Positions 1 to 49,362 of a DNA stretch of 49,362 bases are shown here, one piece after another. The stretch's first letter is position 1. Each line of letters begins with the position of its first letter. The position numbers and the translations under genes are program-made. This DNA is from Lachnospiraceae bacterium (GTDB taxonomy: Bacteria; Bacillota; Clostridia; Lachnospirales; Lachnospiraceae). The DNA lies in the NCBI GenBank assembly GCA_017455525.1, contig JAFTAP010000030.1, positions 1-49,362 on the forward strand. Reading direction: 5' to 3'. Below the pieces are notes generated by a model. It was not told the DNA's origin and searched no databases. It worked only from the letters and a program-made list of their open reading frames with translations.

Positions 1-1
1 A

Positions 2-229
2 AAGCTGAGGAAAAAAGGAGACCGCTACCTCTCCACCCACAAAGGTGGAAATGGCATCGGTCTCATATCCATCGCTGCCACCGCCGCCCGGTACGATGGC
101 ACCGCAGAGTTTTCACACGATGAGGGCGTATTCTACTCGGAAGTTATGCTGGTAAACAAGCCAACTGTGGAGATCACTTGCGCTCCTGTACCTTATTCCT
201 CACATAGCCAAGCTCTCCCGCTACCTTGA
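2..229 (+). CDS. C-terminal end of a GHKL-type sensor histidine kinase (5' end outside window)
   Basis: The open frame entering from the left edge encodes about 75 residues that include HKGGNGIGL, which resembles the G2 glycine box of the GHKL ATPase fold, followed by a short beta-strand ending (SEVMLVNK). This is typical of the AgrC/VirS-like quorum-sensing or bacteriocin sensor kinases of Firmicutes. After VNK the frame runs for about 24 more residues antisense to the LacI-type HTH stub on the opposite strand, so the natural stop codon seems to have been lost and the tail is probably not native. The kinase itself cannot be judged intact because its start is outside the window. Confidence 0.6.
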   Translation, partial: KLRKKGDRYLSTHKGGNGIGLISIAATAARYDGTAEFSHDEGVFYSEVMLVNKPTVEITCAPVPYSSHSQALPLP

Positions 230-344
230 ATATCTCATCCCTTAGCTCATCACTGACACCAGCCTTGCCCGACAGAGCATTTGAAACTGTTACTACGCTT
301 GTCCCGACCTTTTCTGCTATATCCTTAAGACCAACCTTCTTCAT
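174..344 (-). pseudogene. LacI/GalR-type helix-turn-helix stub, truncated after 56 residues
   Basis: Translation from the ATG at 344 gives a 56-residue protein starting MKKVGLKDIAEKVGTSVVTV and continuing SNALSGKAG, a good match to the N-terminal DNA-binding helix-turn-helix of LacI/GalR repressors (helix 1 with KDIAEKVG, recognition helix with VTVSNAL, then the hinge-side GELGYVRN). LacI repressors are about 330 residues, so the entire sugar-binding domain is absent. The stop lies at the junction with the opposing kinase tail, which suggests that a deletion fused two unrelated gene ends. No strong Shine-Dalgarno is visible upstream. It might still make a small DNA-binding peptide, but a decayed remnant is more likely. 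Confidence 0.6.
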
Positions 345-460
345 GCCACCACCATATTTGCTACATCAATAATTAAGAACGCATACTCCAAAAATTTTCC
401 TTTGATTCTATTAATTATTTTGAACCATCTGCCGATATATAAGGTAACAAAAAGTCCTGA

Positions 461-604
461 AAATGTAAATCAGAGCAAGCGGATCCTACAGACTCTGCTG
501 CAAGGCTGGGAAGTCCGGCCGGGTGGTACGACAAGGAGCGTAACTTTGATAAGGGGACTACATAAAGGAGGATTACCATTATGAAAGCGGTAAATCTGAA
601 TTAA
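461..604 (+). other. Possible gene-tail remnant followed by a strong ribosome site and a 7-codon ORF
   Basis: One frame without a start runs from 461 to a TAA at 563-565 and ends AGWYDKERNFDKGTT, which reads like a genuine protein C-terminus. Immediately after it is a consensus Shine-Dalgarno AAGGAGG (565-571), correctly spaced from ATG at 581, but the ORF stops after seven codons (MKAVNLN) and runs straight into a terminator-like hairpin. This looks like the end of one gene plus the first codons of the next, with the body deleted. Between 345 and 460 I see nothing supportable. The protein family of either remnant was not recognised. Confidence 0.3.
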
Positions 605-635
605 AGGGTGTATGGCAGAAGACCATGCACCCTTT
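603..635 (-). terminator. Inverted repeat, probable intrinsic terminator of the solute-binding protein gene
   Basis: AAAGGGTGTATGG and CCATGCACCCTTT pair over 13 bp (one G-T wobble) around a 7-nt loop, 12 nt past the stop of the leftward lipoprotein gene. The following leftward sequence is only moderately T-rich, so efficiency is uncertain. Confidence 0.55.
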
Positions 636-646
636 ATCCATCTATA

Positions 647-1975
647 TTACGGCTTCACCGTCGCTATCCTGTCATTTATCCCCCTGAGTACGTCATATGG
701 GTAATTCTGAAAGAACGTATCGTATTCATTCGTCACATCATGCGCAAAGTCATCATCCTCCCAAAGTGTCCGGTTGCATACATCGTAAGAAAGATCGGGC
801 CATAATATCGACTTCGCATTATCAGAGTACATCTTGGCATAGCAGATATAATCTGCTGCCAATGCGGCCGCTTTGCTCTGCGCTGTTATGACGGTCACCG
901 TATCGTCAAGGCAGACCGAGCACGGCTGTCCTTCCTCGAACACAGGGCATTTCGTTATATACCACTTCCCGGACATATCCCGCATATCCTCTACGAATCT
1001 ATCCATATATGAAAGACTCCCGATAAAGGAAGCTACATTCCCCGAAGCAATGTCCGCAGTAATATCATTGGAGAACTTTGCCGTTTGTGTGTTAATCCAG
1101 CCTTGATAAATATTCTTCATATTAGCCGCTGCATTAGCGGCATTTTCAGTATCATTACTATATTCCGCCAAGGCAAGCATCGGCCAGACGGCATCCTCTT
1201 CATCCACCACTGTAAAATATTTTCCGCCTCGACCCGGAGCCTTATTAAACTTCTCACCAAGTGCATTGTAATCACTCCATGTATTCACGGCATCCACTTC
1301 ATTTTTGGTTATTCCCGCTGCTTCAAGGATCTCCATATTCCAATACTGTACCGCCGCGCCCATCCTGAAGGGCACTCCGTATCTCTTGCCGTCCGATGCC
1401 TTATAAACATCCATCCTTGCCGGATGCATATCATACAGATAAGGAGCCACGGCTACATCGAGCGGATAGAGCCAGCCATCAAGTCCTTCCGTGACCTCGG
1501 AGAACCTGTAAGCATCTATATCGCATATATCCGGCGCACCCTCTCCGCTTCTTAAGGCTTCAAGCAGGGAATCATGCAATTCATCATACGGCTTGGTCGT
1601 GAAGGTCATCTCTATCGTATAATCCGGGTCTTCATCATTCCACTTCTTAAGAAGCTTGCGGTAGTATGCCACATGGTCTCCATCATATGTCCATAGCTCA
1701 AGATGCACGCCCTCTGAATCTCCATCGGTTACCGCATCACCCGAAACCATCGCAGATGCCGCAAGCGCAGCCTTATCCTTTATATTTACGCCCGCACTGA
1801 GAGCCTGACTCACTCCCTGCTCCGAATCCGTCTGTTGGGTTGCCTTATCTGCGCCCTTTGATTCCCTTACAGTCCTCGCAGCCCTCGATTCCCCGACAGG
1901 ACTTTTAGGAGCCGCACAGCCGCCCAACGCAAGCACTGCCATTATTAAAATAAAACATCTTACTCTGTACCACAT
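647..1975 (-). CDS. Extracellular solute-binding lipoprotein of a family-1 (sugar) ABC transporter
   Basis: The 442-residue product has a lipoprotein signal peptide: basic MWYRVR, a hydrophobic core, and the lipobox LGGC with Cys20 as the likely lipidated residue, followed by a low-complexity Ser/Ala/Lys linker to about residue 85. The rest resembles family-1 solute-binding proteins (MalE/UgpB type), with DICDIDAYRF, GVPFRMGAAVQYWN and a C-terminal region rich in aromatics. It would sit on the outer face of the membrane and deliver a carbohydrate to an ABC permease. No permease or ATPase gene is adjacent, so it is an orphan here. A TATAAT at 1990-1995 on the coding strand lies only about 14 nt before the ATG, so its leader may be very short. 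The divergent cyclase gene shares its upstream region. Confidence 0.75.
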   Translation of the reverse strand: MWYRVRCFILIMAVLALGGCAAPKSPVGESRAARTVRESKGADKATQQTDSEQGVSQALSAGVNIKDKAALAASAMVSGDAVTDGDSEGVHLELWTYDGDHVAYYRKLLKKWNDEDPDYTIEMTFTTKPYDELHDSLLEALRSGEGAPDICDIDAYRFSEVTEGLDGWLYPLDVAVAPYLYDMHPARMDVYKASDGKRYGVPFRMGAAVQYWNMEILEAAGITKNEVDAVNTWSDYNALGEKFNKAPGRGGKYFTVVDEEDAVWPMLALAEYSNDTENAANAAANMKNIYQGWINTQTAKFSNDITADIASGNVASFIGSLSYMDRFVEDMRDMSGKWYITKCPVFEEGQPCSVCLDDTVTVITAQSKAAALAADYICYAKMYSDNAKSILWPDLSYDVCNRTLWEDDDFAHDVTNEYDTFFQNYPYDVLRGINDRIATVKP

Positions 1976-2030
1976 ATCCCTAACACTGTATTATACAACT
2001 TAATCCTCTGTATTTCGAGAGTTCGTTTGT

Positions 2031-2054
2031 TTTACATAAAATATATTATGTAAA
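2031..2054. promoter_or_regulatory. 24-bp palindrome TTTACATAA-N6-TTATGTAAA, probable operator
   Basis: The two 9-bp arms are perfect inverted repeats separated by six A/T bases. It lies between the divergent solute-binding protein and PAS-GGDEF genes, about 20 bp upstream of the cyclase promoter and about 40 bp upstream of the TATAAT of the lipoprotein gene. A second palindrome of identical architecture lies at 5538-5561, and the arm matches the core of the 10-mer repeated through the cobalamin operon. A dimeric transcription factor site is the natural reading; the protein is unknown. Confidence 0.55.
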
Positions 2055-2073
2055 TCCAATCCCCTTTTTTTAT

Positions 2074-2103
2074 TTGACTTGCCTCCCTTATTTAAGTTAT
2101 AGT
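2074..2103 (+). promoter_or_regulatory. Sigma-A-like promoter of the PAS-GGDEF gene
   Basis: TTGACT (2074-2079), a 17-18 bp spacer, then TTATAG/TATAGT (2097-2103). The implied start point near 2110 gives a leader of about 33 nt before the chosen ATG at 2143 and excludes the longer frame that opens at 2074, since that start would lie inside the promoter. Confidence 0.6.
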
Positions 2104-2142
2104 AATCGGAACGGCAGACGGTTTTATTTTGCGAGGTATGCT

Positions 2143-3450
2143 ATGAATTTCACGGTAGATCAGGAGTTCATCAACTCCATAGTCAATTATTTCATAGGCG
2201 GGATCTGTGCGTTCGACGTGGATTCAAAGTCACGCAAGGTAACGCCTCTTTACATGAACGACGGTCTCTACCGTATGTTTAACGGGAGCAAGGAAGACAT
2301 CAATAATATCTTCAAGAATATCAGGCTTTCCATTATTCCCGATGATCTGCAGGTTTTCGAGCAGGGTATCACGGACATACTCGCTGACGACGGAGCCGCG
2401 GAGTTCGAGTTCCGCATAGTGAATTTCGACGGAAGCCTCATGTGGCTTCGGTTTCATGGGAATCTTTATTCCAGAGAAGGCTCTTCAAATATCGTAAGCG
2501 CTGTAATACTCGACTGTACTGAAGAAAAGACGATCGAAGAGGAGTTAAAAAGGCAATCCGACTATATGCATCTTCTCATAGGTACCGACATAACCTTTGA
2601 CTTCAACTGCAGAACCGACGCCTGCATATATAGATTTACCGAAACCGACGCCTTGGAGCATGATTCCGTAATAAAGGGCTATCATGAAAAGATTCCGAGT
2701 CTCGGAATACATGAAGAAGACGTGAAAGCCTATGAACAGATGATGGAGAGTGCCATGGCGCATCCTCACAGGGATAAACTGGAATTCCGCTCCGTTGGGC
2801 TTATAAATCCTACTGATGAATACCGTTGGTATCGTGCCGATATTGTAAGCATACTTGGCAAAGAAGGCTATGTTTCCCATGTCATCGGGCATATCATTGA
2901 TATACACGAGAGCAAGCTTAAGGAGATAGAATTAAAGCTCCGCGCGGATCACGACGGCTTGACAGGGCTTATGAATAAACAGGCGACCGAGGAACTTATC
3001 AGGAGCACTCTCATGCAGTATAATACGAATGAAAGCCTCAAGGGCGCCCTGATGATACTCGATACCGATAATTTCAAGCACATAAATGACACTTATGGGC
3101 ACAGTACCGGCGACAGAGTCCTTGCGAAGATCGGCGATGTGATCCGGAACAACTTCAAGGGAATGGACGTAACAGGACGCATAGGCGGCGATGAATTCAT
3201 GGTGTTCATGCACAATATCCGCTCCGCCGAAGATGCGGGAAGTCTCGCCGCCAAGGTTCAGAACCTTGTGATACATGCGTTTGACGACGAAGACTTCGGC
3301 AGGGATGTATCTCTCTCAATAGGCATATCGATAGCTCCCGATCACGGCAATGACTTCCAGACCCTTTACGAAATCGCCGACAAGGCCCTCTATTTCGTAA
3401 AAACCCACGGCAAAGCGGGGCATCGTATTTATTCCGAAGAACTTGGGTAG
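2143..3450 (+). CDS. PAS-GGDEF diguanylate cyclase
   Basis: The product (435 residues from ATG 2143, preceded by GAGG six bases upstream) should make cyclic di-GMP from two GTP. The first ~265 residues look like two PAS-type sensor modules (the second contains FDFNCRTDACIYRF and a PAC-like EYRWYRADIVSI), and the C-terminal ~165 residues are a GGDEF domain. The active-site loop is intact (GRIGGDEF, Gly348-Phe352), as are the DHDGLTGL and DTDNFKHINDTYGH motifs. The product-inhibition I-site position is KGMD rather than RxxD, so feedback inhibition may be weak or absent. No transmembrane segment is evident, so it is probably cytoplasmic. Its counterpart is the EAL protein at 16406-18094. The frame extends upstream to 2074 but that start overlaps the promoter. 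Confidence 0.85.
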   Translation: MNFTVDQEFINSIVNYFIGGICAFDVDSKSRKVTPLYMNDGLYRMFNGSKEDINNIFKNIRLSIIPDDLQVFEQGITDILADDGAAEFEFRIVNFDGSLMWLRFHGNLYSREGSSNIVSAVILDCTEEKTIEEELKRQSDYMHLLIGTDITFDFNCRTDACIYRFTETDALEHDSVIKGYHEKIPSLGIHEEDVKAYEQMMESAMAHPHRDKLEFRSVGLINPTDEYRWYRADIVSILGKEGYVSHVIGHIIDIHESKLKEIELKLRADHDGLTGLMNKQATEELIRSTLMQYNTNESLKGALMILDTDNFKHINDTYGHSTGDRVLAKIGDVIRNNFKGMDVTGRIGGDEFMVFMHNIRSAEDAGSLAAKVQNLVIHAFDDEDFGRDVSLSIGISIAPDHGNDFQTLYEIADKALYFVKTHGKAGHRIYSEELG

Positions 3451-3520
3451 TACAATGCCTCAGGAACAATATGCCAGCCCTAATATCACGCCAGGAAACG
3501 ATGGGAAATATATGGATATA

Positions 3521-3549
3521 TTGACGGATAATCCCCCATAATTTATAAG
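3521..3549 (+). promoter_or_regulatory. Sigma-A-like promoter with no protein gene downstream
   Basis: TTGACG (3521-3526), exactly 17 bp, TATAAG (3544-3549). It faces a hairpin-rich stretch that ends at the stop codon of the convergent gene. No rightward ORF of note follows. Confidence 0.4.
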
Positions 3550-3550
3550 A

Positions 3551-3665
3551 GTGCGGTTCCGGGAGCACAGACAGACCTGATATATTTGAGCTGTCTGAAC
3601 GACAATTTGTTGTCGTGAAGTCAGAGAGATAGAAACCTGAATCGTCAAAATTAATGTTTCCGGGT
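3551..3665 (+). ncRNA. Candidate small structured RNA in the convergent gap
   Basis: Downstream of the promoter at 3521 the sequence holds consecutive perfect hairpins: GTGC/GCAC (3551-3568), CAGACAG/CTGTCTG (3568-3574 with 3591-3597) and ACGACAA-TTTG-TTGTCGT (3599-3616). An imperfect inverted repeat (AAACCTGAA near 3632 against TTTCCGGGTTT near 3657) could end the transcript. The 215-bp gap between two convergent genes would otherwise be unexplained. No match to a riboswitch or 6S consensus was recognised. It could instead be a bidirectional terminator region. Confidence 0.3.
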
Positions 3666-5474
3666 TTAGAGGATCATATCCATTACACCCTGTAACCCCC
3701 TCTCCTTGTATACGGACTTATAATAGGTAAGCTCCTCGCTTATCATCTGATCTATTTCCCTCATTCCCAGTAGTTCTACCGGGGCTTTGTCGTCGGTGAA
3801 AATATGTTCGCCGCCTTTATACACATTAGTAACAGCCCTGATGTTGACCATCAGTTGATACAGTTCATCCTTCACGGTTATGTTATCCAGTGCTGCATCA
3901 AATCTTGCAAGGATATCCCCAGAGCCAACAGTCTTCACATTCTTAACGCTATCGACACTTTCAACATCACTAATTTCTTCTGAGGCAGAGCTAATATAAT
4001 CACCGCTCAACGATGCTCCGTCACTTTTCACGGCAAAAAGCTCCCTGTTCGTATATCCAGGCACGTCTACAATAGCTACAGACGGGAATACTGACGCTAT
4101 CGTGTCTGAAAGGTATTCGTTTATATTGCCTTCCATGTCAGAGTGCATGTTCATATTCACGACCATCACGCCGTTTTCGTTCAAATGATCGTAAACTTCA
4201 CGGAAAAACTCGGCCGAGGACATCTGAAAAGGTATGGAAATATCCTGATATGCGTCCACCATTATCACGTCATATTGGTCCTTAACAGTCTGCAAATAAG
4301 CCCTTCCATCGTAGGTAAATACAGGGATTTCCGGCGATGCGTCGAAGTATTTATATGACAATTCGGTTATCTTATTATCAATCTCAACTCCTTCAATACT
4401 AATATTATTATAATATTTATCACATTGTCTGGCGAACGTTCCTGTGCCCATGCCCAGTATCAATATATCCGTCTTATCTTCTCCCATCTTCTCAGTGCCG
4501 TTTTTCTCAGCCTTTTCCGTATATGACTCCGAAAAATCCTCCATATCGGCATTCTCGCCATTTTTAAGCCTCGCCCCCGCAATAAGCGGTGCCGCCAACG
4601 CATAGTCATAGTACATTCCCGTAAGCTCGTCCGATTTCATCGTTATCGACTGCACACCGAAAAGCACGTTAGTAGAGAGCCTCACCGACCTGTCGTCCTC
4701 TGCCACCTGTAAGTAGTTATAGATAGATTCTCCCTCATAGGTCAGATCAGGCTGCCAGAAAGCAAAGGAATCAGAGTTTCCGAATATGGCGCAAAACACG
4801 AACAATACAGCTGATATAACGCATAGCTTTATATGCGAACGCCTTGATATAAAGAATATAAGCCCTATCGCAAGTATGATTCCTGAAAATATAAGGAAAG
4901 TAACTGCCGTACCCACAGCAGGGATAGTGATAAAGGTAGGCATGAAAGTTCCTATTATGGAGCCTATGGTATTAGCGGCACCGAGCTGTCCCACGACCTT
5001 GCCTGAATCGTCATTATTATCTCTATTCGTCATTCTTTGAAGCGTATACTTCGCAAGCGAAGGTGTGACCGTACCTAGCAGGAAGAGCGGAAACACAAAT
5101 ATAACCATACAGGCGATAAACGCTGCGATTATAAGGAAATTCGTGCTTATCGTAAAAACCAGCAGACCTGATATCAGGATAATAATATATTTCCCAAGAA
5201 CCGGTATCGCCGCTATCCAGACAGACGCTATAAGAAGCCTCCTGTATAGTATCTCCGGCGACGGATCCTTATCCGCACTCCGTCCGCCATATATATTTCC
5301 GAGAGCCATCGCTATCATTATAGTCCCTATTATGATAGTCCAGACTATCTGGCTGGACGAGAAATATGGAGCCAAAAGCCTCGAAGCCCCCAATTCCACC
5401 GCCATCACGCCCATACCTGCAAAAAACTCCGTTACATACAGATAAATCCTGTTCTCTAAGATATCTTTTTTCAT
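3666..5474 (-). CDS. Membrane protein with a C-terminal spermidine-synthase-like methyltransferase fold (fused-MFS type)
   Basis: The roughly 600-residue product has an N-terminal membrane half (about residues 10-240, seven or eight hydrophobic segments, with GAAN and RRS loops) and a soluble C-terminal half with the SAM/decarboxy-SAM-binding Rossmann fold: ILILGMGTGTFARQ, then VEIDNKI, DGRAYLQ and DVIMVDAYQ. This is the architecture of fused-MFS/SpeE-like proteins. The true substrate of such fusions is mostly unknown, so polyamine synthesis should not be assumed. An acidic, low-complexity insert (about residues 305-335, ENADMEDFSESYTEK) precedes the catalytic fold. The ATG at 5474 was chosen over a TTG at 5483; GGGAGAG lies upstream. 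Its control region contains the palindrome at 5538 and two further half-sites, and it lies directly downstream of cbiA, so it may be partly co-transcribed with the cobalamin genes. Confidence 0.7.
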   Translation of the reverse strand: MKKDILENRIYLYVTEFFAGMGVMAVELGASRLLAPYFSSSQIVWTIIIGTIMIAMALGNIYGGRSADKDPSPEILYRRLLIASVWIAAIPVLGKYIIILISGLLVFTISTNFLIIAAFIACMVIFVFPLFLLGTVTPSLAKYTLQRMTNRDNNDDSGKVVGQLGAANTIGSIIGTFMPTFITIPAVGTAVTFLIFSGIILAIGLIFFISRRSHIKLCVISAVLFVFCAIFGNSDSFAFWQPDLTYEGESIYNYLQVAEDDRSVRLSTNVLFGVQSITMKSDELTGMYYDYALAAPLIAGARLKNGENADMEDFSESYTEKAEKNGTEKMGEDKTDILILGMGTGTFARQCDKYYNNISIEGVEIDNKITELSYKYFDASPEIPVFTYDGRAYLQTVKDQYDVIMVDAYQDISIPFQMSSAEFFREVYDHLNENGVMVVNMNMHSDMEGNINEYLSDTIASVFPSVAIVDVPGYTNRELFAVKSDGASLSGDYISSASEEISDVESVDSVKNVKTVGSGDILARFDAALDNITVKDELYQLMVNIRAVTNVYKGGEHIFTDDKAPVELLGMREIDQMISEELTYYKSVYKERGLQGVMDMIL

Positions 5475-5501
5475 ATAGCTCAAAGCTCTCCCTCATGTTC
5501 G

Positions 5502-5577
5502 GTTGACATAATTCAATGTTTACATCGTCTAATTTTATTTACATAACATATTTTATGTAAATTCATATAGTATTATA
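5502..5577 (-). promoter_or_regulatory. Multi-site control region: -10 box, 24-bp palindrome and two half-sites
   Basis: Reading leftwards: TATAAT (5577-5572), then the perfect palindrome TTTACATAA-N6-TTATGTAAA (5538-5561), then two copies of the half-site facing the same way, near-match GTTTACATCG (5518-5527) and exact GTTGACATAA (5502-5511), spaced 16 bp apart. The palindrome begins about 10 bp after the -10 box, where a repressor would block the start of transcription. No good -35 hexamer was found, so the promoter itself is less certain than the repeats. Confidence 0.5.
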
Positions 5578-5634
5578 AACCATCATCGCTATGAAAAAAA
5601 CAACCGCCTGTAGCACTAAATTTCATCAAAAAAT

Positions 5635-6429
5635 TCATGCTATTCCGCGATACCTCTCACATTTTACTGCAAATACCCTCGCAAATTCCGTATTGCTCCT
5701 AAAATACAGATGCGGCCACCCCGCCCATATCGTATCTGTTATGTGTATTCCCTTATATGTATCACCGGTAGAAGCCTTCACTATATTTGCGCTATCCCCA
5801 TTATCCCCTGCCTCATAATAATGGAATTCATGCCCCTTTATCCCCATAGCAGGATCAAGCCACAATCCTGTCTTATCAAATACCTCCACATATCCGAAGC
5901 GCACTAATCTGTCCTTCTTTTCACATTCGGTTTGAAATATACTACACATCTCATATTTTGTTTTAATGGCATCCTCAACAACCGGCGAATCGGTCTCCGG
6001 CGAATGCTGTGAAACGACATAGCCGTCTGCGCCTCCTTGTGAAAAAGCGCCAGAATTCACGGTTTCATTATTATGAAAAGAATCATGCACGCTTTTTATG
6101 TCAACCGAATTCATAAGATACATGAATCCGCCGCACTCCGTTATAATCGGCATTCCGAAGCCTACTTTACGTTTTATGTCAACCAACATGCTCTTATTCT
6201 CCGCCAGCTTCTTCGCATGTAATTCGGGATATCCTCCCCCTATATAAATCCCGGAAATATCAACAGGAAGCTCCTTATCACTTAAAGGAGAGAAACAGAC
6301 TACCTCAAAGCCCGCTCTCTCAAGCTCCCTTATGTTCTCCTGATAATAGAAGCAGAACGCCTCATCACAGGCTATTGCAAGTCTCAATGATCCCATCGAT
6401 GTCCACGCTCTCTTCCATACATTCGGCAA
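5635..6429 (-). CDS. cbiA: Cobyrinic acid a,c-diamide synthase, C-terminal (glutaminase) half, out of frame with its N-terminal half
   Basis: CbiA amidates the a and c side chains of cob(II)yrinate using glutamine and ATP. This ORF carries its second half: LRLAIACDEAFCFYYQEN, FSPLSDKELP, IYIGGGYPELHA, and the class-I glutaminase nucleophile region ITECGGFMYL (Cys), ending with EFHYYE and WPHLYFRSN. It is a different frame from the N-terminal half (6365-7105) and overlaps it by 65 nt. The ORF opens at a TTG; an ATG at about 6396, just before SLRLAIA, with GAAGAG upstream is a plausible alternative start. Either the gene is broken by a one-base frameshift in the variable linker, or it is expressed as two polypeptides or by frameshifting. 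Three copies of the GTTGACATAA repeat lie in or beside it. Confidence 0.8.
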   Translation of the reverse strand: MPNVWKRAWTSMGSLRLAIACDEAFCFYYQENIRELERAGFEVVCFSPLSDKELPVDISGIYIGGGYPELHAKKLAENKSMLVDIKRKVGFGMPIITECGGFMYLMNSVDIKSVHDSFHNNETVNSGAFSQGGADGYVVSQHSPETDSPVVEDAIKTKYEMCSIFQTECEKKDRLVRFGYVEVFDKTGLWLDPAMGIKGHEFHYYEAGDNGDSANIVKASTGDTYKGIHITDTIWAGWPHLYFRSNTEFARVFAVKCERYRGIA

Positions 6430-7105
6430 GCCTTGCCAGTTTTATTTTTATGTCAACTATTTCCTGTGGTAAAGTAAGTCCAAGATATCTACTCTCTATC
6501 CCCATGTCCTTAAGCTCCGGCAGATACCCAAAAGGGCGGATTCCAAGCTCTTCACGGATTATAGAAGACAGCTTATCATAAAGAGACTTCGTGCAGCGGT
6601 TCAGTATCACCCCTCGTATAAGCGAACTTTCATCATAATCCATAAAACCACGTATCATGGCAATAAGCGAACGGGAAGCTCCTTTTTCATCTATTATAAG
6701 AATGATCGGAACACCAAGACATGATGCAAGATCGTAAGTCGCGCCCTGCCTGTCTATACCCCCAAGCCCGTCATACAGCCCCATCACGCCCTCTATAACT
6801 GATATATCCGCTCCATGCGAGCATTTGCTGAAAATATCCCGAACCGTATCATAGTCAGAAAAATATGTATCCAGATTCTCGCATTTCCTGATCCCATCAT
6901 GTCTCTCGTCATCTCCCATAACCGTATCATGAAACAGCGGATCAATATAATCAGGTCCCGCCTTGAAGCTCTGCACGGTAAGTCCCCTGTTTTTAAAAGC
7001 CCTGGTCAGGCCACAGGAAAGCATTGTCTTTCCGCTCCCGCTATGCGGAGAAGCAATACAGAGCGAAGGGGTGTTATTTATGTAAACTTCGCTGTAATCT
7101 GACAT
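6365..7105 (-). CDS. cbiA: Cobyrinic acid a,c-diamide synthase, N-terminal (ATPase) half
   Basis: The 246-residue ORF has the P-loop-like dethiobiotin-synthetase fold of CbiA: SPHSGSGKTMLSCGLTRAF, SFKAGPDYIDPLFH, and VIEGVMGLYDGLGG, all hallmark motifs. It runs through the inter-domain linker (ESVDIDGIIE) and then stops at TGA, while the glutaminase half continues in another frame. A full CbiA is about 455 residues; together the two halves give that length, so only the linker is affected. GGAG lies upstream of the ATG at 7105, 61 nt beyond the end of the CbiJET gene. Repeat copies are at 6448 (IVDIKI) and 7078 (EVYINN), both in poorly conserved positions of the protein. Confidence 0.85.
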   Translation of the reverse strand: MSDYSEVYINNTPSLCIASPHSGSGKTMLSCGLTRAFKNRGLTVQSFKAGPDYIDPLFHDTVMGDDERHDGIRKCENLDTYFSDYDTVRDIFSKCSHGADISVIEGVMGLYDGLGGIDRQGATYDLASCLGVPIILIIDEKGASRSLIAMIRGFMDYDESSLIRGVILNRCTKSLYDKLSSIIREELGIRPFGYLPELKDMGIESRYLGLTLPQEIVDIKIKLARLAECMEESVDIDGIIETCNSL

Positions 7106-7166
7106 AGCCCTTCGCTCCTACGTGTTAAAAAATTGTCAATCGTGTAATAAGTACTCGCCAAAACCA

Positions 7167-9260
7167 TCACAAAGGCTTCTTCTGTACCTCTCCCGATCCG
7201 GCCATGAACGAAATGCACGCAATGAAGATGGGGTTCAGCGACCCTATTATATGATATTTATCAACCGTCCTGGTCTTTGAAATGTTCATCTGTATTATGT
7301 CAACCGAGGAATATGGTATCTCCGCCATTATTTCCATTATCGAGCTCAGGGTCTCTATCGTGACAGCGCTTGCAACGACTCTCACTGCCTTATTCTTATC
7401 CTTAAGCCCCCTTATTATTTCGCGAAGCTTGCCATTCGATCCCCCTATGAAAGCCGCATCAGGCTTGGGGAGTACATCGAATTCCTCAGGTGCGGAGCCT
7501 CTGATCACGGTCATGTTGTCGCGACCGTACTTTTCCTTATTCTCTATCGAAAGCTCTACTGCCTCCTCAAGCTCCTCGATCGCATACACATGTATGTCAT
7601 CGGATATACCCGCAGCCGCGACGGATATACTGCCAGTGCCGCTGCCTATGTCATACATCACGTCGCCCTTCTTAAGCCCCAGCTTGCCAAGGATTACATA
7701 ACGTATTTCCTCCTTCGTCATCGGAAGACCCTCCCTCCTTATGAAGTCAGAATCCTTGAGAGCAAAGCCCGATGTATTAAGCGGTTCCTCATTGTATATG
7801 TAAAGCGTTGCCAGCCCGTCCTTTATCTCCTCGTACATCTCTGCCGCATCCTCTGCGGTCTTTGCATAAAGCCTCACATCGGGAGCCCCGATATCCACGC
7901 CCATCACCAGCTTGGTATCTCCCATCCCCGCCTCTTTAAGAAGCTTTCCATAGTAAATAAAATCCTCCGGCTTCGACAGCAGCATGAAGGTCTTCTCGTT
8001 ATTCCTCACCGCTGTTATCACATTCATATCAGAGGTACTGTCCTGCTCAACACCGTGCATCGATATTATCTTACTGTTCTCATAGGTTATCCCCATTATC
8101 GCTGCCAATGAAGCAACAGAAGAAACGCCGGGAATTTGCTTTATGTAAACTGTAGTTCCTCTTCCCTTCTGTTCAGCCTTCCATTCATCCAGAGCAGGGA
8201 TCAGCTCCTTTGTTCCACTGTAAAAACCCGAGTCACCGGAATAAAGCACCACCGCCTTTATCGTATCGTCTGCAAGCGAAGACGAAAGACGGTCAAGATA
8301 TTGGATTATGTCAACCGCTTTATAAAATGGAAAGCTCTGCCTCTCCTTGCCGTATATATCCACGAGTCGCTTCGAGCCGAATATATACTGCGCCTCGTCT
8401 ATTGCGTTCCTCGCATCTCCCGTGAGGCTTCCCTCATTTCCCATTCCGCAGCCTATGACCGAGACCTCGAACTGCCTGTCACGCCCTATCCTCACACCGG
8501 TAAGCCTGGTCAGCATAGCGCATACATTATCAAAGCTCATACCCTCGGTGGCATCAGGATTACCCACGACGAAAAGGCTGATGCCCGCTTCATCGGCAGC
8601 AAGCGCCTTCTCAAAGAAGCCTCCCGCCTGTCCGGTCATCTTCGTCACGAGTACAGAAACCCTGTAATCATTTATCTGGGCTACATTCATCTCCTTGCTG
8701 AAGGGGCCCTGCATAGCGATTATGTCCCTTCCTCCAAGACCAAGACTCTCGCAGGCCTTCATGCTCTCGCTACCCGGAAGCACCCTGGCGATGAGCCTTC
8801 CCTTGAGCGACCCCCTTCTCGTATATATCGGAAGCTCCTTACTCCCTATGGTAAGCAATACATTTCCTCTCGTTCCCTCAAGAGCTATTGCGCATGACTC
8901 GTTATCATCGAAATAATGAACGCCCGGCTTTGTGTAATCGGTGCTGTTGCCGGTTTCACGCTTTAATCTCAAGTATTGCAGCAGAGTAGTCTCTGCCGCA
9001 GCTTTTATATTATCCGAAGCTATGGTCGCATACGGGTGGGTCGCATCCACGACGCAGATGAAATCCTCGCTTTCCATAAGCTCCTCCATCTGCGACTCAG
9101 TAAGCCTGCCCTGCCTCACCTCTATACCTTCAAGATCGGGCATTGCCTGTAATCCGTACTCTGTGGCCACACAAACAAGGGCGCTCACTCCTGCCAGAGA
9201 GATCTTCTCCGCAATCTTCCTGCCCTCCGTAGTTCCGGCAAAAACCAATATCCTGCTCAA
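7167..9260 (-). CDS. Triple fusion CbiJ-CbiE-CbiT: precorrin-6A reductase plus precorrin-6B C5,15-methyltransferase/decarboxylase
   Basis: The 697-residue protein joins three corrin enzymes. Residues 1 to ~255 are CbiJ/CobK (ILVFAGTTEGRKIAEKIS, VVDATHPYA, MQGPFSKEMN, VTKMTGQAGG). Residues ~262-470 are the CbiE methyltransferase (VSVIGCGMGNEGSLT, VLYSGDSGFYSG, IPGVSSVASLAA). Residues ~495-680 are CbiT, a class-I SAM enzyme (REGLPMTKEEIRYVIL, MYDIGSGTGSISVAA, AFIGGSNGKL). It would reduce the macrocycle and then methylate C5 and C15 with loss of the C12 acetate carboxyl. CbiE-CbiT fusions (CobL) are common; fusion to CbiJ is less usual. It overlaps cbiH by 4 nt, which implies translational coupling. 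Confidence 0.88.
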   Translation of the reverse strand: MSRILVFAGTTEGRKIAEKISLAGVSALVCVATEYGLQAMPDLEGIEVRQGRLTESQMEELMESEDFICVVDATHPYATIASDNIKAAAETTLLQYLRLKRETGNSTDYTKPGVHYFDDNESCAIALEGTRGNVLLTIGSKELPIYTRRGSLKGRLIARVLPGSESMKACESLGLGGRDIIAMQGPFSKEMNVAQINDYRVSVLVTKMTGQAGGFFEKALAADEAGISLFVVGNPDATEGMSFDNVCAMLTRLTGVRIGRDRQFEVSVIGCGMGNEGSLTGDARNAIDEAQYIFGSKRLVDIYGKERQSFPFYKAVDIIQYLDRLSSSLADDTIKAVVLYSGDSGFYSGTKELIPALDEWKAEQKGRGTTVYIKQIPGVSSVASLAAIMGITYENSKIISMHGVEQDSTSDMNVITAVRNNEKTFMLLSKPEDFIYYGKLLKEAGMGDTKLVMGVDIGAPDVRLYAKTAEDAAEMYEEIKDGLATLYIYNEEPLNTSGFALKDSDFIRREGLPMTKEEIRYVILGKLGLKKGDVMYDIGSGTGSISVAAAGISDDIHVYAIEELEEAVELSIENKEKYGRDNMTVIRGSAPEEFDVLPKPDAAFIGGSNGKLREIIRGLKDKNKAVRVVASAVTIETLSSIMEIMAEIPYSSVDIIQMNISKTRTVDKYHIIGSLNPIFIACISFMAGSGEVQKKPL

Positions 9261-10081
9261 ATCCTGTACTTCCTTCCTGTTATCATTTTCTCATTTATGT
9301 TAACCGTATCGCTGTTCCCGATAAAAACAGTCGCAAACATATCAAGCTCTGTATCGCGAAGCTCGCCTACCGTAGTTATGGCATGCTCCTCTGCGTCCCT
9401 GCCGATGTTCCTCACATATCCGGCGATCCTGCCAGCACCCGTATACTCTGAAATAATATCACATGCATCACGCAAGGTATATGGTCTTGTCCGGCTCATA
9501 GGATTATATATCACTATCGCAAAATCCCCCTCCGAAGCCTTCTGTAACCTTAAGGCTATATCCTCCCAAGGAGTGAGCGCCGTCGAAAGCGATATGACGG
9601 CGAAATCATTGCCTATAGGAGAACCCAGCATTGCCGCCCCGGAAAGTGCGGCCGTGACTCCCGGAATTATAGTTATGTCAACTTGACCCTTATTCTCTGC
9701 CGCATTTGCAAACTCTTTGGCATCGAGTCTGTAAATAAGCCCTGCCATCCCATAAATCCCGGAATCCCCGCTGCATACGAGAGCCACCTTTTTTCCTTTA
9801 TAGGCCTCACTCAATGCGTATCTGCATCTGTCAGTCTCCCCGCCCATACCTGTGGAATAAAAGAGCTTTCTATCTGCGTCATCACCTGTATCCATGCTCT
9901 CTTTCACATCGGCTGCAGCTATATCTTTAAATTCAATATCTTCATAAAGCTTCTTAATTATATTTATGTAAACTTCATACCCGACTACAAGCTCTGCTTC
10001 ATCTAAGGCTTTCAGCGCATCAAACGTAAGACAGCCTTTATTCCCCGGACCTATACCGACTACAAAGAGCCTTCCTCTCAT
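9257..10081 (-). CDS. cbiH: Precorrin-3B / cobalt-precorrin-3 C17-methyltransferase
   Basis: This 274-residue protein has the SAM-dependent tetrapyrrole methyltransferase fold: GIGPGNKGCLTFDALKAL at the N-terminus, VGYEVYINII, VALVCSGDSGIYGMAGL, IPGVTAALSGAAMLGSPIGNDF and the CbiH-typical ISLSTALTPWEDI and VIYNPMSRTRP. In the anaerobic pathway it methylates C17 with ring contraction. Its start overlaps the end of cbiG by 4 nt and its end overlaps the CbiJET fusion by 4 nt, so these three genes form a tightly coupled block. Repeat copies fall at VNIN (9295, variant), VDIT (9673) and VYIN (9964). Confidence 0.9.
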   Translation of the reverse strand: MRGRLFVVGIGPGNKGCLTFDALKALDEAELVVGYEVYINIIKKLYEDIEFKDIAAADVKESMDTGDDADRKLFYSTGMGGETDRCRYALSEAYKGKKVALVCSGDSGIYGMAGLIYRLDAKEFANAAENKGQVDITIIPGVTAALSGAAMLGSPIGNDFAVISLSTALTPWEDIALRLQKASEGDFAIVIYNPMSRTRPYTLRDACDIISEYTGAGRIAGYVRNIGRDAEEHAITTVGELRDTELDMFATVFIGNSDTVNINEKMITGRKYRI

Positions 10082-11019
10082 ACCGAGCCCTTATCCTTTT
10101 TCCCTATCGCTATCGTGATACCGGCATTCCCCATCTTTTTTGCGAACAACCTGCAGCCCGCCGCCACTACCGCCCTCTCGCACACATTATCCGAGCCGGT
10201 ATTCTTCTTTACGAAATCAGAAACCGTGAAATCCCCCTCCTGCTGCATAAGCTCCGCAGCCGAAAATGTCAAAAGCTTCTTCTTATGCGCCCTGCACCAT
10301 TCTATAAGCCCCGGCTCGTTCTTCTTGATATCTATAGTTGCAACAAGCCCTATATCATCAAGGCTTAACCGGTAATCGTCCAACACGGAATTTATATAGC
10401 CCTCGAACTGCGACCGCCTTATTCCCTTTTTGCAGCCTATCCCAAGCACATAAGGCTTCCTCGAAAGCTTTACCGTAGCATCATCTACTGTTATGTAAAC
10501 TTCATCTTCTTCTGCTTTATTCCTTATTTTTACTTTACTGCCGTCAAGCACCTTAGAAGAAATCTGAACGATATCCGCCCTCTCCGGAAGCTCAAGACCG
10601 TTCTCTTTAGCATATATGTCAACGGCGAACTTCTCGTTTATGTCCGTAGCGGTGGTTATGACGGGTATCGAGCCTATCCCCGATGCTATCCTGCCGCTTA
10701 GTTCGTTCGCGCCACCTATATGCCCCGAAAGTATGGGAATAACATATTTCCCCTGCTCATCAAGCACGAGCACTGCGGGATCTGTCAGCTTATCCTGCAC
10801 GAAGGGCGCTATAAGCCTCACGGCTATCCCTGCTGCCCCGATAAACAAAATCGCACCGCCCTTGACGAAATTCCCCTTTATAAAATTATGTAAACCGTCT
10901 GTATCCTTATTATCATGCGAATGGTAAACTCTTGCGTCACGGAAAACAGACACCTTATCCATGATCGTATCTGCAAGCTCCTTGCCGTTATTCGTGAATG
11001 TGATTATCGCTGTATCCAT
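10078..11019 (-). CDS. cbiG: Cobalt-precorrin-5A hydrolase
   Basis: CbiG opens the ring-contracted delta-lactone and releases acetaldehyde in the anaerobic route. The 313-residue protein shows the family blocks ILFIGAAGIAVRLIAPFVQDKLTDPAVLVLDE and LSGHIGGANELSGRIA in the N-terminal and middle parts, and GIGCKKGIRR with the C-terminal CbiG_C domain (LATIDIKKNEPGLIEWC). RBS GAGGAG lies upstream of the ATG. A 93-nt gap with a strong hairpin separates it from cbiF. Its repeat copies include one in a different reading frame (10886, Leu-His-Asn), which argues that the repeat is a nucleotide-level feature. Confidence 0.9.
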   Translation of the reverse strand: MDTAIITFTNNGKELADTIMDKVSVFRDARVYHSHDNKDTDGLHNFIKGNFVKGGAILFIGAAGIAVRLIAPFVQDKLTDPAVLVLDEQGKYVIPILSGHIGGANELSGRIASGIGSIPVITTATDINEKFAVDIYAKENGLELPERADIVQISSKVLDGSKVKIRNKAEEDEVYITVDDATVKLSRKPYVLGIGCKKGIRRSQFEGYINSVLDDYRLSLDDIGLVATIDIKKNEPGLIEWCRAHKKKLLTFSAAELMQQEGDFTVSDFVKKNTGSDNVCERAVVAAGCRLFAKKMGNAGITIAIGKKDKGSV

Positions 11020-11070
11020 ACGTCTCCTCTAAAAACGCTAGTTTTTCATCTGACATTATCCGTCCGGATG

Positions 11071-11117
11071 CCAGTACCGTTACCCACTCACGCCTTGCGT
11101 TCGTGGACGGTACTAGG
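11071..11117 (-). terminator. Strong hairpin at the end of cbiF
   Basis: CCAGTACCGT (11071-11080) pairs with ACGGTACT-A-GG (11107-11117), enclosing an inner CAC/GTG region. The stem includes the cbiF stop codon. There is no T tract, so RNA processing, mRNA stabilisation or partial attenuation between cbiF and cbiG is as likely as termination. A second small stem, AAAAAC-GCTA-GTTTTT, lies just before cbiG (about 11031-11046). Confidence 0.4.
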
Positions 11118-11904
11118 CTCCGTTATCACCTGTACTTTCGTCTCCACCCCTGTAGCCGGTCGCAAACGAAGGGTCATAAAGCTTTGATCTCTCATAGCTG
11201 CTCCGGCCATCAAGCTGTGCCACGGCATGTCCCAAAAGAATCACCGCAAGCCCATTTATCCCCTCTCTCTGCATATCCTCTGTAAGTGTTCCAAGCGTAC
11301 AGGCAAGCCTCTTCTCGTCTTCCCACGATGCCTTATATACCACAGCCACAGGCATATCCCCGGATATCCCCGCAGACAACAGCCTGTCCGCAAGCTTATC
11401 CGTAAGCGTCGAGGACAGATAGACAGCAACCGAAGCCCCTGTTTTAACAAACCTCTCTATGCTCTCCGCCTCCGGAACCTCTGTCCTGCCCGACATTCTG
11501 GTTATCACGAAGCTCTGCGTAACCCCCGGCAAGGTAAATTCAAGCCCTAAGCTTGCCGCCGCTGCCATCGCCGCCGTGACCCCCGGCGTTATGTCGTATT
11601 TTATATCGAGTTTACATAATTCATCTATCTGCTCACGCACCGCCCCGTATACAGAAGGGTCGCCCGAATGAAGCCGCACAATGTCAAGCCCCTTATCGTC
11701 TGCTTCTTTGATGATATTCATAACCTCTTCAAGCGTAAGGTATGCGCTGTCGTATAGTGTAACATTTTTTTTGCAATAATTCAGCAGTTCTTTATTTATT
11801 ATCGAGCCGGCATAAATCACAACATCCGCTTCCGAGAGAAGCCTCTGTCCCCGCACCGTTATAAGATCCGCCGCCCCGCTACCCGCTCCTACGAAATGTA
11901 CCAT
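11113..11904 (-). CDS. cbiF: Cobalt-precorrin-4 / precorrin-4 C11-methyltransferase
   Basis: The 263-residue protein matches CbiF/CobM: VHFVGAGSGAADLITVRGQ at the N-terminus (the glycine-rich SAM loop), VIYAGSIINKELL, YDSAYLTLEEV, VRLHSGDPSVYGAVREQID, ITPGVTAAMAAAASLGLEFTLP and VAVVYKASWEDE. It methylates C11 of the corrin precursor. The C-terminal ~25 residues (SKLYDPSFATGYRGGDES) are a typical variable tail. RBS GGAG is upstream. A repeat copy at 11610 is read in the opposite sense (Leu-Cys-Lys). The 350-nt region upstream, before cbiD, is filled by the MITE-like element. Confidence 0.9.
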   Translation of the reverse strand: MVHFVGAGSGAADLITVRGQRLLSEADVVIYAGSIINKELLNYCKKNVTLYDSAYLTLEEVMNIIKEADDKGLDIVRLHSGDPSVYGAVREQIDELCKLDIKYDITPGVTAAMAAAASLGLEFTLPGVTQSFVITRMSGRTEVPEAESIERFVKTGASVAVYLSSTLTDKLADRLLSAGISGDMPVAVVYKASWEDEKRLACTLGTLTEDMQREGINGLAVILLGHAVAQLDGRSSYERSKLYDPSFATGYRGGDESTGDNGA

Positions 11905-11943
11905 ATCCTTATCTCCATTCAGACACCTTTGCCCAAAACGTGA

Positions 11944-12170
11944 ATGTTCATGGGCAAAATATATTTTCTGCGCAGTTCTATTTTTCTTCGTTATGTTCTT
12001 GAAAGTGCTCCACTATCAGGGGCGAGGGTACATGGATGTACCCGAGAGATCATCCTGAGCATGGATGCGAATATGATCGGCCCCGTGACTAAGCAATATC
12101 TTAAATGCACTTTCTTAGAACATAGAAGAAAAATAACCACAAGCAGAAAATATATTTTGTCCATGAACAT
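11944..12170. mobile_element. 227-bp MITE-like element with ~64-bp terminal inverted repeats
   Basis: The left end starts ATGTTCATGGGCAAAATAT and the right end is its near-perfect reverse complement (ending ATATTTTGTCCATGAACAT). Similarity continues inwards for about 64 bp, through TTTTCTGC and ATTTTTCTTC to GAAAGTGC, with few mismatches. The centre holds a perfect small hairpin (GGGTACAT-GG-ATGTACCC). It encodes no convincing protein; ORFs on both strands are by-products of the inverted repeat. It fills the gap between cbiD and cbiF, and in RNA would fold into one long hairpin able to affect downstream cob expression. A decayed relative lies at 34145-34223. No target duplication was certain. 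Confidence 0.65.
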
Positions 12171-12254
12171 GTACCTAAGCAGCAAAATCTACTTTATGTA
12201 AACCCCTAATTTCTTGTAAAATCTTAACCACGCAAAGCCAAATTGTATACAATA

Positions 12255-13412
12255 TCACGCCGATTTACCTTGATTTTCTGTGATCCTCTCCAGCATCTCC
12301 CTCATATGTTCCGTTTCACTCACAAGTGCAATCTCGCCACAATATGTTGTGGCCTCGATATTTATTTTTCCTTCCGCCCTAAAGTCTAAATAGTATTTTA
12401 TACGTGAAATTATGGTTGACATAACGCTATTTAGGCTATTATTTCCACCCTCTTTTTCATCGTATTTTTTGACTATTTTAAGTGCTTCTACGGTCGAAAC
12501 GGAATCCAGTATCTGATTCAGCACTTCATTCGGAAGTCCTGCCCTGATCGCGGCAGCAGCTATCGTCTCCATCCTGCCATCCGCTTCATGGCTATGTGTG
12601 TTCATTATCCCCGAAGCAACCTTCGCGAGCTTACCTATATGTCCCGCAAGTATCACATCCTCAAAACCCAGCGAGACACACATATCTATCGTTTCTCCGA
12701 TGAAATTCGAGCATTTCACGGCTCTGTCTATATCGTAGCCGTAATGCTCCAAAAGAAACTGCCTGCCATAATTCCCCGGCGATATGACAACTCCCCTATC
12801 GCCCAGAGCCTTCCTCTGGTTTAATTCAACATATATAGTATCTTTGAGCGCCTTATCACTCATAGGCTCCACAACGCCCGATGTGCCTATTATGGATATA
12901 CCGCCTTCTATGCCAAGCCTTGGATTAAAGGTACGCTTCGCAATCTCTTCTCCTTCCGGCGCAGAAATAGTTATGTCAACTCCACCCTCATATCCCGCAA
13001 TCTCACAAGCCTCACGCACGGCCTCACTGATCATCTTCTGCGGAACAGAATTTATAGCCCACTCTCCGACAGGCTGGTCAAGTCCCGGCTTAGTGACCTT
13101 CCCTATACCCACTCCGCCATGGATGAAAACTTCTTCATCATGCCTATTACTATTTCCGGCGGTCTTAGGATATCTTGCCGCAGCATAGATCAATATCCCC
13201 GTAGTGACATCCGGATCGTCTCCGCCATCCTTCCTCACTGCACAGCGAGCCTCGTCCTTATTCAGGGTAACATCCAAAAGCGCCGCCTCAAACCTGTCCC
13301 CCCTCGGAACAGTTATGTCAACCGAATTTATCTGTTCTCCGACAAGCAGCATATAAGCTGCCGCCTTAGCCGCTGCCGCCGCACAGCTTCCCGTCGTAAA
13401 TCCTTCTCTCAT
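12255..13412 (-). CDS. cbiD: Cobalt-precorrin-5B C1-methyltransferase
   Basis: CbiD methylates C1 in the anaerobic pathway. Motifs are MREGFTTGSCAAAAAKAA at the start, GDDPDVTTG, GGVGIGKVTKPGL, INSVPQKMI, NPRLGIEGGISIIGTSGVVEPMS and the C-terminal LAGHIGKLAKVASGIMNTHS. I place the start at the ATG at 13412 (385 residues) because GGAGG lies eight bases upstream and family members begin just before GFTTG; the frame extends six codons further to a GTG. The ATG overlaps the trkH stop (TGATG), so the first cobalamin gene is translationally coupled to a potassium-transport gene. No cobalamin riboswitch is visible ahead of it. Repeat copies: 12415 (Met-Ser-Thr frame), 12971 and 13313 (VDIT). Confidence 0.92.
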   Translation of the reverse strand: MREGFTTGSCAAAAAKAAAYMLLVGEQINSVDITVPRGDRFEAALLDVTLNKDEARCAVRKDGGDDPDVTTGILIYAAARYPKTAGNSNRHDEEVFIHGGVGIGKVTKPGLDQPVGEWAINSVPQKMISEAVREACEIAGYEGGVDITISAPEGEEIAKRTFNPRLGIEGGISIIGTSGVVEPMSDKALKDTIYVELNQRKALGDRGVVISPGNYGRQFLLEHYGYDIDRAVKCSNFIGETIDMCVSLGFEDVILAGHIGKLAKVASGIMNTHSHEADGRMETIAAAAIRAGLPNEVLNQILDSVSTVEALKIVKKYDEKEGGNNSLNSVMSTIISRIKYYLDFRAEGKINIEATTYCGEIALVSETEHMREMLERITENQGKSA

Positions 13413-14857
13413 CAATATTTCCTCCAGCACGAGGGGAGCAAGAGTATTAAGATTGGGAACAGCTCAAGCCTTCCGGCAAGCATATCGAAGATAAGGACAC
13501 ATTTTGAGAAGCTGCTGTAAATGCCAAAATTCTGTGTAGGGCCTACTGCCTTAAGTCCGGGGCCGATATTATTCAATGTCGCAAGCACCGCCGTAAGGTT
13601 TGAAGTAAGCCCTAGACCGTCCGGCGCTATAAGCAGGGCAGAAGCCACGAGGATCACCGCATATATCGCCGCATATGCGTTCGTCGAGCGAAGTGTCTCG
13701 TCCGAGAGAGGCTCCCTGTCAAGATAGAGCTTCCTGACCCTCTGCGGGTGTATTATCGACTGAATCTCCCTGCCTACTCCCTTCATGAGAATAAGGACTC
13801 TCGACACCTTAAGTCCGCCTCCGGTGCTTCCCGCACAGGCTCCGACTATCATAAGCAGGACGATTATCCCCTTGGAAAGCTCAGGCCACTTGTCGAAATC
13901 CGCAGTGGAAAAGCCGCTCGTCGTTATGATTGAAGCAACCTGAAACGCAGAATGCCTGAAAGCTACATTTATCTTACCATACATCGGAAGTATGTCCTTT
14001 GCTATGAGCACTATGCTTGCAAGGATGATCAGGAGATAGTATCTTACCTCCTCAAATGAAAAAATCTCCTTAAAATTAAAAACTGCAATACAGAAATAAA
14101 CACTGTAGTTTATCCCGCTGATTATCATGAAAAAGGTCATAAGATTTATCTGCAAGGGCGTAAAGCTTGCCATAGAATCGTTATATAGCCCGAAGCCCCC
14201 CGTACCCACCGTGCCAAAGGACAGCGTCAGCGCCTCGTAGACCGTCATTCCGCTAAGGAGATACGACACAATGCATACCACGGTTATCACGATATAGATA
14301 GCATAGAGCAGTTTAGCCGTATCCTTCATCTTAGGCACGAACTTGCTGACCGACGGACCGGGGCTTTCCGCCTTCATTAAATTAATATTACGCGCTCCCG
14401 CCATAGGAAGTATCGCCATAATAAAGACAAATACGCCCATTCCGCCTATCCAGTGCGTGAAGCACCGCCAGAACATAGACGCCCTGGATAGGCACTCTAC
14501 ATCAGATAATATGGAAGCCCCCGTAGTAGTAAGCCCCGATATGACTTCAAACACCGCATCTATATAATCAGGGATCTCCCCGCTGATAAAAAACGGCAAT
14601 GCACCGAAGATACCAAGGGCTATCCACGACAGAGAGACGCACGCAAAGCCTTCTCTTATATAAAGCTCGCCCAGATCTCTGCGCCGTATCCCCTTAAGGA
14701 GCATACCACAGACGACACAGATAAGTATAACGAGCGCAAAGACCTTGCATATCTCATATTCCCTATAGCAAAGCCCTGTGATCAGAGGGAACAAGAGAAA
14801 CGCTCCCTCAAATATTATCACCCAGCCTGTTATATATCTTACTATCCTAAGGTTCAT
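13412..14857 (-). CDS. trkH: Trk/Ktr-type potassium transporter, membrane subunit
   Basis: The 481-residue integral membrane protein has the four pore-loop repeats of the TrkH/KtrB family: TTTGASIL, GTVGTGGFG, TTSGFSTADF and AGSTGGG, each contributing a filter glycine. It forms the K+ (or Na+/K+) permeation path in the cytoplasmic membrane and is gated by the RCK protein encoded 66 nt upstream. The ATG at 14857 begins MNLRIVRYITGWVII, a normal start of the first membrane helix. Its stop codon overlaps the start of cbiD, an unexpected junction between ion transport and cofactor synthesis that may place the cob genes under the trk promoter. Confidence 0.92.
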   Translation of the reverse strand: MNLRIVRYITGWVIIFEGAFLLFPLITGLCYREYEICKVFALVILICVVCGMLLKGIRRRDLGELYIREGFACVSLSWIALGIFGALPFFISGEIPDYIDAVFEVISGLTTTGASILSDVECLSRASMFWRCFTHWIGGMGVFVFIMAILPMAGARNINLMKAESPGPSVSKFVPKMKDTAKLLYAIYIVITVVCIVSYLLSGMTVYEALTLSFGTVGTGGFGLYNDSMASFTPLQINLMTFFMIISGINYSVYFCIAVFNFKEIFSFEEVRYYLLIILASIVLIAKDILPMYGKINVAFRHSAFQVASIITTSGFSTADFDKWPELSKGIIVLLMIVGACAGSTGGGLKVSRVLILMKGVGREIQSIIHPQRVRKLYLDREPLSDETLRSTNAYAAIYAVILVASALLIAPDGLGLTSNLTAVLATLNNIGPGLKAVGPTQNFGIYSSFSKCVLIFDMLAGRLELFPILILLLPSCWRKY

Positions 14858-14923
14858 CTATCTCCGTTTTCCTCAAAACGCATATGCGACTAAGGCCACG
14901 GGTAGTCTTAATTCCCGGGGTTC

Positions 14924-16285
14924 TTACGCCTCAACTATATCCTCTATATCATTATATATCTCGCCCATAGTCAGTATCAGCACATTATCGCCTACCCTCA
15001 TCTCGTCCCTGCCCCCGGGCACTATAAGCTTCTCATTCCTCGTTATCGAGCATATGATGATCCCCTCCTTCAGCTTAAGCTGGGAAATAGGCACTCCTGT
15101 AGCCCTCCCGGGCTTCACGATGAAGTACTCCATCGCCTTCGCCTTACTCTTGGAGAGCGTGAATATATTCTCTATATTTCCCTCACGGCTTCCTGACATG
15201 GAACGGGCGTACTTCACTATATAATCCGCCGTCATGACCCCGGGGAATATCGTATTCTCGAGCTGCTTCCTCTCCATTATGTCTGTATAATTAAGCCCTC
15301 TCAGCTTCGTCATTATATTCGCATGCGAAACCCTCCGCGCAAATAAGGACAGCAGCACGTTCTCCTCGTCTATACCTGTAAGAGCCGCAAAAGCTCCTAC
15401 GCCCCCGATCCCCTCCCTGATAAGAAGCTTCTCATCGGAGCCGTCGCCGTTTATGACTGTGGCCTTCGGTATCCTTTCATTCAGGAAATCACACCTCTCA
15501 GCGTCAGACTCAATTATCTTCGTCCTTACTCCCGTTTCCGACAGCCGGTATGCAAGATAAAATCCGATCGTGCCCCCGCCTACTATCATGGCGGATTTGA
15601 GCGGATGCTTATTTATCTCAGTCCTCTTAAAAAAGGTATTAGCATCCTTAGGCGTAGCAGATAATATAAGCTCGTCGCCTTCAGTCAGCATCGTCTTGAA
15701 CTCAGGGATCAAGGCCTTCCTGCCTCTCTGCACCGCACAGATAAGCACATGGCATTTGAAGTGATTTATAATAGTTCCAACGGACATCCCGATAAGCGGA
15801 TTTCCCTCTTTAAGCTCCAGATGGAAAAGCTCTATCCTTCCCCTTGTGAAGGTATCCACCTGTATCGAGTCGGGGTACTGGAATTTCCTCGCAATCTCTG
15901 CGGCTGCGATCAGCTCGGGATTGATAATGAGAGCAAGCCCAAGCTCGCGCCTTAAATAACTCGTCTCCGTATTGTATACAGGATTACGCACCCTTGCAAC
16001 AGTCCGGCAATACTTATCGGAGCGCTTCGCCATGACGCAGCATAATAAATTCTGCTCATCGGATTCCGTCACTGCGATAAGCAGGTCGGTATGCTTTATT
16101 CCCGCCTTAAGGAGCACCTGATAATTGATGCCGTCGCCGACCACTCCGAGCACATCCTGTTCATCCGTGATAAGGTCTACCTTCTTCTTATCTTTATCAA
16201 TGACAACCACATTATGCTTCTCGTCAGAAAGCCTCTCGACCAAGGCATATCCCACATTACCGCAGCCTACTATGATGACATTCAT
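14924..16285 (-). CDS. trkA: Trk system potassium uptake regulator, two RCK domains
   Basis: The 453-residue cytosolic protein has two RCK_N Rossmann folds with nucleotide-binding loops VGCGNVGYALVERL (residues ~6-20) and VGGGTIGFYLAYRL (~230-245), each followed by an RCK_C module (RGRIELFHLELKEGNPLIG and MEYFIVKPGRATGVPI). This is the classical TrkA arrangement of RCK_N-RCK_C twice. It binds NAD(H) or ATP/ADP and gates TrkH. It is directly followed by trkH, forming a two-gene unit. The 120 bp upstream, before the EAL gene, contain no obvious feature beyond modest A/T richness. Confidence 0.93.
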   Translation of the reverse strand: MNVIIVGCGNVGYALVERLSDEKHNVVVIDKDKKKVDLITDEQDVLGVVGDGINYQVLLKAGIKHTDLLIAVTESDEQNLLCCVMAKRSDKYCRTVARVRNPVYNTETSYLRRELGLALIINPELIAAAEIARKFQYPDSIQVDTFTRGRIELFHLELKEGNPLIGMSVGTIINHFKCHVLICAVQRGRKALIPEFKTMLTEGDELILSATPKDANTFFKRTEINKHPLKSAMIVGGGTIGFYLAYRLSETGVRTKIIESDAERCDFLNERIPKATVINGDGSDEKLLIREGIGGVGAFAALTGIDEENVLLSLFARRVSHANIMTKLRGLNYTDIMERKQLENTIFPGVMTADYIVKYARSMSGSREGNIENIFTLSKSKAKAMEYFIVKPGRATGVPISQLKLKEGIIICSITRNEKLIVPGGRDEMRVGDNVLILTMGEIYNDIEDIVEA

Positions 16286-16405
16286 GCCCTATCCTCCGAT
16301 ATCCGGCAAGAGGCATCCGCTTTATCATATGAAGCTCCGATATGTGCCTCCGTTAACAACCCGCTTGTTGAATATGAATATAATATTATCCTCATATTTA
16401 TTCTG

Positions 16406-18094
16406 CTAATCCTCCGGCATCATCAGTGCTTCAAGCTCCTCTGCAGGCATAGCCTTCGAAAAATAATGCCCCTGTATGATGCTGCAACCATTCTCTCTTA
16501 AAAGGTCGTACTGCGCCGCTATCTCAACGCCCTCCGCAACCACAGGGACCTTAAGCGACCTTGCCATATCCATGATAAGACGGACTATGAGCAAAGCTTT
16601 ATCGTCCTCATGGATATGCTCTATGAAGCGCATATCGAGCTTTATCACATCTATCGGCATCGTGGTTATCACATTAAGCGAGGAATACCCCGATCCGAAA
16701 TCATCCATCTCTATACGGAAGCCCTCCGCTCTCAGATTCTCTATAGCCTCTATGAATTGGGTATTGTCATCTGTGTATGCCGACTCCGTAATCTCGAGCA
16801 GCAAGTCAGAAGCCTTAAGTCCGTTATCTTCAATCAGATCCATAAAGTAATCCGGCAGTCCCTCGTCATAAAGATCAATACGAGAAACATTCACTGAAAC
16901 CGGTATTATAGTAATATTATCCTTTCTCCATCTCCCAAGAGTTTCTATTGTTTCCTTCCATACATATCTGTCAAGGATGCTTATCAGCCCGTTCTCCTCG
17001 AACACATGAAGGAAGGTCTCCGGCTTTATAAGCCCGTATTCAGGATGTTCCCAACGAACCAGAGCCTCTGCGCTGCATATCACAGGCTCATCGCCCTCTA
17101 TATTGTATTTGGGCTGATAATATACCTGAAACTGCCCCTGCTCCAACGCATCATGGATATCATTTACGAGATGCTCATGAAATACGGATCTTTCCCGCAT
17201 CGTCATATCGTAGTAAGCGACATACCTCATGTAGTTTCCCCTTAAGGTATTGCAGGCATGCCTTGCGTAAGAGAAGCGCTGATCCATCTCTATATCATGC
17301 TCTACTCTTGGATATACTCCGATACGTACATGCAGATGAAGCCCCTTTGAAAGCTCCTTGATCTTACTGTTCACGAGATCCAGCAGACCGTCATAGTCGT
17401 CATGGTGCGCCATGTAGATAAAGAAGGTATCCGCCTCGCTCCGGCAGGCAAGCCCTTCGGTATCCGCAAGATATTCCTTTATCGCGTCGCCTATCGCAAT
17501 AAGCACCTTGTCTCCGAAGCTGCGGCCGTACATCTCGTTCACCATGTGGAAATGCTCGACATTGAGTATCGCCGCATCGGTCTTCATTTCAGTGTTATAC
17601 CGATCCATCATGCCGGCGTACTCATAGAAGAAGGTCCTGCTGTAAAGATCCGTGAGATCGTCCCTCTCAGCAGACTTGATGAAGCTCCTGTCCTCGTAAA
17701 AGCCTATAGTCCTCGCTATCCTTGCCCTGATTATCTCAGGATTCTCATAAGGCTTCTTTATGAAATCGCTCGCTCCGAGCTTAAGGCTCTTCACCTCAGC
17801 GTCCTGCTCTGCCGTAAGGACTATGACGGGTATCTGCTTCAAGGCTTCGTCTGCCTTTATTACCTCTAAGAGCTCATAGCCCGTCATCTCAGGCATCATG
17901 AGGTCAAGCAGGATTATGGACAGCGTCGATGCGCTCTCCCTTATTATCTCAAGCGCCTCCTTGCCGTTCACCGCATAGAGTATATTGTACTCATCCTGCA
18001 GCATCCCGCCTAAAAGTTCACGGTTTATGAACTCATCATCAACGATCAGGACAAGCCTCTTTATCTGCTCCGCATCCTTGAAATTTATTTGCAT
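16406..18094 (-). CDS. Response regulator with degenerate GGDEF and intact EAL domain (c-di-GMP phosphodiesterase)
   Basis: The order is an N-terminal receiver domain (LVLIVDDEFINRELL; phospho-acceptor Asp in SIILLDLMMPEMTG; IVLTAEQD; DFIKKPYE), then a GGDEF domain whose signature is degraded (RSEADTFF in place of GGDEF), then a C-terminal EAL domain with all key motifs: AEALVRW, a second Glu in ITES, DDFGSGYSSL, IKLDMRFI and VVAEGVE with QGHYFS. It should hydrolyse cyclic di-GMP in response to phosphorylation; the GGDEF part is probably only a GTP sensor. No partner histidine kinase is adjacent. The ATG at 18094 was preferred to 18127 because GGGGAGG lies just before it. Upstream is a structured leader and terminator. 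Confidence 0.9.
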   Translation of the reverse strand: MQINFKDAEQIKRLVLIVDDEFINRELLGGMLQDEYNILYAVNGKEALEIIRESASTLSIILLDLMMPEMTGYELLEVIKADEALKQIPVIVLTAEQDAEVKSLKLGASDFIKKPYENPEIIRARIARTIGFYEDRSFIKSAERDDLTDLYSRTFFYEYAGMMDRYNTEMKTDAAILNVEHFHMVNEMYGRSFGDKVLIAIGDAIKEYLADTEGLACRSEADTFFIYMAHHDDYDGLLDLVNSKIKELSKGLHLHVRIGVYPRVEHDIEMDQRFSYARHACNTLRGNYMRYVAYYDMTMRERSVFHEHLVNDIHDALEQGQFQVYYQPKYNIEGDEPVICSAEALVRWEHPEYGLIKPETFLHVFEENGLISILDRYVWKETIETLGRWRKDNITIIPVSVNVSRIDLYDEGLPDYFMDLIEDNGLKASDLLLEITESAYTDDNTQFIEAIENLRAEGFRIEMDDFGSGYSSLNVITTMPIDVIKLDMRFIEHIHEDDKALLIVRLIMDMARSLKVPVVAEGVEIAAQYDLLRENGCSIIQGHYFSKAMPAEELEALMMPED

Positions 18095-18127
18095 GGATAC
18101 AGTTACCTCCCCGCAAACAAAACACAA

Positions 18128-18169
18128 AACTCCTAAAACAGAGCAATAAGTCGCTCTATTCTAGGAGTT
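18128..18169 (-). terminator. Intrinsic-terminator-like hairpin in the leader of the EAL gene
   Basis: AACTCCTA and TAGGAGTT pair over 8 bp with an inner GAGC/GCTC stem, and read leftwards the hairpin is followed by a T-rich run (TTTTGTGTTTTGTTT). It lies only about 34 nt before the EAL gene ATG, between a structured leader and the ribosome site. It may terminate the small upstream gene, but its position fits a regulated attenuator. Confidence 0.6.
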
Positions 18170-18178
18170 GATAATCAC

Positions 18179-18232
18179 AACCAAGCCGACTTTATGGCAG
18201 ATACGCCATACTCTGCCGAGCCTCGGAAGGTT
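18179..18232 (-). ncRNA. Candidate leader RNA (possible riboswitch or attenuator) of the EAL gene
   Basis: Read leftwards after TATAAT (18240-18235), the 54-nt leader folds as nested stems: AACC/GGTT, CCGA/TCGG and GGCAGA/TCTGCC with loop GTATGGCGTA. An alternative stem TATGGC/GCCATA overlaps the last and is mutually exclusive. Together with the terminator hairpin just downstream and the c-di-GMP phosphodiesterase gene this has riboswitch architecture. I could not match it to the c-di-GMP-I consensus or another named class, so the ligand is unknown. The -35 element is weak. Confidence 0.35.
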
Positions 18233-18311
18233 AAATTATATGTCATATCAGTCATGACTTATATCGCATAACCTCAAAGCTTCAACGCTTAACGCACTCT
18301 GCGACAAATAA

Positions 18312-18590
18312 TTATCTTAAGGCTTCAATAGTCCTCAGCACCACGGGAATATACTCGCAGCACTTCTTAGTAAACTCGGTCCTCGTGTACTCGGACTCAT
18401 TAAGCTTCTCCGCTATATCCATAAGCTCCCTTAAATTCTCCTTAGACTTCACAAGCTCATGGTAAGCATCCACGATCTTATCTATCTCGCCCTGTGACAA
18501 AACCCTGTGAGCAGACTCAGATCCTATCATCCTGCCTGCGTCCAAAGCCGCCTGTATATCCTCCTGCTCCTGCTCAGAAATGTTCCCCAT
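18312..18590 (-). CDS. Small helical protein of unknown function
   Basis: The 92-residue ORF starts at ATG 18590 (MGNISEQEQEDIQAALDAG) and is strongly helical and charged (VDAYHELVKSKENLRELMDIAEKLNESE), with a single Cys-Cys pair near residue 75. No signal peptide or membrane segment is present. I do not recognise the family. Codon use and in-frame length look genuine. A terminator-like hairpin lies about 140 nt downstream. It stands alone between the RadA region and the EAL gene and could be a small regulator, but nothing shows that. Confidence 0.5.
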   Translation of the reverse strand: MGNISEQEQEDIQAALDAGRMIGSESAHRVLSQGEIDKIVDAYHELVKSKENLRELMDIAEKLNESEYTRTEFTKKCCEYIPVVLRTIEALR

Positions 18591-18684
18591 AATAAAATAA
18601 ACCTCCGCTCATTTGGAATTATTGAGAATAGTATAACACAATTCTAAGCTCGAAACCACCTCGCTAAGAATCAGATCCCTCTCG

Positions 18685-18721
18685 ATTTATCGGGTCATTT
18701 TATCGGGTCATTTATCGGGTC
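18685..18721. repeat. Three tandem copies of ATTTATCGGGTC (12/13/12 bp)
   Basis: Copies occupy 18685-18696, 18697-18709 (one extra T) and 18710-18721. On the minus strand they encode DPIN repeated in the tail of the Fic remnant; the extra base shifts the frame to a stop. It looks like slippage-type expansion. Confidence 0.75.
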
Positions 18722-18835
18722 ATCTTCAACCACAAATTTGCCGCTCACGTGCATCTCACGATTATGGAGTGCATTCTTTTCACCCTGAAGCAAATTACGA
18801 AGGAACTTTTCAAGATACTCCGTCGTCTCATAGTA
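18695..18835 (-). pseudogene. C-terminal remnant of a Fic-family protein
   Basis: In the gap after radA, one frame encodes YYETTEYLEKFLRNLLQGEK, NALHNREMHVSGKF and then DDPINDPIK before a stop. The block resembles the C-terminal helical end of Fic (AMPylation) proteins, where the pattern EYL-x-FL-x-NLL-G-x-x-x-L-x-NR is common. The catalytic HPFxxGNGR motif is absent, so only about 45 residues survive. The 5' end runs into the last codons of radA. The tandem repeat forms its tail. The family call is by eye. Confidence 0.35.
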
Positions 18836-20228
18836 TATCCATAACGCCATCCAGAGCGGATACCTCTATCAGCTCTATGTCCTTTATGTCCTTTAGAGAC
18901 TTATGATTCGCCTTAGGGACTATAGCCCTTCTAAAACCTAACTTCTGTGCTTCAAGCACGCGTCTTTCGCACACAGATACGGCACGGATTTCGCCCGAAA
19001 GTCCAACCTCTCCGAAGGCTACTGTATCCTTATCCACGGGCTTATTGCGGAAGGAAGAAATTATGGCAATTACCACCGCAAGGTCTGTCGAGGGCTCCGA
19101 TACCCTCATTCCTCCGGCTATATTCACGTAAGCGTCGGACTGTGAAAGCCTTAGTCCTACCCTCTTCTCAAGCACAGCCATCAAAAGCCCGACTCTGTTA
19201 TAATCAATCCCTGTCGCCTGCCTTTTAGGATAGGTAAAGCTTGTGTTATCCGTGACGAGTGCCTGTATTTCAATAAGAAGCGGTCTCGTACCCTCCATCA
19301 CGCAGGTGACTATATTGCCTGATGAGCCCACCGCCCTGCCGGAGAGCATATATTCCGAAGGATTCTCGACCTCCCGCAAGCCCTCCTGTCTCATCTCAAA
19401 GACGCCTATCTCATTGGTCGAGCCGAAGCGGTTCTTCACTGCACGGAGTATGCGATAGCTCCCCTGCAAGTCGCCCTCGAAATAAAGCACAGTATCCACC
19501 ATGTGCTCTAAGACCTTGGGACCAGCCACAGAGCCTTCCTTAGTCACATGCCCTACTATGAATATGGAAATCCCAAGTCCCTTGGCGATCCTCATAAGGA
19601 CTGCGGTTGACTCCCTTACCTGCGTGACTGAGCCCGCAGATGACTCCACTCCCTCATTCGTCATGGTCTGTATGGAATCAATAACCACGAAGTCCGGCTT
19701 CTTCTCCTCTATTACCGCCACGACATTATCAAGCACGGTATCGCAAAGCAACCAGAAAGCAGAACCGAATTCGCCGATCCTCATAGCCCTCATCTTTATC
19801 TGTTTTTCTGATTCTTCTCCAGATACGTAAAGAACGCTCTTTCCCGCATGAGATATGGCTCTAGCCGCCTGAAGCAGTATGGTGGATTTGCCTATGCCGG
19901 GATCTCCTCCGACAAGCACGAGAGAGCCCGTGACTATGCCTCCCCCAAGCACCCTGTCAAATTCCTTAAGTCCGCTAGATGTCCTGTGCTCGTCACTAAG
20001 CTCTATGTCTGAAAGCTTCACAGGCACGGGAGCACCGCCGGATAAGGCTTGATGCCCCATTACCGAAGCGCTGCCTGCTAACGCCCTGCTTCCGCCTGAT
20101 GTCCTTGCCTTCGGAGCCTCAGTCATGGTATTCCATTCATGGCAAGCAGGGCACTGTCCCAGCCATTTACCGGATTCGTGCCCGCAGTTCTTACAGAAAA
20201 ATAAAGTTTCCGCCTTGCTCTTCGCCAT
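18828..20228 (-). CDS. radA: DNA repair protein RadA
   Basis: RadA is a RecA-like branch-migration ATPase that processes recombination intermediates and DNA-uptake strands. The 466-residue protein has the N-terminal four-Cys zinc finger (CKNCGHESGKWLGQCPAC), Walker A GDPGIGKST, VLYVSGEES, Walker B VIDSIQTM, the RadA-specific KNRFGSTNE motif and the C-terminal Lon-protease-like domain (GMRVSEPSTDLAVV, FGEVGLSGEIR). Its neighbourhood with clpC is typical for Firmicutes. The Fic remnant overlaps its last codons. The Shine-Dalgarno is weak; the ATG is supported by the family's usual N-terminus (MAKSK). Confidence 0.95.
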   Translation of the reverse strand: MAKSKAETLFFCKNCGHESGKWLGQCPACHEWNTMTEAPKARTSGGSRALAGSASVMGHQALSGGAPVPVKLSDIELSDEHRTSSGLKEFDRVLGGGIVTGSLVLVGGDPGIGKSTILLQAARAISHAGKSVLYVSGEESEKQIKMRAMRIGEFGSAFWLLCDTVLDNVVAVIEEKKPDFVVIDSIQTMTNEGVESSAGSVTQVRESTAVLMRIAKGLGISIFIVGHVTKEGSVAGPKVLEHMVDTVLYFEGDLQGSYRILRAVKNRFGSTNEIGVFEMRQEGLREVENPSEYMLSGRAVGSSGNIVTCVMEGTRPLLIEIQALVTDNTSFTYPKRQATGIDYNRVGLLMAVLEKRVGLRLSQSDAYVNIAGGMRVSEPSTDLAVVIAIISSFRNKPVDKDTVAFGEVGLSGEIRAVSVCERRVLEAQKLGFRRAIVPKANHKSLKDIKDIELIEVSALDGVMDIL

Positions 20229-20300
20229 AATTGGATTATCCGCTATTGCTCATCATACCGCCGTATGCCCAGCACGGCTGTATCACGACAGCGCTGACTT

Positions 20301-20705
20301 TCAGGCTTTCGCCACCTCTACGGCAACCTTGCCCGATCCTTGAAGCTCCACAGAAAACGACAGCTTACCGCCAAGATTTGAAGAGATAACGCCTATGCTC
20401 TCGCCTGCAACCTTCACGTCATAGCTGGTCTCCGGGTCGACCCCTACCGTGATCTGCGCATCGTCCTTGCTTTCTATCTCAAATGAAAGCCCCGTGTCCG
20501 TGCTCTTGAGACCTGTGACATTTGTTCCCGGCACTGATTCGTAGACCAGCACGCCGTCACGCTCAAGGCGGGTTATCTCATTATAGGTCTTTACCTTGTA
20601 TGAGCCTCCGTCAGCCTTGAAATCATCCTGCTTTGTCTTCTCCGGCAGAGTGTAATCACCGAAAGATAATGAACCGTCTGCTTCTTTTTTAATAAGGTCA
20701 GCCAT
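20301..20705 (-). CDS. Conserved protein of unknown function between clpC and radA
   Basis: Starting at ATG 20705, with GGAGG five bases upstream (the longer frame at 20717 would place its start within that ribosome site), the protein is 134 residues: MADLIKKEADGSLSFGDYTL and then about a hundred residues rich in alternating hydrophobic and charged residues, consistent with beta-sandwich structure (ARLERDGVLVYESVPG, SFEIESKDDAQITVGVDPE, GKLSFSVELQGSGKVAVEV). No signal peptide or Cys residues are present. I recall similar proteins in Lachnospiraceae but not a demonstrated function. It is 10 nt from the end of clpC (20727) and probably co-transcribed. Confidence 0.7.
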   Translation of the reverse strand: MADLIKKEADGSLSFGDYTLPEKTKQDDFKADGGSYKVKTYNEITRLERDGVLVYESVPGTNVTGLKSTDTGLSFEIESKDDAQITVGVDPETSYDVKVAGESIGVISSNLGGKLSFSVELQGSGKVAVEVAKA

Positions 20706-20726
20706 TTTTTCCTCCATTCCTTGCCT

Positions 20727-23261
20727 TTACCGGCTTCTCCTTGACTGCTTTGCCCCAGGCTTATTCACGGCCTGTTTCCTTGCTTTGCTCTGTTCCTTTT
20801 TAATATTAGTCTGCTTAAATACAATCTTATTATCAGCGTCTACCGCGACGCTGACAGTATCTCCGTTCTTCACCCTGCCTGTCAGTATCTCCTCCGCCAG
20901 AGGGTCCTCTATGTCGCTCTGTATCATGCGGCGAAGAGGTCTTGCTCCATACTTCTTATCCGAGCCCTTCTTCACGACATACGCCTTCGCCTTAGGCGTG
21001 ATGCGAACCTTTATATCAAGCTCCGTCTTAGCCCTCTCGACGAACCTCTTAGTGAGAAGCCCTACTATCTCCTCCATATTCTTATCGTCAAGCTGCCTGA
21101 AAACAATGATATCATCGATACGATTTATGAACTCCGGCTTGAATATCCGCTTGACCTCGTCCATGACATCGGCTTTCATCTTCTTATAATCATGCTCCGC
21201 ATCATCCGAAGCACCGAAACCGAGCTTTTTCGGCTCGACAATCTTCTGTGCTCCGGCATTAGAGGTCATTATTATAACGGTATTAGAAAAGCTGACCTTC
21301 CTCCCCTTGGAATCAGTGATCCTGCCATCGTCAAGCACCTGCAGCAGCACGTTGAAAACATCGGGATGCGCCTTTTCTATCTCGTCAAATAAAACCACGG
21401 AATAGGGATGCCGTCTCACCTTCTCCGAAAGCTGCCCGCCGTTCTCAAACCCCACGTATCCGGGCGGGGAGCCTATCATCTTGGATACCGAATGCGACTC
21501 CATGAATTCCGACATATCCACTCTGATTAAGGCATCCTCGCTTCCGAATAACGCCTCAGCAAGAGCCTTGGAAAGCTCCGTCTTACCGACTCCCGTAGGA
21601 CCAAGGAATAAAAAGCTTCCGACAGGACGCACAGGATCCTTCAAGCCTACCCTGCCCCGCTTTATAGCCTTCGCAACCGTGCTTACGGCTTCATCCTGCC
21701 CTACTACCCTCTGATGCAGTATGTCTTCAAGCTTTAAGAGTCTCTCATTCTCCTTCTCCGTTATCTTCGAGACAGGGATCTTCGTCCACATGCTGACGAT
21801 CTCCGCGATATCCTCCTCGGTGACGGTCTTCCTGTTATCCCCTGCCTTTTTCGACGCCCTGTCCTTCATGCGTTCAAGGCGCTTCTGCATCTTCTGCTGC
21901 TCCCGGTATAGCTCGCCCGCTTTGACAAAATCAGACTCCTTTATCGCATTCTCCTTTGCGATCGCCATCTCCTCTATCTCAAGCTCAAGCTCCTCTGCCG
22001 CCTTGGATGTAGAGGTCTCGCCGATATGCTTCTTTGATGCCGCCTCGTCCATGACGTCTATCGCCTTATCGGGAAGGAATCTGTCATTAATATACCTCTC
22101 TGACATCTTCACGGCGGCATGTATCGCCTCCGGAGTTATGTCAACTCCATGATGTTCTTCATACTTATGCTTTATTCCCATAAGTATAGAGACTGCCTCT
22201 TCCTCGCTTGGCTCCTCCACCGTGACAGGCTGAAACCTACGCTCAAGGGCAGCGTCCTTTTCTATATATTTACGATATTCGTCTATCGTGGTCGCCCCTA
22301 TCATCTGAAGCTCGCCCCTTGCAAGCGAGGGCTTCAGTATATTGGAAGCATCCATAGCCCCCTCTGCGCCGCCCGCTCCGATAAGCGTATGAAGCTCATC
22401 CACGAAGAGAATCACATTCTTTGATTCTATTACCTCGGCTATGACGCGCTTTATCCTCTCCTCGAACTCGCCTCTGTACTTCGAGCCCGCCACCATAGCG
22501 GACATATCAAGGGAGACGACGCGCCTGTCCTTCATAAGCGGAGGCACCCCGCCCTCTGCTATGCGAAGTGCGAGCCCCTCTACTATGGCGGTCTTTCCTA
22601 CGCCGGGCTCTCCTAAGAGGCAGGTATTATTCTTCGTCCTGCGGGTAAGGATCTGTATAGTGCGCTGAATCTCTGTGTCCCTGCCTATGATGGGATCAAG
22701 CTTTCCCTCCCTCGCAAGCGCCGTCATGTCCCTGCTGTAGCGGTCGAGCATCGGAGTCTCTCCGGCATCATCATCCTCTACGGGCCTCATGCTCCGCTCA
22801 TAGCCCGAAGCCTGATCTATCCCCATGGCGGTAATAGTATCGTCAAAAATCTTCTGAATAGAAACGCCCATCGTATTCATGAGCCTGACAGCGGTATTAT
22901 CGCCCTCTCTTAATATGGCAATAAGGATGTGCTCCGTGCCTATGGCTTTCGCTGCGAAGTTCCTCGCCGTATCTCCCGCAAGCGAGAGAATCCTCGCTGC
23001 CCTGGGAGTAAAGCCGTCCCGCTCCGCGACCGAAGTATTCATGTCGGAGTCCATCGGGGCGACGAGCTGCTCCGTAAGAAGCTTTATATTATCGGGCGTG
23101 ACCTTATTCATCAGAAGGACCTTTGACGCAAGTCCCGTGCCCTCGCGCAGAAGCCCCATCAAAAGGTGCTCCGAGCCTATGTAATTCTGACCTAGTTCCG
23201 CTGACGCCTGCTTCGCAAGAGCTATCGCAGCCTCAGCCTGTCTTGTGTATTCTTCAAACAT
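20727..23261 (-). CDS. clpC: ATP-dependent Clp protease ATP-binding subunit ClpC
   Basis: The 844-residue AAA+ unfoldase has the duplicated Clp-N domain (residues ~1-145), a first AAA module (GEPGVGKT, ALARGELQMIGATT), the UVR-type coiled middle segment of ClpC (KESDFVKAGELYREQQKM), and a second AAA module (GPTGVGKTELSKAL, DEIEKAHPDVFN). It delivers substrates to ClpP. The usual ctsR-mcsA-mcsB genes are not next to it. The C-terminus has a basic tail (KKEQSKARKQAVNKPGAKQS) not expected in all ClpC. A repeat copy at 22136 encodes the variable GVDITPE. The start codon ATG is at 23261, with 68 bp to the end of dapL. Confidence 0.96.
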   Translation of the reverse strand: MFEEYTRQAEAAIALAKQASAELGQNYIGSEHLLMGLLREGTGLASKVLLMNKVTPDNIKLLTEQLVAPMDSDMNTSVAERDGFTPRAARILSLAGDTARNFAAKAIGTEHILIAILREGDNTAVRLMNTMGVSIQKIFDDTITAMGIDQASGYERSMRPVEDDDAGETPMLDRYSRDMTALAREGKLDPIIGRDTEIQRTIQILTRRTKNNTCLLGEPGVGKTAIVEGLALRIAEGGVPPLMKDRRVVSLDMSAMVAGSKYRGEFEERIKRVIAEVIESKNVILFVDELHTLIGAGGAEGAMDASNILKPSLARGELQMIGATTIDEYRKYIEKDAALERRFQPVTVEEPSEEEAVSILMGIKHKYEEHHGVDITPEAIHAAVKMSERYINDRFLPDKAIDVMDEAASKKHIGETSTSKAAEELELEIEEMAIAKENAIKESDFVKAGELYREQQKMQKRLERMKDRASKKAGDNRKTVTEEDIAEIVSMWTKIPVSKITEKENERLLKLEDILHQRVVGQDEAVSTVAKAIKRGRVGLKDPVRPVGSFLFLGPTGVGKTELSKALAEALFGSEDALIRVDMSEFMESHSVSKMIGSPPGYVGFENGGQLSEKVRRHPYSVVLFDEIEKAHPDVFNVLLQVLDDGRITDSKGRKVSFSNTVIIMTSNAGAQKIVEPKKLGFGASDDAEHDYKKMKADVMDEVKRIFKPEFINRIDDIIVFRQLDDKNMEEIVGLLTKRFVERAKTELDIKVRITPKAKAYVVKKGSDKKYGARPLRRMIQSDIEDPLAEEILTGRVKNGDTVSVAVDADNKIVFKQTNIKKEQSKARKQAVNKPGAKQSRRSR

Positions 23262-23329
23262 CCCATGTATCCACCGCCGTCATTATTATCAGACGGTCGT
23301 CTCTTTCCTGTTATTCACCTATGCCGCGA

Positions 23330-24547
23330 TCAGAGCTCTTTTATTCTCCGCATCGCTTCGATAGTATTCTCATGCGTCCCGAATGCCGTCAGCCGGAAAT
23401 ATCCCTCTCCCGATGGTCCGAAGCCTGATCCGGGAGTTCCCACTACATTCGCATCCTGCAAAAGCCTGTCAAAGAAATCCCAGCTCTTCATGTTATCAGG
23501 CGTTGCAAGCCAGATATACGGGGCATTCACTCCGCCGTACACAGTATAGCCCGCATCCTTAAGCCCGTCCTTGATGGTCTTAGCGTTCTCCATATAATAT
23601 GAAACAAGAGCCTTGATCTCCGCCTGTCCTTCCGGCGTATAGACCGCTGCCCCGGCTTTCTGCTGAATATAAGGCGCACCGTTGAACTTCGTACCATGCC
23701 TTCTTGCCCATAGTCCATGGAGCGCTGTGCCTTCCGCATCCTTTAAATCCTTCGGCACGACCGTATAACCAAGCCTGGTACCTGTGAATCCTGCATTCTT
23801 CGAAAATGAATGTATCTCTATCGCACAGGTCCTTGCTCCACTACATTCATATATTGAATGTGGAACGTCATCCTCGGAAATATACGCTTCATAAGCCGCA
23901 TCATAAATTATCACCGAGCCATGCTCCCTCGCATAATCAACCCATTTCTGAAGATCCGCCTTACTCATGGCAGTCCCTGTGGGGTTATTCGGCGAGCAGA
24001 TATAGATGATATCCGGCGTCTTCTCCGGGAAATCAGGAACGAAGTTATTCTCCGCCGTGCAGGGCATGTAAATAACATCGCTCCAGCGCTCGCTATCAGC
24101 ATCATACGTTCCTGTACGCCCCGCCATGACATTAGAATCCACATATACGGGATAGACAGGATCGCACACTGCTATCTTGCAATTCTCGTCAAATATCTCC
24201 TGTATATTGCCCGAATCACTCTTTGCGCCGTCAGATACGAATATCTCATCCTCCGCTATATCGCAGCCTCTCTTCTTGTAATCATTCTCCGCTATAGCCT
24301 TCCTTAAGAAATCATAACCGAGATCCGGAGCATAGCCCTTGAAGGTTTCCTTTGCCCCCATCTCATCGACCGCATCATGAAGCGACTTTATTATCGCAGG
24401 CGACAAAGGCTGCGTCACGTCGCCTATTCCTAATGAAATAACTGTCCTGTCAGGATTTGCTTCCTTATATGAAGCAACCTTCTTTGCGATAGTCGAGAAA
24501 AGATACGACCCCGGCAGCTTCAGATAGTTTTGATTCGCTTTTAACAT
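23330..24547 (-). CDS. dapL: LL-diaminopimelate aminotransferase
   Basis: DapL converts tetrahydrodipicolinate directly to LL-diaminopimelate with glutamate as donor, bypassing the succinyl/acetyl route. The 405-residue PLP enzyme has the family start (NYLKLPGSYLFSTIAKKVA), YICSPNNPTGTAM, DAAYEAYI and the Schiff-base lysine in HSFSKNAGFTGTRLGYT. RBS AGGAAGGAG precedes the ATG. dapF lies immediately upstream on the same strand, so two consecutive lysine/peptidoglycan steps are adjacent. The 134-bp gap between them is A/T rich with no clear terminator. Confidence 0.95.
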   Translation of the reverse strand: MLKANQNYLKLPGSYLFSTIAKKVASYKEANPDRTVISLGIGDVTQPLSPAIIKSLHDAVDEMGAKETFKGYAPDLGYDFLRKAIAENDYKKRGCDIAEDEIFVSDGAKSDSGNIQEIFDENCKIAVCDPVYPVYVDSNVMAGRTGTYDADSERWSDVIYMPCTAENNFVPDFPEKTPDIIYICSPNNPTGTAMSKADLQKWVDYAREHGSVIIYDAAYEAYISEDDVPHSIYECSGARTCAIEIHSFSKNAGFTGTRLGYTVVPKDLKDAEGTALHGLWARRHGTKFNGAPYIQQKAGAAVYTPEGQAEIKALVSYYMENAKTIKDGLKDAGYTVYGGVNAPYIWLATPDNMKSWDFFDRLLQDANVVGTPGSGFGPSGEGYFRLTAFGTHENTIEAMRRIKEL

Positions 24548-24681
24548 TACGGAAAACTCCTTCCTAAAATAAATAATCTAATAATATGTCATTATTGTTT
24601 CATAATCAGCTAATTCAGTCAGTCTATAGAAGATATACCATACATAAATAAGCCATGACATGATTATACACCATTTGCGAC

Positions 24682-25536
24682 TTAAATGTTTATATTGCCC
24701 TCAAATACAGTCTCCGCCGGACCGGTCATGTATACATTTCCGTCCGACTCTCTCCACTCTATATCAAGCTCTCCACCGAGCAAAGTCACTCTCACCTTTC
24801 TGTCGACCAGATCATTCAAAACAGCCGCTACCACAGAGGCACAGGCACCGGTTCCGCAGGCCATCGTCTCCCCTGCTCCTCTTTCCCAAACACGCATTAT
24901 TAAATGTCCCCTGTCAGCCACATTTATGAACTCCGTATTCACTCTGTCAGGAAAAATAACATGGCGCTCAAACAACGGTCCAAGTTCTTCTATTTTCAAG
25001 GTTTTGACGTCCTCATCCATAAAAATAACACAGTGCGGATTACCCATTGAGACGCAAGTGATATTATATTTTGTTTCATTGATATCAAGCGGTATGTGAA
25101 CCACCTGTGCTGAATCGTCACAGCCGTTTATAACAACAGGTATCTTTGATGCTTCAAGAATCGGCTTCCCCATATTGACCGTAGCGCCTATTGCCACACC
25201 GTCTGTTATCTTTAGGTCTAATTTCTTTATTCCCGAGCCTGTAAGTATGTCAATGGTTTTCTTATCCGTAAGCTTATGGTCATACACATACTTTCCAACG
25301 CATCTTATCCCATTCCCGCACATAGCTCCCTTTGAGCCGTCGGAATTATACATTTCCATCTCAAAGTCTGCCTGATCAGTCGGGTTTATAAAGATAAGCC
25401 CGTCCGAGCCTATCCCCTTATGCCTGTCCGACAGCCGCAGAGCCAGATCGGATTTATCTGCGTCCTTGATGTGCTCCGTGCCTGTGTATACGTAGATGTA
25501 GTCATTCGCACAACCGTGCATCTTAGTAAATCTCAC
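24682..25536 (-). CDS. dapF: Diaminopimelate epimerase
   Basis: DapF interconverts LL- and meso-diaminopimelate. The 284-residue protein has the two-Cys acid/base pair: MCGNGIRCVGKY in the first lobe and MACGTGACAS in the second, with FTKMHGCANDYIYV at the N-terminus. The start codon is GTG at 25536, supported by AAGGAGG seven bases upstream. It supplies meso-DAP for lysine and peptidoglycan. It follows the glycosyltransferase gene by 58 bp. Confidence 0.95.
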   Translation of the reverse strand: MRFTKMHGCANDYIYVYTGTEHIKDADKSDLALRLSDRHKGIGSDGLIFINPTDQADFEMEMYNSDGSKGAMCGNGIRCVGKYVYDHKLTDKKTIDILTGSGIKKLDLKITDGVAIGATVNMGKPILEASKIPVVINGCDDSAQVVHIPLDINETKYNITCVSMGNPHCVIFMDEDVKTLKIEELGPLFERHVIFPDRVNTEFINVADRGHLIMRVWERGAGETMACGTGACASVVAAVLNDLVDRKVRVTLLGGELDIEWRESDGNVYMTGPAETVFEGNINI

Positions 25537-25594
25537 TTTAGTACCTCCTTCTTTCCTTTACGATACTTTCTCGACATGCAACCGGATTCTTTCT

Positions 25595-26782
25595 TTATCC
25601 CCGATAGGCTCTTTCCAATATATCCACGGACACGCCTGCATTGAAATATCGCTCGAAGTAGCGTCTGCCGTTCATGCCAAGCTCCGGGAGCCTGTCTTTA
25701 TTTGATCTGAGCCAGCGTATGCCTGATATGAAAGCTTCGGGATCGCCTGAGTTTACGGCGTAGCCGCATCTTGCTTCTTCCGTTATGCATATATCTATAT
25801 CCGTCGCTTCATCCACTACTGCAAGCATCGGCTTTGCTTTCTGCATATATGGCAGCATCCTTGACGGAAAGTTAGGTATCGTGAAATCAGCGGAAAGGCT
25901 TATAAGCCCTGCATCCGCATTATTTACAAGTTGCTCATACTCATCCCTTGGCATCTGGTGTTTGTAGATGAAATTCGCCGGATTTTCATTTTTTATGAAA
26001 TCTTCAATCTTGCGACTTTCTGAGCCGTCACCTATGAAATAAAATGAAACATCGTTAAGATCAGGGCATTTTCTGCAAGCCCTTACGGATGCAATAAGCC
26101 CGTCTATGTCCTGAGGCCGTCCCATATTTCCGCCGAAGACTATGGATAACCCGTCTGATGATGCAGAGTCATTTGTGGCGGACAGCTCATGTACAGCCGC
26201 CGTATTAGGGAAATACTCAATCTTTTTATTAGGAAGCTCCGGGTTATGAGTCTTGAGGTATTCGATATTTGCCTCGGACATGCATCCTATCCTGTCGGAG
26301 TACTCGTAGAGCTGCTTCTCCAATCGGCGGTAGTATTTGTAAATAGGACTTGAATACGAGAACATCTTAAGATCCACGGCATTCTGCGGGAAGATGTCCT
26401 TCAGCATTAGATATCTTATTGCGCTCTTATAATGCTTCCCGCAATATTTCAGAACAGGCGCAAGCGTTATCGGCGGAGTAGGATAGGCTATTATATCAAA
26501 GGTCTCTTTATTAAAACCGTCCTTTAAGATACTTTTAATGCGACCGGGAATAGACATCTGAATCAAAGCCTTTTTGACCGTTCCCGCCCCGAACTGATCG
26601 GGGAGCTTCATGTATACCGTCCTTATTCCCTCTACGTCTATCACACCTGTGGGAAGACTCATGTCGCTCGTGCCCGCAATAAGCGATACGGCATGTCCCC
26701 TGTCACGGCACTCCCGCACAAGGTCCAAGTATATAGTGGATTTATTAAAATCAAATATCTGAAATAAGAACAATATGCGCAT
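25595..26782 (-). CDS. Glycosyltransferase family 4 (GT-B fold)
   Basis: The 395-residue protein shows a GT-B layout: N-terminal MRILFLFQIFDFNKSTIYLD and DRGHAVSLIAG, then GGNMGRPQDIDGLIASVR with FIGDGSESRKIEDFI, and the nucleotide-sugar site MPRDEYEQLVNNADAGLISL followed by PSRMLPYMQKAKPMLAVVDEATDI (the E-x7-E-like region has diverged). It resembles WbuB/WcaI-type enzymes that transfer amino sugars onto lipid-linked glycans. It begins two bases after the DNA methyltransferase stop and is the last gene of the glycan cluster. Sugar donor and acceptor cannot be read from the sequence. Confidence 0.8.
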   Translation of the reverse strand: MRILFLFQIFDFNKSTIYLDLVRECRDRGHAVSLIAGTSDMSLPTGVIDVEGIRTVYMKLPDQFGAGTVKKALIQMSIPGRIKSILKDGFNKETFDIIAYPTPPITLAPVLKYCGKHYKSAIRYLMLKDIFPQNAVDLKMFSYSSPIYKYYRRLEKQLYEYSDRIGCMSEANIEYLKTHNPELPNKKIEYFPNTAAVHELSATNDSASSDGLSIVFGGNMGRPQDIDGLIASVRACRKCPDLNDVSFYFIGDGSESRKIEDFIKNENPANFIYKHQMPRDEYEQLVNNADAGLISLSADFTIPNFPSRMLPYMQKAKPMLAVVDEATDIDICITEEARCGYAVNSGDPEAFISGIRWLRSNKDRLPELGMNGRRYFERYFNAGVSVDILERAYRG

Positions 26783-26784
26783 AA

Positions 26785-27723
26785 CTAATGTATCGTATTC
26801 CTCTCCCAGAATATCCCATCACTGTATCCCTGAATTGTCTTAACCGTATCCGCCATCTCAAGCCTCTTTTCCGCCCAAACACAGTATTTTTCATTCTGCT
26901 CTATGCCGAAATAATGCCTTCCAAGCTTCTTCGCAGTAACTGATGTGGAGCCGGAGCCCAGGAACGGATCAAATACTGTATCGCCCTCATTCGAGCTTGC
27001 AAGTATCAGCTTCGCAAGCAGCTTTTCGGGCTTCTGCGTAGGATGAGCCGTATTCTCGGACATTGACCAATAAGGCACGGAAATATCATCCCAGAAGTTA
27101 GAAGGACATGTATTCCTGAAATTCCCGTTTTCCGTCTCTTCCCAGTCCTTCGGCTTGCCATCCTTTTTATAGGGAGCAATGACTCTTCTCCGAATCTTTA
27201 CGGCATCTATATTGAAGGTATATCGGTCTGATTTCGTGGCGAACCAGATATCTTCCATGCTGTTCTTCCAGTTAGCCTTCGCGCCCCTGCCCTTTTCCCT
27301 CTGCCATGTGATGCGGTTCCTTATCTTGAAATACCGCCCTAAGACTTCATAGACAGCAGGGCTTGATCTCCAGTCGCAGCAGACATATATGGTTCCCGTA
27401 TCCTTTAATAGCGGTAGAGAAAGCTTAAGCCACTCCTCCGTATATTCTTTATAGTCGCTGTCGGAAGCTTTCTTAAAGCTTTTGCCGTCAAAATCCTTAT
27501 CCATATTATAGGGCGGATCGGCTATGATGAGATCCGCAAATTCATTTGGCAGATGCCGCATTATCTTAAGGCTGTCGCCAAGCATTGTCCTATCAATTAT
27601 TGCAGATGCATCTACGATGTCGTCGGCATGGCCATATCTGCGGGCATATCGTAAGCACCGGCCGAGATAAACAGCGCCTTCTTCCGTGTCTATGTCAATG
27701 GTCTTATTCCTTGAAGACTTCAT
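26785..27723 (-). CDS. DNA N6-adenine (or N4-cytosine) methyltransferase, beta class, no restriction partner
   Basis: The 312-residue protein carries the catalytic motif IV as ADPPYNMDKDF (residues ~70-80) before motif I, FDPFLGSGSTSVTAKKLGRHYFGIE (~250), which is the beta-class order used by many small methyltransferases. HPTQKPEKLLAKLI precedes motif I as expected. It methylates an adenine or cytosine in a short DNA site; the site cannot be deduced here. No endonuclease, specificity or modification subunit flanks it, and it is embedded between an acyl carrier protein and a glycosyltransferase with almost no gap, so it is an orphan methylase inside a polysaccharide operon. Confidence 0.8.
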   Translation of the reverse strand: MKSSRNKTIDIDTEEGAVYLGRCLRYARRYGHADDIVDASAIIDRTMLGDSLKIMRHLPNEFADLIIADPPYNMDKDFDGKSFKKASDSDYKEYTEEWLKLSLPLLKDTGTIYVCCDWRSSPAVYEVLGRYFKIRNRITWQREKGRGAKANWKNSMEDIWFATKSDRYTFNIDAVKIRRRVIAPYKKDGKPKDWEETENGNFRNTCPSNFWDDISVPYWSMSENTAHPTQKPEKLLAKLILASSNEGDTVFDPFLGSGSTSVTAKKLGRHYFGIEQNEKYCVWAEKRLEMADTVKTIQGYSDGIFWERNTIH

Positions 27724-27790
27724 CTATACGTCTCGTATATTCTCATGGTCACACGATTGCCTTTATACAACAAATACGTGGCAAGCCATT

Positions 27791-28015
27791 TCAGCCTTGT
27801 AGCCTCTGAACCAGAGCGTAGATTGCTTCGGCGCTGTTGAAATTCGCAGGCACGATTTCCGCTGCCGGTATTGAAATATCATATTCATCGTCAAGCGTGC
27901 TGATCAGCTGGATAATGTCAAAGGATGTAAGTACCTTACCGTCGATAAGATCCTTAGTATTAGCAAAATCCACGTCGTCCCTTACGTCTTCGAGTATTTT
28001 TATAAGCTCTTCCAT
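27791..28015 (-). CDS. Acyl/peptidyl carrier protein of a Dlt-like system
   Basis: From the ATG at 28015 (AAAGGAGA nine bases upstream; the longer ORF from 28060 lacks such a site) the protein is 74 residues. It resembles DltC and other four-helix carrier proteins: MEELIKILEDVRDDVDF, then GKVLTSFDIIQLISTL, where the Ser of TSFD is the 4'-phosphopantetheine site. In DltC and most carriers the residue before this Ser is Asp; here it is Thr. It would carry the substrate activated by the adjacent ligase to the MBOAT protein. Ligase, carrier, MBOAT and SGNH genes lie together. Confidence 0.8.
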   Translation of the reverse strand: MEELIKILEDVRDDVDFANTKDLIDGKVLTSFDIIQLISTLDDEYDISIPAAEIVPANFNSAEAIYALVQRLQG

Positions 28016-28072
28016 ATATCGTAAATCTCCTTTTTCTTTTAATTTTAATTTTATCATCACTTTATCAGACTG

Positions 28073-29674
28073 TCATTTGCGCGATGCAAGCGCTCCTCTG
28101 TCAATCTTTCCGTTCTTATTCATAGGCATCTCATCAAGCTGCTCTGTCTTTCCCGGTATCATGTACTGGGGAAGCTTCCTCTGCAGACTTTCCGTGACGG
28201 CTTTTTTTTCTGCCTCTCCTGTATAATAGAGAAGTATCTTCTGCTTCTTCTGATCGTATATGCAGCAGGCTCTCGTCACGCCATCTACGGACATCGCGGA
28301 AACCTCGATCTCGCCAAGCTCTATCCTCTGGCCCATGTGCTTTATCTGGAAATCCTTACGGGTAGTGTATATCAGATTCCCGTCCTCATCATATTTGCCG
28401 AGATCCCCTGTACGATATATCCGCTCATGGAATCTGTTATTCAAGGGATTCTGCACAAAGACCTGGTCCGTCTTCTCCTTATCCTTGTAGTACCCAAGCG
28501 CAAGACATGAGCCGCCTACGCATATCTCACCCTCCACGTGGGCATCGAATACAAGCTTATCCTCATCGTCAAGCAGAAAGACTTTCTCATTCGCAAAAGG
28601 CATACCCGCCGGTATAGCCTCGTCCTTTGCAAATTCACGGTCAAGAATATAATAAGTGCAGTTACAGGTTATCTCGGTAGGGCCATATAGGTTTACATAA
28701 GTCGCATCAGGTAAGAAGCTCCTCCATTTATTCAAGTGCTTCACGGGCATTACCTCGCCGCTGAACATTATCTTATTTATCTTATCGGGAAGCCTGTACT
28801 CAAGCCCATTCATTATGGATACGAAGCACATGGCGGAGACGGCCCAGATAAGCGTCGTCACCTCATTATCCGTAAGGTAGTCCATGAGCACAGAAGGACT
28901 TGAGAAGTAATCCCTTGGTATAAGCTGCACTCTTGCCCCTGTAAGTAGCCCGCTGTAAATATCCTTCACCGACACGTCAAAATCAAAAGGCGCCTGATTA
29001 GCAAGCACATCTCTCTCGTCTATCCCGAAAACTTCTGTAAATTCGGTGATAAAATCGATGACCGAGCGGTGTCCCACGGCTACGCCTTTAGGCGTTCCGG
29101 TGCTGCCGCTTGTGAAGTTTACATAAAGCGGCATAGTATCATAGGCCACGGTTTTAGAAAACTCAAGCAGTCCCTCATCTATCTCGCAACCCTCCGCAAG
29201 CTTCATAAGATCGGACACCAGTATGATCTGAGGGCTTATAAGCTTCCTTGAGTTCAATATATAATACGGACTGTTAAGAGCCTTTGCCGCATTGGAGTTC
29301 TCCATCGCAGTAAGCGTCTGCTTCAGTGTGTCCTTATTTTCATCATCGGTTATTATTATCACAGGCTCCAGCACGGAGATCACAGCTCCCGCCCTTTCCA
29401 TAGGCTGCCTCACGTCTATGAAGCTGTAGAAACCCCCGGCTCTGACAACCCCAAGCATGGCGCATACCGCATCCACACTTTTTTCCATATAAAAACCAAC
29501 GCCCGATTCGGCCTCAAAAGGCACGCTCGCCTCTCCCTTAAGAAGCAACGTCGCAATTCTTTGCACTACATCATATAGTTTACCGAATGTCACGCTTTTT
29601 TCAGGATCGGCAAAGGCTGTATTCTCCGGAAATCTCTCCGCCGAGTCTCTAAGCATTTCTATCACATTAGTCAT
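28073..29674 (-). CDS. Amino-acid-activating ligase (AMP-binding, DltA/NRPS A-domain type)
   Basis: The 533-residue adenylation enzyme shows the core motifs A3 (LYVNFTSGSTGTPKGVAVGH), A5 (YVNLYGPTEITCN), A7-A8 (YRTGDLGKYDEDGN, RIELGEIE) and A10 (NKNGKIDRGAL). Asp in APFDFDVSVKDIY corresponds to the residue that binds the substrate amino group in A-domains, so an amino acid substrate is likely. The Cys of DltA that has been linked to D-Ala selection aligns with Ile in my hand alignment, so the substrate may not be D-alanine. It activates its substrate as an adenylate and loads the adjacent carrier protein. It overlaps the SGNH gene by 4 nt. Two repeat copies (28691, 29117) coincide with conserved YVN positions. 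Confidence 0.85.
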   Translation of the reverse strand: MTNVIEMLRDSAERFPENTAFADPEKSVTFGKLYDVVQRIATLLLKGEASVPFEAESGVGFYMEKSVDAVCAMLGVVRAGGFYSFIDVRQPMERAGAVISVLEPVIIITDDENKDTLKQTLTAMENSNAAKALNSPYYILNSRKLISPQIILVSDLMKLAEGCEIDEGLLEFSKTVAYDTMPLYVNFTSGSTGTPKGVAVGHRSVIDFITEFTEVFGIDERDVLANQAPFDFDVSVKDIYSGLLTGARVQLIPRDYFSSPSVLMDYLTDNEVTTLIWAVSAMCFVSIMNGLEYRLPDKINKIMFSGEVMPVKHLNKWRSFLPDATYVNLYGPTEITCNCTYYILDREFAKDEAIPAGMPFANEKVFLLDDEDKLVFDAHVEGEICVGGSCLALGYYKDKEKTDQVFVQNPLNNRFHERIYRTGDLGKYDEDGNLIYTTRKDFQIKHMGQRIELGEIEVSAMSVDGVTRACCIYDQKKQKILLYYTGEAEKKAVTESLQRKLPQYMIPGKTEQLDEMPMNKNGKIDRGALASRK

Positions 29675-30666
29675 TTTTCGCCTCTCCTTTTCTTGTCATA
29701 AGTGGGACCGCTTGCGGCGGATTCCTTATGACGGTCTGCTGTTTTCATATCCTGCTTTACATTACCCAAAACTCTTATCAGTTCCTTAGTATACGCCCTC
29801 CTGCCCTCTGCGGACATATGGTTCATGTCCTGAAAGAGTGCGGCGTCATGCGTATCAAACTCTACGTCCGAAGCCAGTATGTACGGAGCATCTAAGCCGT
29901 CCAGTATATCCACGAACTCAGCCTTATATTTTTGAAAGGTCGGATCGTCCTGAAGCCTGTAATAGCAAGGACTTTCCACGAAAATAAAATCCTGTCCGTC
30001 CCTGCGGCATTCGTCTACTATGTCCTTTATAGCGTCAGCCTGTGCCGGCACTGATTCCTTATCCGATATATCAAAATCCTCTCCCTCAAGCCACTCTCTG
30101 CCGGGAGAAGGCGTTTCTTCATTCTTCGCTCCTTTATAGTACCTCGTCCCATAGAAAGGCTCCGTCACGGGGAAGGTAATAAGGTCGTCCATCCCCGATG
30201 TCACAAAGTACTCATAAAACATAGGAAAATCCGTGTTCCCAGCCTCATACATGCTCTGCCAGAGAGCCTTCTTGCCCTCCCATGTAAGATCCCATATAAC
30301 CCTTGAATCAGAAAGTGCGACCTCCTGAGTTATCATCATAGGACCTAACTCAAAAACGATAAGCCCATAGTCATTAGGCGATCTGCGGCGTATCTCGTCA
30401 TACTGGATAGCTGTCGCCACGAGCTGATTGCCGCCATAAGAAATGTCATACACCCTGCCGTCATAAGCTTCATCCATCATAGGCATATCGACATTCGCCC
30501 TGAATGTGGACGAGCCGATAAAAAGCACATCAAGGTCGCCCGTATTTATGGCATCCCTTATGCCCCTGTTCCTTATCGGCATCTCGCACGAATATACATT
30601 TTTGAAAGCCACCGCCGAAGCTATGATTATCAAAGCTGCGACAAGCGTGATCATAATTTTTTTCAT
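29671..30666 (-). CDS. Membrane-anchored SGNH-type hydrolase, DltD-like
   Basis: The 331-residue protein has one N-terminal hydrophobic segment (MKKIMITLVAALIIIASAVA) and an extracellular SGNH hydrolase-like domain: DVLFIGSSTFRANV contains the Ser block, GGNQLVA the Gly/Asn region, and DMNHMSAEG the Asp-x-x-His block. DltD is the analogous partner in lipoteichoic acid D-alanylation, where it acts with DltB at the outer face of the membrane. It overlaps the ligase gene and follows the MBOAT gene by 80 nt. Substrate is not evident. The C-terminal lysine/arginine-rich tail (KRRGEK) is typical of overlapping gene ends. Confidence 0.7.
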   Translation of the reverse strand: MKKIMITLVAALIIIASAVAFKNVYSCEMPIRNRGIRDAINTGDLDVLFIGSSTFRANVDMPMMDEAYDGRVYDISYGGNQLVATAIQYDEIRRRSPNDYGLIVFELGPMMITQEVALSDSRVIWDLTWEGKKALWQSMYEAGNTDFPMFYEYFVTSGMDDLITFPVTEPFYGTRYYKGAKNEETPSPGREWLEGEDFDISDKESVPAQADAIKDIVDECRRDGQDFIFVESPCYYRLQDDPTFQKYKAEFVDILDGLDAPYILASDVEFDTHDAALFQDMNHMSAEGRRAYTKELIRVLGNVKQDMKTADRHKESAASGPTYDKKRRGEK

Positions 30667-30746
30667 ATATATCTTTTATACATCCCCAGGTTTGAATGGT
30701 GCAATATGTTTTCAGGCACATTTGAGGCGTTCATGCCGGATGGAAT

Positions 30747-32174
30747 TCAAAAAGCCTGGTACATAAAGTTCGACTTCCCCGCCACTCCAAAAAGAGCTAT
30801 CGTAACCAGCATCAAAAAGGCATATACATACCTGTGCCCCGTAAACGCCCTCTCGTCCTTCTCCTTCGCAAGCTCCACGATAAACTGAGCTACGACAAGC
30901 ACCGCTATTATTATAATAGAAGCCGCCGCCTGATTGCCATTTCCGAAGGGCGTCATAGCAGCCGCAATCTCCGCTCCGTTGATCCTTGTATCGGTGAATA
31001 TATTCTTAAATATCGTCACAGTGTCAGAGAATTTCTCCGACCTGTAGATTATCTCGCCGAAGCTTAGGAATATAAGCGTCCTGACAATCTGAAAAGCCAT
31101 CACGAATTTATTCTCCGGATTCCAATGGATGCGGGCATTGAATTTCTTCACATAGCCCTGCGTGCAGAAGGACACGAGCATAATGAAGGCAAAATAAATA
31201 CCCCAGCCGAGATACGAGGACTTCGCCCCATGCCATACGCCCGTTACTATCCAGACTATTATCGTGGGAACGATAAGCCTAAGAGTTCCCTTCTTTGCCT
31301 TAGGGAAGACCTTGCTCAATATGTTGGCAACTTTTTTATTCCATTTTGTCGTGACGGAAGGCATGAAAAGATGCGTATTGAACCATTCATTCAGCGAGAT
31401 ATGCCATCTCCGCCAGTATTCAGGGATGCTCTTTGAGAAATAAGGACGGTTGAAGTTCTCCTTAAGCCTTATACCCAGCATGTCCGAAACACCGCACACT
31501 ATATCCATGTAGCCCGAAAAGTCCGCATACATCTCGACCAGATAAAATAAAGTCGCTGTTATCAGCGTAAGGCCGCTATAGCCCTTGGGACTTGAATAGA
31601 CCGTGTCTATGTAAAAGCCCACTCTGCCCGCAATCACGAGCTTCTTGAATACGCCTATGATGATACGATACCCGCCCGTCTTTATCCGCTGCAAGTCGAA
31701 CGGATGATATTTTATAAGCTGCTCGTGCATCTCCTGATAAGTGCCGATAGGTCCCTGGGTTAGCTGCGGGAAATAAGAGATGAAAAGAGCGTAGTGCCAG
31801 ATATTGTCGCTCGGCTCTATCTTCTTGTCGTAGCAGTCGTGGGCATAGCCCAATGTCATAAAGGTATAGAATGAAATCCCCAGCGGAGCGATAAGGTCAT
31901 GCACGCCAAAATTCACGCTGTACTTAAATATGATAAGCAGGCCCAGATTAATCACGATAGTCCATATAAAGTGCGACTTTACAGGATTCCTCATCAGATA
32001 CCATGTGGAAACTATAGATATAATTATAAATATTATGTAAATCGGATTGGAGCAGTAATAAAAGAAAGCGCTCCCTATAAGCAGTACCTTCCACTGATGC
32101 TTCTCGCCCGCATTATAGTATGCTCCGAGCAGGCACAGCATGAAGATGAAGAACGGCGCTGATATCAGGCTCAT
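30747..32174 (-). CDS. MBOAT-family membrane O-acyltransferase (DltB/AlgI-like)
   Basis: The 475-residue protein has 10-12 hydrophobic segments and the MBOAT hallmarks: PLGISFYTFMTLGY, FFPQLTQGPIG-like YFPQLTQGPIGTY, NFNRPYFSKSIPEYWRRWHISL and the conserved histidine in IWVTGVWHGAKSSYLGWG. It transfers an acyl or aminoacyl group from a carrier across the membrane to a polymer. Its start overlaps the HAD gene stop by four bases (ATGA), so the two are translationally coupled. Length is closer to AlgI (~470-520) than DltB (~400). It is the membrane step of the acylation module. Confidence 0.88.
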   Translation of the reverse strand: MSLISAPFFIFMLCLLGAYYNAGEKHQWKVLLIGSAFFYYCSNPIYIIFIIISIVSTWYLMRNPVKSHFIWTIVINLGLLIIFKYSVNFGVHDLIAPLGISFYTFMTLGYAHDCYDKKIEPSDNIWHYALFISYFPQLTQGPIGTYQEMHEQLIKYHPFDLQRIKTGGYRIIIGVFKKLVIAGRVGFYIDTVYSSPKGYSGLTLITATLFYLVEMYADFSGYMDIVCGVSDMLGIRLKENFNRPYFSKSIPEYWRRWHISLNEWFNTHLFMPSVTTKWNKKVANILSKVFPKAKKGTLRLIVPTIIVWIVTGVWHGAKSSYLGWGIYFAFIMLVSFCTQGYVKKFNARIHWNPENKFVMAFQIVRTLIFLSFGEIIYRSEKFSDTVTIFKNIFTDTRINGAEIAAAMTPFGNGNQAAASIIIIAVLVVAQFIVELAKEKDERAFTGHRYVYAFLMLVTIALFGVAGKSNFMYQAF

Positions 32175-32983
32175 GCTTTATTCGCCTCGTCTATAATTCT
32201 AATTATGTCAACCAAACCATCCAACCGCCATGTCTCTCTTATTCCGTCTAAATACCCTCTGTCATTATATATGCCATGCTCTCTTATTATACGGGCGGTT
32301 CGCACCGGCATGTCCTTAGCTATATGGAAATCCTTAGCCGGATTATCGCCTATATATATCATCTCTGACGGATCAGCCCGAAGCCTCTTTGCTATCTCCG
32401 CAAAGCCCTTTGGATTCGGCTTTCTGTACTCTTCTCCGCCAAACTCGTCATTTAGGATGATCTCATTAAACCAATATTTTATTTCTTCATCAGAAGCATC
32501 CGTTGTTATTTCGACGTTCGTCGAATTATGTAAGCTATGCATCGGTTTTGCTGAATTATCTCCGTTCTTTAATCCTCCGACTGCCGACCGTATCTTATTC
32601 CTCTGCCTTGCCGGATCGCCGTCAGAAATTATCCCCATAAGGATACCTCTCTTCTTCAATGCAAAAAGCGTCTCCTTCACATCGGGATAAAACTGCAGCT
32701 TCGCCGGATGGTTCCTGTAAGCAAATATGATCTCCTGCATCTCCCCGTCTGTATACGGCTCACCATAGCAGTCAAAAAGCCGATTGAACATATTAGAATA
32801 CGCTTCCTTGGTGAGATCCCAGAGCTTATCGTTTATCTCATCAGGATTACGCCCTAAACGATCCGAAAGTCGTTTTGAAATAAACTTATATCCGCTGACT
32901 ATGAATTCATATTCGGAAACAAGCGTGTCGTCAAGGTCGAAAATGACGGCTTTTATTTTGTTATGTGCTATGCTCTCTGTCAT
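32171..32983 (-). CDS. HAD-superfamily hydrolase
   Basis: The 270-residue protein has the haloacid-dehalogenase motifs I (VIFDLDDTLV, nucleophile Asp), II (LMGIISDGDP) and IV (MIYIGDNPAKDFHIAKD), with an alpha-helical cap between. Such proteins mostly dephosphorylate sugars or nucleotides. It is coupled to the MBOAT gene and follows the ATP-grasp gene, so a sugar phosphate or modified-sugar intermediate of the glycan pathway is plausible. There is no Shine-Dalgarno immediately before its ATG; instead GTTTACATAAT abuts the start codon. The VDI at 32213 carries another repeat copy. Confidence 0.8.
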   Translation of the reverse strand: MTESIAHNKIKAVIFDLDDTLVSEYEFIVSGYKFISKRLSDRLGRNPDEINDKLWDLTKEAYSNMFNRLFDCYGEPYTDGEMQEIIFAYRNHPAKLQFYPDVKETLFALKKRGILMGIISDGDPARQRNKIRSAVGGLKNGDNSAKPMHSLHNSTNVEITTDASDEEIKYWFNEIILNDEFGGEEYRKPNPKGFAEIAKRLRADPSEMIYIGDNPAKDFHIAKDMPVRTARIIREHGIYNDRGYLDGIRETWRLDGLVDIIRIIDEANKA

Positions 32984-33094
32984 ATTATGTAAACTTGCAT
33001 CTGATGTTATTTGCTGAGTTTTTATATGCTTTCAACTCGTCATCGTGCCTTAAATTATGTAAACTATATATCGAATCGTCTCTTTCCTATTATC

Positions 33095-34105
33095 TTATTT
33101 ATTAAGCTCTTGCGACTCCAGCTCGTTATCTTCATTAAGCATAATAGAAGCATCAAATCTGAGAAACGTCACGTTCTCTCGGAAAGCCTCATTTCTCTTA
33201 AGCTTCTCACCCCGTAATATACGGTACAGATTCTCACATGAGTCCGCTCCCGCCATGATAGACATAGGCGCTCCCCCGCCAAAGCGGGGATTTATCTCTA
33301 TGTACTCTATCCCCCTGTCCGTCCTCATGCACTGTATAGTGATATGTCCTATGGGCTTCAGCTCCGTAAGAAGCCTCGTCACATCCTCGATTATAGCCTT
33401 ATCCCTGACTATCCTGCCCTTTGCGATCTCACCGCTTCTCGTAGCTATCCTGATCCTGGGAACAACCGTTATTATTTCTCCCTCCATATCAAGGAAGCAG
33501 TCGATCGTATACTCCGTTCCCTCCATGAAATCCTGAATGATATATTTCCCGTCCCCTATAAGCTCACGATAAGTATCTATCTCTTCCTTATTCTCCGCCT
33601 TGAATGCGTTAATAGAAGACGAGCCATCCAGCGGTTTGATAAATAAAGGATAACTCGCCCGACCTGCGTCGATCTCATCATCACTTATCATGCGAGGCAC
33701 GAGGAATCCATGCTCCTCAAGCCATCTCTGCGTATTTGTCTTATCCCTGCATATCCTTATCACATCAAGCGAAGAAATAAGAACCTTAGCCTTCGTAGCC
33801 GCCTCAATCTCATCTAACCTCTCCGCAAGCAATAAAAGCTCCGTATCAATAGTCGGCACCACAAGGTCAATCTCATACCTATTGCAGATCTCAATAAACG
33901 AGTTTACATAATTATCATTCTCCGCAATCCTAGGCACCTGCTCCCTGACATCCGCAAAATAAAGCGCCGGAGCCAAATTACTGGCATCACATGCCACCAC
34001 CTTCCCCGAAATCCCCAGCCTGTCCCTAGCCGCCTTGAAGCAGTTCACAAGCTCCACTCTCCGCCCCGCGGATAATATTAAAATGTTAATACCATTATTA
34101 TTCAT
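33095..34105 (-). CDS. ATP-grasp ligase (carbamoyl-phosphate-synthase-like)
   Basis: The 336-residue protein has an N-terminal Rossmann domain (ILILSAGRRVELVNCFKAARDRLG, DASNLAPALYFAD, VVPTIDTELLLLAERL) and a C-terminal ATP-grasp fold (YPLFIKPLDGSSSINAFKAENKEEI, YIIQDFMEGTEYTID, and the Mg/ATP residues in IEYIEINPRFGGGAPMSI). ATP-grasp enzymes couple a carboxylate to an amine or thiol through an acyl phosphate. In this position, between a PglC-like transferase and the HAD/MBOAT genes, it may join an amino acid to an aminated sugar, but that is inference. A repeat copy at 33902 encodes NYVNS. Confidence 0.78.
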   Translation of the reverse strand: MNNNGINILILSAGRRVELVNCFKAARDRLGISGKVVACDASNLAPALYFADVREQVPRIAENDNYVNSFIEICNRYEIDLVVPTIDTELLLLAERLDEIEAATKAKVLISSLDVIRICRDKTNTQRWLEEHGFLVPRMISDDEIDAGRASYPLFIKPLDGSSSINAFKAENKEEIDTYRELIGDGKYIIQDFMEGTEYTIDCFLDMEGEIITVVPRIRIATRSGEIAKGRIVRDKAIIEDVTRLLTELKPIGHITIQCMRTDRGIEYIEINPRFGGGAPMSIMAGADSCENLYRILRGEKLKRNEAFRENVTFLRFDASIMLNEDNELESQELNK

Positions 34106-34144
34106 CTTTAATATGCCTCTACGTGAGTGTTCTGGTGCTAAGCA

Positions 34145-34223
34145 TGTTTTCTGTGCAGTTCTTTTTCGAGTCGTGATGGCACTTAGAAAGTGCTACACAA
34201 CCAGGGGCAAAAAATAACCACCT
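34145..34223. mobile_element. Decayed relative of the MITE at 11944
   Basis: TTTTCTGTGCAGTTCT, then CACTTAGAAAGTGCT and CCAGGGGC match the left half of the element at 11944 (TTTTCTGCGCAGTTCT, GAAAGTGCT, CAGGGGC), then jump to AAAATAACCACC from near its right end. This is an internally deleted copy without full inverted repeats, in the 162-bp gap between the sugar transferase and ATP-grasp genes. Confidence 0.5.
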
Positions 34224-34267
34224 AACAAACTTCTAGCATAAAATATGCCAAATCACAGAGCACGGCC

Positions 34268-34882
34268 CTATTTCTCCTGTGTCCCCGTAAAAAATTCCAT
34301 CGTAGCAGACGTCTCAGATGAGATTCCGTCACGCTTCAGCACACGTCCCACCGTCATAAACACAATCTTTAAATCCAGCAAAAACGAAACATTCCTCGTA
34401 TACCAGACATCATACTCAAACTTCTTCTCCCACGAGATAGCATTCCTCCCATTAACCTGCGCCCATCCCGTAAGCCCCGGAAGCACGTCATGCCTGTGTG
34501 CCTGCTCCTCATTATAGAGAGGAAGATACTGCACAAGCAAAGGTCTCGGTCCCACGAAGGACATATCCCCCTTTAATATGTTAAAAAACTCCGGAAGCTC
34601 ATCAAGCGAAGTAGCCCTCAGCTTCTTCCCGAATGAAGTCAGCCTCACCTCATCAGGAAGCAGCTCCCCGTTCTCATCTCTCTCATCCGTCATCGTGCGG
34701 AACTTCATAAGCCCGAATATCTCGCCATGATACCCCGGTCTCTTCTGCCTGAATAAGACCGGAGAGCCAAGCTTCGCCCGAACCAGTATCGCAAGCACTA
34801 TGAGCACAGGCGATAGGAGCGTTATCGCCACTATGGACAGCACAATATCAAAAAATCTTTTAACATATTTCTGATACAACAT
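34268..34882 (-). CDS. Bacterial sugar transferase (PglC-type phosphoglycosyl transferase)
   Basis: The 204-residue monotopic enzyme has the pattern of small PglC/WcaJ-type phosphoglycosyl transferases: N-terminal re-entrant hydrophobic segment ([26 protein letters not shown]), [18 protein letters not shown] with the catalytic region, [28 protein letters not shown] and [17 protein letters not shown]. It transfers a sugar-1-phosphate onto undecaprenyl phosphate, the first membrane step of glycan assembly. The leader before the ATG lacks a Shine-Dalgarno and instead holds two GTTTACATAA copies (34886, 34925). It lies 66 bp after the DegT gene. Confidence 0.88.
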
Positions 34883-34948
34883 GTCTTATGTAAACCGAAT
34901 CCGATTCTCTCTTCAGCATCAACGTTATGTAAACTGCAAGTCTGCCTC

Positions 34949-36238
34949 TCACTCAAAGCATCTCTTCACGACTTCAATGATCCTATCCTGCTGCTCCGCC
35001 GTCATCTTATTATCACTAGGCAGGCACAGTCCCCGTGCAAAAATATCCGCTCCGACATCAAGTATCTCGCCCTCGTCAATATAAGCATTCGACCTCGCCC
35101 TGCCATTTCCGTTGCGTGTTACAAATCCATTCATCCTGTATAAAGGCTGCATATGCATGGGCTTCCATATAGGTCTGCCCTCTGCATTCATCGCAAATAT
35201 CGATTCCAGTATCTCCTGTGGACAGGACTTTCCCGGCTCGGATTCATATAGATAATCCTTCTCTCCCCGTACCTGTCTGCACATAGCGTCCTTATTCACC
35301 AGCAGGCATGAAAGCCAGTAATTAGGCGAAGCCTTTTCCTCGAAAGGATTCATGGTCACAGGAAGCTCAGAAAGCCCTTCTTTGTACCGCTCATATATCG
35401 CCTTCTTTTGCGCGATGTGCTCTGAGATATGGAGCATGTTCCCGCGCACTATGCCCGCATCGATATTACTTAAGCGATAATTGTAGCCAAGCTCCTCATG
35501 CTGATACCAAGGGGCATCCTCACGGCTCTGCGTGGACCATTTACGAACCTTGTCTGCGTCGTCAGCATTATCAGTAAGGAACATACCGCCGGTAGACCCG
35601 GTGACGATCTTATTTCCATTAAATGAAATAACCATGAAATCCCCGAAGGTCCCGCACATACCGCTAACCACCGAACCCTTATAGGAAGCCCCTAAAGCCT
35701 CCGCTGCGTCCTCTATGATAAGAGCGTTATGCCTGCGGCATATATCAACTATCTCATCCATCTTCGCCGGTACGCCGTATAGATGCGCTATCACGACAAG
35801 CTTCACATCAGGATAGATCTCAAAAGCCTTCTCCAAAGCATCGGGGCACATATTCCATGTATCAGGCTCCGTGTCAATAAATACAGGCTCACCGTCCTCA
35901 TATACCACAGGATTCACGGAAGCATCAAAGGTCATATCCGAGCAAAAGACCTTCTGACCCTTAAGAGCCTGTCCCGGCTTTGCGCCCGGATTGATCCTCT
36001 CCCCTGCAAGCTTCATGCAAAGGTGCAGCGCAGCCGTGCCGGACGACAGCCCGACAGCATGCTTTACTCCTACATACTCCGATACCATCTTTTCAAGCTC
36101 GTTTATATTCGCTCCTACCGTGGAGACCCAGTTAGTCTCTATCGCTTCCTTTATGAATTCAAGCTCCTCGCCGTGCATGGTAGGGCTTGCCAGCCAGACC
36201 TTCTTTTCAAACGGTTTTATTTCACTCATTTTTGCCAT
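34949..36238 (-). CDS. DegT/DnrJ/EryC1/StrS aminotransferase (PglE-like)
   Basis: The roughly 430-residue PLP-dependent sugar aminotransferase has NWVSTVGANINELEKMVSEYVGVKHAVGLSSGTAALHL, FIDTEPDTWNM, VIAHLYGVPAKMD, IIEDAAEALGASYKG and the Schiff-base Lys in ISFNGNKIVTGSTGGM, with YNYRLSNIDAGIVRGNML. It should convert the 4-keto sugar made by the PglF-like enzyme to a 4-amino sugar. Starts at 36238 (MAKMSEI) or 36229 both overlap the end of the upstream gene; the longer frame to 36283 lacks support. It is longer than PglE (~386) because of insertions near residues ~75 (PGAKPGQALKGQ) and ~325 (DAMCRQVRGEKDYLYESEPG). Confidence 0.88.
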   Translation of the reverse strand: MAKMSEIKPFEKKVWLASPTMHGEELEFIKEAIETNWVSTVGANINELEKMVSEYVGVKHAVGLSSGTAALHLCMKLAGERINPGAKPGQALKGQKVFCSDMTFDASVNPVVYEDGEPVFIDTEPDTWNMCPDALEKAFEIYPDVKLVVIAHLYGVPAKMDEIVDICRRHNALIIEDAAEALGASYKGSVVSGMCGTFGDFMVISFNGNKIVTGSTGGMFLTDNADDADKVRKWSTQSREDAPWYQHEELGYNYRLSNIDAGIVRGNMLHISEHIAQKKAIYERYKEGLSELPVTMNPFEEKASPNYWLSCLLVNKDAMCRQVRGEKDYLYESEPGKSCPQEILESIFAMNAEGRPIWKPMHMQPLYRMNGFVTRNGNGRARSNAYIDEGEILDVGADIFARGLCLPSDNKMTAEQQDRIIEVVKRCFE

Positions 36239-38135
36239 CGCTGTACATCCCTGTCCCGGGCGTGTAGGCATAGGTCGGAACAAGGTTCCTTATCCATTCC
36301 CTGACGTCCGCCTTTTCTTTCTTGGATTCTATATTTAATTCCGCAAGGTTCTCAAAGAAGCTCTCTGCGTCCATCTCTATCGGCTTGCCGATATGTATGA
36401 GCTTATTCGGAGTCTCCTGCATTCCCTCCTCGTCCATGAGCATCTCTTCATAAAGCTTCTCTCCGGGTCTCAGGCCGGTGAATTTTATCTCTATATCCTC
36501 CCCCGGCACGAAGCCCGAAAGCCTTATCAGATTCTTCGCAAGATCCAGTATCTTCACGGGCTCGCCCATGTCAAGCACGAAGATCTCACCGCCCTTTGCG
36601 TAAGCTCCCGCCTGTATCACGAGCGACACCGCCTCAGGTATAGTCATGAAATATCTGATTATCCTCGGATCTGTCACGGTGACCGGACCGCCCGCCTCTA
36701 TCTGCTTATTGAATAAAGGAATGACAGAGCCCGACGAGCCAAGGACATTACCAAAGCGTACAGCCACAAAGGAAGTCTCACCCTTCTTATCGTAAGCTTG
36801 AACTATCATCTCGCAGATACGCTTGGTCGCTCCCATTATATTCGTGGGATTGACCGCCTTATCCGTTGAAATAAGCACGAACCTCTCTGCCTTATATTTA
36901 AGCGCTGCCTCGCAGACCTTCCAGGTCCCCATGACGTTATTCTTTATTGCCTCGTTAGGCGATATCTCCATAAGCGGCACATGCTTATGCGCCGCAGCAT
37001 GATAGATGATGTCGGGGTGATATTTCTCGAAGACATCCTCAACCCTCGCCGTATTCCGTACGGAGCCGATGAGCACGAGCAGATGATCCGTGCAGAACTC
37101 CGGATATTTCATGCGAAGCTCCTGCTGTATGTCATAGGCGTTATTCTCATATATGTCAAAGATGATAAGAAGCTTAGGCTGATGCGTGACGATCTGCCTG
37201 CAAAGCTCCGAGCCTATAGTGCCGCCTCCGCCCGTGACAAGCACCGTCTTTCCCTTTACATAGTTAAGGATCGAATCATTATCGATCTCCACGGGATCGC
37301 GGCCGAGCAAGTCTGTCACATCCACCTTCCTAAGCTGCGATACCGAGACGTCGCCGTTCACGAGCTGATATATGCCGGGCAGTATCTTAAGATCGCATTT
37401 CGTCTGCTGGCAGATATCAAGGATCTCTTTTAATTCCCGCTTCGGTAATAAAGGAAGCGCCACTATTATCTCATCAATGTCATATCTTCCGACCGCCTCT
37501 ATTATGAAATTTCTTCCGCCCACGACCTTCACGCCGTGTATATAAGCCCCGATCTTGGAAGGATTATCATCTATAACGCAGCAGACCGCCTTCTGTATAT
37601 ATCTGCTGGAATTCATCTCGCGGATGATGGAATTCCCGGCTTCACCCGCACCGATTACCATGACGTTTACATTCCGCGCATCCTCTGATTTCTTTAGAAG
37701 GAAAGTCCTGAAAAGCCTGTAAGCGAAGCGCGATATAGCAATCAGAACGACAAGCCATATCGTATACATAAAGTAATAGCTCCTCGGTACGGTTCGCCTT
37801 AAGATTAGCTGCATCCCGACAAACTGTGCTACTCCGCTCGATAGACACGCTCCGATAAGCGAGCCCATCTCCGGTATCCCGGCATAAGACCACAGGCTGT
37901 TATACATTCGGAACAAATAAAAGATCACAACGGTAGAAACAATGGCTATCGGCAGATACTGCCACAGGCTGTCTATCCAGATATCGGAATCATACGTGCC
38001 GGTAAGCTCCGCATAGCTCATGTCAAACCGCATGAGAAGCCCCAGCGCCATAGAAGCCGCCACCGCTAGCATGTCATATATTATAAGCGCAGTCCGTCTC
38101 ACGAAAAGCTGCCGGTTAAACACATTCCCCTTCAT
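36222..38135 (-). CDS. Membrane-bound UDP-N-acetylglucosamine 4,6-dehydratase (PglF/CapD-like)
   Basis: The ~637-residue protein has four or five N-terminal membrane helices (to residue ~130), a first Rossmann domain (VMVIGAGEAGNSIIREM, ~150) and a catalytic SDR domain (VLVTGGGGTIGSELCRQI, ~300; YHAAAHKHVPLM; FVLISTDKAVNPTNIMGATKR). Such enzymes make UDP-4-keto-6-deoxyhexose. The characteristic MGATKR block replaces the YxxxK of ordinary SDRs in this group, with the Tyr-to-Met change typical of inverting/retaining PglF-like members. The start at ATG 38135 is preferred over a TTG five codons upstream. It is the first gene of the cluster, behind a promoter at 38192-38220, and its end overlaps the DegT gene. 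Confidence 0.9.
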   Translation of the reverse strand: MKGNVFNRQLFVRRTALIIYDMLAVAASMALGLLMRFDMSYAELTGTYDSDIWIDSLWQYLPIAIVSTVVIFYLFRMYNSLWSYAGIPEMGSLIGACLSSGVAQFVGMQLILRRTVPRSYYFMYTIWLVVLIAISRFAYRLFRTFLLKKSEDARNVNVMVIGAGEAGNSIIREMNSSRYIQKAVCCVIDDNPSKIGAYIHGVKVVGGRNFIIEAVGRYDIDEIIVALPLLPKRELKEILDICQQTKCDLKILPGIYQLVNGDVSVSQLRKVDVTDLLGRDPVEIDNDSILNYVKGKTVLVTGGGGTIGSELCRQIVTHQPKLLIIFDIYENNAYDIQQELRMKYPEFCTDHLLVLIGSVRNTARVEDVFEKYHPDIIYHAAAHKHVPLMEISPNEAIKNNVMGTWKVCEAALKYKAERFVLISTDKAVNPTNIMGATKRICEMIVQAYDKKGETSFVAVRFGNVLGSSGSVIPLFNKQIEAGGPVTVTDPRIIRYFMTIPEAVSLVIQAGAYAKGGEIFVLDMGEPVKILDLAKNLIRLSGFVPGEDIEIKFTGLRPGEKLYEEMLMDEEGMQETPNKLIHIGKPIEMDAESFFENLAELNIESKKEKADVREWIRNLVPTYAYTPGTGMYSDGKNE

Positions 38136-38191
38136 ATACGATAAAATCAAACCGTCCTAAGCAAGTCTAAATCTTGCGCCTTAAACACTTG

Positions 38192-38220
38192 ATTTTACCA
38201 TATTTAGCTATAGGTATCAA
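38192..38220 (-). promoter_or_regulatory. Promoter of the glycan gene cluster
   Basis: Read leftwards: TTGATA (38220-38215), 17 bp, TAAAAT (38197-38192). It sits 57 bp upstream of the PglF-like ATG. Between -10 and the gene is a small hairpin GCAAG/CTTGC (38161-38177). Further upstream, AGAAGCA-TACA-TGCTTCT near 38285-38302 could end the transporter transcript. Confidence 0.5.
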
Positions 38221-38315
38221 CAAATAGCAAATTGAGTCCCATGCTTTCATAAATCCGTAGCCTCCCGCTCCTGTACCTTGCGCAGAAGCATGTATGCTTC
38301 TCTGTGGGCATTCTC

Positions 38316-39689
38316 CTATGGCAGAAGTCCGCCGATAAGGATGATAAGAACCAGCACTGGCAGCACAAAGCAAAAATACGGCCTTAGCTTATCAGGCATC
38401 TTCAAGCCCTTTCCCGTATTCGTTTCCTTAAGATAATCAGAAAAGCCCCATCCGGCCTTCGTGACACAGAAAAGCAGGAAGATCAGAGAACCCAGCGGAA
38501 GCATGATGCTGCTCACAAGAAAGTCCTCTGAATCCAATACATCACGGGATCCGATGATGTGCAGGTCACTCAGTATATTATAGCCGAATACACAGGGAAG
38601 GCTGGCGATCAATATAAATATCAGATTGAAAATTACTGACTTCTTGCGGCTCCAGCCAAGGTTATCCGTCATGCATGCGATCAGATTCTCAAAAACCGCA
38701 GTCACCGTAGAGAAGCTCGCAAAGGTCATGAAAACAAAAAACAACGTTCCCCATATGCGTCCGAACGCCATATTGCCGAAGACGGTCGGCAGCGTGATAA
38801 AGATAAGCGAAGGTCCCTGATCAGGCTGAACTCCATAGCTGAAGCAGGCAGGGAAAATGATCAGCCCCGAAACGAGAGCAACGAACGTGTCAAGCGCACA
38901 AATACGTACCGCCTCACCTGTTAAGGTATTCTCCCGAGACATGTAGCTTCCGAAGATCTCCAACGCCCCGACTCCCAGACTTAAGGTAAAAAACGCCTGA
39001 TTCATCGCGGCAGAGATAACGTGAGGAAGCCCCGCTGACCTCGCCCGTTCCCAGTCAGGCGAAAGATAGAAGCGCACTCCCTCAGAGGCACCGCTTAACG
39101 TAAGACTGTGTACTGCCAGAATAAGGATCAGCACAAGAAGTCCTAACATCATAACCTTGGTAACTCTCTCAAGCCCCTTTTGCACGCCAAAGCTTAATAC
39201 CGCGAAGCCCGCCACCACCGTAACCGCCATAAACACCGTCATTTCTACAGGGTTAGCGAGCATCTCTGAAAAGACACTCCCGATCTCATCATTTGCTACC
39301 CCGTCAAAACGTCCGGTGGCAAATTTATAAAAGTATGCCAGCATCCAACCTGAGACTGTAGTGTAATACATCATGAGAAGGTAGCACCCGGCTACACAGA
39401 ACCAGCCGTGTATATGCCATTTCTGTCCCTCGCGCTCAAGTGCACGATAGCCCTGCACGGCACTCTTACGGCTCGCGCGCCCTACCGCCAGCTCCATCGT
39501 CATGACAGGTATTCCCATGATCACAAGAAATAACAGATAAAACAGCACAAAAACCGCACCGCCATTCTCTCCCGCAATATAAGGAAATTTCCAGACATTC
39601 CCGATCCCGATCGCACACCCTGCGCTCACGAGTATAAACCCGATTCTTGAAGCAAATCCTTCTCTCTCGTTTTCTGCTGCCTTAGACAC
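38316..39689 (-). CDS. Sodium-dependent transporter of the neurotransmitter:sodium symporter (NSS) family
   Basis: The 457-residue integral membrane protein shows the NSS family N-terminus GFILVSAGCAIGIGNVWKFPYIAGENGG, which lines the Na+ and substrate sites in LeuT, then about 11-12 membrane segments, including AAMNQAFFTLSLGVGALEIFGSYM and FVFMTFASFSTVTAVFENLIA. It would import an amino acid (or related compound) with Na+. The substrate is not readable. It stands alone, 165 bp from the glycan cluster on the left and 374 bp from the ECF operon on the right. Confidence 0.9.
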   Translation of the reverse strand: MSKAAENEREGFASRIGFILVSAGCAIGIGNVWKFPYIAGENGGAVFVLFYLLFLVIMGIPVMTMELAVGRASRKSAVQGYRALEREGQKWHIHGWFCVAGCYLLMMYYTTVSGWMLAYFYKFATGRFDGVANDEIGSVFSEMLANPVEMTVFMAVTVVAGFAVLSFGVQKGLERVTKVMMLGLLVLILILAVHSLTLSGASEGVRFYLSPDWERARSAGLPHVISAAMNQAFFTLSLGVGALEIFGSYMSRENTLTGEAVRICALDTFVALVSGLIIFPACFSYGVQPDQGPSLIFITLPTVFGNMAFGRIWGTLFFVFMTFASFSTVTAVFENLIACMTDNLGWSRKKSVIFNLIFILIASLPCVFGYNILSDLHIIGSRDVLDSEDFLVSSIMLPLGSLIFLLFCVTKAGWGFSDYLKETNTGKGLKMPDKLRPYFCFVLPVLVLIILIGGLLP

Positions 39690-39877
39690 TGATCTCTCCC
39701 ATCCCTTTGAAAATAATGATTTTACCGACCTTTAACCACGATTAACGTATGTGCTTCCGGCTGAATTTATTCTATCAGCAATCATTTGCATGTCAAGACA
39801 GCTATAGATTTTCATACAATCATCTATTGCGTATAACGTAACGAGGTATTATTGCGAAATACATATAATAAAAGATT

Positions 39878-39886
39878 TGCTATAAT
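39878..39886 (+). promoter_or_regulatory. Extended -10 promoter facing rightwards
   Basis: TGCTATAAT is a textbook extended -10; a good -35 is not visible, as is allowed for this class. A transcript starting near 39893 would pass the hairpin at 39919-39956 and the short ORF at 39975. The rest of the 374-bp gap (39690-40063) is A/T rich. Confidence 0.4.
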
Positions 39887-39918
39887 CATGTGTATTTAAT
39901 AACAAATATGCATAACAC

Positions 39919-39956
39919 AATATCCGTTCCGGTATCCCACCCCCGGAACGGATATT
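39919..39956. terminator. Perfect 14-bp stem-loop, likely bidirectional terminator
   Basis: AATATCCGTTCCGG and CCGGAACGGATATT are perfect inverted repeats around a 10-nt C-rich loop. On either strand the sequence after the stem is A/T rich (ATTATA rightwards; GTGTTATGC leftwards). It probably ends the gtrA transcript and any rightward transcript from 39893. Confidence 0.7.
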
Positions 39957-39974
39957 ATTATAGGAGAAATATAA

Positions 39975-40007
39975 ATGTATGTATGCTTGTTAGCTTTGAC
40001 TAACTGA
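39975..40007 (+). other. Ten-codon ORF with ribosome site inside a structured region
   Basis: AGGAGA (39962-39967) precedes ATG 39975 and the frame MYVCLLALTN ends at 40005-40007. It is a possible leader-type peptide, but no gene follows on this strand, so it may be accidental. Confidence 0.2.
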
Positions 40008-40045
40008 AAGATATATTAGCATAGGCTAACTGAAAATGCAAGCAT
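39983..40045. ncRNA. Compact three-way-junction-like RNA structure downstream of gtrA
   Basis: Outer stem ATGCTTG (39983-39989) with CAAGCAT (40039-40045); inner hairpins GTTAG-CTTTGA-CTAAC (39989-40004) and TTAGC-ATAG-GCTAA (40016-40029). The two inner units are related repeats (both followed by CTGAAA). On either strand this folds into a cloverleaf-like shape between gtrA and the terminator. Sequence repetition plus perfect stems suggest a 3'-end element or small RNA. Confidence 0.35.
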
Positions 40046-40063
40046 TATTTTCAAATAAAAAAT

Positions 40064-40531
40064 TCATGCCTTAAACGCCCACAGCTTATTCAATAAGAAA
40101 TTCACCGGGACGCTGATTATCAGGTTCAGCAGCGGCGCTATGAATTTGGATATGCCTATGACGTCCACCCAGATGTAGGACAGCACGTTCGCAAGCACAA
40201 GCCCTGTCACGGCGTAGGATATATAAGTCTTAAGCAGGGCAGCCCATATATTCCTTTTCTCGCCTTCTTTGGCGGTGAAAACGTATTTATTATTCCAGAA
40301 GAAAGACCATGCGACGCTTAAGATAAAAGCGATTATATTCGCCGAAAAGTAGTCCCATGAAAGGTGCAGCGGAGAAAGGATAAGCAGCACAGCCACGTTT
40401 ATCGCATAGCTTAGAAGCGTATTGGACACGCCCACGATGCCGAACTTCACGAACTGGATAAGTGCCGTCTCCTTATCCCCGGAAAGTCTTATATGAAATA
40501 CTTTAAGAAGCTTCCTTATGAATTCGTCCAC
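40064..40531 (-). CDS. GtrA-family membrane protein
   Basis: The 155-residue protein has four transmembrane helices and the family motifs QFVKFGIVGVSNTLLSYAINV at the first helix and NFLLNKLWAFKA at the end, with WSFFWNNKYVFTA in the middle. GtrA-like proteins flip lipid-linked sugars or support cell-surface polysaccharide assembly. Its start lies 16 nt inside the end of ecfT, so it is translated together with the ECF transporter, an unexpected partner. A terminator and a structured region follow it. Confidence 0.82.
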   Translation of the reverse strand: MDEFIRKLLKVFHIRLSGDKETALIQFVKFGIVGVSNTLLSYAINVAVLLILSPLHLSWDYFSANIIAFILSVAWSFFWNNKYVFTAKEGEKRNIWAALLKTYISYAVTGLVLANVLSYIWVDVIGISKFIAPLLNLIISVPVNFLLNKLWAFKA

Positions 40532-41349
40532 GGATTATAAAACCTCGAACCGTCAGCGTAAGTTATGATAAGCGCCGCTGCCATGAAAAGAACCGTCAGC
40601 ACCAGAACGATATAGTCATTGCGCTTAAGCTTCCGATATGAATACCACGTCCTTCTTTTCTTCTTGCCGAAGCCCCTCAGCTCCATGGCGTTGCTCACGA
40701 CATCTATCCTGTCCATCGTGGAGAATAAAAGCGGGAAGATGATGCTTGCGATATTTTTTATTCTCGATATAAGCTTTGCCTTGGCGGACATCTCTATGCC
40801 CCTTGCTTCCTGCGCGTTCCTTATTCTTGAGAAATCATCCTGCACGTCGGGTATGTAGCGCAGCGCTATCGCAAAGGAATAAGCGAAGGTATACGGCACG
40901 CCGACTTTATTTATCGATGCCGCAAGCTCGCTTGGGTCTGTCGTCACAAGGAATACGAACACGGCGGGGACTATCGTGAAATACTTTATCATTACGTTAA
41001 ATTCATAGAATAACTGCTCTCTCGTGATATAGACATCGCCGAAAAGATGAGCTAATTCCGTCCTCGATCCGTATATCTCACAACCCTGATACGGCGCAAA
41101 GACAAAGATGAAGAATAAATTCACGCACATGAAAAATAAGACCGCCTTGAACACCGACGACACCTGCCTCCAGTCCGTGTGCGACATTGCGAAGATAGAG
41201 AATGAGATCGCTATCATCGTAAGTAACATCCTGGTATCAAAGGTAAGCGCCGAGGTCAGACACCACAGCAGGAAAAACACAAGCTTGGTGAAGCCTGAGA
41301 GCCTGTCTATCCATGTGTCCTTTTTTTCGTATGAAATAAGACGTGTCAT
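40516..41349 (-). CDS. ECF transporter transmembrane (T) component
   Basis: EcfT links the S component to the paired ATPases. The 277-residue protein has about five hydrophobic segments and the two cytosolic Ala-Arg-Gly type coupling motifs, QEARGIEM (about residue 187) and MELRGFGKKKRRT (about 222), which contact the ATPases. Its ATG overlaps the ATPase stop (ATGA), and gtrA overlaps its own end, so the three are translationally coupled. Together with the S and fused A genes it forms a complete, dedicated ECF module. Confidence 0.9.
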   Translation of the reverse strand: MTRLISYEKKDTWIDRLSGFTKLVFFLLWCLTSALTFDTRMLLTMIAISFSIFAMSHTDWRQVSSVFKAVLFFMCVNLFFIFVFAPYQGCEIYGSRTELAHLFGDVYITREQLFYEFNVMIKYFTIVPAVFVFLVTTDPSELAASINKVGVPYTFAYSFAIALRYIPDVQDDFSRIRNAQEARGIEMSAKAKLISRIKNIASIIFPLLFSTMDRIDVVSNAMELRGFGKKKRRTWYSYRKLKRNDYIVLVLTVLFMAAALIITYADGSRFYNPWTNS

Positions 41350-43118
41350 GAGTCAGCTTCCCCCGTTGTTATTCCCCCTGTCTGCGCTCCGGAAGCCTCT
41401 GTTTCCCTGCTCTCATTCTCTCTCAGTTTTCGCTCATAAGATATGAAATGATCCGCAAATTCAGACGGCGGCTCGATCCCACACTTCACGGCAAGGTCAT
41501 AAAGCGAGGTCTTCTTTAAGTAAGCCCTGTCCGCTATGCTCTCATCGGTCAGTATCTCGCTGGGCGCAGCGTCCGCTATGAGAGTACCGTCAGTCAGCAC
41601 CAGAGCCCTGTCCGTGTATTCAAGCATAAGGTGCATGTCATGGGTTATCATCATAATCGTAAGCCCCATGTCTTCATTGAGCTTCTTAAGAAATTCCATT
41701 ACCTCCGTATAATGCCTGTAATCCTGGCCCGCAGTAGGCTCGTCAAGTATCATTATCTCAGGCTGCATGACAAGGATCGAGGCGATAGTGACCCTCTTCT
41801 TCTGTCCGAAGGACAGCGCTCCGACAGGCCAGTTTCTGAAAGGATAAAGCCCGCATATCTTAAGCGTCTCGTCCACCCTCTTGTTTATCTCATCCTCCGG
41901 AACGCCCCGCACCGCAAGCCCCAGTCCTACCTCTTCCCTTATCATGGGCTTGCTGATCATCTGCCCGGGGCTTTGCATGACAAGCCCTATCCGCTCTCCC
42001 CTTTCCTTGATGGATAAAGGAGAGATGTCTTCACCATTAAGCAGTATCTCACCCGCATCGGGTTTTATAAAGCCGCAAATAAGGGAGGAAAGCGTTGACT
42101 TACCGGCTCCGTTCCGCCCGACGAGGCTTAGCATCTCGCCCTTCCTTATCGTGAAGGAAACGCCCTGCAATACAGGCTCGCCCTCGGTATAGGAAAATTT
42201 CAGATCCTTTACTTCAAGAGCCGGAGGAGTCGTAAGCACGGGATGCTCCGATCTCGTGCTCTCAAACCATTCCCGAACTCCACTCACATACTTCGACACA
42301 TCCATTGTCTCTATATGCTGCGGATGATCCTCAGGGCGTATCTTCGCTCCCGTATGCTTCAAAGCCGTAACATATAGCGGCTCTCTGATTCCTTCCCGTA
42401 TCAGTATGTCAGACGCGAGAAGCTCATCCGGCGTGGTATCTGATACTATGCGTCCCTCGCCCACGACGATTATCCTGTCCACGTCCTTATAAAGCACATC
42501 CTCAAGCCTGTGCTCTATAATAAGTACGGTGACGTTTTTCTGCTTCATTATGTCGTCTATGAGGGCTATCGTGCTCTTGCCGGTAGCGGGGTCGAGATTC
42601 GCAAGAGGCTCGTCAAAGAGAAGTATCTCGACATCGTCAACCAGCACTCCGCCCATGGAAACTCTCTGCTTCTGCCCGCCGGAGAGGTCACTCGGAGAAT
42701 GGTGCATGAAGGCCGTCATATCAGTGACCTTAGCGGCTTCCATCACCCGCTTCTTCATCTCATCCTGTGGTATCGCATCGTTTTCAAGCGCAAATGCCAG
42801 ATCCTCCGCTACCGTAAGCCCTATGAACTGCCCGTTGGTATCCTGCAGGACAGTCCCCACCGTCTTTGACATGCCAAAAACGCCCTCCTCCTTGGGCGTC
42901 ATTCCCTTGACTATAAGCTCTCCCTGTGTCTTACCGGGAAATGAGCATGGAATAAGGGCGTTCACGCAATGAGCTAGCGTAGACTTCCCCGACCCCGAAG
43001 GTCCCGCGATAAGAACCTTCTCGCCGGGATAGATCTTTAAGTTGATATCGTAGAGCGTCGGCTCCTTCTGCGATTTATATTTAAATGTGAAATTCCTGAA
43101 CTCGATTATGGGTTCCAT
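41346..43118 (-). CDS. Fused ECF-type ABC ATPase (two ATP-binding domains)
   Basis: The 590-residue protein joins two ABC ATPases: domain 1 with Walker A GPSGSGKST, signature LSGGQKQR and Walker B ILLFDEPLAN; domain 2 with GRNGAGKST, LSFGQKKR and IMILDEPTAGQD. A linker of about 55 residues (around residue 255-305) separates them. This equals EcfA1 plus EcfA2 in one chain, as in YkoD-type systems. The C-terminal acidic tail (GEADS) overlaps ecfT. It powers uptake of a vitamin or metal-like substrate in the cytoplasmic membrane. Confidence 0.92.
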   Translation of the reverse strand: MEPIIEFRNFTFKYKSQKEPTLYDINLKIYPGEKVLIAGPSGSGKSTLAHCVNALIPCSFPGKTQGELIVKGMTPKEEGVFGMSKTVGTVLQDTNGQFIGLTVAEDLAFALENDAIPQDEMKKRVMEAAKVTDMTAFMHHSPSDLSGGQKQRVSMGGVLVDDVEILLFDEPLANLDPATGKSTIALIDDIMKQKNVTVLIIEHRLEDVLYKDVDRIIVVGEGRIVSDTTPDELLASDILIREGIREPLYVTALKHTGAKIRPEDHPQHIETMDVSKYVSGVREWFESTRSEHPVLTTPPALEVKDLKFSYTEGEPVLQGVSFTIRKGEMLSLVGRNGAGKSTLSSLICGFIKPDAGEILLNGEDISPLSIKERGERIGLVMQSPGQMISKPMIREEVGLGLAVRGVPEDEINKRVDETLKICGLYPFRNWPVGALSFGQKKRVTIASILVMQPEIMILDEPTAGQDYRHYTEVMEFLKKLNEDMGLTIMMITHDMHLMLEYTDRALVLTDGTLIADAAPSEILTDESIADRAYLKKTSLYDLAVKCGIEPPSEFADHFISYERKLRENESRETEASGAQTGGITTGEADS

Positions 43119-43178
43119 CGTGCCACATAAAACCCGACTACCGCCTGGTATATGTCAGGCGATAGCCGGAAATTACTT

Positions 43179-43736
43179 TTAATCTTCTTTCTGCAGATCA
43201 GATGACTTACCCGCAACCTTGGAATAAGCGATGCCCAGGATCGTGCCAAGTATGCCTATAATGATGATGTTGCCAAGGAAAGCAAAGAAGCCCTGTGCGA
43301 AGACTTTATTAGCAGGCTCCGCATATACAAGTATATCGAGTACGGGTGCCACTACTATCCATGCTATGGCATTTGCGACTATCTGGACTACATTGAAGAA
43401 TATGATTGGGGTCGCGCTTACGAAGCCGCCCTCTTTTATCGCATACTTCTTAACAAAAAGTCCTATGCATACACCTACGACTGCCTCCGGGAATACCCAG
43501 CTCCACCAGACTGAACCGTAAAAAAGCGCATCACCCAAAGCATGCCCTAAAAGTCCTATGACTGCTCCGACTATCGGACCGAATACGCCTGCAAGGAAAG
43601 CAAGTATAGCCATCCTGGGCTGCAATGCGGTATTAGGCACGAAGCCAAGCGGTATCTGCACCATCGTAAGCACTACGAAAAGAGCCGTGCCGATACCCAT
43701 GGCGACTACTTCCCTGATTCCGAATTTCTTATCCAT
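43179..43736 (-). CDS. ECF transporter substrate-binding (S) component, UPF0397 family
   Basis: From the ATG at 43736 (GGAGGAG six bases upstream; the frame extends five codons further) the 185-residue membrane protein starts MDKKFGIREVVAMGIGTALF and has about six helices, with PNTALQPRMAILAFLAGVFGPIVGAVIGLLGHALGDALFYGSVWWSWV. These blocks match the UPF0397 S components that pair with fused ATPases and a T protein. The substrate of this family is not settled; cobalt or cobalamin precursors are worth testing because a corrin operon lies in the same window, but nothing in the sequence shows it. Confidence 0.85.
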   Translation of the reverse strand: MDKKFGIREVVAMGIGTALFVVLTMVQIPLGFVPNTALQPRMAILAFLAGVFGPIVGAVIGLLGHALGDALFYGSVWWSWVFPEAVVGVCIGLFVKKYAIKEGGFVSATPIIFFNVVQIVANAIAWIVVAPVLDILVYAEPANKVFAQGFFAFLGNIIIIGILGTILGIAYSKVAGKSSDLQKED

Positions 43737-43818
43737 AACTTTCTCCTCCATTGATTATGATAAATCCTTTGCGCAAAGATCTGCCTTGATACAGGCACTC
43801 ATCGCAAAACCGACTATT

Positions 43819-43847
43819 ATTATATATTATTCCATCAGATATTACAA
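43819..43847 (-). promoter_or_regulatory. Promoter of the ECF operon, with a short structured leader
   Basis: Read leftwards: TTGTAA (43847-43842), 17 bp, TATAAT (43824-43819). The ~75-nt leader contains TGCCT-GTATCA-AGGCA and the self-complementary CTTTGCGCAAAG ahead of GGAGGAG. No known riboswitch (cobalamin, TPP, other) was recognised. The remaining rightward sequence to 44086 holds a possible promoter (CTGACA near 43976 with TTATAT near 44000) for the next gene. Confidence 0.55.
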
Positions 43848-44086
43848 AGTCCGTTTTATCGGACACCAAACAGAGTAGGGTTATAAGTAAAAGCAGAGAC
43901 CGGAACAAAAAAGCCTACACCACTATAACTGTCGCTGCATATTCGGATATTGATAGTCGGAAGAGATTGGAGGAGCTGACATGACAATGACGATAGCTAT
44001 TATATTTGATGTATTGCTACTTTTTTATTTTGGTAGTAAGGTTGAGATATTGGATATCATCTCGGATCTATGGAAGGAGACACGTA

Positions 44087-45541
44087 ATGCCGATAATAGA
44101 AGCCTACATGGTTCCGCATCCGCCGATAGCAGTGGCAGAGATAGGCGGAGGCGAGGAGAAGAAGATACAGGCGACTCTCGCCGCATTCGACAGAGTAGCA
44201 GAGCGTATCGCAGATATACGGCCTGACACCATAATCGTGACATCGCCTCATGCCACGATGTATGCCGACTATTTCCATATCTCTCCCGGAGAGCGTGCTC
44301 ACGGCAGCTTCGCAAGCTTCCATGCTCCGCAGGTATCCTTTGATGTGGAGTATGACACCGATCTGGTACGCAGGATATGCGACAAGGCGGACCTGGCAGG
44401 CATCCCCGCAGGCTGTGAGGGAGAAAGAGACGCAAGACTCGATCACGGCACTATGGTACCCCTTTATTTCATAAATAAGAGATACACGGACTACAAGCTG
44501 GTACGCATCGGCTTATCAGGCTTCTCTCTGGATGTGCATAAAAGCGTCGGCAGGGCGATAGACGCGGCCGCAAGAGAGACTGACAAGAGGATAGTCGTGA
44601 TAGCAAGCGGTGACCTCGCCCACTGCCAGAAAGAGGATGGTCCTTACGGTTACCGTCCCGAAGGACCAATGTATGACGACAAGCTCATGGATGTGATGAA
44701 GCGTTGTGCTCTCTCCGAGCTTACAGGCTTTGATGAAGATTTATTAGACCGAAGCCAGGAGTGCGGGCATCGTTCGTTTGTGATAATGAGCGGCATCCTT
44801 TATTCGCATGATGTGGCGAGCGAGGTGCTGTCACATGAAGCTACGTTTGGCGTAGGGTATGGGATTGCGATATTAAAGATTAACGATAACACTGACACAA
44901 AATCTAAGTCAGCCCCCGTATCAAAATCACAAAATCAAACGGTTAGCGAATCATCAGATAATCCTGCAGCAAAGCCGGATTACAAAATCGAAGACGCGAT
45001 CCGAAAATCACAGGCGTATAAAGGAGAAACCCCGATGGATGCTTACGTAAAGCTTGCAAGAGACACGATAAATAATTTCGTAAGAGGCGAGAAGCTTCCC
45101 GATCTCACGGGACTCCCCGACGAGATGATGACAAGGCGGGCAGGAGCCTTCGTATCCGTCCATGAATTCGGCATGCTAAGAGGGTGCATAGGCACGATAT
45201 CCGCAACCTGTGATAACCTCGCTGAGGAAATAAGGGAAAACGCCGTCTCCGCAGTCTCAAGGGATCCGCGATTCAGACCGGTTAAAGAAGAAGAGCTTGA
45301 TGATCTGGAGATAAACGTTGACGTACTGGGCGATGCGGAGCATATAAGCTCTCCTGCAGAGCTTGATGTAAAGAAATACGGCGTGATCGTCACTAATGGT
45401 CTTAGGAGAGGCTTACTGCTTCCTGACCTCGACGGAGTGGATACCGTGGAACAGCAGATAGACATAGCAAGGCAGAAGGCAGGGATACGCCCGTCGGAGC
45501 CGGTGGAATTGCAGCGCTTTGAAGTAGTGAGGCACGTATGA
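44087..45541 (+). CDS. AmmeMemoRadiSam system fusion: MEMO-like (B) plus AMMECR1-like (A) domains
   Basis: From the ATG at 44087 (GGAAGGAG seven bases upstream; the frame opens earlier at 44006 without support) the protein is about 484 residues. The first ~260 are a MEMO1/dioxygenase-like domain (YMVPHPPIAVAEIGGGEE, HGSFASFHAPQVSF, RLDHGTMVPLYFI, GDLAHCQ). A Ser/Lys/Asn-rich linker follows, then an AMMECR1 domain at the C-terminus (RAGAFVSVHEFGMLRGCIGTI, FRPVKEEELDDLEINVDVL). The two are separate genes in many genomes; here they are fused and followed by the radical SAM partner. The function of this trio is unknown. Confidence 0.9.
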   Translation: MPIIEAYMVPHPPIAVAEIGGGEEKKIQATLAAFDRVAERIADIRPDTIIVTSPHATMYADYFHISPGERAHGSFASFHAPQVSFDVEYDTDLVRRICDKADLAGIPAGCEGERDARLDHGTMVPLYFINKRYTDYKLVRIGLSGFSLDVHKSVGRAIDAAARETDKRIVVIASGDLAHCQKEDGPYGYRPEGPMYDDKLMDVMKRCALSELTGFDEDLLDRSQECGHRSFVIMSGILYSHDVASEVLSHEATFGVGYGIAILKINDNTDTKSKSAPVSKSQNQTVSESSDNPAAKPDYKIEDAIRKSQAYKGETPMDAYVKLARDTINNFVRGEKLPDLTGLPDEMMTRRAGAFVSVHEFGMLRGCIGTISATCDNLAEEIRENAVSAVSRDPRFRPVKEEELDDLEINVDVLGDAEHISSPAELDVKKYGVIVTNGLRRGLLLPDLDGVDTVEQQIDIARQKAGIRPSEPVELQRFEVVRHV

Positions 45542-45542
45542 T

Positions 45543-46487
45543 ATGAGCCTTACTGTCGCAAGCACACCTGCAAATCTGTCTGAATTCATATCCGGCAATT
45601 CATCCGACACAAAATCCTGCGATGACAGCAAAGACGCAGTCGATACTAGTTCGGCATATGCCATTTGCCCCGTCTGTCCTCACAGATGCCGTTTATCAGA
45701 CGGTCAGACAGGACTATGCAAGGCAAGGCTGGGTCGCAACGGTCATATTATCCCTGTAAGCTTCGGAACTCTCACGGCTATTGCCCTCGACCCGATAGAA
45801 AAGAAGCCCCTGACCCGCTTCATGCCGGGCTATCGAATCCTCTCCGTTGGAGGCTTCGGCTGCAATATGTACTGCTCTTTCTGCCAGAATCACGACATAT
45901 CGCAGGTCGGCATAGACGGCACATACCGCACGGAACAGATGTCACCTGAGGAACTATGCGAACTTGCAACAGAACTTAGCAAGTCCGAACATAACGCCGG
46001 CGTAGCCTATACCTACAACGAGCCGCTTATTTCTTACGAATATGTATTAGGAACCGCAAAGCTCGTAAAGAAAGCCGGCCTTGTAAATGCCGTCGTAACG
46101 AACGGGAATATAAATCAGGAAATCCTTACAGAACTCCTGCCATATATCGATGCGATGAATATAGACCTTAAGGTTTTCTCCAAAGAAGGCTACCGCATGC
46201 TCGGCGGAGATTTCGAGACAGTAAAAGCCTTTATTCAGACCGCCGCAAGATCCTCTCATATAGAGCTGACTACCCTCGTAGTTCCGGGGCTCAGCGACAG
46301 CGAAGAAGACATGAAAAACGAAGCAGAATGGATAGCCGGCATCGATCCCGATATACCACTCCATATCACGAGATATTTCCCTAAATACAAAATGACCGAC
46401 AGACCGCCCACAGATATATCGCTCATGCACAGATTACAAGATATCGCGTCATCATATCTTAAGTATGTTTATCTGGGCAATGTCTGA
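45543..46487 (+). CDS. AmmeMemoRadiSam system radical SAM enzyme
   Basis: The 314-residue radical SAM protein has an N-terminal Cys-rich motif (CPVCPHRCRLSDGQTGLCKAR) and the [4Fe-4S] cluster motif CNMYCSFC (Cys107, Cys111, Cys114), followed by the usual TYNEPLISYEYV, NAVVTNGNI and NIDLKVFS blocks. The N-terminal ~38 residues are low-complexity Ser/Asp and unlike most relatives. It begins one base after the preceding stop and is clearly part of the same unit, so its chemistry is linked to the MEMO/AMMECR1 fusion. No Shine-Dalgarno is visible, consistent with coupling. Substrate unknown. Confidence 0.9.
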   Translation: MSLTVASTPANLSEFISGNSSDTKSCDDSKDAVDTSSAYAICPVCPHRCRLSDGQTGLCKARLGRNGHIIPVSFGTLTAIALDPIEKKPLTRFMPGYRILSVGGFGCNMYCSFCQNHDISQVGIDGTYRTEQMSPEELCELATELSKSEHNAGVAYTYNEPLISYEYVLGTAKLVKKAGLVNAVVTNGNINQEILTELLPYIDAMNIDLKVFSKEGYRMLGGDFETVKAFIQTAARSSHIELTTLVVPGLSDSEEDMKNEAEWIAGIDPDIPLHITRYFPKYKMTDRPPTDISLMHRLQDIASSYLKYVYLGNV

Positions 46488-46501
46488 CGGATCATTCAGA
46501 C
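46482..46501. terminator. Inverted repeat spanning two convergent stop codons
   Basis: GTCTGA-N8-TCAGAC (46482-46487 and 46496-46501) covers the stops of the rightward radical SAM gene (46485-46487) and the leftward exporter gene (46492-46494). There is no U tract, so this may be weak, but it is the only candidate terminator for two genes whose ends are 4 bp apart. Confidence 0.35.
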
Positions 46502-47502
46502 TGTCTCCTTCTTCGTGATGGAAGCTCCGCCATTAATATTGCCCCAAACATCAAAACGCACCCCATGAGTTCCCTCACGGTCAGCGTCTGTTTCAATAGA
46601 ATAAATCCACCCAGCGCACCGAACACGCTCTCCATGCACATGCAAAGGCTCGCAACCGTCGGATCAAAGCCCTTCTGCCCTAAGATCTGCAAGGTATAAG
46701 CCACGCCGTTGCTCATAACGCCCGCATAAAGTATAGCTGTAAACGCCGGTACAAGTGAAGAAATCGAAGGCTCCTCAAATATCAGCATTCCACAGGTAGC
46801 AAGCACCGCCTCAAAGAAAAACTCACTGCATGAAAGCACAAGCCCGTCCAGTCTGTCTACGAAATGGTTGACGCATATTATCTGCATAGCAAATAAAACC
46901 GCACAGCCAAGAGTCATAAGGTCACCCTTATTCACGCTGCCTATACCATCAGAGAAGCTAAGCATATAAAGCCCTACGACGCTCAAAGCAACGGCAAACC
47001 ATATCCTGGCTCCGGACCTTCTTCCAAGAAGTAAGGACAGTATCGGAACAATGACAACATACATGGCAGTGATAAAACTCGACTTCGCAACCGTCGTATA
47101 TGCTATCGCCGCCTGCTGGGTCACAGACGCAAGGCACAGCAGAATCCCTGTAGATGCTCCCGCTATGAGCATAGTCTTTCCAATCTTCAGCCTGCCTCTG
47201 AACATGGCGATCTTCCCGTAAGCACAATCCTCGCCCCGTCTTGAAAGAGAAGCCTCTGCATCCTCATATGCTCTCCTTCCTTCATCCGTGCGCAAAATTA
47301 TAAAACTTCTCACACCAATAAAAACCAGCAAAGTAGCGACACCAATCCACGCCCTCGCAGCAAGAAAAGTCCAGGGACCCACATACTCCGCCCCGACCGA
47401 CTGTGCGGAAAAAGCAAACCCCCATATCATCGCACAGAGCAGGAGCATTATTATATTAAAAATCGGATTTCTCCTATACCCCATCTTTTTTAATCTATAC
47501 AA
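46492..47502 (-). CDS. DMT-family (EamA-type) transporter
   Basis: The 336-residue protein has about ten hydrophobic segments in two EamA-like repeats (MIWGFAFSAQSVGAEYVGPWTFLAARAWIGVATL; then AGASTGILLCLASVTQQAAIAYTTVAKSSFITAMYVVIVPILSL; the second repeat ends ASLCMCMESVFGALGGFILL). A basic/acidic cytoplasmic loop of about 50 residues follows the second helix. Such exporters move metabolites, amino acids or drugs; the substrate is not readable. It is convergent with the AmmeMemoRadiSam genes. Confidence 0.85.
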   Translation of the reverse strand: MYRLKKMGYRRNPIFNIIMLLLCAMIWGFAFSAQSVGAEYVGPWTFLAARAWIGVATLLVFIGVRSFIILRTDEGRRAYEDAEASLSRRGEDCAYGKIAMFRGRLKIGKTMLIAGASTGILLCLASVTQQAAIAYTTVAKSSFITAMYVVIVPILSLLLGRRSGARIWFAVALSVVGLYMLSFSDGIGSVNKGDLMTLGCAVLFAMQIICVNHFVDRLDGLVLSCSEFFFEAVLATCGMLIFEEPSISSLVPAFTAILYAGVMSNGVAYTLQILGQKGFDPTVASLCMCMESVFGALGGFILLKQTLTVRELMGCVLMFGAILMAELPSRRRRQSE

Positions 47503-47529
47503 TATATGATAATATTCGCATTCTTGAGA

Positions 47530-47766
47530 CTATATCACATCATTGACCGTCTTTGCATTATCACAGCATACTTTACCATATTCTCCATATCCCGGCAAAA
47601 CATCTGTAAGTGATGCTGGCAGGATCTCTGCGGTTGCCGCCATACAGGCTTCCTTAGCTGCCCTCTCATAGTTATCGAACCTGTCTGTCTCTTTAAGAAA
47701 TTTCAGATTTAATTCCAGCAGATTACTTCCCAGCCGGGTTACTATTGGTGTTATAATGTCTTTCAA
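47530..47766 (-). pseudogene. N-terminal remnant of an ISLre2-type (UPF0236) transposase
   Basis: The 78-residue ORF starts MKDIITPIVTRLGSNLLELN and continues KFLKETDRFDNYERAAKEA, which resembles the N-terminal helical region of UPF0236/ISLre2-type transposases common in clostridia (pattern NLLELNLKFLK, then a conserved alpha-helix ending in AKE). The catalytic region is absent, and the last 20 residues (VCCDNAKTVNDVI) do not fit, so it is truncated by a rearrangement. The family call is by eye and could be wrong. Confidence 0.4.
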
Positions 47767-47899
47767 AGGGATGCCTCGCTTTCCTTAGATTTTTCTGCAA
47801 AAGCCATTATACGAAAATTGGTGTCTCTATTCTATTTATTTCTCAACTGACAATTTCTTTACGCTAAAAAAATATTGACTTGTTCAATAGTGGACATGA

Positions 47900-48106
47900 A
47901 ATGATAATGTTACTGTTCTTCAACTTCTTGACCTGCTCAAAAATCTGGATCGTTACCTGGACTGCTCATATGACGAAGCAAGAAAGAAAATAAAAAAATA
48001 TTCCCTGGCGAATAAAATCACCGGGAAATCATTAGACAAATTTATAAGGTTTTTTCCGGACTCCACTTTCCGGTTTTATTATGAAATGCAGTTAAGCGAT
48101 ATGTGA
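47900..48106 (+). pseudogene. Start-less coding remnant of unknown family
   Basis: An open frame of 68 residues with no start codon runs from a TGA at 47897 to TGA 48104: LQLLDLLKNLDRYLDCSYDE, ARKKIKKYSLANKITGKSL, DKFIRFFPDSTFRFYYEM. Composition and helical pattern look like real protein, so it is likely the C-terminal piece of a deleted gene. I do not recognise the family. The interval 47767-47899 has no other visible feature. Confidence 0.35.
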
Positions 48107-48115
48107 CGGGACCCA

Positions 48116-48517
48116 TCATTCTGCCCAGTTCTCAATTTTCAGATTGCTCACTCTGGAGAACTCTTTCACATTATTAGTCACAACAGTATACCCAAGGGAC
48201 TGTGCATGACCGGCGATCATCATATCGAGAGGTCCTATCGGAGTTCCTTTTTTCTCCAGATCGGCTCTGATCTTTCCATAGCAATCGGCAGCATCTACAT
48301 CAAAATCTAAAATCTCAATATTTGCCAAAAGCATTGATAGTGCCAACCTGTTCTTTTCCACGGCAGCACTTTTTTCTACCCCATGCACCAGTTCTGCATA
48401 TGTGACCGAAGATACACACACATCTTCAGGCTCAACTTCCTGTAATTTCTGAAACACTTTCTCCGGCTTATGCTTGATCGCATAGATGCAGATGTTGGTA
48501 TCAAGCATATATCTCAT
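48116..48517 (-). CDS. vapC: PIN-domain ribonuclease toxin, VapC-type
   Basis: The 133-residue protein has the PIN fold with conserved acidic residues: LDTNICIYAI (Asp near residue 6), SSVTYAELVHGVEKS (Glu ~40), GPLDMMIAGHAQSLG (Asp ~97) and VTNNVKEF (Asn in place of the usual fourth acid). VapC toxins cleave tRNA or rRNA and are held inactive by VapB. Its start overlaps vapB by 4 nt. It lies between transposase and relaxase remnants, typical of plasmid or island addiction modules. Confidence 0.9.
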   Translation of the reverse strand: MRYMLDTNICIYAIKHKPEKVFQKLQEVEPEDVCVSSVTYAELVHGVEKSAAVEKNRLALSMLLANIEILDFDVDAADCYGKIRADLEKKGTPIGPLDMMIAGHAQSLGYTVVTNNVKEFSRVSNLKIENWAE

Positions 48518-48744
48518 AATTCTTCACGCTCCTGTACCATATCTGTTGCTCTTCCGTCAGCCATGAAATCATCAGAGAACATATCTATCGCTCTCATAAA
48601 AGAATCCCATTTATTCTGCTTAGGAAGCAGGATCACAATATCCCCAATTTTATTCACCATCACCTCATCTGATGTGAAACGACATTCCTTAGGAAGTCTG
48701 ATTGCCTGACTTCTTCCATTTTCAAAAACCTTTGCAGTCATCAT
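48514..48744 (-). CDS. vapB: VapB-type antitoxin
   Basis: From ATG 48744 (GGAAGGTGAT upstream) the protein is 76 residues: MMTAKVFENGRSQAIRLPKE is the AbrB/MazE-like swapped-hairpin DNA-binding fold of VapB, followed by DEVMVNKIGDIVILLPK and a C-terminal helix that neutralises VapC. The open frame extends to 48885 but that part contains the promoter. It represses its own operon in known cases; the promoter contains a GTATATAC palindrome that is a plausible operator. Overlap with vapC is four bases. Confidence 0.88.
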   Translation of the reverse strand: MMTAKVFENGRSQAIRLPKECRFTSDEVMVNKIGDIVILLPKQNKWDSFMRAIDMFSDDFMADGRATDMVQEREEL

Positions 48745-48768
48745 ATTGATCACCTTCCTTTCATTTAT

Positions 48769-48798
48769 AGTATATACCACGATATAGACCATAGTCAA
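48769..48798 (-). promoter_or_regulatory. vapBC promoter with internal palindrome
   Basis: Read leftwards: TTGACT (48798-48793), 18 bp, TATACT (48774-48769). GTATATAC overlaps the -10 region and TATATC/GATATA-like symmetry extends into the spacer, in keeping with autoregulation. Confidence 0.6.
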
Positions 48799-48913
48799 GA
48801 AAAACCTTTGCATATATTCTATGCATCGGTTGTCAATTTTACCCCAGGTTGAGGTAAATTTCTTTCGATCAGAAATCGTCCCCAACTTGTGGACGATTCT
48901 TTATCAAAATACA

Positions 48914-49362
48914 TTGACCATCACCGGTTCATCTGATAATAAATACAACTATATTGTCGCAACTCATACAGACAAAGGTCATCCTCACAACCACATTATA
49001 TTTTGCGCCGCCGATAACATAGATCACAAAAAATACAATGCCTGCAAGAAAAGCTATTATCACATCCGGAAACTCAGTGATGAATTATGCAAAGAACATG
49101 GTCTTTCCATCATCGAGCCAAGCGGAAGAAAAGGTAAAAAATACGTACAGTGGAAAGCTGAGCAGGCAGGCACATCTTGGAAAAAGCGGCTTCAAGAAGA
49201 TATTGACGAATGCATTAGAATTGCCAAGTCATACGAGGACTTTTTGCGCCTTATCAAAGAAAAAGGCTATACCGTCACCGGCGATAAAATCGGAGACCCT
49301 CATGCAAAATACATAAAGTTCACCGCCCCGGGCCAAGAGCGACCTGTGCGTGGCAGCTTCCG
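48914..49362 (+). pseudogene. MOBP-type relaxase, 5'-truncated (3' end outside window)
   Basis: The frame encodes a relaxase/mobilisation nuclease: SDNKYNYIVATHTDKGHPHNHIIFC contains the histidine cluster of motif III, followed by KSYYHIRKLSDELCKEHGLSII and then a Lys-rich helical region (GTSWKKRLQEDIDECIRIAKSYEDFLRLIKEKGYTVTGDKIG), typical of MobA/VirD2-like (MOBP) relaxases. The N-terminal ~80-100 residues with the catalytic Tyr are missing: upstream in frame the sequence is not relaxase-like and vapB begins. It therefore looks inactive, a relic of a mobilisable element; it continues past the right edge. Confidence 0.75.

Follow-up and report, generated by a model that had tools for sequence, protein, structure and literature searches.

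The window analysed here, a stretch of 49,362 nt, carries a 7.8-kb run of cobalamin (cob) genes in which a single short word, RGTTDACATAA, recurs: 18 of its 27 window copies lie within this cob stretch. The K form, GTTKACATAA, accounts for exactly 26 copies in the window and 17 at 5502-13322; a lone GTTAACATAA copy at 9295 brings the total to 27, and position -1 holds a purine in 27/27. The first-pass annotation had judged this count to be far above chance, and it is: in dinucleotide shuffles of the window, GTTKACATAA turns up 0.19 times on average and never more than once, against the 26 copies observed. Its placement of the copies in coding frames and two gaps likewise stands, with 15 of the 17 K-form copies coding and 2 intergenic.

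The two gap copies of the cob stretch are at 5502..5511 (+ strand, GGTTGACATAA) and 12194..12203 (- strand). Sense copies are all on the - strand. Three encode VDIK: 6096..6105 in the C-terminal half of a split CbiA (gene named by eye), 6174..6183, which is kept in relatives G022, G033 and G005 despite changed neighbouring residues, and 6448..6457 in the N-terminal half of the split CbiA, kept in G022 and G005. They are followed by 7078..7087 (VYIN); 7295..7304 (VDII) in a 697-aa cobalamin gene, where G005 keeps the word with Asn; 8141..8150 (VYIK; kept in G061, G022 and G033); 8306..8315 (VDII; kept in G061 and G022); 9295..9304, the D=A form GGTTAACATAA (VNIN); 9673..9682 (VDIT; kept in G022, G033 and G005); 9964..9973 (VYIN; kept in G005); 10491..10500 (VYIT; kept in G061); and 10886..10895, read at frame offset 1 as GLHN and kept in G061, G022, G033 and G005. 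The cbiD gene holds two VDIT copies (12971..12980 and 13313..13322). Beyond the cob genes, sense copies encode VDIT in a ClpC-like gene (22136..22145; motif kept with Asn in G061) and VDII at 32203..32212. Antisense copies, on the + strand, lie in a 263-aa CbiF-like gene (11610..11619), near the end of cbiD (12415..12424, where several relatives have an antisense copy at about the same place), twice in one ligase-like gene (28691..28700 and 29117..29126) and at 33902..33911. The remaining copies are intergenic on the - strand (32985..32994, 33055..33064, 34886..34895 and 34925..34934).

Of the 18 Val-Asp-Ile tripeptides encoded in the window, 10 are written GTTGACATA+A; GTGGATATA, GTTGATATA and other spellings also occur, as noted at first pass. 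That annotation had named an equal number of copies in codon-shuffled genes as evidence against a signal; when the codons of the seven cob genes are shuffled synonymously, 2000 shuffles contain 0.98 copies on average and 6 at most, whereas the real genes contain 15, and codon usage therefore does not explain the cob copies.

The word is not confined to one cobalamin operon, as had been supposed, and a cobalamin-specific role is not supported. The 2.7-Mb genome contains 125 K-form copies against 8 for the reversed control, with further dense clusters on six contigs (C4, C68, C70, C79, C20 and C58) and copies in polysaccharide and other loci; density reaches about 2 per kb, mostly within genes. 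The word is also sharply defined. In 0.42 Mb of genome there are 105 K-form and 16 GTTAACATAA copies, where about 0.4-1 is expected per word, while almost every single-base variant stays close to background; A or G precedes 95% of the 105. The proposed count in relatives extends the enrichment to the genus, with the K form at three times control or more in 35/42 genomes counted and under three times control in 7/42. Among the matches listed for literature on Xer, SMC and dif, titles and abstract openings include no paper on the motif in Lachnospiraceae.

The word is strongly selected at the DNA level. Between G000 and G061 orthologues, 34/54 sites are kept versus 4.6% of other 11-mers, and where the amino acids are identical the values are 18/18 and 14.1%; Asp-to-Asn changes among the kept sites leave the word intact. 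Retention is 9/16 in G022, 8/14 in both G033 and G005, 3/6 in G021, 6/6 in G035 and 3/4 in G024, and it is low in G015 (0/4) and G027 (3/16). From G032 to G062, 7/8 sites are kept versus 5.7% of other 11-mers. Such site-by-site retention at homologous positions of diverged orthologues disfavours simple transfer from a word-rich genome. Because the word is kept copy by copy inside them, these ordinary genes of gut bacteria apparently serve a second purpose, as docking places for a protein that handles the chromosome.

Antisense copies are also conserved between relatives, which bears on the RNA-binding role raised at first pass. A site for an mRNA-binding protein or ribonuclease would suit coding copies that are mostly sense (53:18), but synonymous shuffling predicts nearly this ratio (2.0:0.83), and the copies of G032 follow chromosome position; together with antisense conservation, this leaves an RNA-level signal scarcely credible. 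A NusG/RfaH-type non-template element and a MazF site were dropped because antisense copies are conserved. Strand polarity favours the leading strand overall (192 vs 80). Codon constraints largely explain the polarity of coding copies; that of intergenic copies (35 vs 12) is left after these constraints are considered.

A DNA-uptake or recombination-promoting signal spread by transformation, another early suggestion, could account for the many copies in coding DNA and for polysaccharide loci rich in the word, such loci being often exchanged between genomes. Clustering of the copies, the near absence of one-mismatch copies and the origin-centred sites of G032 speak against it, and we consider it very improbable.

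The remaining early suggestion, a DNA-binding or recombination-type signal, is supported by site retention between species and by identity with a dif arm. TTATGTHAACY, the complement of RGTTDACATAA, contains the right (XerD-side) arm of Bacillus subtilis dif, with identity over all 11 letters; within that site, TTATGTAAACT is complementary to AGTTTACATAA. In the excerpts consulted, B. subtilis dif ends in TTATGTAAACT and Escherichia coli dif in TTATGTTAAAT (PMC3025954), and the right half-site is bound preferentially by the XerD homologue RipX (PMC5357621). The word is not an arm of the organism's own dif. This idea was rejected because the arms of the palindromic genus dif (TGTTCGTATAAT...ATTATGCGAACA) read TTATGCGAAC and TTATACGAAC rather than TTATGTHAACY; in both G032 and G061 this dif coincides with the flip in GC skew.

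In some relatives, two facing copies 5 bp apart form an inverted pair, RGTTDACATAA-N5-TTATGTHAACY. Read as a dif site, the pair has both 11-bp arms and a centre of 5 bp versus the 6-8 bp expected. It occurs in at least 119 stretches of public genomes, and some genomes have two pairs; in the 80 stretches examined, the commonest flanking families are lexA (11 proteins) and tyrosine recombinase (also 11, including one gene that was counted twice). GC skew at 82 pairs among the matches listed is ter-like in 17, ori-like in 0, same-sign in 40 and ambiguous in 25. Pairs are found near dif in 6/30 dif loci, two of the six with one mismatch. G010 has one pair on either side of its XerS-like gene, and G027 has one about 29 bp upstream of the corresponding gene. 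Away from dif, a search for partner half-sites over part of the loci, with up to one mismatch allowed, found two imperfect cases (L006, spacer 0; L100, spacer 6).

Two recombinases are candidates for the binding protein. The XerD gene of G000 scores 350 bits against a cut-off of 329.6, and XerD is above the cut-off in 31/37 genus genomes, with no second match above 180 bits; searches with the XerD model and XerS proteins detected no XerC in the genus. Several genus members also encode an XerS-like recombinase of 350 aa with a palindromic dif nearby (in G010 and G062 the distance is 121-134 bp). The three such proteins scanned against NCBIfam XerS (NF003462) score 212.5, 198.6 and 217.8 bits, under its cut-off of 267. 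If this single recombinase were the binder, the pair would be its old dif and the single copies its half-sites. Pairs do adjoin XerS-type recombinase genes in several relatives, 15/24 genomes from other families of the order have only XerD-model matches of 180 bits or less (the XerS-like range) and no XerD, and single-recombinase genes adjoin their site according to an excerpt of PMC5357621. However, the XerS-like gene of the genus goes with a different palindromic dif, found in 29/41 genomes that have the gene versus 1/7 that lack it (p 0.008). Moreover, searches of G067 (98% complete) detected no XerS-like gene, yet this genome is still enriched for the word (63 vs 8), which points to XerD. 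Overall, we regard an XerS-like binder as unlikely.

The chromosomal distribution of the sites was unexpected. The dif-arm match predicted terminus-centred XerD sites (XDS), a prediction contradicted by an origin-centred G032 and by the 191-kb dif contig of G061, which has 0 K-form copies. In the near-complete G032, 36/45 sites fall between 2.70 and 3.80 Mb, with oriC (3.32 Mb) at the centre of the distribution; the central 300 kb holds 24 sites versus 1.2 expected, and the 400 kb around ter holds 1. In G065, 11/43 sites are on the 88-kb dnaA contig, and a conserved copy sits among the DnaA boxes upstream of dnaA in 4/9 loci examined (G032, G062, G030 and G014). Mapping the cluster genes of the window clade onto part of G032 gives p 0.018 at gene level, where genes within a locus are non-independent, and p 0.37 at locus level. 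These origin-centred sites and the copy among DnaA boxes would suit an unrelated chromosome-domain protein, akin to MatP, Noc or an oriC regulator, with the Xer-arm likeness a coincidence. That account is at odds with the 11-letter identity and with pairs beside dif and recombinase genes, and we find it doubtful.

We propose that the word is an isolated 11-bp Xer/dif-type half-site that most likely binds the genus XerD as a monomer and acts on chromosome organisation or segregation rather than cobalamin regulation, a reading that we hold, from sequence comparison, as probable with modest confidence. RGTTDACATAA would be one arm of a dif-like site, with over a hundred arms scattered in clusters, mostly inside genes, and kept by DNA-level selection. 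Recombinase binding at these arms would probably influence how the chromosome is organised or segregated, just as isolated XerD sites in B. subtilis bring about SMC unloading. The XerD half-site reading is weakened by the other arms of the genus dif and by sites off the terminus; by six genomes from other families in the order that have XerD but no word enrichment and by four enriched genus genomes (66-90% complete) in which no XerD was found; and by low retention in G015 and G027 and the 7/42 genomes under three times control.

More tentatively, the genus XerD may be without its former partner XerC and no longer resolve dimers, a task that would have passed to the XerS-like enzyme acting at a new dif; it may survive as a sequence-specific chromosome-architecture protein that binds well over 100 single arms under selection (as many as 18 in 7.8 kb and, in one clade, an arm inside oriC), linking replication initiation and SMC traffic. 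If XerD does bind the word, a site-specific recombinase has been reused as a dense chromosome-marking protein, and DNA-level selection is strong enough to influence which amino acids unrelated genes encode. The genus would then offer a natural test of isolated Xer half-site function and, because sites surround oriC in one clade, of the terminus requirement for SMC unloading. On this reading, conserved words in genes, taken for codon bias or pathway signals, could be chromosome maintenance elements.

Finally, the word can be set beside known systems. DNA uptake sequences of Neisseria and Haemophilus are also short words with many coding copies; here the copies are clustered, with neither a halo of one-mismatch copies nor genome-wide spread. 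Likewise short and scattered, the matS sites of E. coli MatP are also gathered in a single chromosome domain; they differ from the word in sequence, phylum and location. XerS/difSL modules resemble the XerS-like recombinase and nearby palindromic dif of several genus members, whereas the XerS score is below cut-off and the genus site is unlike difSL. Dif/Xer sites of Firmicutes share the 11-bp arm and the palindromic pair, often near lexA or recombinase genes and partly at a terminus-like skew flip (17/82 among the matches listed); single arms alone, however, cannot serve as recombination sites, and the pair centre is 5 bp, not 6. The XDS that Karaboja et al. reportedly described in 2021 are said to be single XerD arms, bound by XerD, that unload SMC in B. 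subtilis. Both systems feature a lone arm that matches B. subtilis dif on its XerD side and recurs many times within one region of the chromosome, and in both XerD is encoded; here, in contrast, no XerC was detected in the genus, the genus dif arms differ, the sites lie off ter (origin-centred in G032, with no K-form copy on the dif contig of G061) and more than 100 copies, most of them in genes, reach densities of about 2 per kb.

The first-pass annotation had claimed a repeated 10-mer, GTTKACATAA, across one cobalamin operon, and its exact counts were reproduced: the window holds 26 copies, 17 of them at 5502-13322, and no shuffled window contained more than one (100 dinucleotide shuffles). 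Adding GTTAACATAA brings the window to 27 copies, all 27 preceded by A or G; the word is hereafter written RGTTDACATAA (R, purine; D, A, G or T; complement TTATGTHAACY). Seven cobalamin genes carry 15 copies, where 2000 synonymous-codon shuffles average 0.98 and never exceed 6, and the genes of nine word-rich loci of the Lachnospiraceae-like source genome, G000, carry 71 copies of RGTTDACATAA against 2.8 per shuffle (150 synonymous-codon shuffles). The repeat therefore withstands the codon-shuffling test that the annotation had named as a possible refutation. Across 0.42 Mb of G000, GTTTACATAA (56 copies), GTTGACATAA (49) and GTTAACATAA (16) are in clear excess; GTTCACATAA, with one copy, is not, and single-base variants nearly all occur at about expectation, with a mild exception for A at the first position (15 vs about 3). 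Such a sharp word, with no fringe of degenerate copies, suggests that every copy is under maintenance.

Contrary to what the annotation implied, the signal is not specific to cobalamin genes. The G000 assembly (2.72 Mb, 110 contigs) contains 125 copies versus 8 of the reversed word, with further dense regions in surface-polysaccharide genes (contigs C4, C68 and C70), cbiB, nadE, rsmB and more (names by eye). Enrichment was measured as the both-strand count divided by that of the reversed control, and ratios of at least 3 were counted as passing. This ratio was reached in 33 of the 37 genus genomes of the first count, including G011 with only 8 copies, and not in G014, G030, G032 and G036; among five additional genus genomes, G061 and G067 pass while G062, G065 and G066 fall below. 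The genus total is 35 of the 42 genomes counted, out of 48 in the genus set. In other families of the order, 2 of 24 genomes reach the ratio, having 11 and 13 copies. Among the 30 cbiD loci listed, the count is 3 to 7 in ten and 0 or 1 in twenty.

Protein names in the window were read by eye from translations. CbiA (cobyrinate diamide synthase), at 5635-7105, appears to be divided between an ORF at 6365-7105 and a second at 5635-6429 that overlaps it. The split recurs, with the second ORF in the same relative frame, in G022 (L065:9013-10384), G033 (L066:5707-7075) and G005 (L063:10693-12055), and CbiA is a single ORF in G015 (L064:11127-12500); a programmed frameshift or a genuine two-gene form is possible. 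A toxin-antitoxin-like pair with a small PIN-domain toxin lies at window positions 48116-48885, and a NusG-like protein at L012:14668-15198 may be a specialized paralogue (both by eye).

Selection acts on the DNA of the word copies. Retention was measured in codon alignments of reciprocal-best orthologues, with other 11-mers as control. G000 and G061 share an amino-acid identity of 0.77, and 34 of 54 sites are retained between them versus 4.6% of other 11-mers; where the overlapped residues are identical, retention is 18/18 versus 14.1% for controls allowed two free positions. Sites of G000 are likewise retained in G022 (9/16), G033 (8/14), G005 (8/14), G021 (3/6), G035 (6/6) and G024 (3/4), and retention is low in G015 (0/4) and G027 (3/16). 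At four sites in G061 and one in G005, Asp has changed to Asn with the word intact (GTTGAC to GTTAAC). In the ori region, 7 of 8 sites of G032 are retained in G062 versus 5.7% of controls, and 7 of 12 in the opposite direction.

The genus has a palindromic Xer recombination site, dif, of the form TGTTCGTATAAT..ATTATGCGAACA, with matches in 30 of 48 genomes when three mismatches are allowed (for example, L196:1-2000, L223:4646-4671 and L199:1501-1526). It maps to the GC-skew flip of both G032 and G061, and its arms are unlike RGTTDACATAA/TTATGTHAACY; no description of an Xer/dif module with this palindromic site was found in the Xer/dif literature searched. Its neighbors include lexA in G061 and the gene for a XerS-like recombinase in G010 and G062. 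Matches to dif track the XerS-like gene (29 of 41 genomes with the gene vs 1 of 7 without; p = 0.008); the two lie on one contig within 21 kb in 12 of the 30 genomes with a match, 345 kb apart in G032 and on different contigs in G000. The XerS-like recombinase of G000 (contig C105) scores 199 bits, below the cut-off of 267, and its XerD (C64) scores 350 bits against an NCBIfam cut-off of 329.6. Of 37 genus genomes, 31 have XerD above the cut-off and two, G011 and G019, have fragments; the XerD-model search did not find it in G001, G026, G031 and G034 (66-90% complete). Second matches in the score-sorted XerD-model listing are all at or below 180 bits, so XerC was not detected in the genus. XerD is favored as the candidate binder of the word because G067 (98% complete) is enriched (63 vs 8) and has XerD, and no XerS-like gene was found there. 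In other families, 6 of 24 genomes have XerD above the cut-off, and the word is not enriched in these six.

Inverted pairs, RGTTDACATAA-N5-TTATGTHAACY, are present in 6 of the 30 dif loci (G014, G030, G066, G064, G032 and G010). Those of G064 and G032 have one mismatch each, and G010 has two pairs, which flank a recombinase gene; in G027, a pair precedes the XerS-like gene by about 29 bp. When public genomes were scanned, at least 119 stretches with a pair were found, most from Lachnospiraceae or other Clostridia, some from Bacillaceae and a few from elsewhere. In the 80 stretches (81 pairs) analyzed for neighbors, four pairs fall within a predicted ORF; convergent flanking genes are seen in 22 cases, divergent ones in 5 (p = 0.0015) and tandem ones in 40, with a flank missing in 10. 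LexA (11 proteins) and tyrosine recombinases (11, one gene counted twice) are the top flanking families, and 17 of the 80 loci include an Xer-like gene. For the 82 pairs with enough flank among the 119 loci listed, GC skew shows a ter-like flip in 17, an ori-like flip in 0, no flip in 40 and an ambiguous pattern in 25. Random positions in the same loci are likewise ter-like more often than ori-like (249 vs 20 of 2320); therefore the neighborhoods, and not the exact sites only, are ter-like. In many pairs the inverted repeat continues beyond the arms, and the sequence of these outer stems varies between genomes yet remains complementary (L244, L258, L269, L274 and others within L242-L321), which would fit a role for a hairpin or cruciform. 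Of the 82 pairs, 21 have no such extension.

On balance, we lean slightly toward reading the word copies as isolated Xer-type half-sites, most likely bound by XerD and serving chromosome organization; we infer both the binding step and its effect. Location is the weakest part of this functional reading. The 4.09-Mb main contig of G032 carries dnaA (3.317 Mb) and two perfect parS words (3.326 Mb), and its skew flip is at 1.10 Mb. Of the 45 sites, 36 lie in 2.70-3.80 Mb (4.4 expected), and the interval 3.18-3.48 Mb has 24 (1.2 expected); a single site (1.8 expected), half of the pair beside dif, is in the 0.4 Mb around ter. The 88-kb dnaA contig of G065 carries 11 of 43 sites. A copy amid the DnaA boxes upstream of dnaA is conserved in G032, G062, G030 and G014, four species of one clade (L116:3085, L114:3052, L117:3169 and L118:3172), and none was found among the DnaA boxes in the dnaA loci of G065, G066, G067, G027 and G061. 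The 191-kb dif contig of G061 lacks K-form (GTTKACATAA) copies and its 44-kb dnaA contig has one; the regions of high density are elsewhere in that genome. Mapping genes of the window's own clade onto G032 gave p = 0.018 by gene and p = 0.37 by locus, genes of one locus not being independent, and did not place that clade's clusters clearly.

These locations in G032, G065 and G061 contradict a simple copy of the Bacillus subtilis terminus model, with sites on the ori side in G032 and a dif contig devoid of the K form in G061. The arm on the XerD side of dif in B. subtilis, TTATGTAAACT, is contained letter for letter in TTATGTHAACY, and the Escherichia coli sequence, TTATGTTAAAT, is close to it (both sequences as excerpted from PMC3025954). 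An excerpt of PMC5357621 describes preferential binding of B. subtilis RipX (XerD) to the XerD-side half of dif.
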